Of a stretch of DNA of 64,000 bases, positions 1-64,000 are shown piece by piece. The stretch's first letter is position 1, and each line of letters opens with the position of its first letter. Source of the DNA: Eutreptiella sp. 'Long Island Sound 2002' (taxonomy: Eukaryota > Euglenozoa > Euglenophyceae > Eutreptiales > Eutreptiaceae); the NCBI GenBank assembly GCA_964036045.1, contig OZ038389.1, positions 36,722,912-36,786,911 on the forward strand, given 5' to 3'. The notes under the pieces are model-generated. The model made no database searches. It had not been told where the DNA came from and was given only the letters and a program-made list of their open reading frames with translations. Made by a program: the position numbers and the translations under genes.

Positions 1-124
1 TGGTTGGTGTGAATTCTCAGCCATGATCTCGTCCGATGGTGCTGGTTCCAGTCCCAGGTCCTCCGGCTCAGCAGTTGTCGCGCTCGACGGTAGCAGCTCC
101 AGGTCCTCCGGTTGGACAGCCGGT

Positions 125-2387
125 TCAGTGTCGGATTTGGGGGGCTGGTTCCGCAAGCTCATCTGCGTCAAGATCCTTCCCCACGGAACGTCCGCTTCGT
201 AGTGAAACGTACAGGTGGTCGTACGGCTGGGGCCACACCTCGTCATGAGAGAATGAGTCTTCGAGTACATGTAGGAACTCATCGACAGGTTCTCCTTCCG
301 GTGAAGCCCAATCTTCGACCAGGGGAATTGCGAAAGCCCGTGTACGTGTGGCATTTTCGATATCCATCAACTGCCGCGAAGTTAGACGGGAGCAGGCGTC
401 TGCCGCAGGGTTCTCGAGGCCCGGCATGTACCACAACGTCAGGTTGTATTCCTCGAGGAATTGGGACCATCATGCTTGCCGTGGTGTCAGCGGTCGAGGA
501 CAGGTCTTGAGATATCGAAGACTTTCGTGGTCAGTGTGCACGTGCACCTGCTGCGGTCCTCAAAGTAGGTGAAACCATTGTTTCAAGGCTAATACGATAG
601 CCAACAACTCCTGTTCTCGAATCGGGTATCGAATTTCGGCAGGCTGCATTTTCCGCGACATGAAGGCAATAGGTCGAAGATATCCCTTGTGCTTCCCATG
701 CGCACATCGTTGCGCCAGCGTAGCACCCACGCAGTCTTTCGAAGCGTCTGTGTACACGTGATACGGCTGTCGGGGGTCGATAGCACTGAGATGCGTCGCA
801 CTGATCATCGCCTGCTTCAACTTGTCGAAGGAAGCCTGGTGGACGGCTGTGCATTCCCACTCGAAGTCTGCCTTAAACATTGCAGTCAGAGGGGCTGCGA
901 CAGCTTGGAACCCTTCGACAAACTGCTGGTAAAATCCACACAATCCAATGAACTGTCGAACTTCATGAACCGTAGTTGGCGGAGGCCAACCTCGAATGAC
1001 CTTGATCTTTTCGGGGTCCACGTGTACTCCATCTTGGTCGACGATGTATCCACAGAAGGGTAATCGACTCTGAAAGAATATGGATTTATCGATGCAGGGA
1101 TAGAGCTGGTGTTTACGGAGTAGTTCATGTACCAGGTCGAGGTGTCGTTGGTGTTCGTCCGCATCCTTCGAGAAGACGAGGATGTCGTCAATGTACACCC
1201 ATACAAAGATCCCCAAGTGGTCTCGAAGGACATCGTTCACGACGGGTTGGAATGTCGATGGCGCATTACAGAGGCCAAAGGGCATAACAACCCACTCGAA
1301 GGCGCCAAATTGTGTGTTGAAGGCGGTTTTCTCGATATCTTCGTCTTGAAATCGGATCTGGTGGAACCCACTAACAAGGTCAATCTTTGAGAATGCGGTG
1401 GAACCCCCCAGTGTACTCAAGATGGATTGGATCGATGGCAAGGGATACCGATCTCGTACAGTTCGCGTATTCAACGCTCGGTAGTCGACGCACATACGCC
1501 ATTTACCATTCGCTTTCTTCACCAGTAGGCAACCCGCTCCGTATGGACTCGAGGATGGTCTGATGCGACCAGATCGATGCAACTTGTCCAATTGTCGTCG
1601 AAGTTCATCTAGTTGGCTCGGATCCATTTTGTAAGGGTGTACCCACGGTGAATTGTCTTCCGAATCGAGGCGTATTCGATGATCTCTTCCAGGTCGATAC
1701 GGAGGTAGGTCTCCATACTCCGCTTTCTCCCGGTCGTAGAGGTCCGCCCACTTATGTAATTGATTCGGTAGTTTGCGTCGAACGGGGTCAAGCCCGTCAT
1801 CATTGCCATCACTGGCTTGCATCTTATACATTTGATCGACCGGCACTGCTGCTCGAGGCATGCAACACAGAAATACTTGATCTCCCGTGAGATCAGATCG
1901 ACGGATCTCTCTTTTGAGTCTCGGCAACGAAATGTACTCAATCTCCATATCGCTGCACTCCTCATCGGTGATACCATCGTCCGTTTCGGACTCATCGTAC
2001 ATGTCAGTACCGCGCTGAACGTGTGTCGAGGAGTGTAGGTCAGGGTGTTCGGTGGCATGTGGGGTAGGACTGCCAACCGGACTCGCTTTCGAGGAACTGG
2101 ATGAAAGTATCGAAAGAAGGTCCAGCTTCGAAGCTGCTTGAAACTGCAGCTGGGTGGAATGTTTTGATTCGCCAAAAGACAACCGGTACGAAATCGAACC
2201 ATGTTGAATGTCGGCGTATCGCTCCTTCCAGTTGACAGTTGGATTGTAGCTTCGAAGCCATGGTAGTCCAAGCACTACATCCGGCAAAATCTCCAAGACC
2301 TTGAAGTGATGACGAAATACAAGCTCTCCAACTCGAACATAAGCTCGCGTGTAGTACCGTACTTCGACCAGGGTTGGTACCGAACGG
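125..2387 (-). pseudogene. pol: protease C-terminus, reverse transcriptase and RNase H of E1
   Basis: From 2387 down, the frame gives the end of protease (LPDVVLGLPWL), then a complete Ty3/gypsy reverse transcriptase: the conserved WRMCVDYRALN block, KIDLVSGFHQI, VMPFGLCNAPSTF and the catalytic YIDD (about 1200-1189). RNase H follows with HVYTDASKD (about 760) and REQELLAIV. A stop at 560-562 results from a frameshift. The next frame continues as the end of RNase H and connection domain (MPGLENPAADACSRL, about 436-390) with one in-frame TGA (about 475), and ends at 125. The catalytic residues of RT are intact, but the gene cannot be translated as a unit. Confidence 0.85.
2378..2387. repeat. 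Target-site duplication, left copy (insertion in E1)
   Basis: taccgaacgg, identical to 5029-5038. It brackets the 2.65-kb insertion, and removing one copy plus the insertion restores the protease frame. Confidence 0.65.
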
Positions 2388-3145
2388 CGTTCATGAACGC
2401 GTACCGTCCGCGAACGCGTACCGTCTTTCTATTATTTTCAAACTGGTCGTCGTCGTCGTGAAAAGCGGCGGTGGCGCGCTTGTGCGCATCGCAGAAAAGA
2501 ATTTATGCTACAAGGCTGCATTTTGTTTTTAATTACACAAATGTATGCGCATTTTTGAGGCGCATCGATCGGTGTGCAGTACGGTTGCATCTTCGCCAAT
2601 TCTGGCTGTTCAGTTGGCCGAGCGGGCGCTAACCGCCTGTAACTACTGCCAGAACCACCTGTTAGCGCTATCCGTCGATGTTATCGATAGCGTTAGCGCC
2701 GGCGCTGCACAGCACCGCTCATGTGCCAAGACTGCTCGGGTTTTCCCTGGGTCCCAAGGTTAACAACGAACTCCTGAGCGGCTAACACGGAACTTCCTGC
2801 CGACATTGCATCACTGGTAGTGGTCGTCGACATTGCATACATTGCATCACTTGCAGTGGTCGTTTTCCAGCTGATGTTGGCCAGCAGCTTTCACTGCAAC
2901 AACCCCATCCGTGAGTGCAATTGTGTGGGCAGGGCAGTTGTGCCGCACACATCTCACAGGCAGTTGCGTAATCCAGGTATGGCATACTTCTTGCAGGGTT
3001 GACTACTCAGGAATTGGTGCACTTCTTGCGGGGTACTTCCTGGGCTTGGGTATGCACTTCTCCTCAGGCCCTTGGTTAAGCCTACTTTACTTGGACCCTA
3101 CTCGGGTGGGAGCCCCCCGGACGGAGGGCGGGCTGCAAGGGTACA

Positions 3146-3396
3146 CTTTCTGAGTGTCTATTTTATTTCCGTATACACCCGAACTGCATTGAGTATTTTG
3201 GTGCAGCGGACATGTGTGTACTGCAGGTGTATACCGAAATAAAATAGGCCCTCAGAAAGTGTATCATTTCGGCAGCAAACATGTGTGTACTCCGAGTGTA
3301 TACCAAAATAAAATAGACACCCAGAAAGTGTATCCTCACAGCTGCTGACCGCAGCAGTACGAGTGTATGCCGATATAAAATAGACACTTAGAAAGG
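3146..3396. repeat. MITE-like inverted/direct repeat cluster
   Basis: The ends are imperfect inverted repeats of about 35 bp (ctttctgagtgtctatttta... at the left; ...taaaatagacacttagaaag at the right). Two further direct copies of the right-end motif (gtatacc[g/a]aaataaaatag followed by cagaaagtgta) lie between them. The same motif recurs in the B2 3' LTR (about 32752-32775), and a related one lies in the LTR-A copies. Confidence 0.6.
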
Positions 3397-4157
3397 GTTT
3401 TTTTTTGCCGGACATGTGTGTGCTGCAGGTGCATGGTGGGATAAAATATGCCGTCTACGCCCGTCTACATTTTCTGGAAATACCTCAAGGCTTGGCTCAA
3501 GTTTTGCCGCGCGTAGCGCGGGCAAGGAATCTACATCTATCAGAAAAAATTGGATGCTAGCACCAAGTTTTCTACCCGCGCATTTGCGCGGGCTGCAGGC
3601 TAGTCTGGTATTAATACCGCACAGCACGTGTGCGGTATTGAGATGGTGCCGCAGACAGGCACCGCATTGCAGCACGCGCGCACGCTAGACGGAAAATTGC
3701 CAGATGAATTGAAATATTGCGAAAAACACGCTGCTGGATCGAAAGTTTACTACCGATGTTGGTAATTAGCATTATTATGCATTACGGCACCACTTTTAGT
3801 CTTGAATCGTAATGTCGCAGTTTTGGGAACATAAGAACGAATTCTGCTAATACTAGTATTGTTGTGACCGCGTTGCAAATGCGCATTCAGCGGTGTATGA
3901 GTTTCCAGCAGCGGTGCCGTGTACGCTGAAAAACACTGCTCGCAAGGTTTTAAGTCCCTCCTTTTAGATGGGCCACATGTTTGTCCACCGACGCCAAGCC
4001 CAAATGAAGCAACCCGTCGCCGAAGCTTGCAGCGACCAGCGTGATGACCACCCTACTGACGAGCGGCGTGTATGTTCGGGCCTGTGCAAGCGCAAGCCTC
4101 ATGCTCCAGTGATGCGTCCACCAACGTGCAAGCCTCAGCAATGGGCATAGAATCAGG

Positions 4158-4345
4158 GCGAAGCAGCCCTGCGCGCACTGCGCGGGACTTCAAGGCGAAG
4201 CAGCACTGCGCGTAAAGTCAAGGCGAAGCAGCACTGCGCGTGAAGTCAAGGCGAAGCAGCACTGAGCGTAGAATCAGAGCGAAGCAGCACTGCGCGCACG
4301 GCGCGTGAAGTCAGGGCGACGCGTGAAGTCAGGGCGACGCAGCAC
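4158..4345. repeat. 28-bp tandem repeat
   Basis: gcgaagcagcactgcgcgt... recurs with starts at 4195, 4223, 4251 and 4279 (period 28), with degenerate copies on both sides. No coding role is apparent. Confidence 0.75.
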
Positions 4346-5028
4346 TGCCTGGGGCGACCTCCGCGCTGCGCCCAAGCGCCAAGGTAAATAAGCGTCGTCT
4401 GCCTCCAGTTGTATTCGCCAGAAGTCTTGTTTTCAGTGTGTGTCACGTGCGTGTGCCTGTCATTCACATGCAATGAGTGGATCTGTAAATTTGACTTTGG
4501 CCTCTGTGCCTCCATCAACCCTGAGGCGTGGTATGCATGTGTGTATTGATATCCTGATGTGTAGCCTTGCCTTTGTTTAGCTCTGTTGAATCCTGGGACC
4601 CCTCTTTCAAGGCCCGCGCTTAGCGCTGGACCAGGAAGAAGACAGTGTGCAGTAAAGTCGACGTTAAAGTATTCTTTGTGTCTGAGTTGCAGGGCAAGAC
4701 AGGGTAGAGCTGAAAAGTCATTTGCACGGTGTTTTAAGAAACATTTTCTTTTTGGCTGAACTGCAGGCAGGGTAGTGCATAAAAGGGAAGCAAACAATTT
4801 AAGGTGTGAATCATTTGCAGGGTGTTTTGAGAAACATTTAAAAGCAGGTCTGTGGTAACAAATATTTGTTGAAATTTTCTGGTCTTTTTGGGACAAAAGT
4901 TTGGTTGTTGGAATCAGCTCAAATATATCGGAAAACCAAGGATTCAGCGGACATTTAGTGGTGCCTACTGGGTTTTCATTGGGGCTAGGCGATACCATAC
5001 AGGACACCGGAGTACTGTATGGTATCGA

Positions 5029-5038
5029 TACCGAACGG
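5029..5038. repeat. Target-site duplication, right copy (insertion in E1)
   Basis: taccgaacgg, identical to 2378-2387. Confidence 0.65.
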
Positions 5039-5668
5039 TACACGTACTGTATGGTACCAACCCTGACTTCGACTTGGACACCTCCGGCTGTCAAGACATG
5101 TCCAGGGTTTCTCAGTTTATAGAGGGGAAGTCGCGCCCTCTTTGCTGTTTGCATTCGACATAAAGTCGCTGGTCGCTCCACAGTCGACCAACAGTTCCAC
5201 GCTGGAGTCAAAGGAGTCTACACGACATGCGCAAATGCGCCCTCGAACCGTGAACAGAGACGCATGCTCAGGTTCGGTTCCTTCGACAGTGACACCTCCA
5301 AGCGTCGAATTCTTTTCGGGTTTATTGGTGCTGGTGGTGGTGTTCAGCTCTTCTCGAGGACGTCCGCCACCAGGTCTTCGGAATTGTTTTCTAGGCCGTT
5401 GTAGGCCTTTCTCTGCTCTTGGAGCGGGATCGAAACCGTCCCTTGCTGTCTCGACTTTGATTTTGTTTCGGTGTGTTCGACCTTGATTCCCGACGTTCTC
5501 GTCCTCGGGATGGCGGTCGACCTTTTGGACAGTCACGGGCCAAGTGTCCTTGTTCACCACAATTGTAGCAACGTCTGCTTTCTCGACAATCTTGGCGTCC
5601 ACCATGTTGACGTCCGAACCGTTCACCAATGTAGGCATGTAACTCTTCTCGGAGCTTGGCAATTGCAT
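5039..5668 (-). pseudogene. protease (N-terminal part) of E1
   Basis: The frame downstream of the zinc knuckle contains LLVDCGATSDFMS (about 5195-5157), the active-site loop of a retropepsin-type aspartic protease, with Cys where Thr/Ser is usual. After a frameshift near 5120 the strand continues as protease-like sequence until it is interrupted at 5038 by the 2,651-bp insertion. The rest of the domain (ending in a VVLGLPWL motif) resumes at 2387 in exactly the frame expected if the insertion is removed. Confidence 0.65.
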
Positions 5669-6969
5669 CGAGACTCATCGGCTCTGCCACGGTCGAAGCT
5701 GTGGGCGCTGTAGCTGGAGTCAGCATTGGGGTGACGTGTGGCGTTGGCATAGGGTTGGATGGAAACGTGGAAGTCGAAGTGGGTGGGACCATCATAGGCA
5801 GGGGCCTCGACACTGCAGGACCCAGGGTGTGATCTGATGTCGTTCTCGACGCGTTCTGTACCTCTTCAAGTTGATACCCAGCCGCAATGTAGGCTTCCGC
5901 GATGGTCTCTACCAAGGTATCGAATCCAAATGGATTATTAGAACGCCATCTCGAACGGACTTCAACGATGTACTGCCGATGAACAGCGTCATTCGACAAA
6001 CCTTCAACAAATCGAGAGCTGGAGTTCACTGGTGTTTACCTTCGACTTGATAACGCATGTACGAAATTCTCGAACGTAATCTGCATGTCGGGGGAACTCG
6101 CTCTCTTTCAGGCTCAACATTCTCGACAAATACACTGGCTCATGAAATATGCAGTCGAAACGCTGGCCTAACACACGCATGAGCTCGAACCAGTCATCCT
6201 GTACAACTTTCGTCAGGCTATGATAGTACTCAGCGGCATCACCATCGAGGAGGAATGACATCGTTGCTGCCTGATCGACGGGTGAGGTGATGTCCGACAA
6301 AGTGAAGGCTCGTCGTAAATTTTCTTTCCATGTTCGAAATTCTCCACATCCAGGTTTACCCGTGAACCTCTTGACCGGTTTGTTCAGGCGTTCGACGCGG
6401 CGTCCCAAAATCTCCTGCGAAGGAGCACGTTGGACTACGAACTGGGGTAGTGGTTCGAAGGTAGGCTGCTGTGGGAGTGGTTGTTGTGGAGGGTGAGTTT
6501 GGTTCGAATTCGAAGAAGACGGTGGTTGTGGTTGTGGAAACTGGATGTTGTTCGGAGGTGGTGGACTCGAAGTTCGTATAAATTAGTTGAGAAGAGCATA
6601 ACATTGTGACAATTCATGTTCTACGCGTCGAAGTTCATTTGCAGCAGCTTGAGTTGCATTTTCCGTCGAGGACTGCAAGGTATCGATGCGCTAGCCAGTT
6701 GCTGCTGTAGCACTTGCTGCTGTTGCCTGCAATACATCGGTGCGTTGTTCCAATTCGATAACTTTGGCTTGAGTATCTGCAAGCTTCTGCGAACAGCTGT
6801 GAAGATCACGAGAGAGACATGGAAACCACTCGCTTTCTCGACTACCGATGCGCTCTGCGATGAACTTCTCTAACGAAGTCGAAAATTCGTGATGCAAGGG
6901 TGAATCACTTCGAAACAAACTGTCTCTGATGAAATGCAGCATAGCTGCATCATCGAAGGGCCGCTCCAT
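5391..6969 (-). pseudogene. gag: gag of E1, broken
   Basis: Structural capsid/nucleocapsid protein of E1. The ATG at 6969 opens a frame that continues, apart from a TAG at 6691-6693 and a TAA near 6585, through a Pro/Gln-rich linker into a capsid-like segment (about 6408-6010) resembling the retrotransposon gag domain. A frameshift near 6010 moves to the next frame, which carries a CX2CX4HX4C zinc knuckle (CYNCGEQGHLARDC, about 5581-5540) and an Arg/Ser-rich basic tail. Another frameshift near 5450 leads into protease. The zinc knuckle is diagnostic of nucleocapsid. The capsid assignment rests on position and general similarity. Confidence 0.75.
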
Positions 6970-7300
6970 TGTAGATCGAAGTCCAAATCAAGTTGACGGC
7001 GTTGCGGCGTCGAAGATTGATCTCAAAGATTGATCTCGAATCCTTCCCGCCACCTAGCTGGCTGCCACTTGTTGTGGTTTGTTTCTTGGGAACTCGACTG
7101 TGCCTCTTTGTTTCTCGAAAATCCCAAAATACGACAAACCTCTTCTGCGCAAGATCTTTAGACGAGGCACCAATAATAACACAATCTCGAAGACATAAAC
7201 CCTGTTCAAAGATTGAAGTATCTTACAGCACTCATTCACAGTTGGCATTCAATGCTTCTTTATTATTCACAGACTGCAGTGCGATTGCGACTGCGACTTG
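6970..7300 (-). other. E1 leader / possible LTR edge
   Basis: Non-coding and still TCGA-rich upstream of the E1 gag ATG. On the minus strand a tggcagccagc stretch at about 7060-7070 is in the right place for a primer binding site, but I cannot match it to a tRNA, and the 3' LTR needed to define the LTR lies outside the window. Confidence 0.3.
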
Positions 7301-8095
7301 CGACTTGCGCGCTGCTGCGCTGCTGCTGTTCGAAGCCATAACAATGACACAGACACGCCACCCGAATGACCCGCAACGCACGACCTGAAGAGGCGCACGG
7401 CAGACAGACAGGCACGAGCACGAGCACAGCACCACGGAGCTGGAGCAACGCCCTGGGGCTCCCATGGGGAGCACAGGGACACACCGAGGGGGACCGGCGG
7501 GGCCTTGCCACCAACGGGGGGTGTACATATGAGTGGCACAAGCGAAACTGGAAGTACGGCTACGGAGCACCGCGAAATACCGGATAATGGATTGTGCATG
7601 CAACACTGCCAGGGCGGGGCAGGGAACAGGGCACCGACAGGGGGAAAAAACTTTTTTACAGCGGTCCGACCACTTGTCATGGCTTTTCTTCCCGGCGGCG
7701 GGCGGGCGGCGCACAGTACAAACGTACCGTGCCGGCCCCACACACCTGGCACCGACCAACATCGCAACAAGCGGCACACCTGCACACAACAAATCCGACT
7801 GCGCGAACGCCCGCTGCGACGACAAGGAACGAACGCCGAACAAACCAACCAAGAGGCGACTAACACGACCACACACCGCCAGAACCACTACAGCGGACAC
7901 AACGTGACCGTGAACAGACCGCGCGCGCAGCGACCAGCGCCAAGCTGGCCGGGCGTGCATGGGCCGGTGCGAGAGCGACGAGCAACGAGCTAGCGACACC
8001 GTAGCGAGCCGCGCCCCCCGACCACCATGGCCACAAGCACAGAGGAACACTGCGACTCTACCGCTGCGGACGCGGCCCACGAACGTCCCCAAACT
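7301..8095. other. GC-rich unannotated DNA
   Basis: GC-rich, low-complexity sequence with long stop-free stretches on both strands but no recognisable domain. The stretches look like a consequence of composition. No RNA gene seen. Confidence 0.4.
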
Positions 8096-9240
8096 ACACT
8101 ACACGACAGTTGTACAAACCAAGACGCCACAAACCGACGCACACACAAACGTGCTGGCTACACGGGCAGGATTGGACGATAAGACCACAGGCAGCAGCGC
8201 AACGGAACCCACACGAACCCGGCCGACCATGAGGCGGCCACGACAACCACGCACCAACCACACCACAGCTGCGGCCACCACCTGACCGTAAACAGACCAC
8301 ACGCAAGCCGGCCAACGCCGAACCATCCAGGCGTGCACGGGTCGAAACGGAAACGGCGCCAAACGGGTTGGCAACACCGTGGTGCGCCACGCCCACCGAC
8401 GATCGTACCCACGAACACAGCAGAACACCAAAACGCTGCCAATACAAACGCGACCAACCAACGGTAACAAACTACACAACACTACACTTGGACAAACCAC
8501 GACGCCACTGACCAGCACCGACACGGACATGCCAGCTGCATAAACAACATGCGGCAGAACGACCACCGGCAGCAGCGCAATGGAACCCACGCAAACCAAG
8601 CCGACCATAAGGCGGCCAAGACGACCGCGAACCAACAACACCGCAGCTGCAGCCGCCACTTGACCATAAACAGACCACACGCCAGCCGGCCAACACCAAA
8701 CCAGCCAGGCGTGCACGGGTCGAAACGGAAACGTCGCCCAACGGGTTGGCAACACCGTGGTGCGCCACGCCCACCGACGATTGTACCCACGAACACAGCA
8801 GAACACCACAACGCTGCCAATACAAACGCGACCAACCAACGGTAACAAACTACACAACACTACACTTGGACAAACCACGACGCCACTGACCAGCACCGAC
8901 ACGGACATGCCAGCTGCATAAACAACATGCGGCGGAATGATCACCGGCAGCAGCGCAATGGAACCCACGCAAACCAAGCCGACCATGAGGCGGCCAAGAC
9001 GACCGCGAACCAACAACACCGCAGCTGCAGCCGCCACTTGACCGTAAACAGACCACACGCAAGCCGGCCAACACCAAACCAGCCAGGCGTGCACGGGTCG
9101 AAACGGGAACGGCGTCCAAAGGGTTGGTGACACAGTGGTGCGCGGCGCCCGCCGACGACCATGCCCACGAACAAAACTTGGCTCTACCATCACGCAACCG
9201 ACCAACCTACATGAACAAACTACACCGCAACTGTACCATA
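8096..9240. repeat. 378-bp tandem array, three copies
   Basis: Three consecutive copies with period 378 (for example equivalent positions 8457, 8835 and about 9213). The two downstream copies are the more similar. Because 378 is a multiple of three, a minus-strand frame stays open through the array (386 codons). Its translation is Val/Cys/Trp-rich with no known domain, so I do not call it a gene. Confidence 0.8.
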
Positions 9241-9735
9241 CGACCGACCAACCGGCCACAACGGCCTACTTCGCACTCCCGGCTCCCCGGGAGAGCGCAA
9301 GCTCGACCGAGTCAGGAGGTGTGAGTGTGCGCCACGGCATGCGAGTCCCGTAGCACGTGCTTCTTCAAGTCGCCTCACACCTACTGAAAACCAACCCAGG
9401 TGGGCCTGCCTGCAGGACAGGGCCTTTCGCCTGGCTCGGGGCCCCTGGGCCCCGGAATCCGGAGGTCGATGAGGATGTGCGGTGGGACCCTCCCCCACGT
9501 ATCATCCGCCCGAAGGAGAGGAATGTGAGACTTCGGTCGAACATGGGTTACCTCTCTGGACAGAACCCGCTGTAGGGTACTGCTCGCGGCGACCGCGCCC
9601 TTCCCCCACGTGGGGGAGCCGCTTTGTGGGGGCACGTGAAGTTGGGCCGTGGGTGGGTGAGCAAAAGCCCCTTGGTAAGTCCCCCCTGCGGGGCAACCCC
9701 AGTCCCGAGTCGACCTACCTACCTACCTGATGCTA
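9241..9735. other. GC-rich segment ending in a CCTA microsatellite
   Basis: Ends in (cctac)-type repeats at about 9710-9730. The last 70 bases resemble 52,570-52,647 (ccccttggtaag..., then a run of tacc units), so the two may be 3' ends of one dispersed repeat family, possibly non-LTR. No gene recognised. Confidence 0.35.
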
Positions 9736-10441
9736 CTGCACCATCCAGCAGAAAAAATTTACTGTGAAGCACCCCAAGGGATAAGGGGTCCTGGATGCTA
9801 GTTAGAGTGGGAAAAGGGGTGGAAAGGGAACAGAAAACCTTTAACAGTTTTCTGAAAAATGAAAAAAAAACAAAAAGAGGTTAGACAAACATACAGCCAC
9901 ACAAACCTGCATGCTCACACTAATGCAAACAAACACAAACAAAAAATCAGACAAAATATTCAAAACGTGAAACAAAAAAAAATTGAAATCTGAAATCAAG
10001 CCATCGCATAACCCCAAAGCAAATGCACAGAGCCTCAAACTGATTGTTCAGACCACCAAACAGTCTTCAGTTTCCAAAATTAAAGTAATATACAAACCCA
10101 ATGACTCCTTCAAATCTTCAGAATATATAATGTTGAATTAGGAAATTTCCCAAACTTCCAGGTAAATAAATGGCTCAGGCTCTGCAAAAGATGGGGGGCA
10201 GCAAGGCAGATGACAAGGAAAAGCAAAACCCGGAACGAAACAAGGACATACCTGGACCGATCGCACTGATCGCTGAGAACAGCGCAAAGCAGAAAAACGG
10301 AAAATCGAAAAACGAAACAACAAGCGACGAAAGCAAACGATATTAAACGATACTAAAATGAGAAGCACGCAAGCAGTGCTGTACATCTGAACGCCAATGG
10401 CAGTGCGGCTTCGCTGATAACCCAGACCAACACTTCAGAGT
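9736..10441. other. A-rich intergenic DNA
   Basis: A-rich and purine-rich on the plus strand, with short A-runs. I see no coding region, RNA gene or repeat of known class. Confidence 0.4.
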
Positions 10442-10685
10442 TTGGTGTTGTGCATTCAACCAAACTACGTGATCTTTGCGCAAAAAATCACTTATCCTTG
10501 GTTTTTGTAAGTGAAATCAGCTTCCGTCTAGAGGGTGCTCCCCGAAAGGTTAAAAACGCATTGAGAATGGTATGGGTAAATAATGATTGCAATGGAACTT
10601 TGTTTCCTTGCTTAGATGTGCCTTGGTGTCGTGCATTCAACCAAATTACGTGATTTTTGCGCAAAAAGCACTTATGCTTGGTTTT
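10442..10685. repeat. 181-bp tandem duplication, second copy split by element C
   Basis: The unit starting ttggtgttgtgcattcaacc at 10442 repeats from 10623. The second copy is cut at 10685 by element C and continues at 48813 (gtttttgtaagtg..., then gagaatggtatgggtaaata). The intact first copy therefore shows the pre-insertion sequence and proves where element C begins and ends. Confidence 0.85.
10681..10685. repeat. Target-site duplication of element C, left
   Basis: GTTTT directly before the 5' LTR, matched by GTTTT at 48813-48817 directly after the 3' LTR. Confidence 0.85.
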
Positions 10686-11396
10686 AGTAAGAAAAAGTCA
10701 CTGCCATCTCTTTCTTGGAGGGCTTGATCCAGGCCAAGCCCCCCTTAAAACCCTTTTGTTGATGTCAAGGCTTACTTAAGTTTTTTTATCTCTCTTTTGA
10801 AGCTTTAAGTACACTTTCTCAAAGTAACTAGGGTTATAACCCTAGCCCCCCATGAAGGTCACCCCTACCACTCAACTGAGCGGAGGTATCTTCCTTCATG
10901 GAGGTTATACCGAAATAAAACAGGCATTTCATGCCTTAGGCCTTGGAGGTTAAGCCTAGTGGTCTCCCACCCCAAGACCCCTATACTCAATTGTTTCTAC
11001 CACTTATTGTGGTTCTACTTTTTACCTGTTTCTGAATTCAGTTGCTTGGCCAAGTCATAATCTGTGTCTGGCCTAAATCCTTTGCCCCATATTCCTAACC
11101 AACTCCATTTCATCCAAAAGAGTGCACATGAAGTGCTTGATGCTAACTTGGAGACTGAAGTCAGGCCAGTTTTCAGATAAAATCTTTTGTCTTATCCATT
11201 TGTGATTGAATCTTTGTATTTATACCTGCCTTGTCTTTCTGCAGCCCTTCTGTGTTACACTGGATTTCAAACTATTCATTGATTCGATCCACATCCTGTT
11301 CTTGCTCTACTTGCTGCTTTGGTTTTAGGATTTCCACATCAAAAACCTGCAGGATTTCATCAAAGCATCTAGGGCACTAATCAAGGACATCTTTCC
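10686..11396 (+). repeat. LTR-A, 5' LTR of element C
   Basis: Begins AGTAAGAAAAAGTC and ends ctttcC, and is collinear with 48102-48812. It contains the perfect 18-bp palindrome CTAGGGTTATAACCCTAG. Promoter elements are not obvious beyond the TATAA inside this palindrome. Confidence 0.9.
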
Positions 11397-11407
11397 GGTA
11401 GCAGAGG
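11397..11407 (+). other. Primer binding site of element C
   Basis: GGTAGCAGAGG directly after the LTR. It is complementary to the 3' end of animal-type initiator tRNA-Met (CCTCTGCTACC), except that the base before it is C rather than T in this copy. Confidence 0.75.
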
Positions 11408-11479
11408 CAAACCCTGAGTACCTTTCGAACCGACTCTGAGCAGAAGCACACGAAAAGCACACTCCAAAGCACATTGAAC

Positions 11480-12364
11480 ATGTCCACTCAACTGTCCTCC
11501 CGAACCTGGCCGATCAGAACTGTACAAGTCTAACTTGGCAGTGTAGCCCACCCAAAGAGTGAACCGCCACTCAGAGCAGCATCTGGGTCTCAGGAAGATC
11601 CACAGCACAGGAGGGCGACTCTAATTCGGCCCAGAACAACCCCATTAACCATGGAGACCTTAGCGGCCCATGATGAGGACAGCCTGCAAAGGCTCCGCAC
11701 GCGAGTCGAAGCCTCCACCGCCCGGTCGGCCTGTCTGGCCTCTTCTTCTACTGTTCTTGGCGGTGGTCCTGAAGAACAAGAGGACCTACGAAGGAGAATG
11801 GACGAGTTTATGCTCCACGAGGAGTACCACAAGTCCACCGTAGGGGAAGATGGAGAAATACCTCTTGATGCCCTCGGGTCTCCGCCTCAAACTGAGATGG
11901 GTTCCTTCCTTTATTCGGGGCCATCTACAGACATGGCGGACACAGGATCACTACCGAGACGACCAAGAGTACACGAGCACCCGAGACCATGCCATCCAGA
12001 CCTGCCGACAATTCAAGGGCTCCTGAAAAGAGTCTGGATCCTCTTCACCCAGAGCCCACCTATGGGGCTCTGGATCGCACGGCCGAACCTTTGGCCAAGC
12101 TTCTATCCGGATCTGAAGACCCGGATGTGACAGCTCTGTCAGGAGCTCTGAAGGGAAAGTTGGGTATCACCGAACCCTTACCGGAGCCAGCACTACTCTC
12201 ACCTTCATCCAGATTGAGCACGTTGGCTGATGATCTCAAAAGATCAAGGGTGTCCAGGTTGCTACCAAAGGTCACTTGCCCCAGCCCTTTTCATCCTCGC
12301 GCTAGGACAGGCCCAATTGCTGAATTACAGGACGTGCCTGTGACTGAGACTGACAAAAGAGGGC
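11480..12364 (+). pseudogene. gag: gag of element C, 5' part
   Basis: Start chosen at the ATG at 11480, which aligns with the gag ATG of element A (58360): both open with Met-Ser and have Pro-Ile-Arg a little further on. A stop about 14 codons in, and a frameshift near 12000 between two overlapping frames (11651-12130 and 11989-12364), break it. The second frame matches the middle of element A gag (EDPDVTALSGALKGKLG and CPSPFHPRARTGP). It is cut at 12364 by the insertion of B2 and resumes at 32974 in the same phase (Arg-Gly then Leu-Ser-Ala-Leu-Ala-Pro). Confidence 0.8.
12360..12364. repeat. Target-site duplication of element B2, left
   Basis: AGGGC before the B2 5' LTR; matched at 32969-32973. 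Confidence 0.85.
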
Positions 12365-13162
12365 AGTAAGAAAAAGTGCTTTTCCATTGCTTTGAGGCAT
12401 ACTCTAGTTGTATTAGAGATGCACTGAGCATCAATGCATTTTTATCTTAGTATTGGTCCCACCAAAAGTGGTGATAACACATTTTGACCTATGGAACCAA
12501 ACACCCAATCAGGATATGGAGTGGACCCCTTAATCCCCTTTCAATGTGAGCCAAATCATCTTTTCCTGAGTTGACTGAGCACTGACATACCTAAAGTAGA
12601 GCCTATGAATTTATCTATGTTTTTCCATGAATTCTTAGCTATCCTAGTGGTATGCACCCTAGGGGGCTGGGCACCTCTTTTTGAGAGGTCCTGGGTTCAA
12701 TTCCTGGTCAGCCTAGCTAAGTAGGAAGATCCCATGTGACATGGCAGTGACCTCATCGCCACATACCATGCCACCTCAGCACATATGGGACCCAAAACAA
12801 AGAGTGCACATCTCCTAAGATGGCACTATGGAGAGAGAGTGATCCTGAGGCAGTTTTCTAACTCTTTTCCTAAAGCATTTCAGCTATCTTTGTGAATATG
12901 CATTCATATGTGACCTGAGTTGCAGTTTCTGTGAATATCCAATCATCTTTCACTGTTTACACTGCAGCCCTTCATGCTTTGATCCTGAATCCTCTTCACT
13001 TTGCATACTATTGGCTTGGGCTATCCTGGATTGACTTGGCTTTACTGTACTTCAACAAACAAAAGCTTTTCATCATCCAAAATAAGCAGCAGGACACCCT
13101 ACAGCAACAACAAGCCCCAGGAGAAGCAAAAACACAGTGCTGAAAACACTATAAACTTTTCT
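12365..13162 (+). repeat. LTR-B, 5' LTR of B2
   Basis: 798 bp, begins AGTAAGAAAAAGTGC and ends ttttCT. The same length as the B1 LTR at 22335-23132. The expected primer site is missing after it because inverted gag sequence follows directly. Its inner end was probably contributed by the lost 3' LTR of B1 (see findings). Confidence 0.88.
12634..12721 (+). other. tRNA-like sequence in LTR-B (B2 5' LTR)
   Basis: 88 nt closed by a perfect 8-bp stem (CTTAGCTA / TAGCTAAG). It has an A-box-like TAGTGGTATGC (12645), a 5-bp stem with a 7-nt loop TTTTTGA (stem ACCTC/GAGGT, anticodon-arm-like with TTT in the anticodon position) and a T-arm-like segment with B-box GGTTCAATTCC (12694-12704). The D-arm region is too long for a normal tRNA, so I call it tRNA-like. 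It may be an internal RNA polymerase III promoter. Confidence 0.6.
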
Positions 13163-13167
13163 CCAGG
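13163..13167. repeat. B1 target-site duplication, inverted copy
   Basis: CCAGG, the reverse complement of CCTGG at 23133-23137. It sits exactly between an LTR-B 3' end and inverted gag sequence. Confidence 0.75.
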
Positions 13168-13678
13168 TGCATACCCAGGAACATCCACATAGGTTCCAGT
13201 AGCGGGTAGTGCATGGGGATATTCAGCCGCATACCATCGCGGCGCAGAGCTGGTAGCCACCGGCTCACTGGCAGTAGTTGCCTCATGGAGCGCAGTGGTA
13301 GGTGGGCCCATACCATAGGCGGGGTAGGGAGGCATGCCAGTAAAGCCTGTGCCCTCTGCCATAGGCGGGTTGGTTGTGGAAGTGGATGTTGCAGCGGCTG
13401 GGAGTGTGGTGGTTATAGGAGAGGGTGATGCGTGGAGGCCAGAAGCGCTTGGTGCGCCTTCGAAGGTAGGGTCATGCGTCAGGTCTTGCCCTTGTTCCTC
13501 TCCTTCGTCTTCTTCTTCTCCAGCATCCCTCTCGCTCTCTCTTCTCTTCCTCTTCACAGGCTGAGTGACCACGACCACCTCTTCGACAGACAGGGCCCCG
13601 AAGGCCGTCTGAAGTCCATCCAGGGAGTCCTCAGCCGCATCCACTGGCCCATGTAAGGGCTCCGCCGAAGGTACAGCG
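13163..13678 (-). pseudogene. gag: B2 gag N-terminal fragment, inverted
   Basis: Minus-strand gag sequence matching B3 gag at about 61750-62265 (VPSAEPLHGPVDAAEDSLDG ... YVDVPGYAPG). Its downstream edge stops at the very point where B2 gag resumes at 23133, so it is the missing piece of B2 gag flipped in place. At 13674-13678 it joins the B1 3' region through a 5-bp microhomology (CAGCG). The first roughly 30 codons, leader and primer site are lost. Confidence 0.8.
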
Positions 13679-14820
13679 GTAGGTAAGGTAGGTACGCCCA
13701 GGCAGGGCCACCCCCTGGTGGAGTCAGGATTGCGGCTGAGATGGGCAGGTTTGCCCTGGAAAGGCGTGCATACTCGCGCATGCACACACGCATTAAAGGG
13801 TAGGCCACGCGAAGTGCGCACGGTAAACCTTGTTTAGGCTACTCAGGGGCTCCTTGGTACGTTCTTTAAGAGAACCTGAGGAGTCCCTTAACGCTTGCTT
13901 GCTTGATAAGGGTAGCTGCTCCTGCAGCGTGTTTGCAGACAGTGTATTATAGGGCACACTGAGAGGGGTATAATACCTGGAGTGTGCCTTGGTTCCTCCG
14001 CCGCAAACGCCCTTTCATTTGCCTTTGTTTTACGGGTGGGCAGGTAGGGTGATTGGTGCAGCAGCATTTTTTTATGCCCTGCTAAACAAGGGCGCAGATC
14101 ACACAAACAAGTAACTCCGCTCCGCCTGTGGCAGAGCAGGGAGTCCGACTTCATCGACATCTGCGCCTTGCACGCGAGAGCACTCCTTCCCTCCAAGCCC
14201 TAGCAGGGGAAACGCGTTGTGGCGTCCCCTGTTAGGCCACAGTTGCTTAGTAGCGCTGTGTTCTCTTGTCATTTCACAGGAGGGTCGCTGGGACCCATGA
14301 GACCTTCACCTCCGCAACGCCCAGTAGAGGGTGCGTGTAGGAGTGGTAGTCCTGAGTGGGGGCTAGAGCCAGTTGCCCAGTGCTCGCCCACCAGGATGGT
14401 GCCACTGTAGGGTGTGTAGGACCTGTAGGGGGTGTGTCACTGTCCCACCCTTTTCCTGCAATTTTAGCAGGATTGGTGGGCTGTGACAGTGGCTAGGTCA
14501 GTGTTTTGGCCACATAGCAAAACGGCGTTTTCATGCCTTCGTAGCTTTTGGCCACCCCTCCCTGTAGTAGACAGATAGGTAGGGAAAACAATACCTGGAT
14601 TAGTACGCTGGGTATTCCCCCAAGGTTTTGCGCCAGCACAGAAATTGGGCGCATAGGGGAGGGGAGACCCGGGGCGTACCCCGTGGCATCAACAAGCCAA
14701 CCCTCCAGGTTCAGCAAGGGCGCAGACTTGGGTATAATTAGGACACCACTTCTGCGGCTTGCTCTCAGGACCTTAGGACTAGCACACTCACACATACGCT
14801 TTGGCAGGTAAGGGTAAGGT
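13674..14820 (-). other. B1 3' noncoding region (truncated)
   Basis: Collinear with B2 29963-31112. No conserved open frame. Contains the structured module annotated separately. Ends by microhomology-mediated fusion to the inverted gag fragment. Confidence 0.8.
13836..14270 (-). ncRNA. Structured RNA module in 3' region, B1 copy
   Basis: Contains the helices also present in B2 and C. On the minus strand an H-type pseudoknot is perfect here: GGCACACT (13988-13981) with AGTGTGCC (13960-13953), interleaved with GTATTATA (13976-13969) and TATAATAC (13951-13944). A second pseudoknot (GTGGC/GCCAC with AGGGGA/TCCCCT) lies near 14255-14205, and the GGGACTCCTC hairpin near 13887-13846 has one mismatch in this copy. 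Function unknown; RNA rather than DNA structure is an inference from the pattern of substitutions. Confidence 0.55.
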
Positions 14821-17800
14821 TCAGTCCCTAGCTTTAGTCTTGGAGGCAAGCGTCTCAGCGAGCCTCAGCAACTCACCAAGGTTGTTCTGGGACAAGTAGT
14901 CAACCAGAATTGAGTTTAGGCGTGCCTCAGGTAGAACAAATGCAGAGAAGGGCTCCCAGGTGGCCTCTTCGACTCCAAACCCTTCCCAGAGGGTGAGGAA
15001 GCGCCAACCCTGGCGATAGCGGTGGCGTAGGACATACTTCACCAGGTAGAAGCCCTCCTTAGCCAACTCCTCGGCGTTCATGTCGGGGAGTTCACCTTCA
15101 ACTTCCATAGGGCTGGCAGCCCCTTGTAGGTCCAGAGCGGCGATTTCCTCGTCGTTCAGCTCCCACTCCTCCCCACAGAGGTCTTCAGGATCATGGTAGC
15201 GCTTCAGGTGTTGAGCAGCGCACACCAGGGTCCCCCCTAGAAGGGGAGAACACCGCACGGTGATAGGGTGTCCATCCACAGATAGGATCTTGTACGGCCC
15301 GAAGTATGGGTCATCGCTGGTAGAGCGTGGCCAGGCGGGTAGTCGACTGTGGTGCACCAGCACCCAGTCCCCCTCTTGGTAGGTGGCCGGTACACGGTGC
15401 TTGTTCTTCTTGTTCCACTGACGCTCCCTCACTCTCTGGAGCATAGCCTTGGCCTTGTCCACCTTCGCTTGTTGCTCTTGGACCCATTCACCCACAGAAG
15501 AATGGGTGTCCTCTGGATAGGGGGCATGTAGGAACCATGCCGGGCGCCCCATGAATAGCTCATGTGGCGAGTAGCCAGTAGCTGAACTCTCTTGGGAGTT
15601 CATCATCAAGGATATGACGGGGAGTAGTCTCACCCAGTCTCTGGTGCGTTCAGTTTTGCACCATATCCTGACGTTCTCCTTCAGGACACGGATCTGTCGC
15701 TCACATAGGGGGTTGCTCGTGTGAGAGTAGGGAATCCCCGTAGACACCTGGACATTGAGGGATCTCAGGACCCTCTTGTACCAGCCAGTATCCGAGCGTA
15801 CTCGCACGTCCTCATCGGAGTTGATCTTCTTGGGCGCCCCCTAGACACAAAACCACTCCTCCAGGAGTATCTTGATAGTCTCCTCCCCGGTAATGTGCTT
15901 GGTACATGGGAACACCCTGGTAAACCTGGTCAACCCACAGGTTACCACGAGGGCGAAGTCATAGCCCCGAAACTTCGGCATCTCCGTGGAGTCCACGTAT
16001 AGAACACTGTTGGCACAGTGTGGGATGGGCAGGGTCGAGTAGAGACCTCTGTCCCTGATATCCCCTGGTTTACAGGACCTGCACGGGCACTTGTCCACGA
16101 TAGGCTGGAGTGTCTTCCGCAGTTGGTCGTCAGTCCACGTAGTGTGGAACCACTGCTTGAACAGCCTCAGGGTACGGTCAGCACCCACATGACCACTGGA
16201 CTCATGGGTCCACTTCAGCAGCGCTGGGACTCGGTCACTAGGCACCACGATTCGGTCCTCGTGCCAGAGGTAGCTCTTGTCCCGCTTCCACTGGTCTTGG
16301 TTGACCAGGAGGGGTTCAAGGCGTTTCTCCAGGCGCCGGTCGATATCCCAAAACTCCTGTAGGTACTCCGATTGTTGGAGTCCATCCAGGGGGCGTATCA
16401 TGGTCATGTTCAGGTCCAGATGTACGTCCATACGGCTGAACGCCTCCTTAGCCAGCGCTTCAGACCGGGCACCAATCAGGGCGTCGAAGTTGTTGCGGCT
16501 GATGTAGTCGGCACACTCGTTCTTCACTCCCTGGATATGGTGTACCGTCAGCCGTAGTTGACTGAGGTAGGTCCACCAGCGCCGTAGCTTGGCCTTCTCA
16601 GGTGGGGGACCCTTCTGGAAACTGCGGACCGGTTCTTGGTCGCATAGCCAGACCACAGGGTTACTCCCCAACAGTCGTGCTTGTGAGGATAGCACCAGCA
16701 TACCCGCGAGCAATTCCTGCTCATAGGTGGAGTAGTTCCCCCTGGCCTGGTTCCACTTCCAGTTCCAGTGGCCCAGAGGTACTAGAACCCACTTGTCGTC
16801 AGGGTAGCTGTGCTTGAGGGTTCCATCTCGGTTGAGACCTTCCGTCCCCCATTGGGAAATGGCCGAGTCGAACTCCTCCTTCTCTAGTGCTTGCCATTGG
16901 AACAACGTTCCACCACCGCCCACATTGCTGGCGTCGGTCACCAGGATAATCTCCCCTTGTGCCCTAGGCACGCCCAAGCACTTAGCGTTGGCTACCTTGT
17001 CTTTGAGCTCGTCAAACGCTTGTTGCTCTTGTGGGCCCCAGCGCCAAGTAGTACTCTTCTTGATCAGGTCCGTCAGAACGGCGCTGGTATAGGTGAAGTT
17101 CTTGATGTGGCGGCGATAGAAGTTGCACGCCCCAATGAAACTGCGTACATCATGAAGTCCTTTCTTGGGGTCTTCGTGTCGTACCTTGGCATCCATCAGG
17201 GGTTTGGCCTTAGAGGCCGCTGGGGTCCACCACCCATAGCCAACGTCAAACCCCAGGTACTGCATGGTCTCCTGCATGAACTCACACTTCTCCAGCTTGA
17301 GTCGTGTGTGGTTCTCCTGGCAGACCGCAAAGAACTCACCCAAGAGGATTAGGTGATCCTCCTGGGTATTGGTCCCGAGGCATACATCGTCGATGTGAGC
17401 CTCCATCTGGGCCCCACGGGATATGAGCTCCTGCACCTTAGGTCTCCTTCGTAGGATGGACAAGATCTTGTTCATCAGCTCTTGGAACAGAGGGGGTGCG
17501 TTAGCCACGCCGAATGGCATGACCTTCCACTTGAATACCCTCCCCTGAGGGGTGATGAAGGCCAGTAGTTCCTGCGCGTTGGGCGTCAGGTCCACTTGCC
17601 AGAATCCACTTCGCTTGTCCATCTTGGTCTTGTAGCGACAGGAGGCTATCTTCTCCAGGGTAGACTCCATATTGGGAATGGACCCTGAGTGGTTCAGCGT
17701 CTTCTTGTTCAGCTCTCCATAGTCCACTACCAGCCGTTTGGCTGTAGACCCAGGTTTAGCCACCAGGAAACAGGGGCTGCAGTGTAGGGGGTAGTCCCCG

Positions 17801-19748
17801 TCCTTGTACTCCAGGACTAGGCCAGCGTCGATACATTCTTGTATCTGTCGCTCGATCTCGTCGGCCTGCTCTTTAGGAGCTGGATAGGGTCTCCTCGGAA
17901 TCTTATGACCCACGAACTCGGGTTTCAGCTTGAGGTCCATCTGTACCAGCTTGTCGCATGAGGCTGGAGGGGGTAGTTCTCCGAACACCTCCAGATAGAT
18001 CCTTATCAGCTTCTGTACCCGCGGGTCCAATACCTTGATCTTGTCCTCCATGTCCTCGTCGGAGTGTAAGTTGCTTGCCCCTTGAATAGACGTCAGGAGG
18101 TGGTCCTCCACCGACTCTTCGCCCGCGGTAGCATCCATCAGCCCTTGGTAGGCATATAGAAGGTCTTGCTCGACCATCTCCGGTGGACGATGGCAACATA
18201 GGCACACTCGAGGGGGTTCACATACACATTCCTCCGAGAGGTCGTCCTCCTCTGGGGTCCTCACATGGGCGCCCCACACGCTCTTCATGAGCTTGAGATC
18301 TACCTCCCTTTGCCAGGTGGTGATCTTCTGTTCGAGGTCCTCCTTCAATTGGGATAGGTCTCCCATACGTCCTTGCTTCAGTGGCCACAAGCTGCGGGTA
18401 GGCTTCGCGTAGCATAGCTTTTTCGCCACCAACTTCCTCTTGGAATCCACATACTTCCTGAGCCTGGATTGAGGGTCCAGCTCTTCATCCACGGGGTCTT
18501 CCACCCTCATGGAGAGTAGGGGTTTTAGTGGGGTGACGTACTCGGCGTTCTCCACTTCCTCCACCGCGGTCTGCACGAAGAAGGCGTCGTGCTCAGTTTC
18601 GTCGTCTGAGTGGATAGAGCTAGGTAGCTCAGATAGTCCACACTCAGAGACTCCATCAGGAACAGGTACATGACAGGGAGAGTTGGGGGCGTTGGTGTCA
18701 GTCACGACGTACTCATCTCCTCCGGGTGTAGTTTCAACAGCATCTTGAGGTCGTAGGCGATCCTTCAAGTCACCCAAGGCGAGTCCATCGCTTTCTCGTT
18801 GTATAGCCTGGACCAGAGTAGGGTCCAGGTCTTCCCAGGGGATGGTGGTAAGACTTCCGTCCACCACGCTGAGCATACTCCCCCATCCGGGCTTCCCAAT
18901 GGGCGTCTTGCGTCCCAGAGGCACGTAGATGGCCTCATCAGGTAATCGCACCGAGCTGATAGTCAGCTTGTCAAGGAGGGTTCGCCAGTACTCGTTGCCC
19001 CCATGGGCTCCCCAATCGGGGGAACACAGGACCATACGGGAACGTTCCAAGGCCACCTTGGTCAGCACCTTCCCCAGTTCACTGAATCTGGAGTTCCCGT
19101 AGGCCATTCGAAAGAGGGCCAGTAAAATTTGTAGCTGCAGTTCTTCCCCTTGCTGCAGTATAGGTCCAGTACATGCTGCTTGTCGCTGGCGAACAGCTCC
19201 ACACTTAGGTCTTCTCGAGAGTAACCCAACTCCTTCAGACCTTGGTCTAGGACTTCCCCCAATAGTTGATAGTCCTCAGTTTTGGAGGCCGCCATCATGT
19301 TCGAGGGCTCCTCCTTCGATAGTCTCAGGTAACTCGAGGTATGTTCCGACTGCTCCAGTGGCACAGACTCTCTGCCACTGCCGTGGTCCACGTACAGGAG
19401 GTAGGGCGCTTGCAGCGTCAGGGATTGTATCTGGGAGTGCTGCACGAAGAAGTCAGTACCCAGTACAAAGTCGAAGGCCTCAGTGTCCATCACATAGAAC
19501 CGATGGGCGATAGTTCGAGAGCCCATAGGTACCTCCACTTCACAGTCCCCGCAGCTGTGCACCACATGTCCATCCCCCATGCGTATAGCGGCGGTGGTCA
19601 TGGTGTTCTTCAGGCTCCCACAAGGTTAAATTTTCTTGGCCACTATAGATATTGTGGCGCCAGTATCCAATACCCCCAGGTATTCACGTCCCCCTAGTCG
19701 GATACGTACCCAAAACACCAGGTCTTGGGTGCCACCAGAGCGTCCCCG
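14821..19748 (-). pseudogene. pol: pol of B1: protease, MTase-like, RT, RNase H, integrase, chromodomain
   Basis: Follows the gag TGA in the same frame. Protease carries LDTGATISIV (near 19670), but a TAA lies shortly after it (near 19625). The methyltransferase-like segment (VELFASDKQHVLDLYC ... NSRF ... VLCSPDWG) is split by a one-base deletion near 19105. A long frame from 19107 to 15841 (1,088 codons) encodes RT with HIDD (near 17395), RNase H (VTDASNVGGGG, EQELLAGM) and the integrase zinc-binding and core start. A TAG at 15841-15843 replaces a Tyr codon, and the same frame continues from 15807 to the end at 14821 with the rest of integrase and a chromodomain (WEGFGVEEATWEPFSAF). Inactive copy. 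Confidence 0.88.
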
Positions 19749-19751
19749 TCA
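19749..19751 (-). other. gag/pol boundary stop codon TGA (B1), pol in frame
   Basis: TTC TGA CGG at the end of gag, with protease continuing in the same frame. Shared with B2; elements A and C have TAG at the homologous place. Candidate stop-codon readthrough site. Confidence 0.6.
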
Positions 19752-22236
19752 GAATTCCGCGGGACAGGTCACCTCGAACCCCTTGTTCCGCAATTTGCGC
19801 GCCATCCTCATGAAACGGCTTCTCTTCTTGGCGTTGCCGTCATCACCACCTTCATGCTCACGCTTGGCTCCTTGTTCTTGCTGGGCCTGCGTCTGTGAGC
19901 GTGTGGTAGGTCCAGACTGCCCTCCAGAGGGCTCGGAGTTCCCCCCTGGATTAGGGTTGGGGTTACCTGCGTTCTTGTACTTGTTCTTGTTGTCGTTCTG
20001 GCGGTTAGCGCCTCCTCCTCGTCCACCTTGACCCTTGTCTTGACCACCTTGACCACGTCCTTTCAACTTGCCCTTGCCGGAGTCGTTGCCTTTGGCCTTG
20101 CCTCCACCTTTGCCTGAGCCTTTGCCAGGATCTTCCCCTTTAAGTTTCGCCGATAGGCGTTGCTTATGGTAGCACTCATCCTCGTAGTGCTTCCGCTTAC
20201 CGCAGAATGCACACGTGATGGTGCAGCGGTAATGATCCGGCAGCTTCACTTTGGCGCCGGTGATCTTCCCCTGCTGCTTCCCCTGGACGATGAAGCAGTC
20301 TCGCTGCTCGCAGTCAGAGGCGTGCTGCAGGTGGCCCTGCTCATCTCTGGCATCACACCAGAAAAGCTCCTTCACGTTCTCCATTAGACGGGCGTGGGCG
20401 TGTTTGGGGGTAGTCCCCTACCCAGGTCGGGACCCTTGGTACCCTTTGCCTCCAGAACCTCCACCACCAGGACGGTAGTTGTTCAGGTGCTGGTCGCTCT
20501 CCTTCTCCAGCGCCATCTCCAGGAGCAGCACGCATAGATCCTCGTAGCGGAGGGATGTAGCCTTGCGCTCAGCCGTCAAACGGCACTCGTCCCATAGCTC
20601 TCGGGGGAGCTTGGCGCACAACCAGAACAGCAGGTCGTCGCTGCTGTAGGAACCGGGCGTCAGTCGTCCAGCCCAGTGATCCAGGTCAGCCAACAGCTCG
20701 GAGACCCTGCCAGGTTTGGGGTTGTTGGGTAGCACGGGCAGGTTCTGGATCTCGGCCCTGATGGAGAGGTCCGTCTCGTAGGTTGGGTACTGCCTCTCCA
20801 GGGCAACCAACACATCGGCAAAGGTGGCGGAGTTTGTTACGATCTGCCTGACCTGCTTCTCCAGGTACTTGGTCTTGCAGCACTGCACGAGCAGATCGCA
20901 CTTCACTCGCCCACTCGCGTGGGTTTGGCCGGTCAGTCGTAGGAACCGGCCAAAGTTCTCAGCGAATTCGCTGAGGTCCTTGCCTGTGCACTCAGGCAGG
21001 TTCACCACTATCTTGGAGGTGGCAATAGCCTTCGCCTCCTGAGCTCGGCGTCCTTCAGGGCGTCGGGTCTTCTTCTTCTTCTTCTTCTTCTTCTTACCCT
21101 TGGGGTCCTCGGGGTCCTCAGGGTCTTCGTCATCCGATGGCGAAGAAGAATCCATCGACGGCGGCTCTTCGTCGGAGGGGTCCCCGCCTAGATCACTGGA
21201 GCCATAAGGCTCCACGTCCACCATAGCCCTTAGGGCTGTCAGCCCCAGCTGGTCCAGCTCGGCCCTCGTCGAGTTCGTCACGTGGCTGTAGGGCGGCTGG
21301 GCCGTTCTCGGGACGAATGGACTTCTCGGTACTGCTGCAGGAGTCGGCATCGGTCGGCTCCTCAGGCTCCCCAGGGTATTTGTCAACCCGCCGCCAGGTG
21401 GTTAGCCTGTACTCGGTGGGGTGACATTCCCACCGTCGTAGGTGACGCATGGGACGGGATCATCAGGGGCTCCAGTTTCTCCCTGATCTCTTGCGTGAGG
21501 TCGCTCACGATTTGCGAAGTGGCTCCTCGGAGCACCTCGTTGATCTCCGACCGCGTCAGGGACCTGATGGAGGATCTTCCTGATCCTCTACTCCTGCCTC
21601 CCAGAGACTCTGGTCCTCTCCTCAACCCACTCAAGGGTGCATACCCAGGTGCATACCCAGGAGCATACCCAGGAACTTCCATGTAGGTTCCAGTGGCGTG
21701 GAGTGGATGGGGATGGTCAGCCGCATACCATCGCGGCGCAGAGCTGGAAGCCACCGGCTCACTGGCAGTAGTTGCCTCAAGGAGCGCAGTGGTAGGTGGG
21801 CCCATGCCATAGGCGGGGTAGTGAGGCATGCCAGTAAAGCCTGTGTCCTCTGCCATAGGCGGGTTGGTTGTGGAAGTGGATGTTGCGGCGGCTGGGAGTG
21901 TGGTGGTTATGGGAGAGGGTGATGCATGGAGGCCAGAAGCGCTTGGTGCGCCTTCGAAGGTGGGGACATCCGTCGGGTCTTGCCCTTGCTCCTCACCTTC
22001 GTCTGCTCCGTCTCCAGCATCCTTCTCGCTTCTCTCTTCCTTTTTGCAGGCTGCGCCACCACCTCCTCGACGGACAGGGCCCCGAAGGCCGTCTGGAGGC
22101 CATCCAGGGAGTCCTCCGCCGTATCCACTGGCCCATGTAAGGGCTCCGCTGAAGGTACAGCGCCAGGCGCCGGCCTTGCCGGTGCCTCAGGCGCTGGCGC
22201 TGTCTTCACATCGGCGTCCACTCCTCCTGGATCCAT
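19749..22236 (-). pseudogene. gag: gag of B1
   Basis: ATG at 22236, with frame changes near 21900 and 21400. It contains the VPSAEPLHGP N-terminal region, a Tyr/Pro/Gly linker with imperfect repeats (PGYAPGYAPGYAP), a capsid-like domain (about 21000-20500) and a nucleocapsid zinc knuckle CAFCGKRKHYEDEC (about 20215-20172), followed by a Gly/Lys-rich basic tail. A Gln-to-TAG stop at about 20418-20420 interrupts an otherwise open frame. It ends at TGA 19751-19749, the gag/pol boundary. Confidence 0.85.
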
Positions 22237-22321
22237 CTTAATCTGCCCTTCTGCTTATATTTGCCTGCTCGGAGCACTGGTTGTACGGCGCGGGGTCGCT
22301 GCCGGTGCACAGAGACAGGCT

Positions 22322-22334
22322 GCCTCTTGCTACC
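22322..22334 (-). other. Primer binding site of B1
   Basis: GGTAGCAAGAGGC directly after the LTR on the minus strand. Like the initiator tRNA-Met site of elements A and C but with one extra A; shared with B3 (61575). Confidence 0.65.
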
Positions 22335-23132
22335 AGAAAGGTTTATAGTGTTTTCAGCACTGTGTTTTTGCTTCTCCTGCTGCTTGTTGTTGCTGTAGGG
22401 TGTCCTGCTGCTTATTTTGGATGATGAAAAGCTTTTGTTTGTTGAAATACAGTAAAGCCAAGTCAATCCAGGATAGCCCAAGCCAATAGTATGCAAAGTG
22501 AAGAGGATTCAGGATCAAAGCATGAAGGGCTGCAGTGTAAACAGTGAAAGATGATTGGATATTCACAGAAACTGCAACTCAGGTCACATATGAATGCATA
22601 TTCACAAAGATAGCTGAAATGTTTTAGGAAAAGAGTTAGAAAACTGCCTCAGGATCACTCTCTCTCCATAGTGCCATCTTAGGAGATGTGCACTCTTTGT
22701 TTTGGGTCCCATATGTGCTGAGGTGGCATGGTATGTGGCGATGAGGTCACTGCCATGTCACATGGGATCTTCCTACTTAGCTAGGCTGACCAGGAATTGA
22801 ACCCAGGACCTCTCAAAAAGAGGTGCCCAGCCCCCTAGGGTGCATACCACTAGGATAGCTAAGAATTCATGGAAAAACATAGATAAATTCATAGGCTCTA
22901 CTTTAGGTATGTCAGTGCTCAGTCAACTCAGGAAAAGATGTTTTACTTCACATTGAAAGGGGATTAAGGGGTCCACTCCATATCCTGATTGGGTGTTTGG
23001 TTCCATAGGTCAAAATGTGTTATCACCACTTTTGGTTGGACCAATACTAAGATAAAAATGCATGGATACTCAGTGCATCTCTAATACAACTAGAGTATGC
23101 CTCAAAGCAATGGAAAAGCACTTTTTCTTACT
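22335..23132 (-). repeat. LTR-B, 5' LTR of B1
   Basis: 798 bp, reverse complement of 12365-13162 with few differences. The outer end AGTAAG abuts the CCTGG duplication at 23133. Confidence 0.9.
22776..22863 (-). other. tRNA-like sequence in LTR-B (B1)
   Basis: Same 88-nt tRNA-like sequence as at 12634-12721, with the 8-bp closing stem and B-box intact. Confidence 0.6.
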
Positions 23133-23137
23133 CCTGG
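23133..23137. repeat. B1 target-site duplication, direct copy
   Basis: CCTGG between the B1 LTR outer end and resuming B2 gag; partner CCAGG (inverted) at 13163-13167. Confidence 0.75.
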
Positions 23138-25033
23138 CTATGCAACCCTGAGTGGGTTGAGGAGAGGACCTGAATCTCTTGGTGGCAGGAGTAGAGGATC
23201 GGGAAGATCCTCCAACAGGTCCCTGACGCGGTCGGAGATCAACGAGGTGCTCCGAGGAGCCACTTCAAAAATCGTGGGCGACCTCACTCAAGAGATCCGA
23301 GAGAAGCTGGAGCCCCTGATGATCCCGCCCCAAGCGTCACCTACTACGGTGGGAATGTCACCCCACCGAGTACAGGCTAACCACCTGGCGGCAGGGTTGA
23401 CAAATATTCCCGGGAGCCTGAGGAGCAGACCGATGCCGACTCCTGCAGCTATTCCGAGAAGTCCTTTCGTGCCGAGAACGGCCCAGCCGCCCTACAGCCA
23501 CGTGACGAACTCGACGAGGGCCGAGCTGGACCGGCTGGGGCTAACAGCCTTGAAGGCTATGGTGGAGGTAGAGCCTTATGGCTCTAGTGATCTAGGCGGA
23601 GACCCCTCCGACGATGAGCCGCCGTCGATGACTTTGGCTTCGCCATCAGAGGACGATGACCCGGAGGACCCCGAGGACCCAAGGGGTAAGAAGAAGAAGA
23701 TGAAGAAGAAGAAGACCTGACGCCCTGAGGGACGCAGGTCTCAGGAGGCGAAGGCTATTGCCACCTCCATAATCGTGGTGAACCTGCCTGAGTTCACAGG
23801 CAAGGACCTCAGCGAGTTCGCTGAGAATTTTGGCCGGTTCCTACGACTGACCGGCCAAACCCACGCTAGTGGGCGAGTGAAGTGCGATCTGCTCCTGCAG
23901 TGCTGCAAGACCAAGTACCTGGAGAAGCAGGTCAGGCAGATCGTGACTAACTCCGCCACCTTTGCCGATGTGTTGGTTGCCCTGGAGAGGCAGTACCCGA
24001 CCTACGAAACCGACCTCTCCATCAGGGCCGAGATCCAGAACCTGCCCGTGCTGCCCAACAACCCCAAACCTGGCAGGGTATCTGAGCTGTTGGCTGACCT
24101 GGATCACTGGGCTGGACGACTGACGCCCGGTTCCTACAGCAGCGAGGACCTGCTGTTCTGGTTGGTGGCCAAGCTCCCCCGAGAGCTATGGGACGAGTGC
24201 CGTTCGACGGCGGAGCGCAAGGCTAGATCCCTCCGCTACGAGGATCTATGCGTGCTACTCCTGGAACTGGCGCTGGAGAAGGAGAGCGACCAGCACTTGA
24301 ACAACTACCGTCCTGGTGGTGGACGTTCTGGAGGCCATGGCAAAGGGTACCAGGGGTCCCGACCTGGGCAGGGGACTACCCCCAAACACGCCCAGCCCAG
24401 ATGATGGAGAACGTGAAGGAGCTATTCTGGTGTGATGCCAGAGACGAGCAGGGCCACCTGCAGCACGCCCCTGACTGCGAGCAGCAAGACTGCTTTGTAG
24501 TCCAGGGGAAGCAGCAGGAAAAGAACACCGGCGCCAAAGCGAAGCTGCTGGATCATTACAGGTGCACCATCACGTGTGCATTCTGCGGGAAGCGGAAGCA
24601 CTACGAGGATGAGTGCTACCATAAGCAACGCCTATCGGCGAAGCTTAAAGGTGAAGATCATGGCAAAGGCTCAGGCAAAGGTGGAGGCAAAGGCAAAGGC
24701 AACGACTCCGGCAAGGGCAAGTCGAAAGGACGTGGTCAAAGGCAAGACAAGGGTCAAGGTGGACGAGGAGGAGGCGCTAACCGCCAGCCCGACAACAAGA
24801 ACAAGGACAAGAACGGAGGCAACCCCAACCCTAATCCAGGGAGGAACTCCGAGCCCTCTGGAGGGCAGTCTGGTCCTACCACACGCTCACAAACGCAGGC
24901 CCAGCAAGAACAAGGAGCCAAGCGTGAGCATGAAGGTGGTGATGACGGCAACGCTAAGAAGAGGAGCCGTTTCATGAGGATGGCCCGCAAATTGCGGAAC
25001 AAGGGGTTCGAGGTGACCTGTCCCGCGGAGTTC

Positions 25034-25036
25034 TGA
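25034..25036 (+). other. gag/pol boundary stop codon TGA (B2), pol in frame
   Basis: TTC TGA CGG GGA; protease follows in frame with LDTGATISIV about 27 codons later. Homologous to the stops in B1, C and A. Confidence 0.6.
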
Positions 25037-28000
25037 CGGGGACGCTCTGGTGGCACCCAAGACCTGGTGTTTTGGGTACGTATCCGACTAGGGGGACGCG
25101 AATACCTGGGGGTATTGGACACTGGCGCCACCATATCTATAGTGGCCAAGAAAATTTTACCTTGTGGGAGCCTGAAGAACACCATGACCACCGCTGCTAT
25201 ACGTATGGGGGATGGACATGTGGTGCACAGCTGCGGGGACTGTGAAGTGGAGGTACCTATGGGCTCCCGGACTATCGCCCATCGGTTCTATTTGATGGAC
25301 ACTGAGGCCTTCGACTTTGTACTGGGTACTGACTTCTTCGTACAGCATTCCCAGATACAATCCCTGACGCTGCAAGCGCCCTACCTCCTCTACGTGGACC
25401 ACGGCAGTGGCAGAGAGTCTGTGCCACTGGAGCAGTCGGAACATACCTCGAGTTACCTGTGACTATCGAAGGAGGAGCCCTCGAACATGATGGCGGCCTC
25501 CAAAACTGAGGACTATCAACTATTGGGGGAAGTCCTAGACCAAGGTCTGAAGGAGTTGGGTTACTCTCGAGAAGACCTGAGTGTGGAGTTGTTCGCCAGC
25601 GACAAGCAGCATGTACTGGACCTTTACTGCAGCAAGGGGAAGAACTGCAGCTACAAATTTTACTGGTCCTCTTTCGGGATGGCCTACGGGAACCCCAGGT
25701 TCAGTGAACTGGGGAAGGTGCTGACCAAGGTGGCCTTGGAACGTTCCCGTATGGTCCTGTGTTCCCCCGATTGGGGAGCCCATGGGGGCAACGAGTACTG
25801 GCGAAACCTCCTGGACAGGCTGACTATCAGCTCTGTTCGTTTGCCTGATGAGGCCATCTACATGCCTCAAGGACGCAAGACGCCTATTGGGAAGCCCGGA
25901 TGGGGGAGTATGCTTAGCTACTACTATGCTTACCTCCATTCCCTGGGAGGATCTGGACCCGACTCTGGTCCAGGCTATACAACGACAAAGCGATGGACTC
26001 GCCTTGGGTGACTTGAAGGATCGTCTACGACCTCAAGATGCTGTTGAAACTACACCCGGAGGAGATGAGTACGTCGTGACTGACACCAACGCCCCCAACT
26101 CTCCCTGTCATGTACCTGTTCCTGATGGAGTCTCTGAGTGTGGACTATCTGAGCTACCTAGCTCTATCCACTCAGAAGACGAAACTGAGCACGACGCCTT
26201 CTTCGTGCAGACCTGTGTGGAGGAAGTGGAGAACGCCGAGTACATCGCCCCACTGAAACCCCTACTCTCCATGAGTGTGGAAGACCCCGTGGACGAGGAG
26301 CTTGACCCTAGATCCAGGCTCAGGGAGTATGTGGATTCCAAGAGGAAGTTGGTGGCGAAAAAGCTAGGCTACGCGAAGCCCCCCGCAGCTCATGGCCACT
26401 GAAGCAAGGACGTACGGGAGACCTATCCCAATTGAAGGAGGACCTCGAACAGAAGATCACCACCTGGCAAAGGGAGGTAGATCTTAAGCTCATGAAGAGC
26501 GTGTGGGGCGCCCATGTGAGGACCCGAGAGGAGGACGACCTCTCGGAGGAATGTGTATGTGAACCCCCTCGAGCGTGCCTATGTTGCCATCGTCCACCGG
26601 AGATGGTTGAACAAGACCTTCTATATGCCTACCAAGGGCTGAAGGAAACTACCACGGGCGAAGAGTCGGTGGAGGACCACCTCCCGACGTCTATTACTCA
26701 GAGGGCAAGCAACTTACACTCTGACGAGGACATGGAGGACAAGATCAAGATATTGGACCCGCGGGTACAGAAGCTTATAAGGACCTATCTGGAGGTGTTC
26801 GGAGAACTACCCCCTCCAGCCTCATGTGACAAGCTGGTACAGATGGACCTCAAGCTGAAACCCGAGTTCGTGGGTCACAAGATCCGGAGGAGACCCTATC
26901 CAGCTGCTAAAGAGCAGGCCGACGAGATTGAGCGACAGATACAAGAATGTATCGACGCTGGCCTAGTCCTGGAGTACAAGGACAGGGACTACCCCCTACA
27001 CTGCAGCCCCTGTTTCCTGTTGGCTAAACCTGGGTCTACAGCCAAACGGCTGGTAGTGGACTACGGAGAGCTGAACAAGAAGACGCTGAACCACTCAGGG
27101 TCCTTTCCCAATATGGAGTCTACCCTGGAGAAGGTAGCCTCCTGGCGCTACAAGACCAAGATGGACAAGCGAAGCGGATTCTGGCAAGTGGACCTGACGC
27201 CCAACGCACAGGAACTACTGGCCTTCATCACCCCTCAGGGGAGGGTGTTCAAGTGGAAGGTCATGCTGTTTGGCGTGGCTAACGCACCCGCTCTATTCCA
27301 AGAGCTGATGAACAAGATCTTGTCCATCCTACGAAGGAGACCTAAGGTGCAGGAGCTCATATCCCGTGGTGCCCAGATGGAGGCTCACATCGACGATGTA
27401 TGCCTCGGGACCAATACCGGGGAGGATCACCTAATCCTCTTGGGTGAGTTCTTTGCGGTCTGCCAGGAGAACCACACACGATTCAAGCTGGAGAAGTGTG
27501 AGTTCATGCAGGAGACCATGCAGTACTTGGGGTTTGACGTTGGCTATGGGTGGTGGACCCCAGCGGCCTCTAAGGCCAAACCCCTGATGGATGCCAAGGT
27601 ACGACACGAAGACCCCAAGAAAGGACTTCATGATGTACGCAGTTTCATTGGGGCGTGCAACTTCTATCGCCGCCACATCAAAAACTTCACCTACACCAGC
27701 GCCGTTCTGACGGACTTGATCAAGAAGAGTACTACTTGGCGCTGGGGCCCACAAGAGCAACAAGCGTTTGACGAGCTCAAAGACAAAGTAGCCAACGCTA
27801 AGTGCTTGGGCATGCCTAGGGCACAAGGGGAGATTATCCTGGTGACCGACGCCAGCAATGTGGGCGGTGGTGGAACGTTGTTCCAATGGCAAGCACTAGA
27901 GAAGGAGGAGTTCGACTCGGCCATTTCCCAATCGGGGACGGAAGGTCTCAACCGAGATGGAACCCTCAAGCACAGCTACCCTGACGACAAGTGGGTCCTA

Positions 28001-29962
28001 GTACCTCTGGGCCACTGGAACTGGAAGTGGAACCAGGCCAGGGGGAACTACTCCACCTATGAGCAGGAATTGCTCGCGGGTATGCTGGTGCTATCCTCAC
28101 AAGCAGGACTGTTGGGGAGTAACCCTGTGGTCTGGCTGTGCGACCAAGAACCGGTCAGCAGTTTCCAGAAGGGTCCCCCACCTGAGAAGGCCAAGCTACG
28201 GCGCTGGTGGACCTACCTCAGTCAACTACGGCTGACGGTACACCATATCCAGGGAGTGAAGAACGAGTGTGCTGACTACATCAGCCGCAACAACTTCGAC
28301 GCCCTGATTGGTGCCCGGTCTGAAGCGCTGGCTAAGGAGGCGCTCAGCCGTATGGATTTCCACTTGGACCTCAACATGACGATGATACGCCCCCTGGATG
28401 GACTCCAACAATCGGAGTACCTGAAGGAGTTCGGGGATATCTACAAGCGCCTGGAGAAACGCCTTGAACCCCTCCTGGTCAACCAAGACCAGTGGAAGCG
28501 GGACAAGAGCTACCTATGGCACGAGGACCGTATTGTGGTGCCTAGTGACCCAGTCCCAGTGCTGATGAAGTGGACCCATGAGTCCAGTGGTCATGTGGGT
28601 GCTGACCGCACCCTGAGGCTGTTCAAGCAGTGGTTCCACACTACGTGGACTGACGACCAACTGCGGAAAACCTTCCAGCCTATCGTGGACAAGTGCCCGT
28701 GCAGGTCCTGTAAACCAGGGGATATCAGGGACAGAGGTCTCTACTCGACCCTGCCCATCCCTCACTGTGCTAACAGTGTTCTATACGTGGACTACACGGA
28801 GATGCCGAAGTTCGGGGGCTATGACTTCGCCCTCCTGGTAACCTGTGGGTTGACCAGGTTTACCAGGGTGTTCCCATGTACCAAGCACATTACCGGGGAG
28901 GAGACTATCAAGATACTCCTAGAGGAGTGGTTTTGTGTCTATGGGGCGCCCAAGGAGATCAACTCCGATGAGGACGTACGAGTACGCTCAGATACTGGCT
29001 TGTACAAGAGGGTCCTGAGATCCCTCAATGTCCAGGTGTCTACGGGGATTCCCTACTCTCACACGAGCAACCCCCTATGTGAGCGACAGATCCGTGTCCT
29101 CAAGGAGAACGTCAGGATATGGTGCAAGACTGAACGCACCAGAGACTGGGTGAGACTACTCCCCGTCATATCCTTGATGATGAACTCCCAAGAGAGTTCA
29201 GCTACTGGCTACTCGCCCCATGAGCTATTCCTCGGGCGCCCGGCATGGTTCCTACATGCCCCCTATCCAGAGGACACCCATTCTTCTGTGGGTGAATGGG
29301 TCCAAGAGCAACAAGCGAAGGTGGACAAGGCCAAGGCTATGCTCCAGAGAGTGAGGGAGCGTCAGTGGAACAAGAAGAACAAGCACCGAGTACCGGCCAC
29401 CTACCAAGAGGGGGACTGGGTGCTGGTGCACCACAGTCGACTACCCGCCTGGCCACGCTCTACCAGCGATGACCCATACTTCGGGCCATACAAGATTCTA
29501 TCAGTGGATGGACACCCTATCACCGTGCGGTGTTCTCCTCGTCTAGGGGGGACCCTGGTGTGCGCTGCTCAACACCTGAAGCGCTACTATGATCCTGAAG
29601 ACCTCTGTCGGGAGGAGTGGGAGCTGAACGACGAGGAAATCGCCGCTCTGGACCTACAAGGGGCTGCCAGCCCTATGGAAGTTGAAGGTGAACTCCCCGA
29701 CATGAACGCCGAGGAGATGGCTAAGGAGGGCTTCTACCTGGTGAAGTCTGTCCTACGCCACCGCTATCGCCAGGGTTGGCGCTTCCTCACCCTCTGGGAA
29801 GGGTTTGGAGTCGAAGAGGCCACCTGGGAGCCCTTCTCTGCATTTGTTCTACCTGAGGGACGCCTAAACTCAGTTCTGGTGGACTACTTGTCCCAGAACA
29901 ACCTTGGTGAGTTGCTGAGGCTCGCTGAGACGCTTGCCTCCAAGACTAAAGCTAGGGACTGA
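25037..29962 (+). pseudogene. pol: pol of B2 (best preserved): PR, MTase-like, RT, RNase H, integrase, chromodomain
   Basis: Protease LDTGATISIV at 25117. An Arg codon is TGA at 25460-25462. The methyltransferase-like domain lies at 25580-25920 (VELFASDKQHVLDLYC, NPRF, VLCSPDWG). Frame lesions occur near 25910 and 26385. From 26432 a 1,176-codon frame is intact: RT block LVVDYGELNKK (residue about 205), HIDD (about 320), RNase H VTDASNVGGGG (about 470), YEQELLAGM (about 543) and ADYISRNN (about 614). Integrase has an HESSGH / CPCRSC zinc site (about 716-756), core Asp in YVDYTEM (about 787), Asp in NSDED (about 845) and Glu in CERQ (about 884). A chromodomain (GWRFLTLWEGFGVEEATWEP) lies near residue 1120. 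The chromodomain would be expected to guide integration to chromatin. Confidence 0.9.
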
Positions 29963-32223
29963 ACCTTACCCTTACCTGCCAAAGCGTATGTGTGAGTGTG
30001 CTATTCCTAAGGTCCTGAGAGCAAGCCGCAGAAGTGGTGTCCTAATTATACCCAAGTCTGCAGGCTTGCTGAACCTGGAGGGTTGGCTTATTGATGCCAC
30101 GGGATACGCCCCGGGTCTCCCCTCCCCTAAGCGCCCAATTTCTGTGCTGGCGCAAAACCTTTGGGGAACACCCAGCGTACTAATCCAGGTATTGTTTTCC
30201 CTACCTATCTGTCTACTACAGGGAGGGCTGGCCAAAAGCTATGAAGGCATGAAAACGCCGTTTTGCTAAGTGGCCAAAACACTGACCTAACCACTGCCAC
30301 CGCCCACCAACCCTGCTAAAATTGCAGGAAACGGGTGGGACAGTGACACACGCACTACAGGTCCCACACACCCTACAGTGGCACCATCCTGGTGGGCGAG
30401 CACTGGTGCAACTGGCTCAAGCCCCCACTCAGGACTACCACTCCTACACACACACTCTACTGGGCGTTGCGAAGGAAAAGGTCTCGTGGGTCCTAGCGAC
30501 CCTCCTGTGAAATGACAAGAGAACACAGCGCTACTAAGCAACTGTGGCCTAACAGGGGACGCCACAACGTGTTTCCCCTGCTAGGGCTTGGAGGGAAGAG
30601 GTGCTCTTGCGTGCACGGCGCAGATGTTGATGGAGTCGGACTCCCTGCTCTGCCACAGGCAGAGGGGAGTTACTTGTTTGTGTGATCTGCGCCCTTGTTT
30701 AGCAGGGCACGAAAAAAATGGTATGCTGCTGCACCAATCACCCTACCTGCCCACCTGTAAAACAAAGGCAAATGAAGGGGCGTTTGCGGCGGAGGAACCA
30801 AGCCACACTCCCCGTATTATACGGTTCTCAGTGTGACCTATAATACACTGTCCGCAAACACGCTGACGAATCAGCTACCCCTGTCAAGCAAGCAAGCGTT
30901 AAGGGACTCCTCAGGTTCTCTTAAAGAACGTACCGAGGAGCCCCTGGGTAGCCTAAACAAGGTTTACCGTGCGCACTTCGCGTGGCCTACCCTTTAATGC
31001 GTGTGTGAATGCGCGAGTATGCACCAGTGTCGTGGGCAAACCTGCCCATCTGATCCGTAATCACGAACTCCACCAGGGGGTGGCCCCACCTGGGCGTACC
31101 TACCTTACCTACCGCTGGAGAGTGAAGCAAGGTGAGAGGACAAAAGGGGCGCACGCGAAGAACGTTGCTATGCACTTGTGTGTATGTCTAATCACCCTGA
31201 TCTGACCGCTAATCATCTGCAATCTTTCTAATCAATCCCTTCTATGGCGTTCTATTGTTGTTAGCGCTGCTACAAGACTCGTTCACGGAGACACGAGACG
31301 AGCAATGTGTATGCGGCATACGAGACGAGCATACCTGTAGTTTATACCTGATTCATTGAAGTCTTTTTCTTTGATTTTCGAATTCTTGAATTTTTGATTC
31401 TTCTAATAGTGTGGGTGGAATCTGTATGTTTATTCATTAATGTGTGTCTCGTCATTTTCAAGACTACGTGAGTCATACGTTTATAATTCCATTATTTCTC
31501 CATTTTCCGGCGCTTCGCTAGGAGCCGCTCCTGCGCGCCGCCATTTTATGCGTATGAATTTCTGGATTTAAAAAATCCAGAGATGACTATAATTTCTTTA
31601 AAAATGTGCTTCTGATGCACAATTGGATTCTGCTCAGGTGTGTTGTTTCAGAAAAATTCTACGCCGTCATTTGACGGATTTTGATGTCGTCGCTTCTTTT
31701 TTGCGTGGATTCGTCCATAACTCTCCCATTCCTGCCTCTCCAGATACCCACGCGCAGCCTCGCTGAGTAGGCTGTGTTCGGGCCGAAACGCAGGTGCCTG
31801 GAGAGACTGAGCAGAACCAAGACCCCACCAAGGGGCAAATTTAATTTTCTCCCGACTCCCTTCGCCCTAAGACAGGTCACAGGTCGCCAGCAGGTTTACG
31901 AGAACCCATGCGAGTGTGTATATTGTGTCTTGCGTTGGGTTTGTGTCGCGCTGCGTCTTGGAGGGAGGGATGCACATGCACATGTTTTGGCATGCTCCCA
32001 TACTAACCCAACCAAGCCACAGGAGCCCCGGCAGCGCCCTGAGCGCTGATTCTTCTGTAGGAAATGTTACAAACAGAGCAGCAAAAGAGCGCCAGCCATA
32101 GTGAGCGCCCATTTTTCTGTGTGAGGGAAACTGTAGGTATTTTAAAGTAGATGTGGAAACCAAGGAAAGGCCAAGAAAAATTCCCTTTTTCTTAAAATGC
32201 GACAGTGGTGGCCACCACAGCAC
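29963..32223 (+). other. B2 3' noncoding region
   Basis: 2.26 kb between the pol stop and the polypurine tract. No gene recognised. The first 1.15 kb is shared with B1, and parts with C 43,400-44,330. It includes an intron-like 3' signal (TACTAAT at 30178, pyrimidine-rich tract, TACTACAG ending near 30231) and the structured module at 30510-30960. From 31,200 to 31,700 the sequence turns AT-rich. Confidence 0.75.
30510..30960 (+). ncRNA. Structured RNA module in 3' region, B2 copy
   Basis: Helices visible: pseudoknot 1, TGTGGC (30543-48) with GCCACA (30561-66), interleaved with CAGGGGA (30553-59) and TCCCCTG (30574-80); long-range stem GGCGCAGAT (30617-25) with ATCTGCGCC (30685-93); pseudoknot 2, GCCACACT (30802-09) with AGTGTGAC (30830-37), interleaved with GTATTATA (30814-21) and TATAATAC (30839-46); hairpin GGGACTCCTC (30903-12) with GAGGAGCCCC (30935-44). 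The homologous element C region keeps each helix with changed bases. Role unknown (packaging, export, translation or 3'-end function are all possible). Confidence 0.6.
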
Positions 32224-32231
32224 AAGGGGGG
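32224..32231 (+). other. Polypurine tract of B2
   Basis: AAGGGGGG immediately before the 3' LTR; the expected priming site for plus-strand DNA synthesis. Matches the tract before the C 3' LTR (48095). Confidence 0.8.
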
Positions 32232-32968
32232 AGTAAGAAAAAGTGCTTTTCCATTGCTTTGAGGCATACTCTAGTTGTATTAGAGATGCACTGAGCATCC
32301 ATGCATTTTTATCTTAGTATTGGTCCCACCAAAAGTGGTGATAACACATTTTGACCTATGGAACCAAACACCCAATCAGGATATGGAGTGGACCCCTTAA
32401 TCCCCTTTCAATGTGAGGCAAATCATCGTTTCCTGAGTTGACTGAGCACTGACATATCCAAGGCAGAGCCTATGAATTTATCTATGTTTTTCCATGAATT
32501 CTTAGCTATCCTAGTGGTATGCACCCTAGGGGGCTGGGCACCTCTTTTTGAGAGGTCCTGGGTTCAATTCCTGGTCAGCCTAGCTAAGTAGGAAGATCCC
32601 ATGTGACATGGCAGTGACCTCATCGCCACATGCCCTGCCACCTCAGCACATATGGGACCCAAAACAAAGAGTGCACATCTCCTGAGATGGCACTATGGAG
32701 AGAGAGTGACCATGGGGCAGTTTTCCAACTCTTTTCCAAAACAATTTAGCTTTCTGAGTGTCTATTTTTTTTCGCCCTTCATGCTTTGATCCTGATTCTC
32801 TTCTCCTTGCATACTATTGGCTTGGGCTATCCTGGATTGACTTGGATTTACTGTAGTTCAACAAACAAAAGCTTTTCATCTCCAAAAACAAGCAGCAGGA
32901 AACCCTACACCAACAGCAAGCAGCAGGAGAGACAAAAACACAGTGCTGAAAACACTATAAACGTTTCT
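32232..32968 (+). repeat. LTR-B, 3' LTR of B2
   Basis: 737 bp, collinear with 12365-13162 except that about 100 bp (around 12890-12965 in the 5' LTR) is replaced at 32752-32775 by a short block, ctttctgagtgtctatttt, which matches the MITE-like motif at 3146. Ends gtttCT and is followed by the AGGGC duplication. Confidence 0.88.
32501..32588 (+). other. tRNA-like sequence in LTR-B (B2 3' LTR)
   Basis: Same 88-nt tRNA-like sequence as at 12634-12721; closing stem and B-box intact. Confidence 0.6.
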
Positions 32969-32973
32969 AGGGC
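32969..32973. repeat. Target-site duplication of B2, right
   Basis: AGGGC, matching 12360-12364. Confidence 0.85.
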
Positions 32974-34288
32974 TGTCAGCCCTGGCACCCCTTGCGGGCG
33001 TATCTCCCCCCCCTTCAGGCCTAAACACAGGGGGTGGGAAGATTGGCAGACCTATTGCACAGGCGAACATTCAGCTGGAGTTGCCGGAGTTCGACCCAAA
33101 ACATCTGCCAGAATGGGCAGAAGAATTGGCTGAGTTTCTTTTGCTAACTGGTCAATCCCATGTGGATGTGGCCACCAAATGCCCACTGCTGAAACGCTCA
33201 TGCAAAAAGAAACTTTTGCAAAAACAGGTGAAACAGATTGTGAAAACCTGTTCAACATGCGCAGAGGTACTCCAAAGACTGGAGAAAACATCCCCAGTCT
33301 ATGAGACTGACCTCAGTGTGCACACACAGATAGAGGAGCTACCTATGCTCCCTGAGTTTCCTTCCGCTGCGCGAGTCTCTGAATACGTTTGCGACCTAGA
33401 GTATCTGTTTTCACGGATGAACGTGGGCTCCTATGGAGCCACTGAGCCCCACCTGTGGCTCATGAGTAAGATCCCCCAATGTACGTGGGATGACTGCCGC
33501 GCTACCTCTGAGAGGAAAAGCCGGACCCACTCGTACGACGACCTAGTGGACCTGCTGATCGAGCTAGCTCTTGAGAGGGAGAATGACTCCCACATGGAGA
33601 AATTCCTCAAGAAGCACTTGGGTCGAGGTGGTACCCCTAGCCTCGAACTTGGCGAAGGGAAAGGGCCCAAAAATCCCACTAACGCCAACCAGGGAGGTGG
33701 TAAAGGAAGGGGTAACCTACGTGCCATGAATGAGGTACAACCTGATGCAGGTACACCCCCTCTGTTCTACTGTAAACCTGCCAATGACAAGGGGGGACCT
33801 TGTCATGCCCCTGACTGCACCCACCGCAGTAGTTGTATGCTGCAGATGAAACCACAGCAGCACTCCAAGGATGGTAAAACTGTGACCCATCAGGATCATT
33901 GCAGGTGTACCATCACCTGTGGCTATTGTGGCAAACGTCGTCACTATGAGGACGAATGTCACATAAAGAAACGCGAGAGTGACAAACTCAAGCGGCAGGA
34001 GGCTGAACGCAAGAAGAACCAAACACCCACCAGAAACCTCCAGAATGGGGATAAAGGTGGTAAAGGAGGTGGCACGGGGGGCCCGGCAAAGGTGGACCCC
34101 CTAACGCCCAGAGGCGCTCATCAGCGCCCGCTGCTACACCCCCCCCTGCCGAAGGTGACCTAAAGAGGCGCCCACAGGGGGATAACGCCTCTCCTGAGGG
34201 GAATAACTCCAAGAAGAGACCACTGGCCTGGATGGCCAATTCCCTCATGGCTGCAGGGGTGGATGTCAAATTCCCTGCTGAAGAGTAG
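32974..34288 (+). pseudogene. gag: gag of element C, 3' part
   Basis: Continues the gag interrupted at 12364. Capsid-like domain (LPEFDPKHLPEWAEELAEF onward, 33080-33600) closely follows element A gag. Zinc knuckle CGYCGKRRHYEDEC at about 33920-33960. A frameshift in a run of C near 34139 separates the last 50 codons, which end VDVKFPAEE and the TAG at 34286-34288. It is less GC-rich than the homologous A and B genes, suggesting an older or different lineage. Confidence 0.85.
34286..34288 (+). other. gag/pol boundary stop codon TAG (C), pol in frame
   Basis: GAG TAG GGG GGC GGC TCC, then protease in the same frame. Element A has GAA TAG GGG GGC GGC TCC at the same place. Candidate readthrough signal. 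Confidence 0.6.
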
Positions 34289-37200
34289 GGGGGCGGCTCC
34301 GAAGAGGAGGACTTGGTTTTCTGGATCCTCGTGAAAATCGGGGATCAAGTTTTTCGAGCGGTGCTTGACACCGGTGCAACACTTTCCATAGTGTCCCGGC
34401 GCCTGATGAGGACTTTCAAGAAAGCTAAGACCGTGGCCATAAGAGTAGGGGATGGGCGTACCATCCATTTCTTGGGGGGGGTCGCTGTAACTATATGCTC
34501 GGGCGAAGAAACTGTGACCCAACACTGCAGAGTGTTGGACACCGACGCCTTTGACATCGTCATTGGTACCGAGTTCCTACGAAGAAACGCCCAGGTGAAA
34601 ATGCTGTCTCTTTAGCGCCCCTATTCTTTGCACCGCGACTTTGGCAGTGGGCTCTTCTCCGTACGTTTGGAGCTGTCAGGACGAAAAGAGTCTGGGTTGC
34701 GCTACGCATCCAAGACGAATTATCGTACTGAAAACTACCAATTGGCCCGTCACGTTCGTGAAAATGGACTGGCGGCCCTTCAGGTAAACCTGGATGAGAT
34801 CCAGGTGGAATGGTTTGGAGCCAACAACAGCACATCATGCAGTTGTACTGCACGAAACAATTGAACAACGCTTTCCGTTTCTTCTCGAAAGCAATGGGCC
34901 TAGCGTATGCTAACCCTCCCTTCTCCCTGCTCGCGAAGGTTCTAACCAAAATCACTTATGAGGGAGGAAGGGTTGTCATGTGCACCCCTGACTGGGGCTG
35001 CTCTGGTGAACACGCTTACTGGTGCCGTATGCTAGATCGAATGACCGTGGGAAGAGTACAACTCCCCGACGGTCCCATCTATGTGCCTGAGGACTCAGAC
35101 ACAGCTATGCAGGCCCCTGAGTGGGCCAGTTTCTTATCAATCGTCGATGGATCTCTCAATCCTGTACCCCTGCGTGACCTAGATCAGGTGCTACTGAAAG
35201 AGGTCATGGCCGAAAATCGTGGCCTGACTCTTTCTAACCTCAAAAATCAATCTCCTGAGCACCTATCTGCCACCCTTACAGGGTGTGAATCTCCCGATGG
35301 CTATCTGGAACCTGCAGCTGTTAAGGAGGATGCTAACGATGAACTGTCTGAGATCGCCAGCACTATACCTCCTGTTGATGCCAGCTGTATTGATCTAAAA
35401 CACAGTGCCTTCCTAGCCCAGCTGTTGCTGGAGGAGGTAGATCTAGAGTCAACCTCAGAACCCACTTCCCCTGTTGGGAAGCCGGTCCTACACATGCAGC
35501 CTATGCACACAGGTAAACCCGTGGCCCGGAGTCCTGATGCTCTAGCGCGGCCTGCTTCTAATAACATGCCACTGTCTGAGCATGACACTCAGGAACTCTG
35601 ACGGCTGTTGTACCTGAAGGCTGAAGGTATTGAGCGCCAAGAGCGGCTGCAATACCTCAGACAGACCTGGAAATCCTCCATCTGGTCCAAGCAGGACGAT
35701 GATTCCTACACGCTGCCTGACCCTGAGATGCCTCTAGTGTATTCTTTGCACTATGGGCAGCAATGTCCCCCTGAGTGGGACGATGGTTCTGTACCAGCCG
35801 AAACTGCTTATCGGCAGAAAAAGAAAGAACATGGAAAGAGCAACCTCCATGCTGAGGGGCGTTTCCTTCAGAAAGTCGAGAGTCTTAATCTTGACCCCCG
35901 ACTGAAGAAACTGCTGCTAACCTATGAGGAGGTGTTCGGCGCCTTGCCACCCCCCCCCCCCCCTCTCTTGTAAAAAACTGGTTCAGATGGACCTGAAACT
36001 GAACCCTGAATTTGAAAAGACGCGAGTGGGGCGTCGTCCCTACCCCGCTCCACAGGAACAGGTTGAAGAAATCGAGCGCCAGATCCAGGAATGTATTGAT
36101 GCTGGCCTCGTGCAGGAAGATTAGAAGGGGGACTACCCCCATCACTGCAGTCCCTGTTTCCTGGTTGCTAAACCAGGGTCCACTGCCCTACGACTGGTTG
36201 TTGACTATGGTGAGGTCAACAAGAAAACCCAGAACCACTCAGGGAGTATTCCTAACATGGAAAATACCCTGGAGCGTATTGCCAAATGCAGGTACAAGAC
36301 CAAAATGGACAAACGCAGTGGTTTCTGGCAGGTAGACCTAACCGCCGCAGCTCAAGAGCTGCTGGCTTTTATTACCCCTAAGGTTCGGCTGTTAAAATGG
36401 AAGGTCATGGCTTTTGGGGTGGCTAATGCCCCAGCGTTCTTCCAGGAGCTAATGAACAAAATTCTGTACATACTGAGGCGCAGACCTCTAGTACAGGAGT
36501 TGATTTCTCGGGGTGCAGAAATGGAGGCCCACATCGACAACGTGAGTTTGGGTACTAATACCCAAGACGACCATGTCCTTCTCCTCCGTGAATTTTTTAT
36601 TGTTTGCCAAGAAAACCATCTCCGAATCAAACTCAAAGAATGTGAGTTTATGAAAGAGGAGATGGAGTATTTGGGTTTCGACGTAGGGTATGGCTGGTGG
36701 AAACCAGCCACGTTTAAGATGCAGCCCCTACAGGACATGCAGATTCACAATGACCCTAAGAAGGGTCTACACGACGTGAGGAGTTTCCGGGGCGCCTGTA
36801 ATTTCTATCGGCATCACATCTACAATTTTACCTACTCCTCTGCCCCCCTCACTGACCTAATCAAAAAAAATACTCCCTGGAGGTGGACCGCCAGAGAGGA
36901 GGAGTGTTTCCAGGAGTTGAAGAAGAAAATTGCCTCCTCCAACTGCCAGGGAGTACCCTGCCCTAAGGGCGAGATAGTCCTGATCACTGATGCCAGTGAT
37001 GTAGGGGGGGGTGGAACGATCTACCAAAGGCAGGAGCTTAACCCAGCTGAACTAACACACTGCCATTATCGTACTAGTGGACTGAACCGTGACGGCTCCT
37101 TCAAACATGACTATCCTACCAGTGAGTGGCGGCTGGTGCCACTGGGACACTGGAATTGGAAATGGTACCAAGCGCGTTCCAATTACAGCACCTATGACCA

Positions 37201-39130
37201 GGAACTCCCGGCCGGTATGTTGGTGCCTTCGTCACAATCCCGACTCCTGGGATCTAACCCTATTGTCTGGCTCTGTGACCAGGACTGTGTGAAGTCTTTT
37301 CAGAAGGGCCCACCACCAGAGAAAGCAAAACTAAAGCAGTGGTGGACTTGCCTGAGCCAGTTCAGGCTGACAGTTCATCATATCCCCGGTATAAAAAACG
37401 AACTGTCTGACTATATATCGCGCAATAACTTCGATGCGCTTATAGGTGAGAGCTCTGAGGCGCTCGCCAAAGAGGCTTTCCAGCGTATGGATGTCTAGCT
37501 TGACCTGTCCATGCGCACTGCTGGAATCCTGGAGGGTTGGAGCCTAACCGACTATCAGTCAGAGTATAAAGAAATTCTGCAGACCCTCAACACTGGTCTC
37601 GAACCCCTTGTCATTGACGGGCAGCAGTGGTATAAAAACAACCAGTACCTCTTCTACGAGGACCGTATTGTTGTACTTGAGGCACGACTGGATGGGTGCC
37701 TACAGTGGTCCGATCTCAGCTCTGGTCATACTGGCGCCAATCGCTCAGTGGACTTCTTCTGCGAGTGTTTCTACTCTAATCTAACACTGACTGAACTGAG
37801 GTCTCGTATGCAGACCATTGTGGATGCTTGTGGCTGTCATGCCAGCAAGCAGAGCGACAGTAGGGATAGGGGACTGATTTCCAGCTTACCCATACCCTAT
37901 TGTGCTAACTCTCTTCTCTATCTGCATTTCATCCACGGCCTACCTCGCTTCGGCGGCTATGATAGTTGCCTAGTGGTCACCTGTGGCCTATCCCGCTTCA
38001 CCAGTGTGTTCCCTTGCAATAAGAAAATCACAGGTGAGGAGATTGTGAAAATGTTGGTCGAACAATGGTTCGAACCATATGGGGCACCTAAGCAAGTGCA
38101 CTCTGATGAAGATGTACGCATCCGCAGTGACACTGGGTGGTACAAATGGGTGCCAAATGCCCTCAACGTGGAGGTAACCACAGGTGTGCCCTATACCCAC
38201 ACGTCTAACCCTCTTCGTGAGAGACAGAAGCTTGTGGTGGAACAAAACCTAAGAATCCTGATGAAACAGGAGCGTACCAAAGACTGGGTACGCCTAGTGC
38301 CCTGGGCACTGCTGACCATGAACTCACACCGGAGCTCTTCTACGGGTTTCACCCCCCACGAACTGTTTCATGGAGGACGACCTGCTTGGTTCTTCAAAAC
38401 CCCCTTTCCTGAGGACTTCAAAAGCCCTGTGGGAGATTGGCTGAAACACAAGCAGTCTATGGCTAACCAGGCTGGGACTAACCTGAGACACATTCGTGAC
38501 CGTGAACTGAGCCAGCGGAACCGCCTACGGCGACCTGCCAGCTTCAAGGTTGGTGAGCTTGTTTTGGTTCACCATTCACGCCTACCCCTCTGGCCACGTA
38601 ACTGCCTACAGGACCCTTATTTTGGACCCTATCGTATCATCAGGATAGATGAATCCAGGATCCATGTCAGGTGCAGTCCACGTCTAGGTGGTGAACTGCT
38701 GTGTGCACCTAAACAGTTGAGGCAGTATCACTGCCCTGACGCTTTGTCCTCGGATGAGTGGCGCCTCAGCGACAGTGAGGTCGAGCGTATTGACCTAGAG
38801 AACGCTGCCAGCCCAGAGGAGGCAGACGAACTCGAAGAGATGACTGCCGATGAGATGGCAGTCGATGGCTACTACGTGGTTGCAGGTATTGCTCGCCACG
38901 AGTATAAACAGGGCTGGACATTCCTTACCCTGTGGGATGGCTATGGGTTATCTGAGGCGACCTGGGAACCTATGTCAGCCTTCATACAACCAGATGGGAG
39001 TATCAACCCCATCTTCCGCTCCTACCTCGCTGAGAACAACGAGGGGCAGCTACTAACCCATGCTGAGACTCTGTCCCAACGTAAAAAGAAAACCCAATTT
39101 CCCTGTGTCAGTCTACTGACTGTGTTCTAA
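34289..39130 (+). pseudogene. pol: pol of element C
   Basis: Protease LDTGATLSIV (34365); stop TAG at 34613; frameshift near 34830. The methyltransferase-like domain at 34830-35130 keeps the NPPF motif (ANPPFSLLAKVL) and VVMCTPDWG. Then TGA at 35599, a frameshift in a C-run near 35955, TAG at 36122 and TAG at 37496. RT has HIDN instead of HIDD (near 36533), which would abolish catalysis. RNase H motifs are present (ITDASDVGGGG, YDQELPAGM, LSDYISRNN). The first integrase-core Asp is His (YLHFIHGLP). The later part (NPLRERQ) and the chromodomain (WDGYGLSEATWEPMSAF, about 38930-38980) are recognisable. It ends at TAA 39128-39130. Confidence 0.88.
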
Positions 39131-39522
39131 CCTTACAGGTGCAGTGAGCACTCTTGTGCAGATGTGCCTGTGTATATGTGTAAGAGCAGTTGTCACAGTT
39201 CCCCCGAATTGCATCGCAGTACAGGACCGTTAGCCCCCGGTGACAACCACTCCCTGGCCGAAGGCCATTGGTTTTTCACAGACCACTGCTAACTGACCAC
39301 TGCACTGACCCTGTCTGTGCCCTGCGGTCCCATGCCTATGGTTTCCAGCGTGGACCAGGTGGCCGCTTATCAGGTTTGCAGCCACCCAGCGAGTGTATGC
39401 CTTGATGACCATGTGTTGCACGGGAACTGCCCCGATGTAATGACCTTGGGGAGCCAACGAAGAACGGTGGCTTACTACACCAGGGGGGAATAGATTCGGG
39501 CCACCTCGCTCTCCTGTCTCCA
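39131..39522 (+). other. Start of C 3' noncoding region
   Basis: Noncoding; I see no conserved feature apart from position. Passes into the first 11-bp minisatellite. Confidence 0.4.
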
Positions 39523-40137
39523 TCCTGTCGCCTCCCTGTCGCCTCCCTGTCGCTGTTTTGCACTTTTGGCCCCCTGTCGCTCCCCTCTTGCTTGCCTGTC
39601 GCTCTCCTGTCGCTCCGCTGTCGCTCCCCTGTCGCTCCCCTGTCGCTTCCCTGTCGCTTTCCTGCCGCCCTCCTGTCGCTATCCTGTCGCTTCCTGTCAC
39701 TTCCTGTTGTTTCGTGTCGCCATGCTAATTTTTGCCTGGCGCCTTCCTGTCGCTCTCCTGTCGCTATCCTGTCGTTCCCTCCTGTCGCTCTCCTGTCGCT
39801 ATTTCCTGTTGCCTCCCTGTCGCCCTCCTGTAGCTTGCTTGTCGTCTTCCTGCCGCCTCCCTGTCGCGTCCCTGTCGCCTCCCTGTCGCCTCCCTGTCAC
39901 CCAATGTGGTAACCTGTCGCTCTCCTGTTGCTTGCCTGTTGCTTGCCTGTCGCTTGCCTGTCGTCTTCCTGCTGCCTCCCTGTCGCCTCCCTGTCGCCTC
40001 CCTGTCGCCTCCCTGTCGCCCAACGTGGTAACCTGTCGCTCTCCTGTTGCTAGGCTGTCGCTTGCCTGTCGCTTGCCTGTCGCCTTCCTGTCGCCTCCGT
40101 GTCGCCTCCCTGTCGCCTCCCTGTCGCCCGATGTGTT
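39523..40137. repeat. 11-bp minisatellite, first block
   Basis: Unit ctgtcgc[ct]tcc, about 55 degenerate units. Contains three larger near-repeats punctuated by ...tgtcgcccaa[tc]gtggtaacctgtcgct. As 11 is not a multiple of 3, every frame cycles through the same 11-codon repeat, giving long stop-free frames on both strands that are not evidence of a gene. Confidence 0.9.
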
Positions 40138-40931
40138 ACCCTATCGATGGAAAGCCACAAACACCTCAAACAGGCAGTTCGATAGTAACGAAAATGTTCT
40201 TTGTTCATGCCAAATTGTCAAATCTCGCCTTAGCAAACCTCCCCAAAGGCGTGCAAAGCAATGATGCAAATCGCAGATCGATGGTCCAATCATTTGCATT
40301 GTTTGACAATCATAAATTCCTAACACCCTTGGTGATCTACTATGCACATTTACATGGCCGCTCAGCTGTAGGCTCGCAACCATTTTGCAAATCAAACTGA
40401 ATCTCACAATTATGTAGTACACATGCCGCCAAGAAAAAGTAGGTCAACTCATTATATTCGTATGATCCACCTCGGCTCTTAACTCGATGAAAAAGGCCAA
40501 ACTTCTTGATGTTGGAGAATGCACGTACTCGTCCAAGAATGCGAAGGAGTAGGGATGTGCCCAGGTCGCCGTGCACTTCCAACGGAATGGCATACCATTG
40601 GATTGCTCAAGCACTCTGGCATTGCATGACCAAAACCCAGAGCGTTGGAAACTACCAACAGGGCCACCCCAAGCCCACGGCAACAAGTGGCACACAAATT
40701 TTTGGAGCAGTCAACCGGCACTTGCCAGTTGCACAACCTCCAAGGATTGGTACACAGTTTGTTGCGGTAGGCATTGGTGGTCAGGTTATTGCCATCCTCG
40801 TAGGCGTTCGATGCCGCCAACTCCCTGCGTAGGAGGGTTGCAACCGTCCCTTCTCGGTTTCGTCGGGCCGTTGCCTCAGTACCATGCAAAGGCCCAGGAG
40901 GTGATGCACTGGAGCTACCTCCCCGCACTCG

Positions 40932-41354
40932 CTAAGCCTCATCAAGGTCCTTGGCAGGCATCTCGGCCACGTTCCAGAAATGGGACGAAAACTTGATGTT
41001 CCAAGCCGGGGTGTCGTACTTCGTGTACTTTTTCAACACCTCTTCCCGTAGCTTCCTGACAGCAGCCAGCCAATCGGCCGTATTCATCCCGCTATACTTT
41101 GCGCAAATCCTCTTGCCGCGCTCCGTCCCCAACCAGCTGCCGTGCTCGCTGTTCACAATGATTGAGCCCAAGGCAGTTTGCGTGCGCCATGGGGCTGCAT
41201 TGTTGGCCAGAGCTGCCCATTGACCCAGGCCCATGCGCATGCATAAAGCCAGCAGGTACTCTACCTTACTTTCTTCATATGCTCGGTTCACTGGAACCTC
41301 TTGTGGTGGGACGTTGGACATTAGGTGGGACTTGTCATTCCTACCCCAAGTCAC
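40932..41354 (-). CDS. Unrecognised ORF, 140 codons
   Basis: Open frame on the minus strand with ordinary amino-acid composition, Trp-rich (about six Trp), no low-complexity sequence and charged helical stretches (for example AAVRKLREEVLKKYTKY). Unlike the surrounding minisatellite frames it looks protein-like. I cannot assign a family. It may be part of a decayed transposon lying inside the minisatellite. Confidence 0.3.
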   Translation of the reverse strand: MTWGRNDKSHLMSNVPPQEVPVNRAYEESKVEYLLALCMRMGLGQWAALANNAAPWRTQTALGSIIVNSEHGSWLGTERGKRICAKYSGMNTADWLAAVRKLREEVLKKYTKYDTPAWNIKFSSHFWNVAEMPAKDLDEA

Positions 41355-42084
41355 CCGAAACTATCATGAGCAAACAGACTGCACACCACAATTTAGGAAA
41401 CTTTGGATTCCCAGCCCAAGCCCATAATGCGGGACAAAACCTGCCAAAATGTTGCTGTGGCATACATCACACTCTACATTGATTTTCTTCTACTATGCAT
41501 GTAAAACATTTTGAAACGCGCTACACCTTTTTTTATCTATGCCTTGCACTGTTCTTTCAATGATCCACTTAGCGTATTTGGGAGAATAATTTCCAAACCT
41601 TGAACACTGAACTGAACACTATTTGGACTACCACCCACCCACCCCATGCTACAACAGTCAGCAGTGCAAGATCACAGTGATGAGCAAGAGTCTCAACCGT
41701 TGGCGATGGCGTCGAGCAGGCCCCGTGTGTCCTCTCGTGTGCGGCAAACTTGCAAATTGTTCTCAACGTTTTCCTTGTCGAAATCCTGAAAATGCACAAG
41801 TGCGAAGCACGTGTAAGCCCTCGGCGCTACTACCCTCTGCGACATACATTCAGTTCTGCGCAAGCAGCGTCGACAGCATCAGCCGCGAAAGTCTTCAGAT
41901 CGCCAAACTGCGTCAACAGACTGTTCATAATAGTCTGAGATAGTGGTTCATTGTTTGAAAGAGAGGAAGCGGCAAACCCAAAAAGCAGTGCACTTTGGCA
42001 AAGTGAATTACCTGGACTTGATCAACCAGTTGTGTTTCTGTGTTCTCAAACTGCTCCGTCATTTGCTTCAGCGTGTCGCTGCAG

Positions 42085-42225
42085 GTTGAAGATTAGTGGG
42101 GTGCTGAGTTGTGCTGTGCTGTGCCGTGCGGTGCTGAAATTGTGCTGTGCTGTGCCGTACGGTGCTGAATGGTGCTGCGCTCTGCTGTGCGGGCGTTGTA
42201 CACACACACACACACACACAAGTAC
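42085..42225. repeat. Short tandem repeats and CA microsatellite
   Basis: gtgctgtgccgt[ga]cggtgctgaa units (about 42110-42180), followed by a (CA)n run at about 42198-42221. Confidence 0.7.
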
Positions 42226-42675
42226 CCTTTCTTTCTTGTTTCTTCTTCTTGCGGCCTTGTCTGAGATAACAGAGAGCATGTTCATAACAGAAACTATAAA
42301 CAGAAAATGTGAAAAGAAGAGGACAAAAACGCAATCAGAAACAATTTTTGGATTAACTCAATGAAATGCTTGCATAAATAAACGTTCTTGCTGTCGGGAC
42401 GAGTTCTTGCTGTCGGGACCTGTCGGGGTCATTGCTGATCGGGAAGGTTTGCAGTTGACACTTATCTTTATCATTTAGTTCTCAGTTTCAGGCAAAATCT
42501 ACTTGCGGAATGAATCGATAAAAGATGAAAATTCACCAAACGCTAAAAGTTTATCCATCTAACAATGAAATGACATCTTCATAAGAATCCAAATAAATGT
42601 AAAACATTGGTTCTCATTTTCTTTACATATATCCACCTGTATAAGAATCCATGTACTGATTTGTCCCTTCCACAG

Positions 42676-43141
42676 GCCTGTCGCTCTCCTGTCGCACCCC
42701 TGTCGCCTTCTTTTCGCCTTCCTGTCGCCTTCCTGTCGCAAAAAAACACCCTGCCGCTCATCTGTCGCTCTCCTGTCGCTCTCCTGTCGCTCTCCTGTCG
42801 CTTTCTCCTGTCGCTTCCCTGTCGCTTCCCTGTCGCCGCTAGCCCTATTGCCCTCCTGTCGTCTTCCTGTTGCTTTCCTGTCGCTTATCCTGTCGCTATG
42901 TGTTGTTTCCTGTCGCTTCCCTGTCGTCTCCCTGTCGCCACCCTGTCGCCGCCCTGTCGCCCTCCTGTCGCCCTCCTGTCGCACCTCCCCTGTCGCCTTC
43001 CTGTCGCCTGCCTGTCGCTTCCTGTTGCTTCCCTGCCGCTTTCCTGCCGCTGGCCTGTCGTATTCCTGTCGCCACCCTGTCGTCTTCCTGTCGCCACCCT
43101 GTCGCCTTCCTGTCGCTCCCTGCCGCATTTCACTGTCGCCT
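42676..43141. repeat. 11-bp minisatellite, second block
   Basis: Same unit as the block at 39523-40137 (ctgtcgc + 4 variable pyrimidine-rich bases), more degenerate, with occasional deletions. Confidence 0.9.
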
Positions 43142-45263
43142 GCCTCGCGTGCCCCGAGTCTAATGACAAGCAAGGTGTTATGAGGCAAGGTGTGTCTTCC
43201 CTCCTTGGGGACAAGCGAGCCCACAGTTAGGACCCCTGACTGGTCCAGATCCATGGGGTTCTACCCTTCCTTACAGGGTTTACCATACCCCTAAGTGTGC
43301 TACATATGTCCGTGTGTGTCTCACTTCTCTCCCCGGCGTGGCTCCCGGAGACCGGGCTTCGCTGACGTCGGACCAAAGGTCCTAATCAGGTACTATTATT
43401 ACTTCTATGCCGCCCAAATTCTGTGCTGGCGCCTATCCTTGGGGGAAGACGGCAAAAGCCCTACCTACTAGAGGGGAGGGGTGGCCAAGTGTGCTAAGGG
43501 CATACAAAACGCCCATTTTTGCTAAAGGCCAAAAGCTAACGCACTCCCCTGCCCACGAGGAAAAGCACGCGGGACAGGAGACTCCACTACACTACACTCA
43601 CTAACGCCAGCACCGGCCTTCGAAGGCAGGGTGAGCACTCATCACTTCCACTCAACTCCTGCCAGGCCTGCTGACCCTAACACCTACACACGCTACTTGG
43701 AGATGCTGTCAAAGTTGTCACGGGTCCTACTGACCCTCCTGTGAGAAAGCAAGAGAACACAGCGCTACTAAGCAGCTGTGGCCTAAGAGGGACGCCACTA
43801 CGCGTTTCCCTGTCAGGGCTTGGAGGGAAGCAGTGCTCAGTATGCGTGCACAGCGTGGATGTCGGTGAAGTCGGACTGCACTCGCAGTTATTTGTTTGTG
43901 TGATTTGCGCAGCATATTTTAGCGCTGCTCAAAGAGACTGCACCAATCGCCCTTACCTTTCCAACTGTAAAGCAAAAGCTGATGGCCTGAGTTTGCAGCT
44001 GAGGAACCAAGACTACGTCCACGTATTGTACGCTTCTCAGGTAGCCCTATAATACGCTGTCCTCAAACCCAGGTGCAAGCAAGCAAGCTTAAGGAACTCC
44101 ACCCATTCTCTTATAGAACGTGGGGTGGAGTCCCTGGGTAGCCTAAACAAGAGTTGTACCGTGCGCATTTCGCGTGGCCTACCCTTTAACGCGTCATATG
44201 CATGCACAAGTATGCACCGGATTTTCAATTCCTCACTCTTTCTCCTAAATTAACCCATCATAACCAATCACAGCGTGCCTCGACCAGGAGGTGCGCTCCT
44301 CCTGGGCTTACCTACCTTACTCACCACGCATCATGTGAATGTCGAGGAATACACGAGTGCAAAACAACCCTACGCGCTTCAACAAACCTACGCCGAACTA
44401 TAAACCACCCTAGGCGATTAATGCACTGTGTGTCATGCATGCTTCCCTTGTCTTGTTTCCTGCAGAAAGGGGAGAGAGGGTGGCACACTGCACAGCGCAA
44501 AAAAAGCCTAAGCGTTTTAAGCAACCCTATTTTAGCGCTACGGCAACACAAACACGACCAAGCACTTTCTTTTCCTACCTGTGAAGAGAGAACAAGGGTG
44601 AACTCGGGCACAGCGAAAGCGACACAGCGTGTGAATGCCTCAATTAGGCACATGCACCGCGAGCACAGCGCATATAATAACCCCACGTGCGCGCTGCGCG
44701 CTCCATTCGCATCGCATACCTTTCATCTTTGTTTTTACCTGTGCAGAGCAAAGGAGAGGAGCACCCGAACCCCCAACAAACACAGCGGTGACTGCCCTAA
44801 CATTTTAACGAAGCAACCAACACGAACGCAATGCATGCGTGTGAAATGACACTGACATACCTGAGAGGTTGGTTGTCCATCTGCTCTGTGGTGTGGGTTG
44901 ATTTTCGATACTTTTCCCTAAAGTTTAGAAAAATTTTGATGCAACTGTGCAAAATTTCCTTTAAAACTTTAAAAACTATGGCTCATACCTTCTTTTTTGA
45001 GAGCCGTTTACGCTTGCGCAACCCTTTTTCTGGAGTCTGCTTCTGTTGCACTTGTCTGCAACTTTATGTTTTAGTGTAAAAATGACGATTACTCGCGTTG
45101 TTTCGTCAATTTTTGGCGATTTGACTTCTTAAATCGCTACACCTTCCGCTAAACCACAGGATTCACTCCCTGTTTGTTACAGTTTATATTTTTTTCAGCT
45201 CCTGGAGATTTGTGTCCTCCATTGGCGGTATTGGCCCTTGGTCAGGACGTTTACTGAATTGCT
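43142..45263 (+). other. C 3' noncoding region, conserved part
   Basis: From about 43,410 the sequence is homologous to B2 30,135-31,000 in the same order (aattctgtgctggcgc, the aagagaacacagcgctactaagca block, then gcctaaacaa). From 44,300 to 44,850 there are degenerate repeats around tacctgtg[ac]agag. From 44,880 it is AT-richer. No gene recognised. Confidence 0.65.
43741..44160 (+). ncRNA. Structured RNA module in 3' region, C copy
   Basis: Keeps the B2 helices with altered sequence. Pseudoknot 1: GTGGC (43778-82) with GCCAC (43794-98), interleaved with AGGGA (43788-92) and TCCCT (43807-11); one G and one C are lost together relative to B. Stem GCGTGGAT (43853-60) with ATTTGCGC (43903-10) through three G-U pairs. 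Pseudoknot 2: GACTAC (44011-16) with GTAGCC (44041-46), and GTATTGTA (44023-30) with TATAATAC (44048-55). Hairpin GGAACTCCACCC (44093-104) with GGGGTGGAGTCCC (44122-34), where B has CTCCTC/GAGGAG. Function unknown. Confidence 0.6.
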
Positions 45264-45357
45264 GTTTATGCAGCAATGGCCGTCCGCATTAGAGCGTTCG
45301 ACTGTACCCTAGTGGGGAAGCATGTGTGCTCTAGGGAGGGAGTCCTGGTTTGAGGTT
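45264..45357 (+). other. Decayed tRNA-like fragment
   Basis: Contains ttagagcgttcgactg (tRNA D-arm/anticodon-stem-like), then cctagtggggaagcat...ctagggagggagtcctgg, which resembles the LTR-B tRNA-like sequence. The T-arm is disrupted (ggtttgaggtttgaggtttga). Sits at the left edge of the GC-rich array. Confidence 0.4.
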
Positions 45358-46139
45358 TGAGGTTTGATTTTCCGGGTACTAGACGCCTTTCGGCCCCGGG
45401 GGGCCACCGGGTAGGGCCAGGTGATATCCTCCCCAGCGGGTTCTAGTGGGGGGCCCTCCAAGACGCACCTCCTGCCTGGTGGCGGAGTCCCCCGGGTTCA
45501 CAGGGCTCGGAGCCCCGTCCCTCCCCGGCTTCCCCGTTTCGCCACTCCCCGGTCAGTGCATCAATTCGCAGCCGTGGCTGCGGGCGCTTACCCACCGTGT
45601 CGCCCCCCTAATGCGTGGTTGCCCGGGGCGCCGGCGCCGCCGGGCCCGTGCTACTGGCTTGTCGCCAGTGGGACCCCCTTGGGCTGGCGCGGAGGCTGCC
45701 TAGCCTAGGGGTTGGGGCGTGGCGCAGTGCGCCACTACTGCCTTGGCGGGTGCAGTGCCCCGTCCGTGTGTGCGCGGCGCTCGCGGCCGGTTCGGGGGGC
45801 TCGGGCCGGTACCTGGTGTTGTGTCTCTCTCGTTTCCCCCTTCCCGCCCCGCGTGTCCCGCGCTGCGTGTGGCGGGCCGTCCCGTCCGGGTTTCCCTTGT
45901 CCTCGCTCGCTGGTACGCCATTCCACGCGGTCTGTGCGTTCCGCGAGCTCGGTCCGGTTGCCCTTCTGGTAGTCCCCGCGTACCCTTTGCGTGTGTGTGC
46001 GCTCGCGCTCCCGCAGCGTCCGCCCCCCCCCCCCTGGGTGGTGTGGCGTGCGCACCTCGCGCGGTCCCGGCACTGGGCGCTGGTAAGGCCGTTCCACGTG
46101 GTCCGTGCCCCTCCGCGTGTCCTGTCCAGGTCCCTTGCT
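45358..46139. other. GC-rich, non-tandem lead-in
   Basis: Very GC-rich, with long open frames on both strands but no recognisable protein. Leads into the dimeric array. Confidence 0.4.
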
Positions 46140-47830
46140 CCGTCTGGCGTGCTTGGGGGGGGGCGGTCCGGTCCCGGTTCCCCCCTACCTGGCTTGGGGC
46201 TGTCCGCCACCCACGTGCTGTGGGCGCGGGTGTGTGGGTGTGGGGGCCCAACACTGTCTCCTTGGCCTGTATGCCCTGTAGGGGCTGCGTGCCGTGGGGG
46301 TTGTGGGGGGCCGTCCCCGGGGGGGGGTGGCCTGCCACTGTTGTGAGGGGCGTCTGGTGTCAGGCGCTGTCCCTCCCCCAACCGCCCGTCCTCTGGAGCG
46401 GGTAGCCAGGGTTCCGCGACCCGTGTGTCCCGGGTGCGGTCGGTGCGGGCGTGGGGACCCAGCACCGGCCCCACAGCTTGCGCCCTTGCGGGCCGGCGTT
46501 GCTCGCTGTGGGGGTGGCGAAAGGGCGTCCCCGGGGGGGTTGCCTTCCACCATTGTGAGGGGCGTCTGAGGTCAGGCGCTGTCCCTCCGACAACGGCCCG
46601 CCCACTGGGCGGGCTGTTGGGGTCCGCCACCCACGTGCTGTGGGCGCTGGTGTGTGGGTGTGGGGGCCCAACACTGTCCCCTTGGCCTGCATTCCCTGTG
46701 GGGGCTGCGTGCCGCGGGGCTGGTCGGGGGCTGTCCCCGGGGGGGGTGGCCTGCCAACGTTGTGAGGGGCGTCTGGTGTCAGGCGCTGTCCCTCCCCCGG
46801 CCGCCCGTCCTCTGCAGCGGGCAGCCAGGGTTCCGCGACCCGTGTGTCCCGGGTGCGGTCGCTGCGGGCGTGGGGACCCAGCACCGGCCCCACAGCGTGC
46901 GCCCTTGCGGGCCGGCGTTGCTCGCTGTGGGGAAGGCGGAAGGGCGTCCCCGGGGGGGGTGCCTTCCACCATTGTGAGGGGCGTCTGAGGTCAGGCGCTG
47001 TCCCTCCCCCGACTGCCCGCCCACTGGGCGGGCTGTTGGGGTCCGCCACCCACGTGCTGAGGGCGCAGCTGTGTGGGTGTGGGGGCCCAACACTGTCCCC
47101 TTGGCCTGCATGCCCTGTGGGGCCTGCGTGCCGCGGGGCTGGTGGGGGCCCGTCCCCGGGGGGGGTGGCCTGCCACCATTGTGAGGGGCGTCTGATGTCA
47201 GGCGCTGTCCCTCCCCCGGCCGCCCGTCCTCTGGAGCGGGCAGCCAGGGTTCCGCGACCCGTGTGTCCTGGGTGCGGTCGGTGCGGGCGTGGGGACCAAG
47301 CACCGGCCCCACAGCGTGCGCCCTTGCGGGCCAGCGTTGCTCACTGTGGGGGTGGCGGAAGGGCGTCCCCGGGGGGGGTGCCTTCCACCATTGTGAGGGG
47401 CGTCTGAGGTCAGGCGCTGTCCCTCCCCCGACTGCCCGCCCACTGGGCGGGCTGTTGGGGTCCGCCATCCATGTGCTGTGGGCGCGGGTGTGTGGGTGTG
47501 GGGGCCCAACACTGTCCCCTTGGCCTGCATGCCCTGTGGCGGCTGCGTGCCGCGGGGGTGGTGGGGGGCCGTCCCCGGGGGGGGTGGCCTGCCACCTTTG
47601 TGAGGGACGTCTGTTGTCAGGCGCTGTCCCTCCCCCGGCCGCCCGTCCTCTGGAGCGGGCAGCGAGGGTTCCGCGACCCGTGTGTCTCGGGTGCGGTCGG
47701 TGCGGGCGTGGGGACTCAGCACCGGCCCCACAGCGTGCGCCCTTGCGGGCCGGCGTTGCTCGCTGTGGGGGTGGCGGAAGGGCATCCCCGGGGGGGGTGC
47801 CTCCCACCGTTGTGAGGGGCGTCTGGAGGA
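46140..47830. repeat. 419-bp dimeric tandem array
   Basis: Four copies of a roughly 419-bp unit made of two diverged halves of about 210 bp, each ending gtgaggggcgtctg. Half boundaries are near 46351, 46562, 46770, 46981, 47190, 47401, 47608 and 47819. The halves share gtgaggggcgtctg..tcaggcgctgtccctcc and ccccggggggggt. A higher-order repeat of two monomer types. Frames are open on both strands because of composition. Confidence 0.85.
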
Positions 47831-47866
47831 GGGAGGGAGTCCTGGGTTCAAACCCCACTACCCCCA
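47825..47866 (+). other. tRNA T-arm-like sequence at array end
   Basis: gggagtcctgggttcaaaccccactacc has a canonical B-box (GGTTCAAACCC). The same gagggagggagtcctgg lies at the left side of the array (about 45337), so the array seems to sit inside, or be bounded by, a tRNA-derived sequence. Confidence 0.45.
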
Positions 47867-48094
47867 AATTTTTACCAAAAGTTTTCGTCGCACGCTGGCG
47901 ACTTTTGAGGAATGCCCCATCGAAGGGACATCATTCACGGTACATTACACTGTTTTTCAAGGGTACCTACAGTGTGATAGGCTTCTATGAACTGATGAGA
48001 ATGTTTTTGGTAGGTTTAATGCATTTTCTGAGGTAATGTTTGGAATATTTGAGCCTTTTTCCTTGGTCCTACTAGCTTGATCAACTAGTACTCC
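47867..48094 (+). other. End of C 3' noncoding region
   Basis: AT-rich unique sequence between the array and the polypurine tract. Nothing recognised. Confidence 0.4.
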
Positions 48095-48101
48095 AGGGGG
48101 G
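48095..48101 (+). other. Polypurine tract of element C
   Basis: AGGGGGG directly before the 3' LTR; same as the B2 tract. Confidence 0.8.
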
Positions 48102-48812
48102 AGTAAGAAAAAGTCACTACCATGTCTTTCTTGGAGGGCTTGATCCAGGCCAAGCCCCCCTTAAAACCCTTTTGTTGATGTCAAGGCTTACTTAAGTTTT
48201 TTTATCTCTCTTTTGAAGCTTTAAGTACACTTTCTCAAAGTAACTAGGGTTATAACCCTAGCCCCCCCTGAAGTTCACCCCTACCAGTCAACTGAGCGGA
48301 AGTATCTTCCTTCATGCAGGTTATACCGAAAGAAAATAGGCATTTCATGCGTTAGGCATTGGAGGTTGAGGCTAGTGGTCTCCCACCCCAAGACCCCTAT
48401 ACTCAATTGTTTCTACCACTTATTGTGTTTCTACCTTTCAACTGTTTCTGAATTCAGTTGCTTGGCCAAGTCATAATCTGTGTCTGGCCTAACTCCTTTG
48501 CCCCATATTCCTAACCAACTCCATTTCATCCAAAAGAGTGCACATGGAGTGCTTGATGCTAACCTGCAGACTAGAGCCAGGCCAGTTTTCACATAAAACC
48601 TTTTGTTTTATCCATTTGTGATTGAATCTTTGTATTTATACCTGCCTTGTCCATCTGCAGCCCTTCTGTGTTACACTGGATTTCAAACTATTCATTGATT
48701 CGATCCACATCCTGTTCTTGCTCTACTTGCTGCTTTGGTTTTAGGATTTCCACATCAAAAACCTGCAGAATTTCATCAAAACATCTAGGGCACTAATCAA
48801 GGACATCTTTCT
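48102..48812 (+). repeat. LTR-A, 3' LTR of element C
   Basis: 711 bp, collinear with 10686-11396, with scattered substitutions. Contains CTAGGGTTATAACCCTAG. Ends ctttCT and is followed by GTTTT. Confidence 0.9.
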
Positions 48813-48817
48813 GTTTT
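48813..48817. repeat. Target-site duplication of element C, right
   Basis: GTTTT, matching 10681-10685. The following sequence continues the split 181-bp unit. Confidence 0.85.
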
Positions 48818-48914
48818 TGTAAGTGAAAATTGAGAATGGTATGGGTAAATAATGATTGCAAGTTAGAAGGATAAAGGCATTGAGTTAAAACAGTGAAAAA
48901 GATGTGAAAAAGAA

Positions 48915-49592
48915 GTGGAATCATTGCAGGCAGCTAAAAAAGATGGGGTGCCAAGAGGTGCCCTCCTGGTTGTGCTAATGCGCAATTTGGCTGACGGGAA
49001 CACTTATACGATAATAATTTATGTCCAAGGTGGCAAGTTAGAAGGAAGTGAAATCAGTGAAAAAAGTTCTGAAAAAGAAGTGGTATCAGTGCAAGCAGTG
49101 AAAAAAGATGGGGTGCCAACAGGTGCCATCCCGGTTGTGTTAATGTGCAATTTGGCTGTGGGGAACACTTATACGATAATGATTCATGTCCAAGGTGGCA
49201 AGTTAGAAGGAAGTGAAATCAGTGAAAAACGTTCTGAAAAAGAAGTGGTATCAGTGCAAGCAGTGAAAAAAGATGGGGTGCCAAGAGGTGCCATCCCGGT
49301 TGTGTTAATGTGCAATTTGGCTGTGGGGAACACTTATACGATAATGATTCATGTCCAAGGTGGCAAGTTAGAAGGAAGTGAAATCAGTGAAAAACGTTCT
49401 GAAAAAGAAGTGGTATCAGTGCAAGCAGTGAAAAAAGATGGGGTGCCAAGAGGTGCCATCCCGGTTGTTTTAATGTGCAATTTTACTGTGGGGAACACTT
49501 ATACGATAATGATTCATGTCCAAGGTGGCAAGTTAGAAGGAAGTGAAATCAGTGAAAAAAGTTCTGAAAAAGAAATGAAAACAGTTTTATGA
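48915..49592 (+). CDS. Open frame of four 55-residue repeats, unknown
   Basis: A 165-bp unit is repeated with starts at 49081, 49246 and 49411, a more divergent copy precedes them and a partial one begins near 48858. The frame stays open for 225 codons to TGA at 49590. Each unit reads roughly GVPRGAIPVVLMCNLAVGNT, a short hydrophobic stretch, HVQGGKLEGSEISEK, then a Lys/Glu/Val-rich linker: a likely beta-rich unit plus a charged linker. I do not recognise the family. The DNA copies are nearly identical, so recent amplification is as likely as a functional repeat protein. It lies in the locus that element C interrupted. The start codon is uncertain. Confidence 0.45.
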   Translation: MESLQAAKKDGVPRGALLVVLMRNLADGNTYTIIIYVQGGKLEGSEISEKSSEKEVVSVQAVKKDGVPTGAIPVVLMCNLAVGNTYTIMIHVQGGKLEGSEISEKRSEKEVVSVQAVKKDGVPRGAIPVVLMCNLAVGNTYTIMIHVQGGKLEGSEISEKRSEKEVVSVQAVKKDGVPRGAIPVVLMCNFTVGNTYTIMIHVQGGKLEGSEISEKSSEKEMKTVL

Positions 49593-49780
49593 CGAAGGGT
49601 CAGCTTAAGGATGACGGTGAATAATCCAAACACTCAAACCTCAGAAAAACAAACGCAAGAAACGACAGACACATGCACTCACACACAGGGCACGAGGATA
49701 TATAGCAGGAGAAAAAAAGAGCAATTATGCAGGCAGCTGCGGCGCTGCCAAAAGAAAGCGGCTAATGCCAAACAAAACAA
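49593..49780. other. Spacer between repeat ORF and direct repeat
   Basis: A-rich; contains a short open frame (49611-49811) with no recognisable similarity that runs into the direct repeat. Confidence 0.4.
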
Positions 49781-50801
49781 GTTTTTTGAGGCTCAAAAAG
49801 AGCCAGACTGACTGGCTGGGGTCCACATGACCCCACGGCGAAGGCGCCGTTAGCATGGGAAAATCAGGCCAAAAACTGGCCAGGGTGTTGCACGCAATGT
49901 GCAGTCTCACCTAGTGAGGGACTCCTCCCTGCAGCGCCACGCGCTGTACCGACAGGGGGAGAAGTAAGGATGCCCAAAAATGACGCGCAGACAGGGGACC
50001 AGCGCCCCAGAAAAAGAGCTCCCCAAGAGGCCCAGCTGTGTCGGGGCCTAAACAAGGGTGGGGGTTTCACCCTACCTCACTAACGAGCCGAAGGCTGTTC
50101 CACGCCACCGTCACCCACAGTTAACTGCCTAGCAAACCAAACTTGTCTGCGCCCCAAACAGGACGCCCTGCCACCGAACAGCCAAACAGAGGGGTGGGAG
50201 AAACTGCCACTGAAAACACCTACAAAAACAACCAAAGGCAACACCCAAAGAGCAGCCTAAACATACTGACACTAAAGGAAAAACACCCAGCAGGTTAAAA
50301 CTGCCCTACAAAACAGCAAGACCGAAGTCAAAATTTACATTCAGGATCATCAGATCCTGATGACACACCCTATGTCTGGCCCGCCAGGCCACCAGTTCAG
50401 AAATACGTCACGCACGCACACACACGCACACACCCTCATACTTGTTCAAGTTCATCTAAAATAACTTCGGAAACCTACAATCAAATGTAACAAGCACGAA
50501 AAATGCAAACGAAAAGCAAAAGAAAACGAAACGAAGCGAGACAAACTAAATAAAAAGACACAAACAGCGAAGCAAAACAAAAGACAACGAAATAAAAAGA
50601 CACCAAGCAAGCAACGACACAAATGAAACGAGCAACGACACAAGAGCACAAGCACAGACATATGCAATACGTTTGAGTGCCTGCAGCGCAGAGCACGCGC
50701 GCAGAAGTCGCGCATAATATTGACAGCTCAGAGCGCGCTTACACAGTGCAGAAAATCAGCTTTTATTTTCGGGATTTTGATATGTGTGTAATGTAGTTAA
50801 T
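49781..50801 (+). repeat. 1,021-bp direct repeat, left copy
   Basis: Aligns without gaps with 56272-57292 (constant offset 6,491) at very high identity. The first 190 bp are a chain of perfect hairpins. The last 350 bp are A-rich on the plus strand. A candidate LTR by length and placement, but its outer flanks show no target duplication and its internal edges show no convincing primer site or polypurine tract. Confidence 0.85.
49790..49975. other. Chain of hairpins at the start of the direct repeat
   Basis: In order: GGCTC/GAGCC, GGGGTC/GACCCC, ACGGCG/CGCCGT, GGCC/GGCC, CTCAC/GTGAG, CAGCGC/GCGCTG, the last enclosed by ACTCCTCCCT/AGGGGGAGGAGT (better paired in the right copy). Repeated at 56281-56466. 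Confidence 0.7.
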
Positions 50802-51321
50802 AATAATAAATAATAAAGGCGCCGAACCCGGGCCCGCTACCGTGGGCTCCTCTCCACCCTCAGCACGACACACACGTCGCTGGCCTCACTCCTCCGCCGT
50901 GCCCCCTCCCACGCCACCGCCCCGCCCCCCCCCCCTCCCGCCGCACGTCCCCACGCCGCCCAGCAGCCAGCCCCACACACTGCGCCACAGCATCGCCCTA
51001 GTCCGGCTCCTCCACCATCGCGCCACTTGGCACCTCACAGTAGACCGCCGTCCTGTGGTCCCGCTCCCCCCGGCACCGCTCCCGGGGCCGCACCCGGCCC
51101 ACGTCGTGTTCGCCCCCACGTCGCGGGCCGCAGACATCCTCCCGCTCCTCGCCGCCACCCCTCCCGGGCATCGCATACTGCTTGCCGCCAACCCCTCGGT
51201 CCTCAGTGAGGTCCTCATCGGGCACGCCGACGCCCTGCACGTGCACCCGCTGCTGCCCAACCTGCACGCTGCGTACGCCCCCGGCACGCCCGTCGATCCC
51301 TCCGTGTGGGACTCCCAGTGA
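50802..51321 (+). CDS. C-terminal part of an unrecognised protein
   Basis: GC-rich frame, open from the repeat edge and ending in TGA at 51319-51321. After a Pro-rich start the translation looks like a folded domain (LVRLLHHRATWHLTVDRRP ... ADILPLLAATPPGHRILLAANPSVL), with alternating hydrophobic segments. No family recognised. It is truncated at its N-terminus by the direct repeat and lies on the opposite strand from the two ORFs at 53.6-56.3 kb. Confidence 0.4.
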
Positions 51322-51895
51322 GGCCACCGGCCACCGGCCGGCCCGCACGCACCACCCCGCACTCGCCTCGGGCGCACGACCCCGTGGACGCCGCTACCAA
51401 CACGCCCGGCCCCGCGCAACCGCCTAACCGAGCCAGAACCCAAGCACAAATCAAACCCGAGCCACACCCCGAAACCGCTAACCTTTGACTCCTAACCAAG
51501 CCCGCCGAGGGAACAACGTAACCACAGCCCACACCCACAGCCCACACAGCCGCCTAACCAGTCAGCTCCAGAAGCAAAGAGACACCTCACCAAACCCACC
51601 CTGACCCAAGCCCGTGTACATCAGGACGCGCGAGCCGCACCCCTGGGGCGCGACCGCCGCCACAGCACCGACGACACACGCCATAGGACACAACGCTATT
51701 GCACCACCGCACCAGCTGCCCGTGCCTGTGCCTACTGTGTACGCGCGCCCCTGTTTTTCTCTTTTTTTTTTCTTTTTTTTTCCGAAAAAAAAAAAAAAAA
51801 AAGTAAAAAAAAAAAAAAACAAGTAAAAAAAAAAAAATTAGGGGGGGAGGAAGAAGGACACAACCACCCATGGCACACGCACACCGCACACAGCA
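51322..51895. other. GC-rich spacer with poly-T/poly-A hairpin
   Basis: No gene. At 51757-51838 a T-run is followed by A-runs (interrupted by gt and c), forming a potential long hairpin. Confidence 0.6.
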
Positions 51896-52080
51896 CGCAC
51901 ACCGGTGAACAGGAGCCCAGTGGCCCAGGACACCGCACATGCAACACAACACACCGAGCGAGCACACCGGTGAACAGGAGCCAGCTGGCCCAGGACACCG
52001 CGGACGCACCACAGCAAACCGCGCGGGCACACCGGTGAACAGGAGCCCAGCGGCCCAGGACACTGCACACACGTAGGGCG
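51896..52080. repeat. 65/66-bp tandem repeat, three copies
   Basis: cacaccggtgaacaggagcc recurs at about 51896, 51962 and 52027, each followed by cagc/cagt ggcccaggacac. Confidence 0.8.
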
Positions 52081-52647
52081 GCCGAGGGACAGGAAAGAAC
52101 CAATACCCCATGGGTTGGACGCACTGGGGCGACCCAGCCGACCCACCGGGCCAGTGGCAGGAGCGGTACTCCAAGGCCACTGGTCCGAGCCCGGCCATGC
52201 TGCATCGGGGACCATGGCAAACGTCACCCGGAGCCATGGAAGCAACCGGTGACAGGCGAGCCGGTACACAGTCCAGGAGGGGGTCACCTGCCAAGCAGAG
52301 TGGCCCCGCAACTCAAGCCACAAGCGTGAGGCGGTCGTACCGTAGACAGGCGGGAGCAATACCCCTTGTGGTGAGAGATACTCCACACGGCTGGGCAGCC
52401 CCCCAGAGCTGCCGCCCAAAGGAGGGGGCATGTGGCCCTACCCATGGACACATGTGGGGACACCCTCCCAACTGGGACACATGGACCGGGTGGCCGCGAC
52501 AATGCCTTCCCAAGCACATGCGGGAGCGGCTCAAGAGGCACCTGACATACGGCAGTGGGAGGGACAGGACGTTCCCCTTGGTAAGACCTTCTTCCTGCAA
52601 TGTCAAAGGAGGCATCCCGAGCTCCCGAAGATACCTACCTATCTACC
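52081..52647. other. GC-rich segment with TACC-type tail
   Basis: No recognised gene. It ends atacctacctatctacc exactly where the inverted repeat begins (52648). The end resembles 9650-9735, suggesting a shared dispersed repeat with a microsatellite 3' tail. Confidence 0.4.
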
Positions 52648-53523
52648 TCAGCATCGTGATGGTATTCTTCCAAATCAAAGCATTGTAAGCAAAGAGGGGC
52701 TGCATATAGACAAATGAGGAATCAAATATGCAACTCAAATGGTTTTCTAAAAAGGGCAAATGATTTTATGTGAAAACTGGCATGACTCAGTCCTCCAAGA
52801 TAGCACCAAGCACTTCATGTGCACTCATTTGGATGAAATGGAGCTGGTTAGGAATCTGGGGCATAGGAGTTAGGCCAGACACAGGAAATGACTTGGCCAA
52901 GCAACTGCATTCAGAAACAGTTACAATCTGGAACCGCAATAAGTAGTAGAAACGTTTGAGTATAGGGGTCCTGAGGTGGGGGACCACTAGGCTTAACCTA
53001 CAAGGCCCAAGGCATGAAGTGCCTACTTTTTTTCGGTATAACATCTATGAGGGATGATACCTCCGCTCCGTTGAGTGGTAGGGGTGAACATCATGGGGGA
53101 GCTAGGGCTTTAACCCTAGTTGCCGAGAAAGTGTACTTGAAGCTTCATAAGAGAAACAAAAATTTTTGAGTGTTAGTCTCAGCCCTTCCTTAGGCAAAGA
53201 GGGGGGCTGTAGCCTGGATCAAGTACCCCAAGAAAGACATGGTAGTGACCTTTTCTTACTGGACATTCAAACCGGCAAACATTGCCGGCGAGGGCGAGGG
53301 CATTTTCGAGGGCGAAGGAGTTCCAAAGCCATGATGCTAAACTTTGGAACTTCAGTTTTGTAATCCTACTATACCTTGTGTCTATCTTTTGATGTTGATC
53401 TTGATCACGGCTACCCAATCTCCTTCAACGAAGCATACGACGGCACAGGAACTCAGTGACTTCGGTATAGCATGAACTAAAAACTGTAGTTCCTGTGTAG
53501 TACAATGCATAATGTAATTTTAT
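52648..53523 (-). repeat. 876-bp inverted repeat, left arm (partial LTR-A plus flank)
   Basis: Reverse complement of 57294-58169 with no indels. From 53260 downward it is the first 613 bp of LTR-A; 53261-53523 is the sequence that flanks LTR-A of element A on its left (57294-57556). Confidence 0.88.
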
Positions 53524-53636
53524 TATTGGTGCTCGTTGTCGTGTGCGTTGGCTTCCTTCGGCGTCCGCTTCGTTCTGTGACTTCTGGGCAGGGCCTGGCG
53601 TGGCGCCCCGTGGTGGTGGTTTGCTGGGTAACGGGG

Positions 53637-54876
53637 TTAGATGGCGGCGCCGCTGGCCGGGGGGTCAGGCGCGTCGTGTTGTGTGGCGCGCAGGGCTCCT
53701 GGGGTGCTGTGGGTGTCGCCGGTGTCGGTGCGCCGACGCTTGTGGGGTGATGAGGGGGTGTGTGCGTGCGGGGCTGGGCTTTGGGTGATGTCCCACAGGC
53801 GGATGCCGTCTCGCTGCGATTCCTGGAGGGTCTCCCGCAGGCGCCTGAGGACATACGGGTGGTCCTGGGGCACGGTGAGGTTGCGGGGGTGGACTCCCAG
53901 GGGGTGGAGCGCATCGGCCAGCATGGCTTCCCATGCGGCCTGCGGCATCCACCCCCCCTGCCGGCCGGAGGCGGCAGTTCTCCACCGACCCCTTGCGGGG
54001 CCGATGGACCAGGCCCTCGAGGGAGGGCTCTCCCCGGGCCCACTTCCGCAGCTCCCAGAGCTGCGTGTGGGTCCAGCGCTGCCACCACTGTTCCTGGGCG
54101 GGCCTGCGGTCTTGGGCGGAGGAGTGGGCGTGGGTGGGTGTGACGGGGTCGTGGGGACCGGCGGCGGTGGCGGGCCTGGGAGATTCCTCGTAGTCCTGTT
54201 CCGTGGGGGTGCGTGGGGAGTGGGGGTGCACGCGGATGTGGACCCGCGGGTGTGCGTGTACGGTCTCCGCCTCGGGGTTGGGCGGGGATTCGCGGCGGCG
54301 GCGGTAGTGGGGCATGCGTTGCATGTGGGCTGTCATCGAGGGCCGGTAGGGGGGCGGGGACGCTGCTGGTGGACCCTGGCGTCGTTCTGGCTTGGTCGGG
54401 AGCGGTCCGTGGGCCTGGGGTGCGGGCCTTGAGAGGTGGCGGGACGAGGTGCGTCGCGCTCCGGCCGCGGCGCGCTCCGCCATGAAGGTGGCGGCGGTGG
54501 CGTCGGTGACGGTGGGGGGGCGCCGCGCTGGGCGCTGCTGCCCTCGGGCCTGGGACGGCTGGGGCCGGATGTCGTAGAGGACGTCCTCGGGGGGCCGGGC
54601 TCGCGCTGCCGTCGTGGCGCCGGGTTTGGGCTTGGGTTTGGGCTTGGCTGCGGGTTGCGGTCGTGGCGTGCAGACGGGTTTGGGTGGCCGTTTGGCGGCG
54701 GTCTTGGGCTTCGGCTGGGTCGTGGGTATGGGCTTCGTGGGGGCGTGGGCCTTGGCGGCGGCGGGGCTGCTCGCGATGTGGGCGGATTTGGAGGCCTGTT
54801 TGGGAGGTTTCTCCCACGGCCTGGGGGTTGGAGTGCTGGATGAGGACGTGGTGGTGGTGGTTGATGAGGTGGTCAT
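53637..54876 (-). pseudogene. Unrecognised GC-rich ORF 2
   Basis: ATG at 54876 opens a Thr/Ser/Pro-rich and Lys/Pro-rich N-terminal half (low complexity, probably disordered). A more protein-like C-terminal part follows: EDVLYDIRPQP, then QWWQRWTHTQLWELRKWARG (about 54090-54030). A frameshift in a C-run near 53950 moves to a frame that reads MPQAAWEAMLADALHPLGVH and VLRRLRETLQESQRDGIRLW and stops at 53637. Not recognised. The Trp-rich helical segment could be a binding domain. Same strand as, and 216 bp downstream of, ORF 1. Confidence 0.4.
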
Positions 54877-55092
54877 GGTGGTGGAGGTTGTGGAGTCGGA
54901 GGCGGAGGAGAGGGCTGTGGGAGACGGCGGAGGGTCCTGGGCCTCGGGGGCGGGCGTATGATGCTGGGTCCTGTAAGTAGCGAGAACGAGGGTGCAGGTT
55001 CGGGCACCGGGCGTGTGCGCGCGTTTTCCCTGGTGATCCGTGCGTGCTGGTGCTGGCGTGGCGGCGTTTTCTCGGCTGCGCGGGCACGTGGG

Positions 55093-56280
55093 TTACCCGG
55101 GGGGTGGCCATATCTGCTCCAGGACGTGCGGGTGTGTTTGCTGGAGGTAGTGGAGGGTCTGGAAGAAGCATCGCTGGATGCCGGGCATGTCCTCCTCTGT
55201 GAGGTGGGGGTAGTTTTGGGTGGGGATGTCTGGGCCCGGCCACAGCAGCGTCATGAGGCGGGCTGCCACCATGTACGGGCATAGTTGTAGGGTGGTGGGG
55301 CGTGGGGGGGTGGGTCCCCTGCGGTTTGGGGGGGCTTCCCTCTGCTGGGGGCGCAGCGTGACCACCCACACCCATCGGTCCGTGGGGATCCCCCAGGTTC
55401 GTTGGGTCCACTTGGCGAGGCAATACATCGCCCTACCAAGGCCCTGGTAGCCGCTGCGGATGGAGAGCAGCGTGTCCAGGGATTTGGGTTCCCACGTGCC
55501 CCAGATGTGGGGGTCGTCCGGGTCGTCCCCCCTGGCGTACGTGTCGGGGCCTGGGTTGTGTGTGGGGGGGGTGTAGTCGGCGGGGAGGAGGGAGTCGGTG
55601 CCGTGTACCACCCAGTGGTCTGTGGGTGCGTGGTAGGTGGTGGTGGAGAGGGTGTAGTGCAGATTGTACATGAGGGTCATGTACGTGGAGGGGGCTGGCT
55701 GCTGCTCGTCGGGGGTGGGGATGTCCCCCGGGACGTGGTGCCGGAAGTTGCTCAGGGAGGCCATCCGGGCTACCCATGTTTCCCGCTCCCACTCTTTGGT
55801 GCTGTCGGGGGTGGCGTCGGGTGAAGGGTGGGCCATGTCGGGCTCGTGGTAGCGGGTGCGGCCCTTGGTGTCCACCCGCCCCGGCACGGGGTGTCCGACC
55901 AGGTGTCGCCCCCAGTCGATGGGGGGCACCCAGATCCGGCTCCCCGTGGGGGGCGGGCTCTCCCCGTCTGGGGTGGCGCTTGGGGGGCGCTCGTGTCGGG
56001 CGACGTGGAGGAAGGCGGCGAAGAGGAAGTCTCTGACCCCTCCCCCCAGGGTGGCCGCCTGGACCAGGGTGGCCGCCCGGATGGGGGTGCTGGTGCCGGA
56101 GGTGCGGAGGTACAGCACGACGTCCTGTTCCCCGAGTCCCCGGAGGTGCTGCCGTACCGCTGCGGGGTTGTGTAGGGCGTAGGATTCGGCCGGTGCGGCG
56201 GCTGGTGGTGCGGGGTGTGATGGGGGGGGTGGTGTGGGTTGGGGGGGGTGGTCGTCGTTGTCGCGCGTGGGGTTTTTTGA
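55093..56280 (-). CDS. Unrecognised GC-rich ORF 1, N-terminus cut by direct repeat
   Basis: A frame open from just inside the right direct repeat (TGA near 56290) down to TAA at 55093. After a Pro-rich lead it reads as a globular protein: HNPAAVRQHLRGLGEQDVV, LYLRTSGTSTPIRAATLVQ, HYTLSTTTYHAPTDHWVVHG, WGTWEPKSLDTLLSIRSG, DRWVWVVTLRP, then a helical end (CFFQTLHYLQQTHPHVLEQI). It has normal complexity and a strong coding look, but I do not recognise it. No good ATG is seen in the N-terminal part, so the true start may have been lost at the repeat junction. Confidence 0.5.
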   Translation of the reverse strand, partial: SKNPTRDNDDHPPQPTPPPPSHPAPPAAAPAESYALHNPAAVRQHLRGLGEQDVVLYLRTSGTSTPIRAATLVQAATLGGGVRDFLFAAFLHVARHERPPSATPDGESPPPTGSRIWVPPIDWGRHLVGHPVPGRVDTKGRTRYHEPDMAHPSPDATPDSTKEWERETWVARMASLSNFRHHVPGDIPTPDEQQPAPSTYMTLMYNLHYTLSTTTYHAPTDHWVVHGTDSLLPADYTPPTHNPGPDTYARGDDPDDPHIWGTWEPKSLDTLLSIRSGYQGLGRAMYCLAKWTQRTWGIPTDRWVWVVTLRPQQREAPPNRRGPTPPRPTTLQLCPYMVAARLMTLLWPGPDIPTQNYPHLTEEDMPGIQRCFFQTLHYLQQTHPHVLEQIWPPPG

Positions 56281-57292
56281 GGCTCAAAAAGAGCCAGACT
56301 GACTGGCTGGGGTCCACATGACCCCACGGCGAAGGCGCCGTTAGCATGGGAAAATCAGGCCAAAAACTGGCCAGGGTGTTGCGAGCAATGTGCAGTCTCA
56401 CCTAGTGAGGGACTCCTCCCTGCAGCGCCACGCGCTGTACCGACAGGGGGAGGAGTAAGGATGCCCAAAAATGACGGGCAGACAGGGGACCAGCGCCCAA
56501 GAAAAAGAGCTCCCCAAGAGGCCCAGCTGTGTCGGGGCCTAAACAAGGGTGGGGGTTTCACCCTACCTCACTAACGAGCCGAAGGCTGTTCCACGCCACC
56601 GTCACCCACAGTTAACTGCCTAGCAAACCAAACTTGTCTGCGCCCCAAACAGGACGCCCTGCCACCGAACAGCCAAACAGAGGGATGGGAGAAACTGCCA
56701 CTGAAAACACCTACAAAAACAACCAAAGGCAACACCCAAAGAGCAGCCTAAACATACTGACACTAAAGGAAAAACACCCAGCAGGTTAAAACTGCCCTAC
56801 AAAACAGCAAGACCGAAGTCAAAATTTACATTCAGGATCATCAGATCCTGATGACACACCCTATGTCTGGCCCGCCAGGCCACCAGTTCAGAAATACGTC
56901 ACGCACGCACACACACGCACACACCCTCATACTTGTTCAAGTTCATCTAAAATAACTTCGGAAACCTACAATCAAATGTAACAAGCACGAAAAATACAAA
57001 CGAAAAGCAAAAGAAAACGAAACGAAGCGAGAAAAACTAAATAAAAAGACACAAACAGCGAAGCAAAACAAAAGACAACGAAATAAAAAGACACCAAGCA
57101 AGCAACGACACAAATGAAACGAGCAACGACACAAGAGCACAAGCACAGACATATGCAATACGTTTGAGTGCCTGCAGCGCAGAGCACGCGTGCAGAAGTC
57201 GCGCATAATATTGACAGCTCAGAGCGCGCTTACACAGTGCAGAAAATCAGCTTTTATTTTCGGGATTTTGATATGTGTGTAGTGTAGTTAAT
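56272..57292 (+). repeat. 1,021-bp direct repeat, right copy
   Basis: See 49781-50801. The right copy is followed after one base by the right arm of the 876-bp inverted repeat. Confidence 0.85.
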
Positions 57293-57293
57293 T

Positions 57294-58169
57294 ATAAAAT
57301 TACATTATGCATTGTACTACACAGGAACTACAGTTTTTAGTTCATGCTATACCGAAGTCACTGAGTTCCTGTGCCGTCGTATGCTTCGTTGAAGGAGATT
57401 GGGTAGCCGTGATCAAGATCAACATCAAAAGATAGACACAAGGTATAGTAGGATTACAAAACTGAAGTTCCGAAGTTTAGCATCATGGCTTTGGAACTCC
57501 TTCGCCCTCGAAAACGCCCTCGCCCTCGCCGGCAATGTTTGCCGGTTTGAATGTCCAGTAAGAAAAGGTCACTACCATGTCTTTCTTGGGGTACTTGATC
57601 CGGGCTACAGCCCCCCTCTTTGCCTAAGGAAGGGCTGAGACTAACACTCAAAAATTTTTGTTTCTCTTATGAAGCTTCAAGTACACTTTCTCGGCAACTA
57701 GGGTTAAAGCCCTAGCTCCCCCATGAAGTTCACCCCTACTACTCAACGGAGCGGGGGTATCATCCCTCATAGAGGTTATACCGAAAAAAAGTAGGCACTT
57801 CATGCCTTGGGCCTTGTAGGTTAAGCCTAGTGGTCCCCCACCTCAGGACCCTTATACTGGAACGTTTCTACTACTTATTGTGGTTCCAGATTGTAACTGT
57901 TTCTGAATGCAGTTGCTTGGCCAAGTCATTTCCTGTGTCTGGCCTAACTCCTATGCCCCAGATTCCTAACCAGCTCCATTTCATCCAAATGAGTGCACAT
58001 GAAGTGCTTGGTGCTATCTTGGAGGACTGAGTCATGCCAGTTTTCACACAAAATCATTTGCTTTTTTTATAAAACCATTTGAGTTGCATATTTGATTCCT
58101 CATTTGTCTATATGCAGCCCCTCTTTGCTTACAATGCTTTGATTTGGAAGAACACCATCACGATGCTGA
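57294..58169 (+). repeat. 876-bp inverted repeat, right arm
   Basis: 263 bp of flank plus the first 613 bp of the element A 5' LTR; reverse complement of 52648-53523. Confidence 0.88.
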
Positions 58170-58298
58170 CTTTGATCCTGTTTGTGGTGTTCCTTGTTCG
58201 TGGACTTTACCTTTTTGCAGTTTTGGGGAAACATCTTTTGAAAAGCAATCAAGGTTTTCAATATCAACAACAAGCAAGGGACATCAGAACCTCTTTCT
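57557..58298 (+). repeat. LTR-A, 5' LTR of element A
   Basis: 742 bp, begins AGTAAGAAAAGGTC and ends tttCT. Collinear with the C LTRs but diverged; the 18-bp palindrome is reduced to CTAGGG/CCCTAG arms. Confidence 0.85.
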
Positions 58299-58309
58299 GG
58301 TAGCAGAGG
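58299..58309 (+). other. Primer binding site of element A
   Basis: GGTAGCAGAGG preceded by T: a 12-base match to the complement of the 3' end of animal-type initiator tRNA-Met (CCTCTGCTACCA). Confidence 0.8.
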
Positions 58310-58359
58310 GCAACACCCTCGCCAAGCTAAAGCACAAGAAATCCACAGCGTATTGAGCA

Positions 58360-60613
58360 ATGTCACATCCATCAGTTACACTGAGCGCCAAGACCCTGCC
58401 AATCAGGTCGCAGCCAACGGCGGGGCCTGTAGCAGGACCTTCCAGGGCTATGTCCCTGAGCGGAAGAGATGATACAGTCGTTGTGGACACTACTGGCTGG
58501 CGCGGAGAGCACCAAGCAAGAGGGGCGGAAGAAAAATATATGAGAGAAGCCCCTGAGGCGCCTGTGTTAACCCAGAAACGCCTCAGAAGCCTCGAAGGGA
58601 GGGATCCGATGGCGGCTGCCCTCCTGTCTGTCGTATCTTCCTTACCTCCTTCTGAGGATGCCCCTGATCCTGATTCCCAGGCCGCGATGGAGAAGGTCGC
58701 CACCGCCAAAGTGAAAGCCTGGAGAAAAGCAGGAAAGAAGGAGAAGGAGAAAGAACCGATGAAGGCGTATCCCATGTTCAGCACCACGTGGGGTGAGGGG
58801 TTCGAAGCACCTTATGGGGAAATATCCGCCACGACGTCCAATGACTCCTTGGAATGGGAGGAGGACTGGATATCTAGAGAGCCTACCCCGTCGTTACCTT
58901 CGAGGCCAAGACCACTTTCGCCTCGTGGGGTGTGCCTCGAGCCCATGCGCGTGGAAAGAGGTTTACCTGCACGTATGGCTGCCCCTAAACTGGGTCTGGA
59001 TGAGACCATGGAACTCCTCTCCCGTGTTCTGGGGGCTGGGGATGAAGATCCTGATTTGAGTGCACTGTCTGCAGCACTCAAGGCTAAACTGGGGCTGTCT
59101 GAACTGAAGAAGCCCCCCTCGACCATGTTGCCGGGTGTTGAACTCCTGACCTTGGGCGTGAAAAGCTGCAGAGGGATCCGCAGCACCTTCTTGGACACTT
59201 GTCCAAGCCCTTTCCATCCTCGTGTGAGGACTGTTCCTGTATGCACTATTGGGGATTCTACTGAGGCTGAGATGGAGGGCTATGGGCTGGCTGCACTGGC
59301 GCCACTTGCCACTGTCTACCCCTCACCCCCCTCAGGTGGAAAAGGTGACACTGGTGTACCAGGTCGGGGAACGAAGGGCATCGCCACAGCGAACGTTCAG
59401 ATCGAGCCTCCCGAGTTCGATCCTAAAAACTTGCCCGAATGGGCCGAAGAGCTTTCGGAGTTTCTACTCCTCACCGGACAGCAACATGCTGATGTCCGGA
59501 CCAAATGCACGCTCATCAAGAAGTTGTGCAAGAAAAAGTTCCTTCAGCGGGAGGTGAAAACTGCCATCAGGAAGAGCTCCAGTTGGGGAGACTTCCTTAA
59601 AAGACTGGAACAAATGTACCCAGTCTACGAAACGGACCTGAGTGTCCGTACGGAGATAGAGGAACTACCCCCACTTCCTGAGTTCCCCACGGCTGCCCGT
59701 ATTTCTGAGTTCCTGGCGCAGCTAGAGGAGCTAATGGGGAGGATGAACCCCTGCTCATACGGGCCTACCAAGCCGCATCTGTGGCTCGTGGGTAAAATTC
59801 CTCCCAGGACTTGGGAGAATTGTAAGGAGACGTCCGAGAGGAAATCCCGGACTCATTCCTACGATGAGTTGGTCGATCTTCTGATCGAACTCGCCATGGA
59901 GAGAGAAAACGACTCTCACATGGATAAATACCTGCGCAAACATCTGCGGAGGGAGCCCCCTGCTGAAAGGCCTCAGGGAGGGAGGTCCCCACAACCCCAC
60001 TCTAACCCTGGAAAGAAAAATGGAGGGCAACTGAAGCATATGAAGGAGACCCCCCCCGCTAAAGGCAAGGGAGCCCCCAATCTTTTTTATTGCCAGCCTA
60101 CGGACGACAAGGGGGGACCATGTCACGCCCCTGACTGCGATGGACGCAGCTCTTGTATGCTGCAGTTGCGGCGGACGCAGAAGACCAAGGATGGTCAGGA
60201 GGTCAAACACCAGGACCACTTCCGCTGCACTATCACGTGTGGCTACTGCGGCAAGAGGAGGCACTACGAGGATGAGTGCCACATAAAACGCCGCGAGTCC
60301 GAGAAGCTAAAGAAGGCCGAGGAAGAACGGCGTAAGAACGCCGGTAAGGGGGGGGGAGGCAGTACCCCTGGGGGAACTCCCGGTGGAGGTAACCCTGGAG
60401 GTAGGCAAAGGAAACTCCGCACCCCCCACAGGTGGAAAACCAGGCCCCACCCCCAAGGCTGAGCAGCCTGGGGAGGAGCGAACCGTACCCTCCACCCCCA
60501 GCGCCAGTGGCGCTGACAAGGGAAACGAGAACGCCAAGAAGCGCCGCCTCAACTGGCACTCTAAGTGCCTGCAGGCGGCGGGCTTTGAAGTGAAATTCCC
60601 TGAAGGGGAATAG
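58360..60613 (+). pseudogene. gag: gag of element A
   Basis: ATG at 58360. A 700-codon frame to 60462 covers a variable N-terminal region, a linker (DPDLSALSAALKAKLG), the capsid-like domain (LPEWAEELSEFLLLTGQ, residues about 350-530), a Cys/His segment and the zinc knuckle CGYCGKRRHYEDEC (residues about 627-640). One frameshift near 60390 separates the last 70 codons (60383-60613), which end VKFPEGE and TAG. This is the most complete gag here. Confidence 0.88.
60611..60613 (+). other. gag/pol boundary stop codon TAG (A)
   Basis: GAA TAG GGG GGC GGC TCC, nearly identical to element C. Protease follows but is one base out of frame in this copy because of an extra base near 60630. Confidence 0.5.
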
Positions 60614-60789
60614 GGGGGCGGCTCCAAGGAAAGAAGATTTGGTTTTCTGCATCACCGTCAAAATAGGTGATCAGGTTTACAAAGCGGTCTTGGACACGGG
60701 CGCCACGCTCTCAATCGTGGCCCGCAGATTACTAAAACAAGCCAAGATCCCGAAAACCAAAACAGTGGCGATAAGGGTAGGGGATGGTC
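60614..60789 (+). pseudogene. protease of element A, N-terminal part
   Basis: Contains VLDTGATLSIVARR and TVAIRVGDG, matching the protease of C, and is cut at 60789 by the B3 LTR. Confidence 0.8.
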
Positions 60790-61574
60790 AGTAGGAAAAA
60801 GTGCTTTTCCATTGCTTTGAGGCATACTCTAGTTGTATTAGAGATGCACTGAGCATCCAGGCATTTCTATCTTAGTATTGGTCCCACCAAAAGTGGTGAT
60901 AACACATTTTGACCTATGGAACCAAACACCAAATCAGGATATGGAGTGGACCCCTTAATCCCCTTTCAATCTGAGGCAAATCATCTTTTCCTGAGTTGAC
61001 TGAGAACTGACATATCCAAGGCAGAGCCTATGAATTTATCTATGTTTTTCCATGATTCTTAGCTATCCTAGTGGTATGCACCCTAGGGGGCTGGGCACCT
61101 CTTTTTGAGAGGTCCTGGGTTCCATTCCTGGTCAGCCTAGCTAAGTAGGAAGATCCCATGTGACATGGCAGTGACCTCATCGCCACATGCCCTGCCACCT
61201 CAGCACATATGGGACCCAAAACAAAGAGTGCACATCTCCTGAGATGGCACTATGGAGAGAGAGTGACCATGGGGCAGTTTTCTAACTCTTTTCCAAAACA
61301 TTTCAGCTATCTTTGTGAATATGCATTCATTTGTGACCTGAGTTGCAGTTTCTGTGAATATCCAATCATCTTTCACTGTTTACACTGCAGCCCTTCATGC
61401 TTTGATCCTGATTCTCTTCTCTTTGCATACTATTGGCTTGCGCTATCCTGGATTGACTGAATTTCATCAAAACAGAAGCTTTTCATCTCCAAAAACAAGC
61501 AGCAGGAAACCCTACACCAACAGCAAGCAGCAGGAGAGGCAAAACACAGTGCTGAAACCACTATAAACCTTTCT
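60790..61574 (+). repeat. LTR-B, 5' LTR of B3
   Basis: 785 bp. Begins AGTAGGAAAAAGTGC (one substitution from the other copies) and ends tttCT. Confidence 0.88.
61058..61145 (+). other. tRNA-like sequence in LTR-B (B3)
   Basis: Fourth copy of the 88-nt tRNA-like sequence; closing stem intact; loop change ggttccattcc in the B-box. Confidence 0.6.
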
Positions 61575-61587
61575 GGTAGCAAGAGGC
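61575..61587 (+). other. Primer binding site of B3
   Basis: GGTAGCAAGAGGC directly after the LTR, same as B1. Confidence 0.65.
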
Positions 61588-61674
61588 AGTCTGTCTCTGC
61601 GCACCGGCAGCAACCCCGCGCCGTACATCCAGTGCGCCGAGTACAGGCATATATAAGCAGAAGGGTGACTGAAG

Positions 61675-64000
61675 ATGGACACAAGGAAGGAGGACGCCGA
61701 CGTGAAGACAGCGCCAGCGCCTGAGGCACCGGCAAGGCCAGCACCTGGCGCTGTACCTTCGGCAGAGCCCTTACATGGGCCAGTGGATGCGGCTGAGGAC
61801 TCCCTGGATGGACTCCAGACGGCCTTCGGGGCCCTGTCTGTCGAAGAGGTGGTCGTGGTCTCTCAGCCTGTGAAGAGGAAGAGAAGAGAGAGCGAGAAGG
61901 ATGCTGGAGAAGAAGCAGACGAAGGAGAGGAACAAGGGCAAGACCTGACGAATGACCCTACCTTCGAAGGTGCACCAAGCGCTTCTGGCCTCCACGCATC
62001 ACCCTCTCCTTTAACCACCACACTCCCAGCCGCTGCAACATCCACTTCCACAACCAACCCGCCTATGGCAGAGGGCACAGGCTTTACTGGCATGCCTCAC
62101 TACCCGGCCTATGGTATGGGCCCACCTACCACTGCGCTCCATGAGGCAACTACTGCCAGTGAGCCGGTGGCTACCAGCTCTGCGCCGCGATGGTATGCGG
62201 CTGAATATCCCCATCCACTACCCGCTACTGGAACCTATGTGGATGTTCCTGGGTATGCACCTGGCTATGCAACCTTGAGTGGGTTGAGGAGAGGACCTGA
62301 ATCTCTTGGTGGCAGGAGTAGAGGATCGGGACGATCCTCCAACAGGTCCCTGACGCGGTCGGAGATCAACGAGGTGCTCCGAGGAGCCACTTCAAAAATC
62401 GTGGGCGACCTCACTCAAGAGATCCGTGAGAAACTGGAGCCCCTGATGATCCCGCCCCACGCGTCACCTACCACGGTGGGAATGTCACCCCACCGAGTAC
62501 AGGCCAACCACCTGGCGGCAGGGTTGACAAACACCCTGGGGAGCCTGAGGAGCCGACCGATGCCGACTCCAGCACCTATTCCGAGAAGTCCTTTCGTGCC
62601 GAGAACGGCCCAGCCGCCCTACAGCCACGTGACGAACTCGACGAGGGCCGAGCTGGACCGGCTGGGGCTAACAGCCTTGAGGGCTATGGTGGACGTAGAG
62701 CCTTATGGCTCTAGTGATCTAGGCGGAGACCCCTCTGATGATGAGCCGCCGTCGATGACTTCAACTTCGCCCTCGGAGGACGATGACCCGGAGGACCCCG
62801 AGGACCCAAAGGGGAAGAAGAAGAAGAAGAAGAAGAAGAAGACCCGACGCCCTGAGGGACGCAGGTCTCAGGAGGCGAAGGCTATTGCCACCTCCAAGAT
62901 CGTGGTGAACCTGCCTGAGTTCACAGGCAAGGACCTCAGCGAGTTCGCTGAGAATTTTGGCCGGTTTCTCCGATTGACAGGCCAAACCTACGCTACTGGG
63001 CAAGTGAAGTGCGATCTGCTCCTGCAGTGCTGCAAGACCAAGTACCTGGAGAAGCAGGTCAGGCAGATCGTGACTAACTCCGCCACCTTTGCCGATGTGT
63101 TGGTTGCCCTGGAGAGGCAGTACCCGACGTACGAAACCGACCTCTCCATCAGGGCCGAGATCCAGAACCTGCCCGTGCTGCCCCACAACCCCAAACCTGG
63201 CAGGGTATCTGAGCTGTTGGCTGACCTGGATCACTGGGCTGGACGACTGACGCCTGGTTCCTACAGCAGCGACGACCTGCTGTTCTGGTTGGTGGCCAAG
63301 CTCCCTCGAGAGCTATGGGACGAGTGCCGTTCGACGGCGGAGCGCAAGGCTAGGTCCCTCCGCTACGAGGACCTATGCGTGCTACTCCTGGAGCTGGCGC
63401 TGGAGAAGGAGAGCGACCAGCACTTGAACAACTACCGTCTTGGTGGTGGAGGATCTGGAGGCCATGGCAAAGGGTACCAAGGGTCCCGACCTGGGCAGGG
63501 GACTACCCCCAAAACACGCCCACGCCCGTATCATGGAGAACGTGAAGGAGCTATTCTGGTGTGGTGCCAGAGACGAGCAGGGCCACCTGCAGCACGCCCC
63601 TGACTGCGAGCAGCGTGACTGCTTCGTCGTCCAGGGGAAGCAGCAGGAGAAGAACACCGGCGCCAAAGCGAAGCTGCCGGATCATTACCGGTGCACCATT
63701 ACGTGTGCATTCTGCGGTAAGCGGAAGCACTACGAGGATGAGTGCTACCATAAGCAACGCCTATCGGCGAAGCTTAAAGGGGAAGATCCTGGCAAAGGCT
63801 CAGGCAAAGGTGGAGGCAAAGGCAAAGGCAACGACTCCGGCAAGGGCAAGTCGAAAGGACGTGGTCAAGGGCAAGACAAGGGTCAAGGCGGACGAGGAGG
63901 AGGCGCTAACCGCCAGCCCGACAACAAGAACAAGGACAAGAACGGAGGCAACCCCAACCCTAATCCAGGGGGGAACTCCGAGCCCTCTGGAGGGCAGTCT
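61675..64000 (+). pseudogene. gag: gag of B3 (incomplete at window end)
   Basis: ATG at 61675, about 100 bp after the LTR. 642 codons are open to 63603: VPSAEPLHGP region, Glu-rich stretch, Pro/Thr linker, a Lys-run at about 62812-62845 and the capsid-like domain (62905-63420). An extra A in a run near 63510 shifts the frame. The next frame carries MENVKELFWCGARDEQG, the zinc knuckle CAFCGKRKHYEDEC (about 63710-63750) and a Gly/Lys tail to the window end. Confidence 0.88.

Follow-up and report, generated by a model that had tools for sequence, protein, structure and literature searches.

A single noncoding block, located 3′ of the last gene, is common to three families of Ty3-type LTR retrotransposons, B, C and D, all from the genome of Eutreptiella sp. 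'Long Island Sound 2002'. Matched changes on the two strands of its helices preserve base pairing in the block, both between families and inside family B. The fold is probably in use for something, and it very likely acts in cis as RNA. A preliminary description of elements of families B and C had proposed a functional, covarying RNA in this region; our analysis supports that proposal and adds a third family as well as covariation within a family.

A noncoding block in three retrotransposon families

The window, i.e., the whole stretch of 64,000 nucleotides of contig OZ038389.1 that was analyzed, contains the elements B1, B2 and C, and a third B copy begins in its 61391-62600 region. Pfam searches assigned B1, B2 and C to the Ty3-type (Metaviridae-like) LTR retrotransposons, based on the presence of reverse transcriptase, RNase H and integrase together in one pol. 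All three domains were found in the B2 pol reading frame (26432..29962, plus strand; RVT_1, 1.3e-24; RT_RNaseH_2, 7.4e-14; rve, 9.8e-06), the rve match of 26.2 bits being under the Pfam cut-off of 32.6. RVT_1 and RNase H are present in B1, B2 and C, and rve is carried by the homologue P0001. The B1 pol frame lies on the minus strand (15841..19107; RVT_1, 2e-27), and C pol is composed of two plus-strand frames within 36257..39130, the first of which (36257-37498) matches RVT_1 (7.8e-20), while the second (37511-39130) has no Pfam match and is 52% identical to B2 pol. The P0001 protein is 98% identical to B1 pol and represents 6186 member sequences. This number, together with the 98-100% likeness of the 40 scored, best-matching copies of the B2 block (copies picked by pattern are 90-94% alike), indicates that family B is abundant and includes young copies.

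The 3′ LTR of B2 has approximate ends at 32232..32968 (plus strand) and is immediately preceded by a polypurine tract; a match ending at 32965-32971 was found in 17 of the 20 fetched B copies, two of the 17 being displaced pieces. The LTR is common to copies, and inspection by eye located a primer-binding site, TGGTAGCAAGAGG, after a 5′ LTR (61574) and the polypurine tract, GGGGGGAG, before the 3′ LTR. The B2 3′ noncoding region runs from pol to about 32230, i.e., over ~2.2 kb. Positions 32750-32774 of the window, within the B2 3′ LTR, contain 25 bases of the 26-base Euglena gracilis spliced leader, as this sequence is printed in a passage of PMC6242988. The LTR also contains, ~1.5 kb downstream of the block, a tRNA-like sequence with a weak match (E = 0.27; 22.1 bits versus a gathering score of 42.5), and ARAGORN run with the bacterial code called no tRNA in the window.

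The block was found where the preliminary description had placed it in B2, B1 and C. Its extent in B2 is about 30450-31025 (30450..31025, plus strand), starting 487 nt after the pol stop. Its counterpart in C (43686..44218, plus strand) aligns with it at 73% identity over 587 columns, and the B1 block (13766..14306, minus strand) is homologous by alignment. When the 2256 nt that follow B2 pol were compared with the 6470 nt that follow C pol, the block was the one long match, accompanied by two short patches at 30132-30168 and 31068-31108 (31068..31108, plus strand; 86% identical to C 44279-44320), and nothing else aligned. The spacing is alike among families, with the block 0.5 to 0.6 kb past pol: the distance is 487 nt for B2 and about 600 nt for D, and C has 524 nt from the point that matches the D pol stop. 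The C copy of the window has about 4 kb between the end of pol (39130) and 43162, where D has only some 0.2 kb. In B2, the distance from the block to the LTR is ~1.2 kb.

Over the two parts of pol, B2 and C proteins are 72% and 52% identical, and their fourfold degenerate sites are 35% identical (42/119 and 45/130). Identity of the B2 and C blocks in 50-base windows ranges from 0.48 to 0.92, with 4 of 14 windows at 0.82 or above. Because the block is so alike while neutral sites in pol are so worn, it is, by this comparison, under purifying selection. Within it, loops that hardly vary and rewritten stems make up a patchwork. A coding origin was rejected, as B and C differ by indels whose lengths are not divisible by three. 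Just one plus-strand ATG frame within the B2 block reaches 60 amino acids or more (70 aa, 30624-30836), and there is none between the block and the LTR; in C, an ATG frame of 215 aa starts at 44202, at the end of the block, with no counterpart in B2. A self-cleaving ribozyme was considered by eye and set aside, with no match in Rfam. No Rfam family matched at the gathering score in the window or in L085, the copy of family D, and with a relaxed threshold, applied to 30000-33000 and 43500-45600 only, the best match inside the B2 block had E = 3.5.

Family D was reached through the protein P0053 (55% identical to B pol), with 47 places scored of 60353 candidates, and is known from one 3′ region read in the single copy L085. 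This region begins as a C-like pol end (identified by eye), continues with 132 nt that are 96% like C and then with a stretch resembling B2 29963-31000 (87.6% over 1066 columns); it also includes a C-like LTR stretch (81% over 866). D is thus a mosaic, in which a B-like block stands between a pol end and an LTR that both resemble C, and families have therefore exchanged the cassette.

Conservation and covariation of the helices

Copies were collected from the 2.28-Gb genome (2205 contigs; TTAGGG arrays were seen at 5 of the 10 contig-end stretches inspected). The B sample came from the best 40 scored of 3208 first-look candidates, of which 20 were fetched, and the C sample from the best 40 scored of 5145, of which 30 were cut out; a pattern search gave 16 matches, all of which were taken. 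Since the copies of both families are for the most part those that matched the query best, divergent families are under-sampled. The resulting alignment, A2, holds 62 distinct copies, 31 B and 31 C, and leaves D (L085) outside. Truncated copies (L011, L044, L049), partial copies (L069, L075), a duplicate of L046 (L081) and rows that repeated the window or copies fetched again (L001-L008, L029) were removed from it. An earlier all-pairs scan and some of the stem counts used 67 rows (33 B, 34 C).

Across the 62 copies, 69 nested pairs were formed in 95.6% of cells, versus 31-51% when the partner was slid by 1 to 3 columns. The 40 pairs of the preliminary description were likewise kept, in 97.5% of cells versus 31-52% after sliding. 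Cells changed on both sides numbered 168 versus a shuffle mean of 76.5, and none of 500 shuffles reached 168. Neither the count of doubly changed pairs (10) nor that of further pair types (33) exceeded shuffles, with 137/500 and 211/500 reaching them, respectively. Much of the 168 reflects the single split between B and C, and tests inside B therefore matter more.

Covariation was tested with our own imitation of R-scape, whose null keeps the tree. In a two-set test inside B, limited to 101 listed pairs, some of which had already been seen covarying in an overlapping set, E-values were 0.0008 for 30866/30871, 0.005 for 30777/30881, 0.041 for 30813/30823 and 0.055 for 30778/30880; when all 130305 column pairs were tested, these four gave 0.99, 6.6, 52 and 71. 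The helices of the first two pairs had not been named in the preliminary description, yet they were in the B2 fold computed beforehand. No pair was clearly below E = 1 in the all-pairs scan without a named structure, which has too little power and mainly reflects the split between B and C; its lowest value, 0.53 in B, is not a base pair. C alone yielded no significant pair even among those listed (best E = 0.33). The covariation anticipated earlier was thus found inside B at 30866/30871 and 30777/30881 among listed pairs, and left no clear all-pairs signal.

Folding energies gave a similarly divided answer to the expectation that the block folds better than shuffled sequences: this held for the whole B2 block (z = -4.17) and failed for that of C (z = -1.15, with 13 of 100 shuffles as low). 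In B2, D and C, the z values were -1.74, -2.54 and -1.81 for the 5′ arm, -3.23, -1.75 and +0.43 for the S arm, and -3.38, -5.38 and -2.03 for the 3′ arm. Stem b, described below, is missing from the minimum-energy fold of B2 and present in those of B1 and D.

All helices are on the plus strand and are given in B2 coordinates. In the 5′ arm, hairpin H1 (30524..30546; CACAG/CTGTG, inner GCT/AGC) is paired in 98.6% of cells and has no double change; it is thus conserved, without proof by covariation. Helix PK1a (CAGGGGA/TCCCCTG, 30553..30580) has lost one G and one C together in 31/31 C copies, exactly the joint loss of a G and its pairing C that had been reported. The S stem (30618..30692) pairs GCGCAGAT (30618-30625) with ATCTGCGC (30685-30692), and in the majority of C copies two of its pairs take the forms U-G and G-U. 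The claim that it is kept by G-U pairing stood insofar as the only changes that preserve pairing are of this kind, and fell short in 16 unpaired cells of 496; none of its pairs has changed on both sides in the 62 copies, and one is broken in D. The G-U pairs of C point to RNA rather than DNA as the likely molecule under constraint. Reading of the alignment by eye placed stem S2 (30640..30670), formed by ACTCC (30640-30644) and GGAGT (30666-30670), and hairpin Hp (30691..30708; GCCCT/AGGGC with a U-rich loop), whose two outer pairs are common to the S stem. Both were read by eye in three versions, ACTCC/GGAGT in B, ACTGC/GCAGT in C and ACTGT/ACAGT in D for S2, and, besides the B form, GCAGC/GCTGC in C and GCCCC/GGGGC in D for Hp; the pairing of the typed strings was checked.

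Helix Pa (30776..30882; 30776-30780/30878-30882) occurs in B as GGGG/CCCC, AGGG/CCCU and GAGG/CCUC and in C, as seen by eye, as CCTG/CAGG. Among the 31 B copies, 30777/30881 is G-C in 22, A-U in 7, G-U in 1 and C-U in 1, and 30778/30880 is G-C in 24, A-U in 3, A-C in 2, G-U in 1 and A-G in 1. Helix Pb (GTTTGCGG/CCGCAAAC, 30782..30859) was counted on the 62 copies and by eye in D, where its inner pair 30789/30852 has turned A-U; its pair 30787/30854 is broken in 31/31 C copies. Stem b (CACACT/AGTGTG, 30804..30835) is 99.7% paired, with double changes at three pairs. These are the pairs rewritten in its C form, CTAC/GTAG, and they differ on both sides in 31/31 C copies, which bears out the compensation described earlier; the B copy L025 has a private compensation, CACTCT/AGAGTG. 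In hairpin hp (CGTA-TTA-TACG, 30813..30823), the closing pair 30813/30823, with the two-set E of 0.041 given above, is C-G in 18 of the 31 B copies, G-C in 9 and unpaired in 4. Hairpin hp2 (GCTGA/TCAGC, 30862..30875) occurs in B and D and is absent from C. Its pair 30866/30871 is A-U in 20 B copies, G-C in 5, C-G in 4, G-U in 1 and unpaired (A-C) in 1. The terminal stem T (30907..30940; CTCCTC/GAGGAG enclosing GTTCT/AGAAC) was counted on the 62 copies, and 30911/30936, U-A in B, is A-U in 31/31 C copies, confirming the change reported for the terminal hairpin.

Two long-range helices were considered and are not claimed: one suggested by RNAalifold, CUUGUUUAG/CUAAACAAG, whose pairs are lost in C and D without compensation, and one found by eye, GGGTAG/CTACCC, which is nearly invariant.

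The preliminary description had further included two pseudoknots, which our counts do not support. The crossing helix of the first, PK1b (GTGGC/GCCAC, 5 pairs, 30544..30565, plus strand), has 30544-30546 in common with H1 and is thus exclusive with that hairpin; the second, PKc (GTATTATA/TATAATAC, 30814..30846, plus strand), is exclusive with hp. Neither compensates in the 62 copies, with double changes at 0/5 pairs of PK1b and 0/8 of PKc. PKc had been said to be kept with a G-U pair; G-U indeed keeps it in 10 of 496 cells, and it is broken in 13, only 1 of these 23 being in B. As for the competing hairpins, hp covaries at its closing pair. The data favor plain hairpins over PK1b and PKc, which may form as transient or switching pairings.

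Candidate roles of the cassette

Our best reading, which we put forward tentatively, is that the block would be a structured, cis-acting module of the full-length genomic RNA, through which a host factor determines export or fate. Located in the 3′ UTR of the genomic RNA, between pol and the 3′ LTR, the module would fold into ordered, nested stem domains, namely, the 5′ hairpins, the S/S2 arm, the Pa-Pb-b-hp-hp2 arm and the terminal T hairpin, linked by nearly invariant single-stranded stretches. The conserved loops, presented on this scaffold, may be bound by a factor on which the fate of unspliced genomic RNA depends. This factor is predicted to be a host factor in nuclear export or cytoplasmic stability, by analogy with CTE/RTE elements. 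The position of the block, its G-U pairs, the covariation inside B and the exchange among families together suggest a cis-acting element of genomic RNA read by a shared factor. We rank a step of export or cytoplasmic fate via a host factor first, as a possibility held at less than even confidence; what points to export is the position and the exchangeability of the cassette.

A packaging or assembly signal, i.e., a folded block that the element's own Gag recognizes when selecting genomic RNA for particles, is a serious rival that we nevertheless hold to be somewhat unlikely. Covariation inside family B is expected of a step of the replication cycle, and passages of PMC11381356 and PMC4974528 state that yeast Ty3, whose cis-acting packaging sequences are not precisely defined there, requires UTRs or POL sequences for retrosome localization and packaging. 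Against it, accounts of Ty1, Ty3 and HIV-1, in the passages that treat the point, describe packaging sequences at the 5′ end, and the comparison of pol and LTR sequences shows D to have a B-like block beside a C-like pol end and LTR, which argues against a strict match to the proteins of one family. Because the pol genes and LTRs beside the cassette differ, a host factor appears slightly likelier than an element-specific Gag. The location in the 3′ UTR would also suit a fold that regulates cleavage/polyadenylation, translation or stability of the mRNA, with the weakly matching tRNA-like sequence of the LTR (E = 0.27) as a conceivable processing site; the 215-aa C frame at the end of the block also counts in its favor. 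We consider this improbable, given that the block lies ~1.2 kb ahead of the LTR and that the C frame has no B2 counterpart among ATG frames of at least 60 aa from the block to the LTR.

The remaining explanations are far less likely. The block might be a second site for the primer tRNA or for end-to-end contact (cyclization), comparable to the bipartite primer-binding site of Ty3, whose 3′ UTR carries two such segments according to the Ty3 literature. As to cyclization, the block and 61391-62600 have no perfect complement longer than 9 nt, and 30 mononucleotide shuffles gave 8 to 12. We consider a role of either kind very unlikely. The large, multidomain and modular make-up of the block would fit a captured cellular noncoding RNA gene, either a passenger or acting in trans; with no Rfam match at the gathering score in the window or L085, and nothing below E = 3.5 in the block at the relaxed threshold in 30000-33000 and 43500-45600, we give this idea hardly any weight. 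Equally little weight goes to recent transfer between families, instead of constraint, as the source of the similarity. Although D shows that the cassette moves among families, the B2 and C flanks are unalignable save for the two short patches, and transfer would yield even similarity and no paired rewriting of stems, whereas the block is a patchwork.

Coming back to the cis-acting module read by a host factor, a bolder and somewhat unlikely extension is that the ~500-nt cassette, mobile between Ty3-type families, would represent a new class of retrotransposon RNA, a passport, read by the host, of spliced-leader-capped genomic RNA in euglenid elements. If true, the cassette, with 3208 and 5145 first-look candidates of which the best 40 each were scored, could rank among the most abundant structured RNAs of the genome.

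To our knowledge, cis-acting RNA of LTR retrotransposons has been described for a small number of elements of yeast and animals, in most cases at the 5′ end. In the open-licence literature searched, no such element was described by title or start of abstract among the matches listed, and no RNA study of euglenid elements was found. A large 3′ RNA in euglenids, on which selection has been so strong that compensatory changes are seen within a single family, would extend this picture, and its defined stems and loops are offered for probing, as a handle on how trans-spliced retroelement RNA is sorted among translation, export and packaging.

As described in passages of PMC11381356 and PMC4974528, yeast Ty3 resembles the elements studied here in being Ty3-type and in the part that its 3′ UTR plays in replication, within a set of cis-acting sequences that comprises the 5′ and 3′ UTRs and the bipartite primer-binding site. 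It differs in that its 3′ UTR is 214 nt long and its potential pseudoknots lie in GAG and POL, whereas we found a multistem block in a ~2.2-kb 3′ region. Ty1 offers another retrotransposon RNA structure, a pseudoknot whose disruption interferes with retrotransposition; it is located at the 5′ end, and a packaging role could not be demonstrated for it, while the present block is without a supported pseudoknot. The RNA export elements CTE, RTE and MTE of retroviruses and of IAP/MusD are roughly 150 to 230 nt long and lie downstream of the last gene, ahead of the 3′ LTR. They are folded, cis-acting RNAs in the very position where the B2 block was found. The block is longer (~500 nt), has another sequence and layout, belongs to another host supergroup and is known here from its sequence; the likeness that links it to these elements is that of a folded RNA in this position.

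A mismatched pair beside stem b

Beside stem b of the structured noncoding block (CACACT/AGTGTG, 30804-30835 in the B2 retrotransposon), the adjoining pair 30803/30836 is a covarying mismatch. Among the 31 B-family copies, 27 carry C-A at this pair and 4 carry G-C, and A-C occurs in 34 of the 67 rows of B and C copies. The third family, D, has C-G, as judged by eye.

Mosaic and possibly rearranged elements, and tandem arrays

Family D, represented by one copy (L085), is a mosaic that combines a B-like 3′ block with a C-like LTR and a C-like pol end. The C copy in the window contains approximately 4 kb (39131-43161) between the end of pol and the 3′ region, an interval that includes 11-nt minisatellite arrays and whose counterpart in D measures approximately 0.2 kb. 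Among the listed matches of more than 150 bases between the query 42000-46500 and 29 C loci, none extended below 43162.

The B copies B1 and B2 are arranged head to head (12354-32968), with the 5′ LTR of B1 directly adjoining the body of B2. Beyond the 3′ region of B1 lie a 5′-leader sequence (13163-13684) and an oppositely oriented LTR (12365-13162). This layout may be the product of an inversion or of recombination among element copies, or else an error in the assembly. Tandem arrays are also present at 7750-9183, 46202-47825 and 48896-49690, with units of approximately 378, 419 and 165 bp, respectively.

tRNA-like and spliced-leader sequences in the LTR

Inspection by eye identified a tRNA-like sequence within the B2 LTR (32501-32588), with a B box, GGTTCAATTCC, at 32561 and arms CTTAGCTA/TAGCTAAG; an identical B box is found at 12694 and 22793. 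A weak match to mascRNA was obtained at 32531-32581 (E = 0.27; 22.1 bits versus a gathering score of 42.5), and ARAGORN called no tRNA in the window, the tRNA-like LTR sequence included.

The B2 3′ LTR also contains 25 of the 26 nt of the Euglena gracilis spliced leader (32750-32774), abutting CCCTTCATG exactly. At the remaining 23 of the 24 junctions in the window and the loci taken from the same genome, ..CTGCAG or ..CTGAAG is found where B2 has the leader. This leader sequence reads as a trace of trans-spliced genomic RNA that would have been reverse-transcribed back into the LTR. A literature search of titles and the starts of abstracts returned, among the matches listed, no spliced-leader relic in an LTR; leader relics at the 5′ end are mentioned for dinoflagellate retrogenes (PMC12014239).
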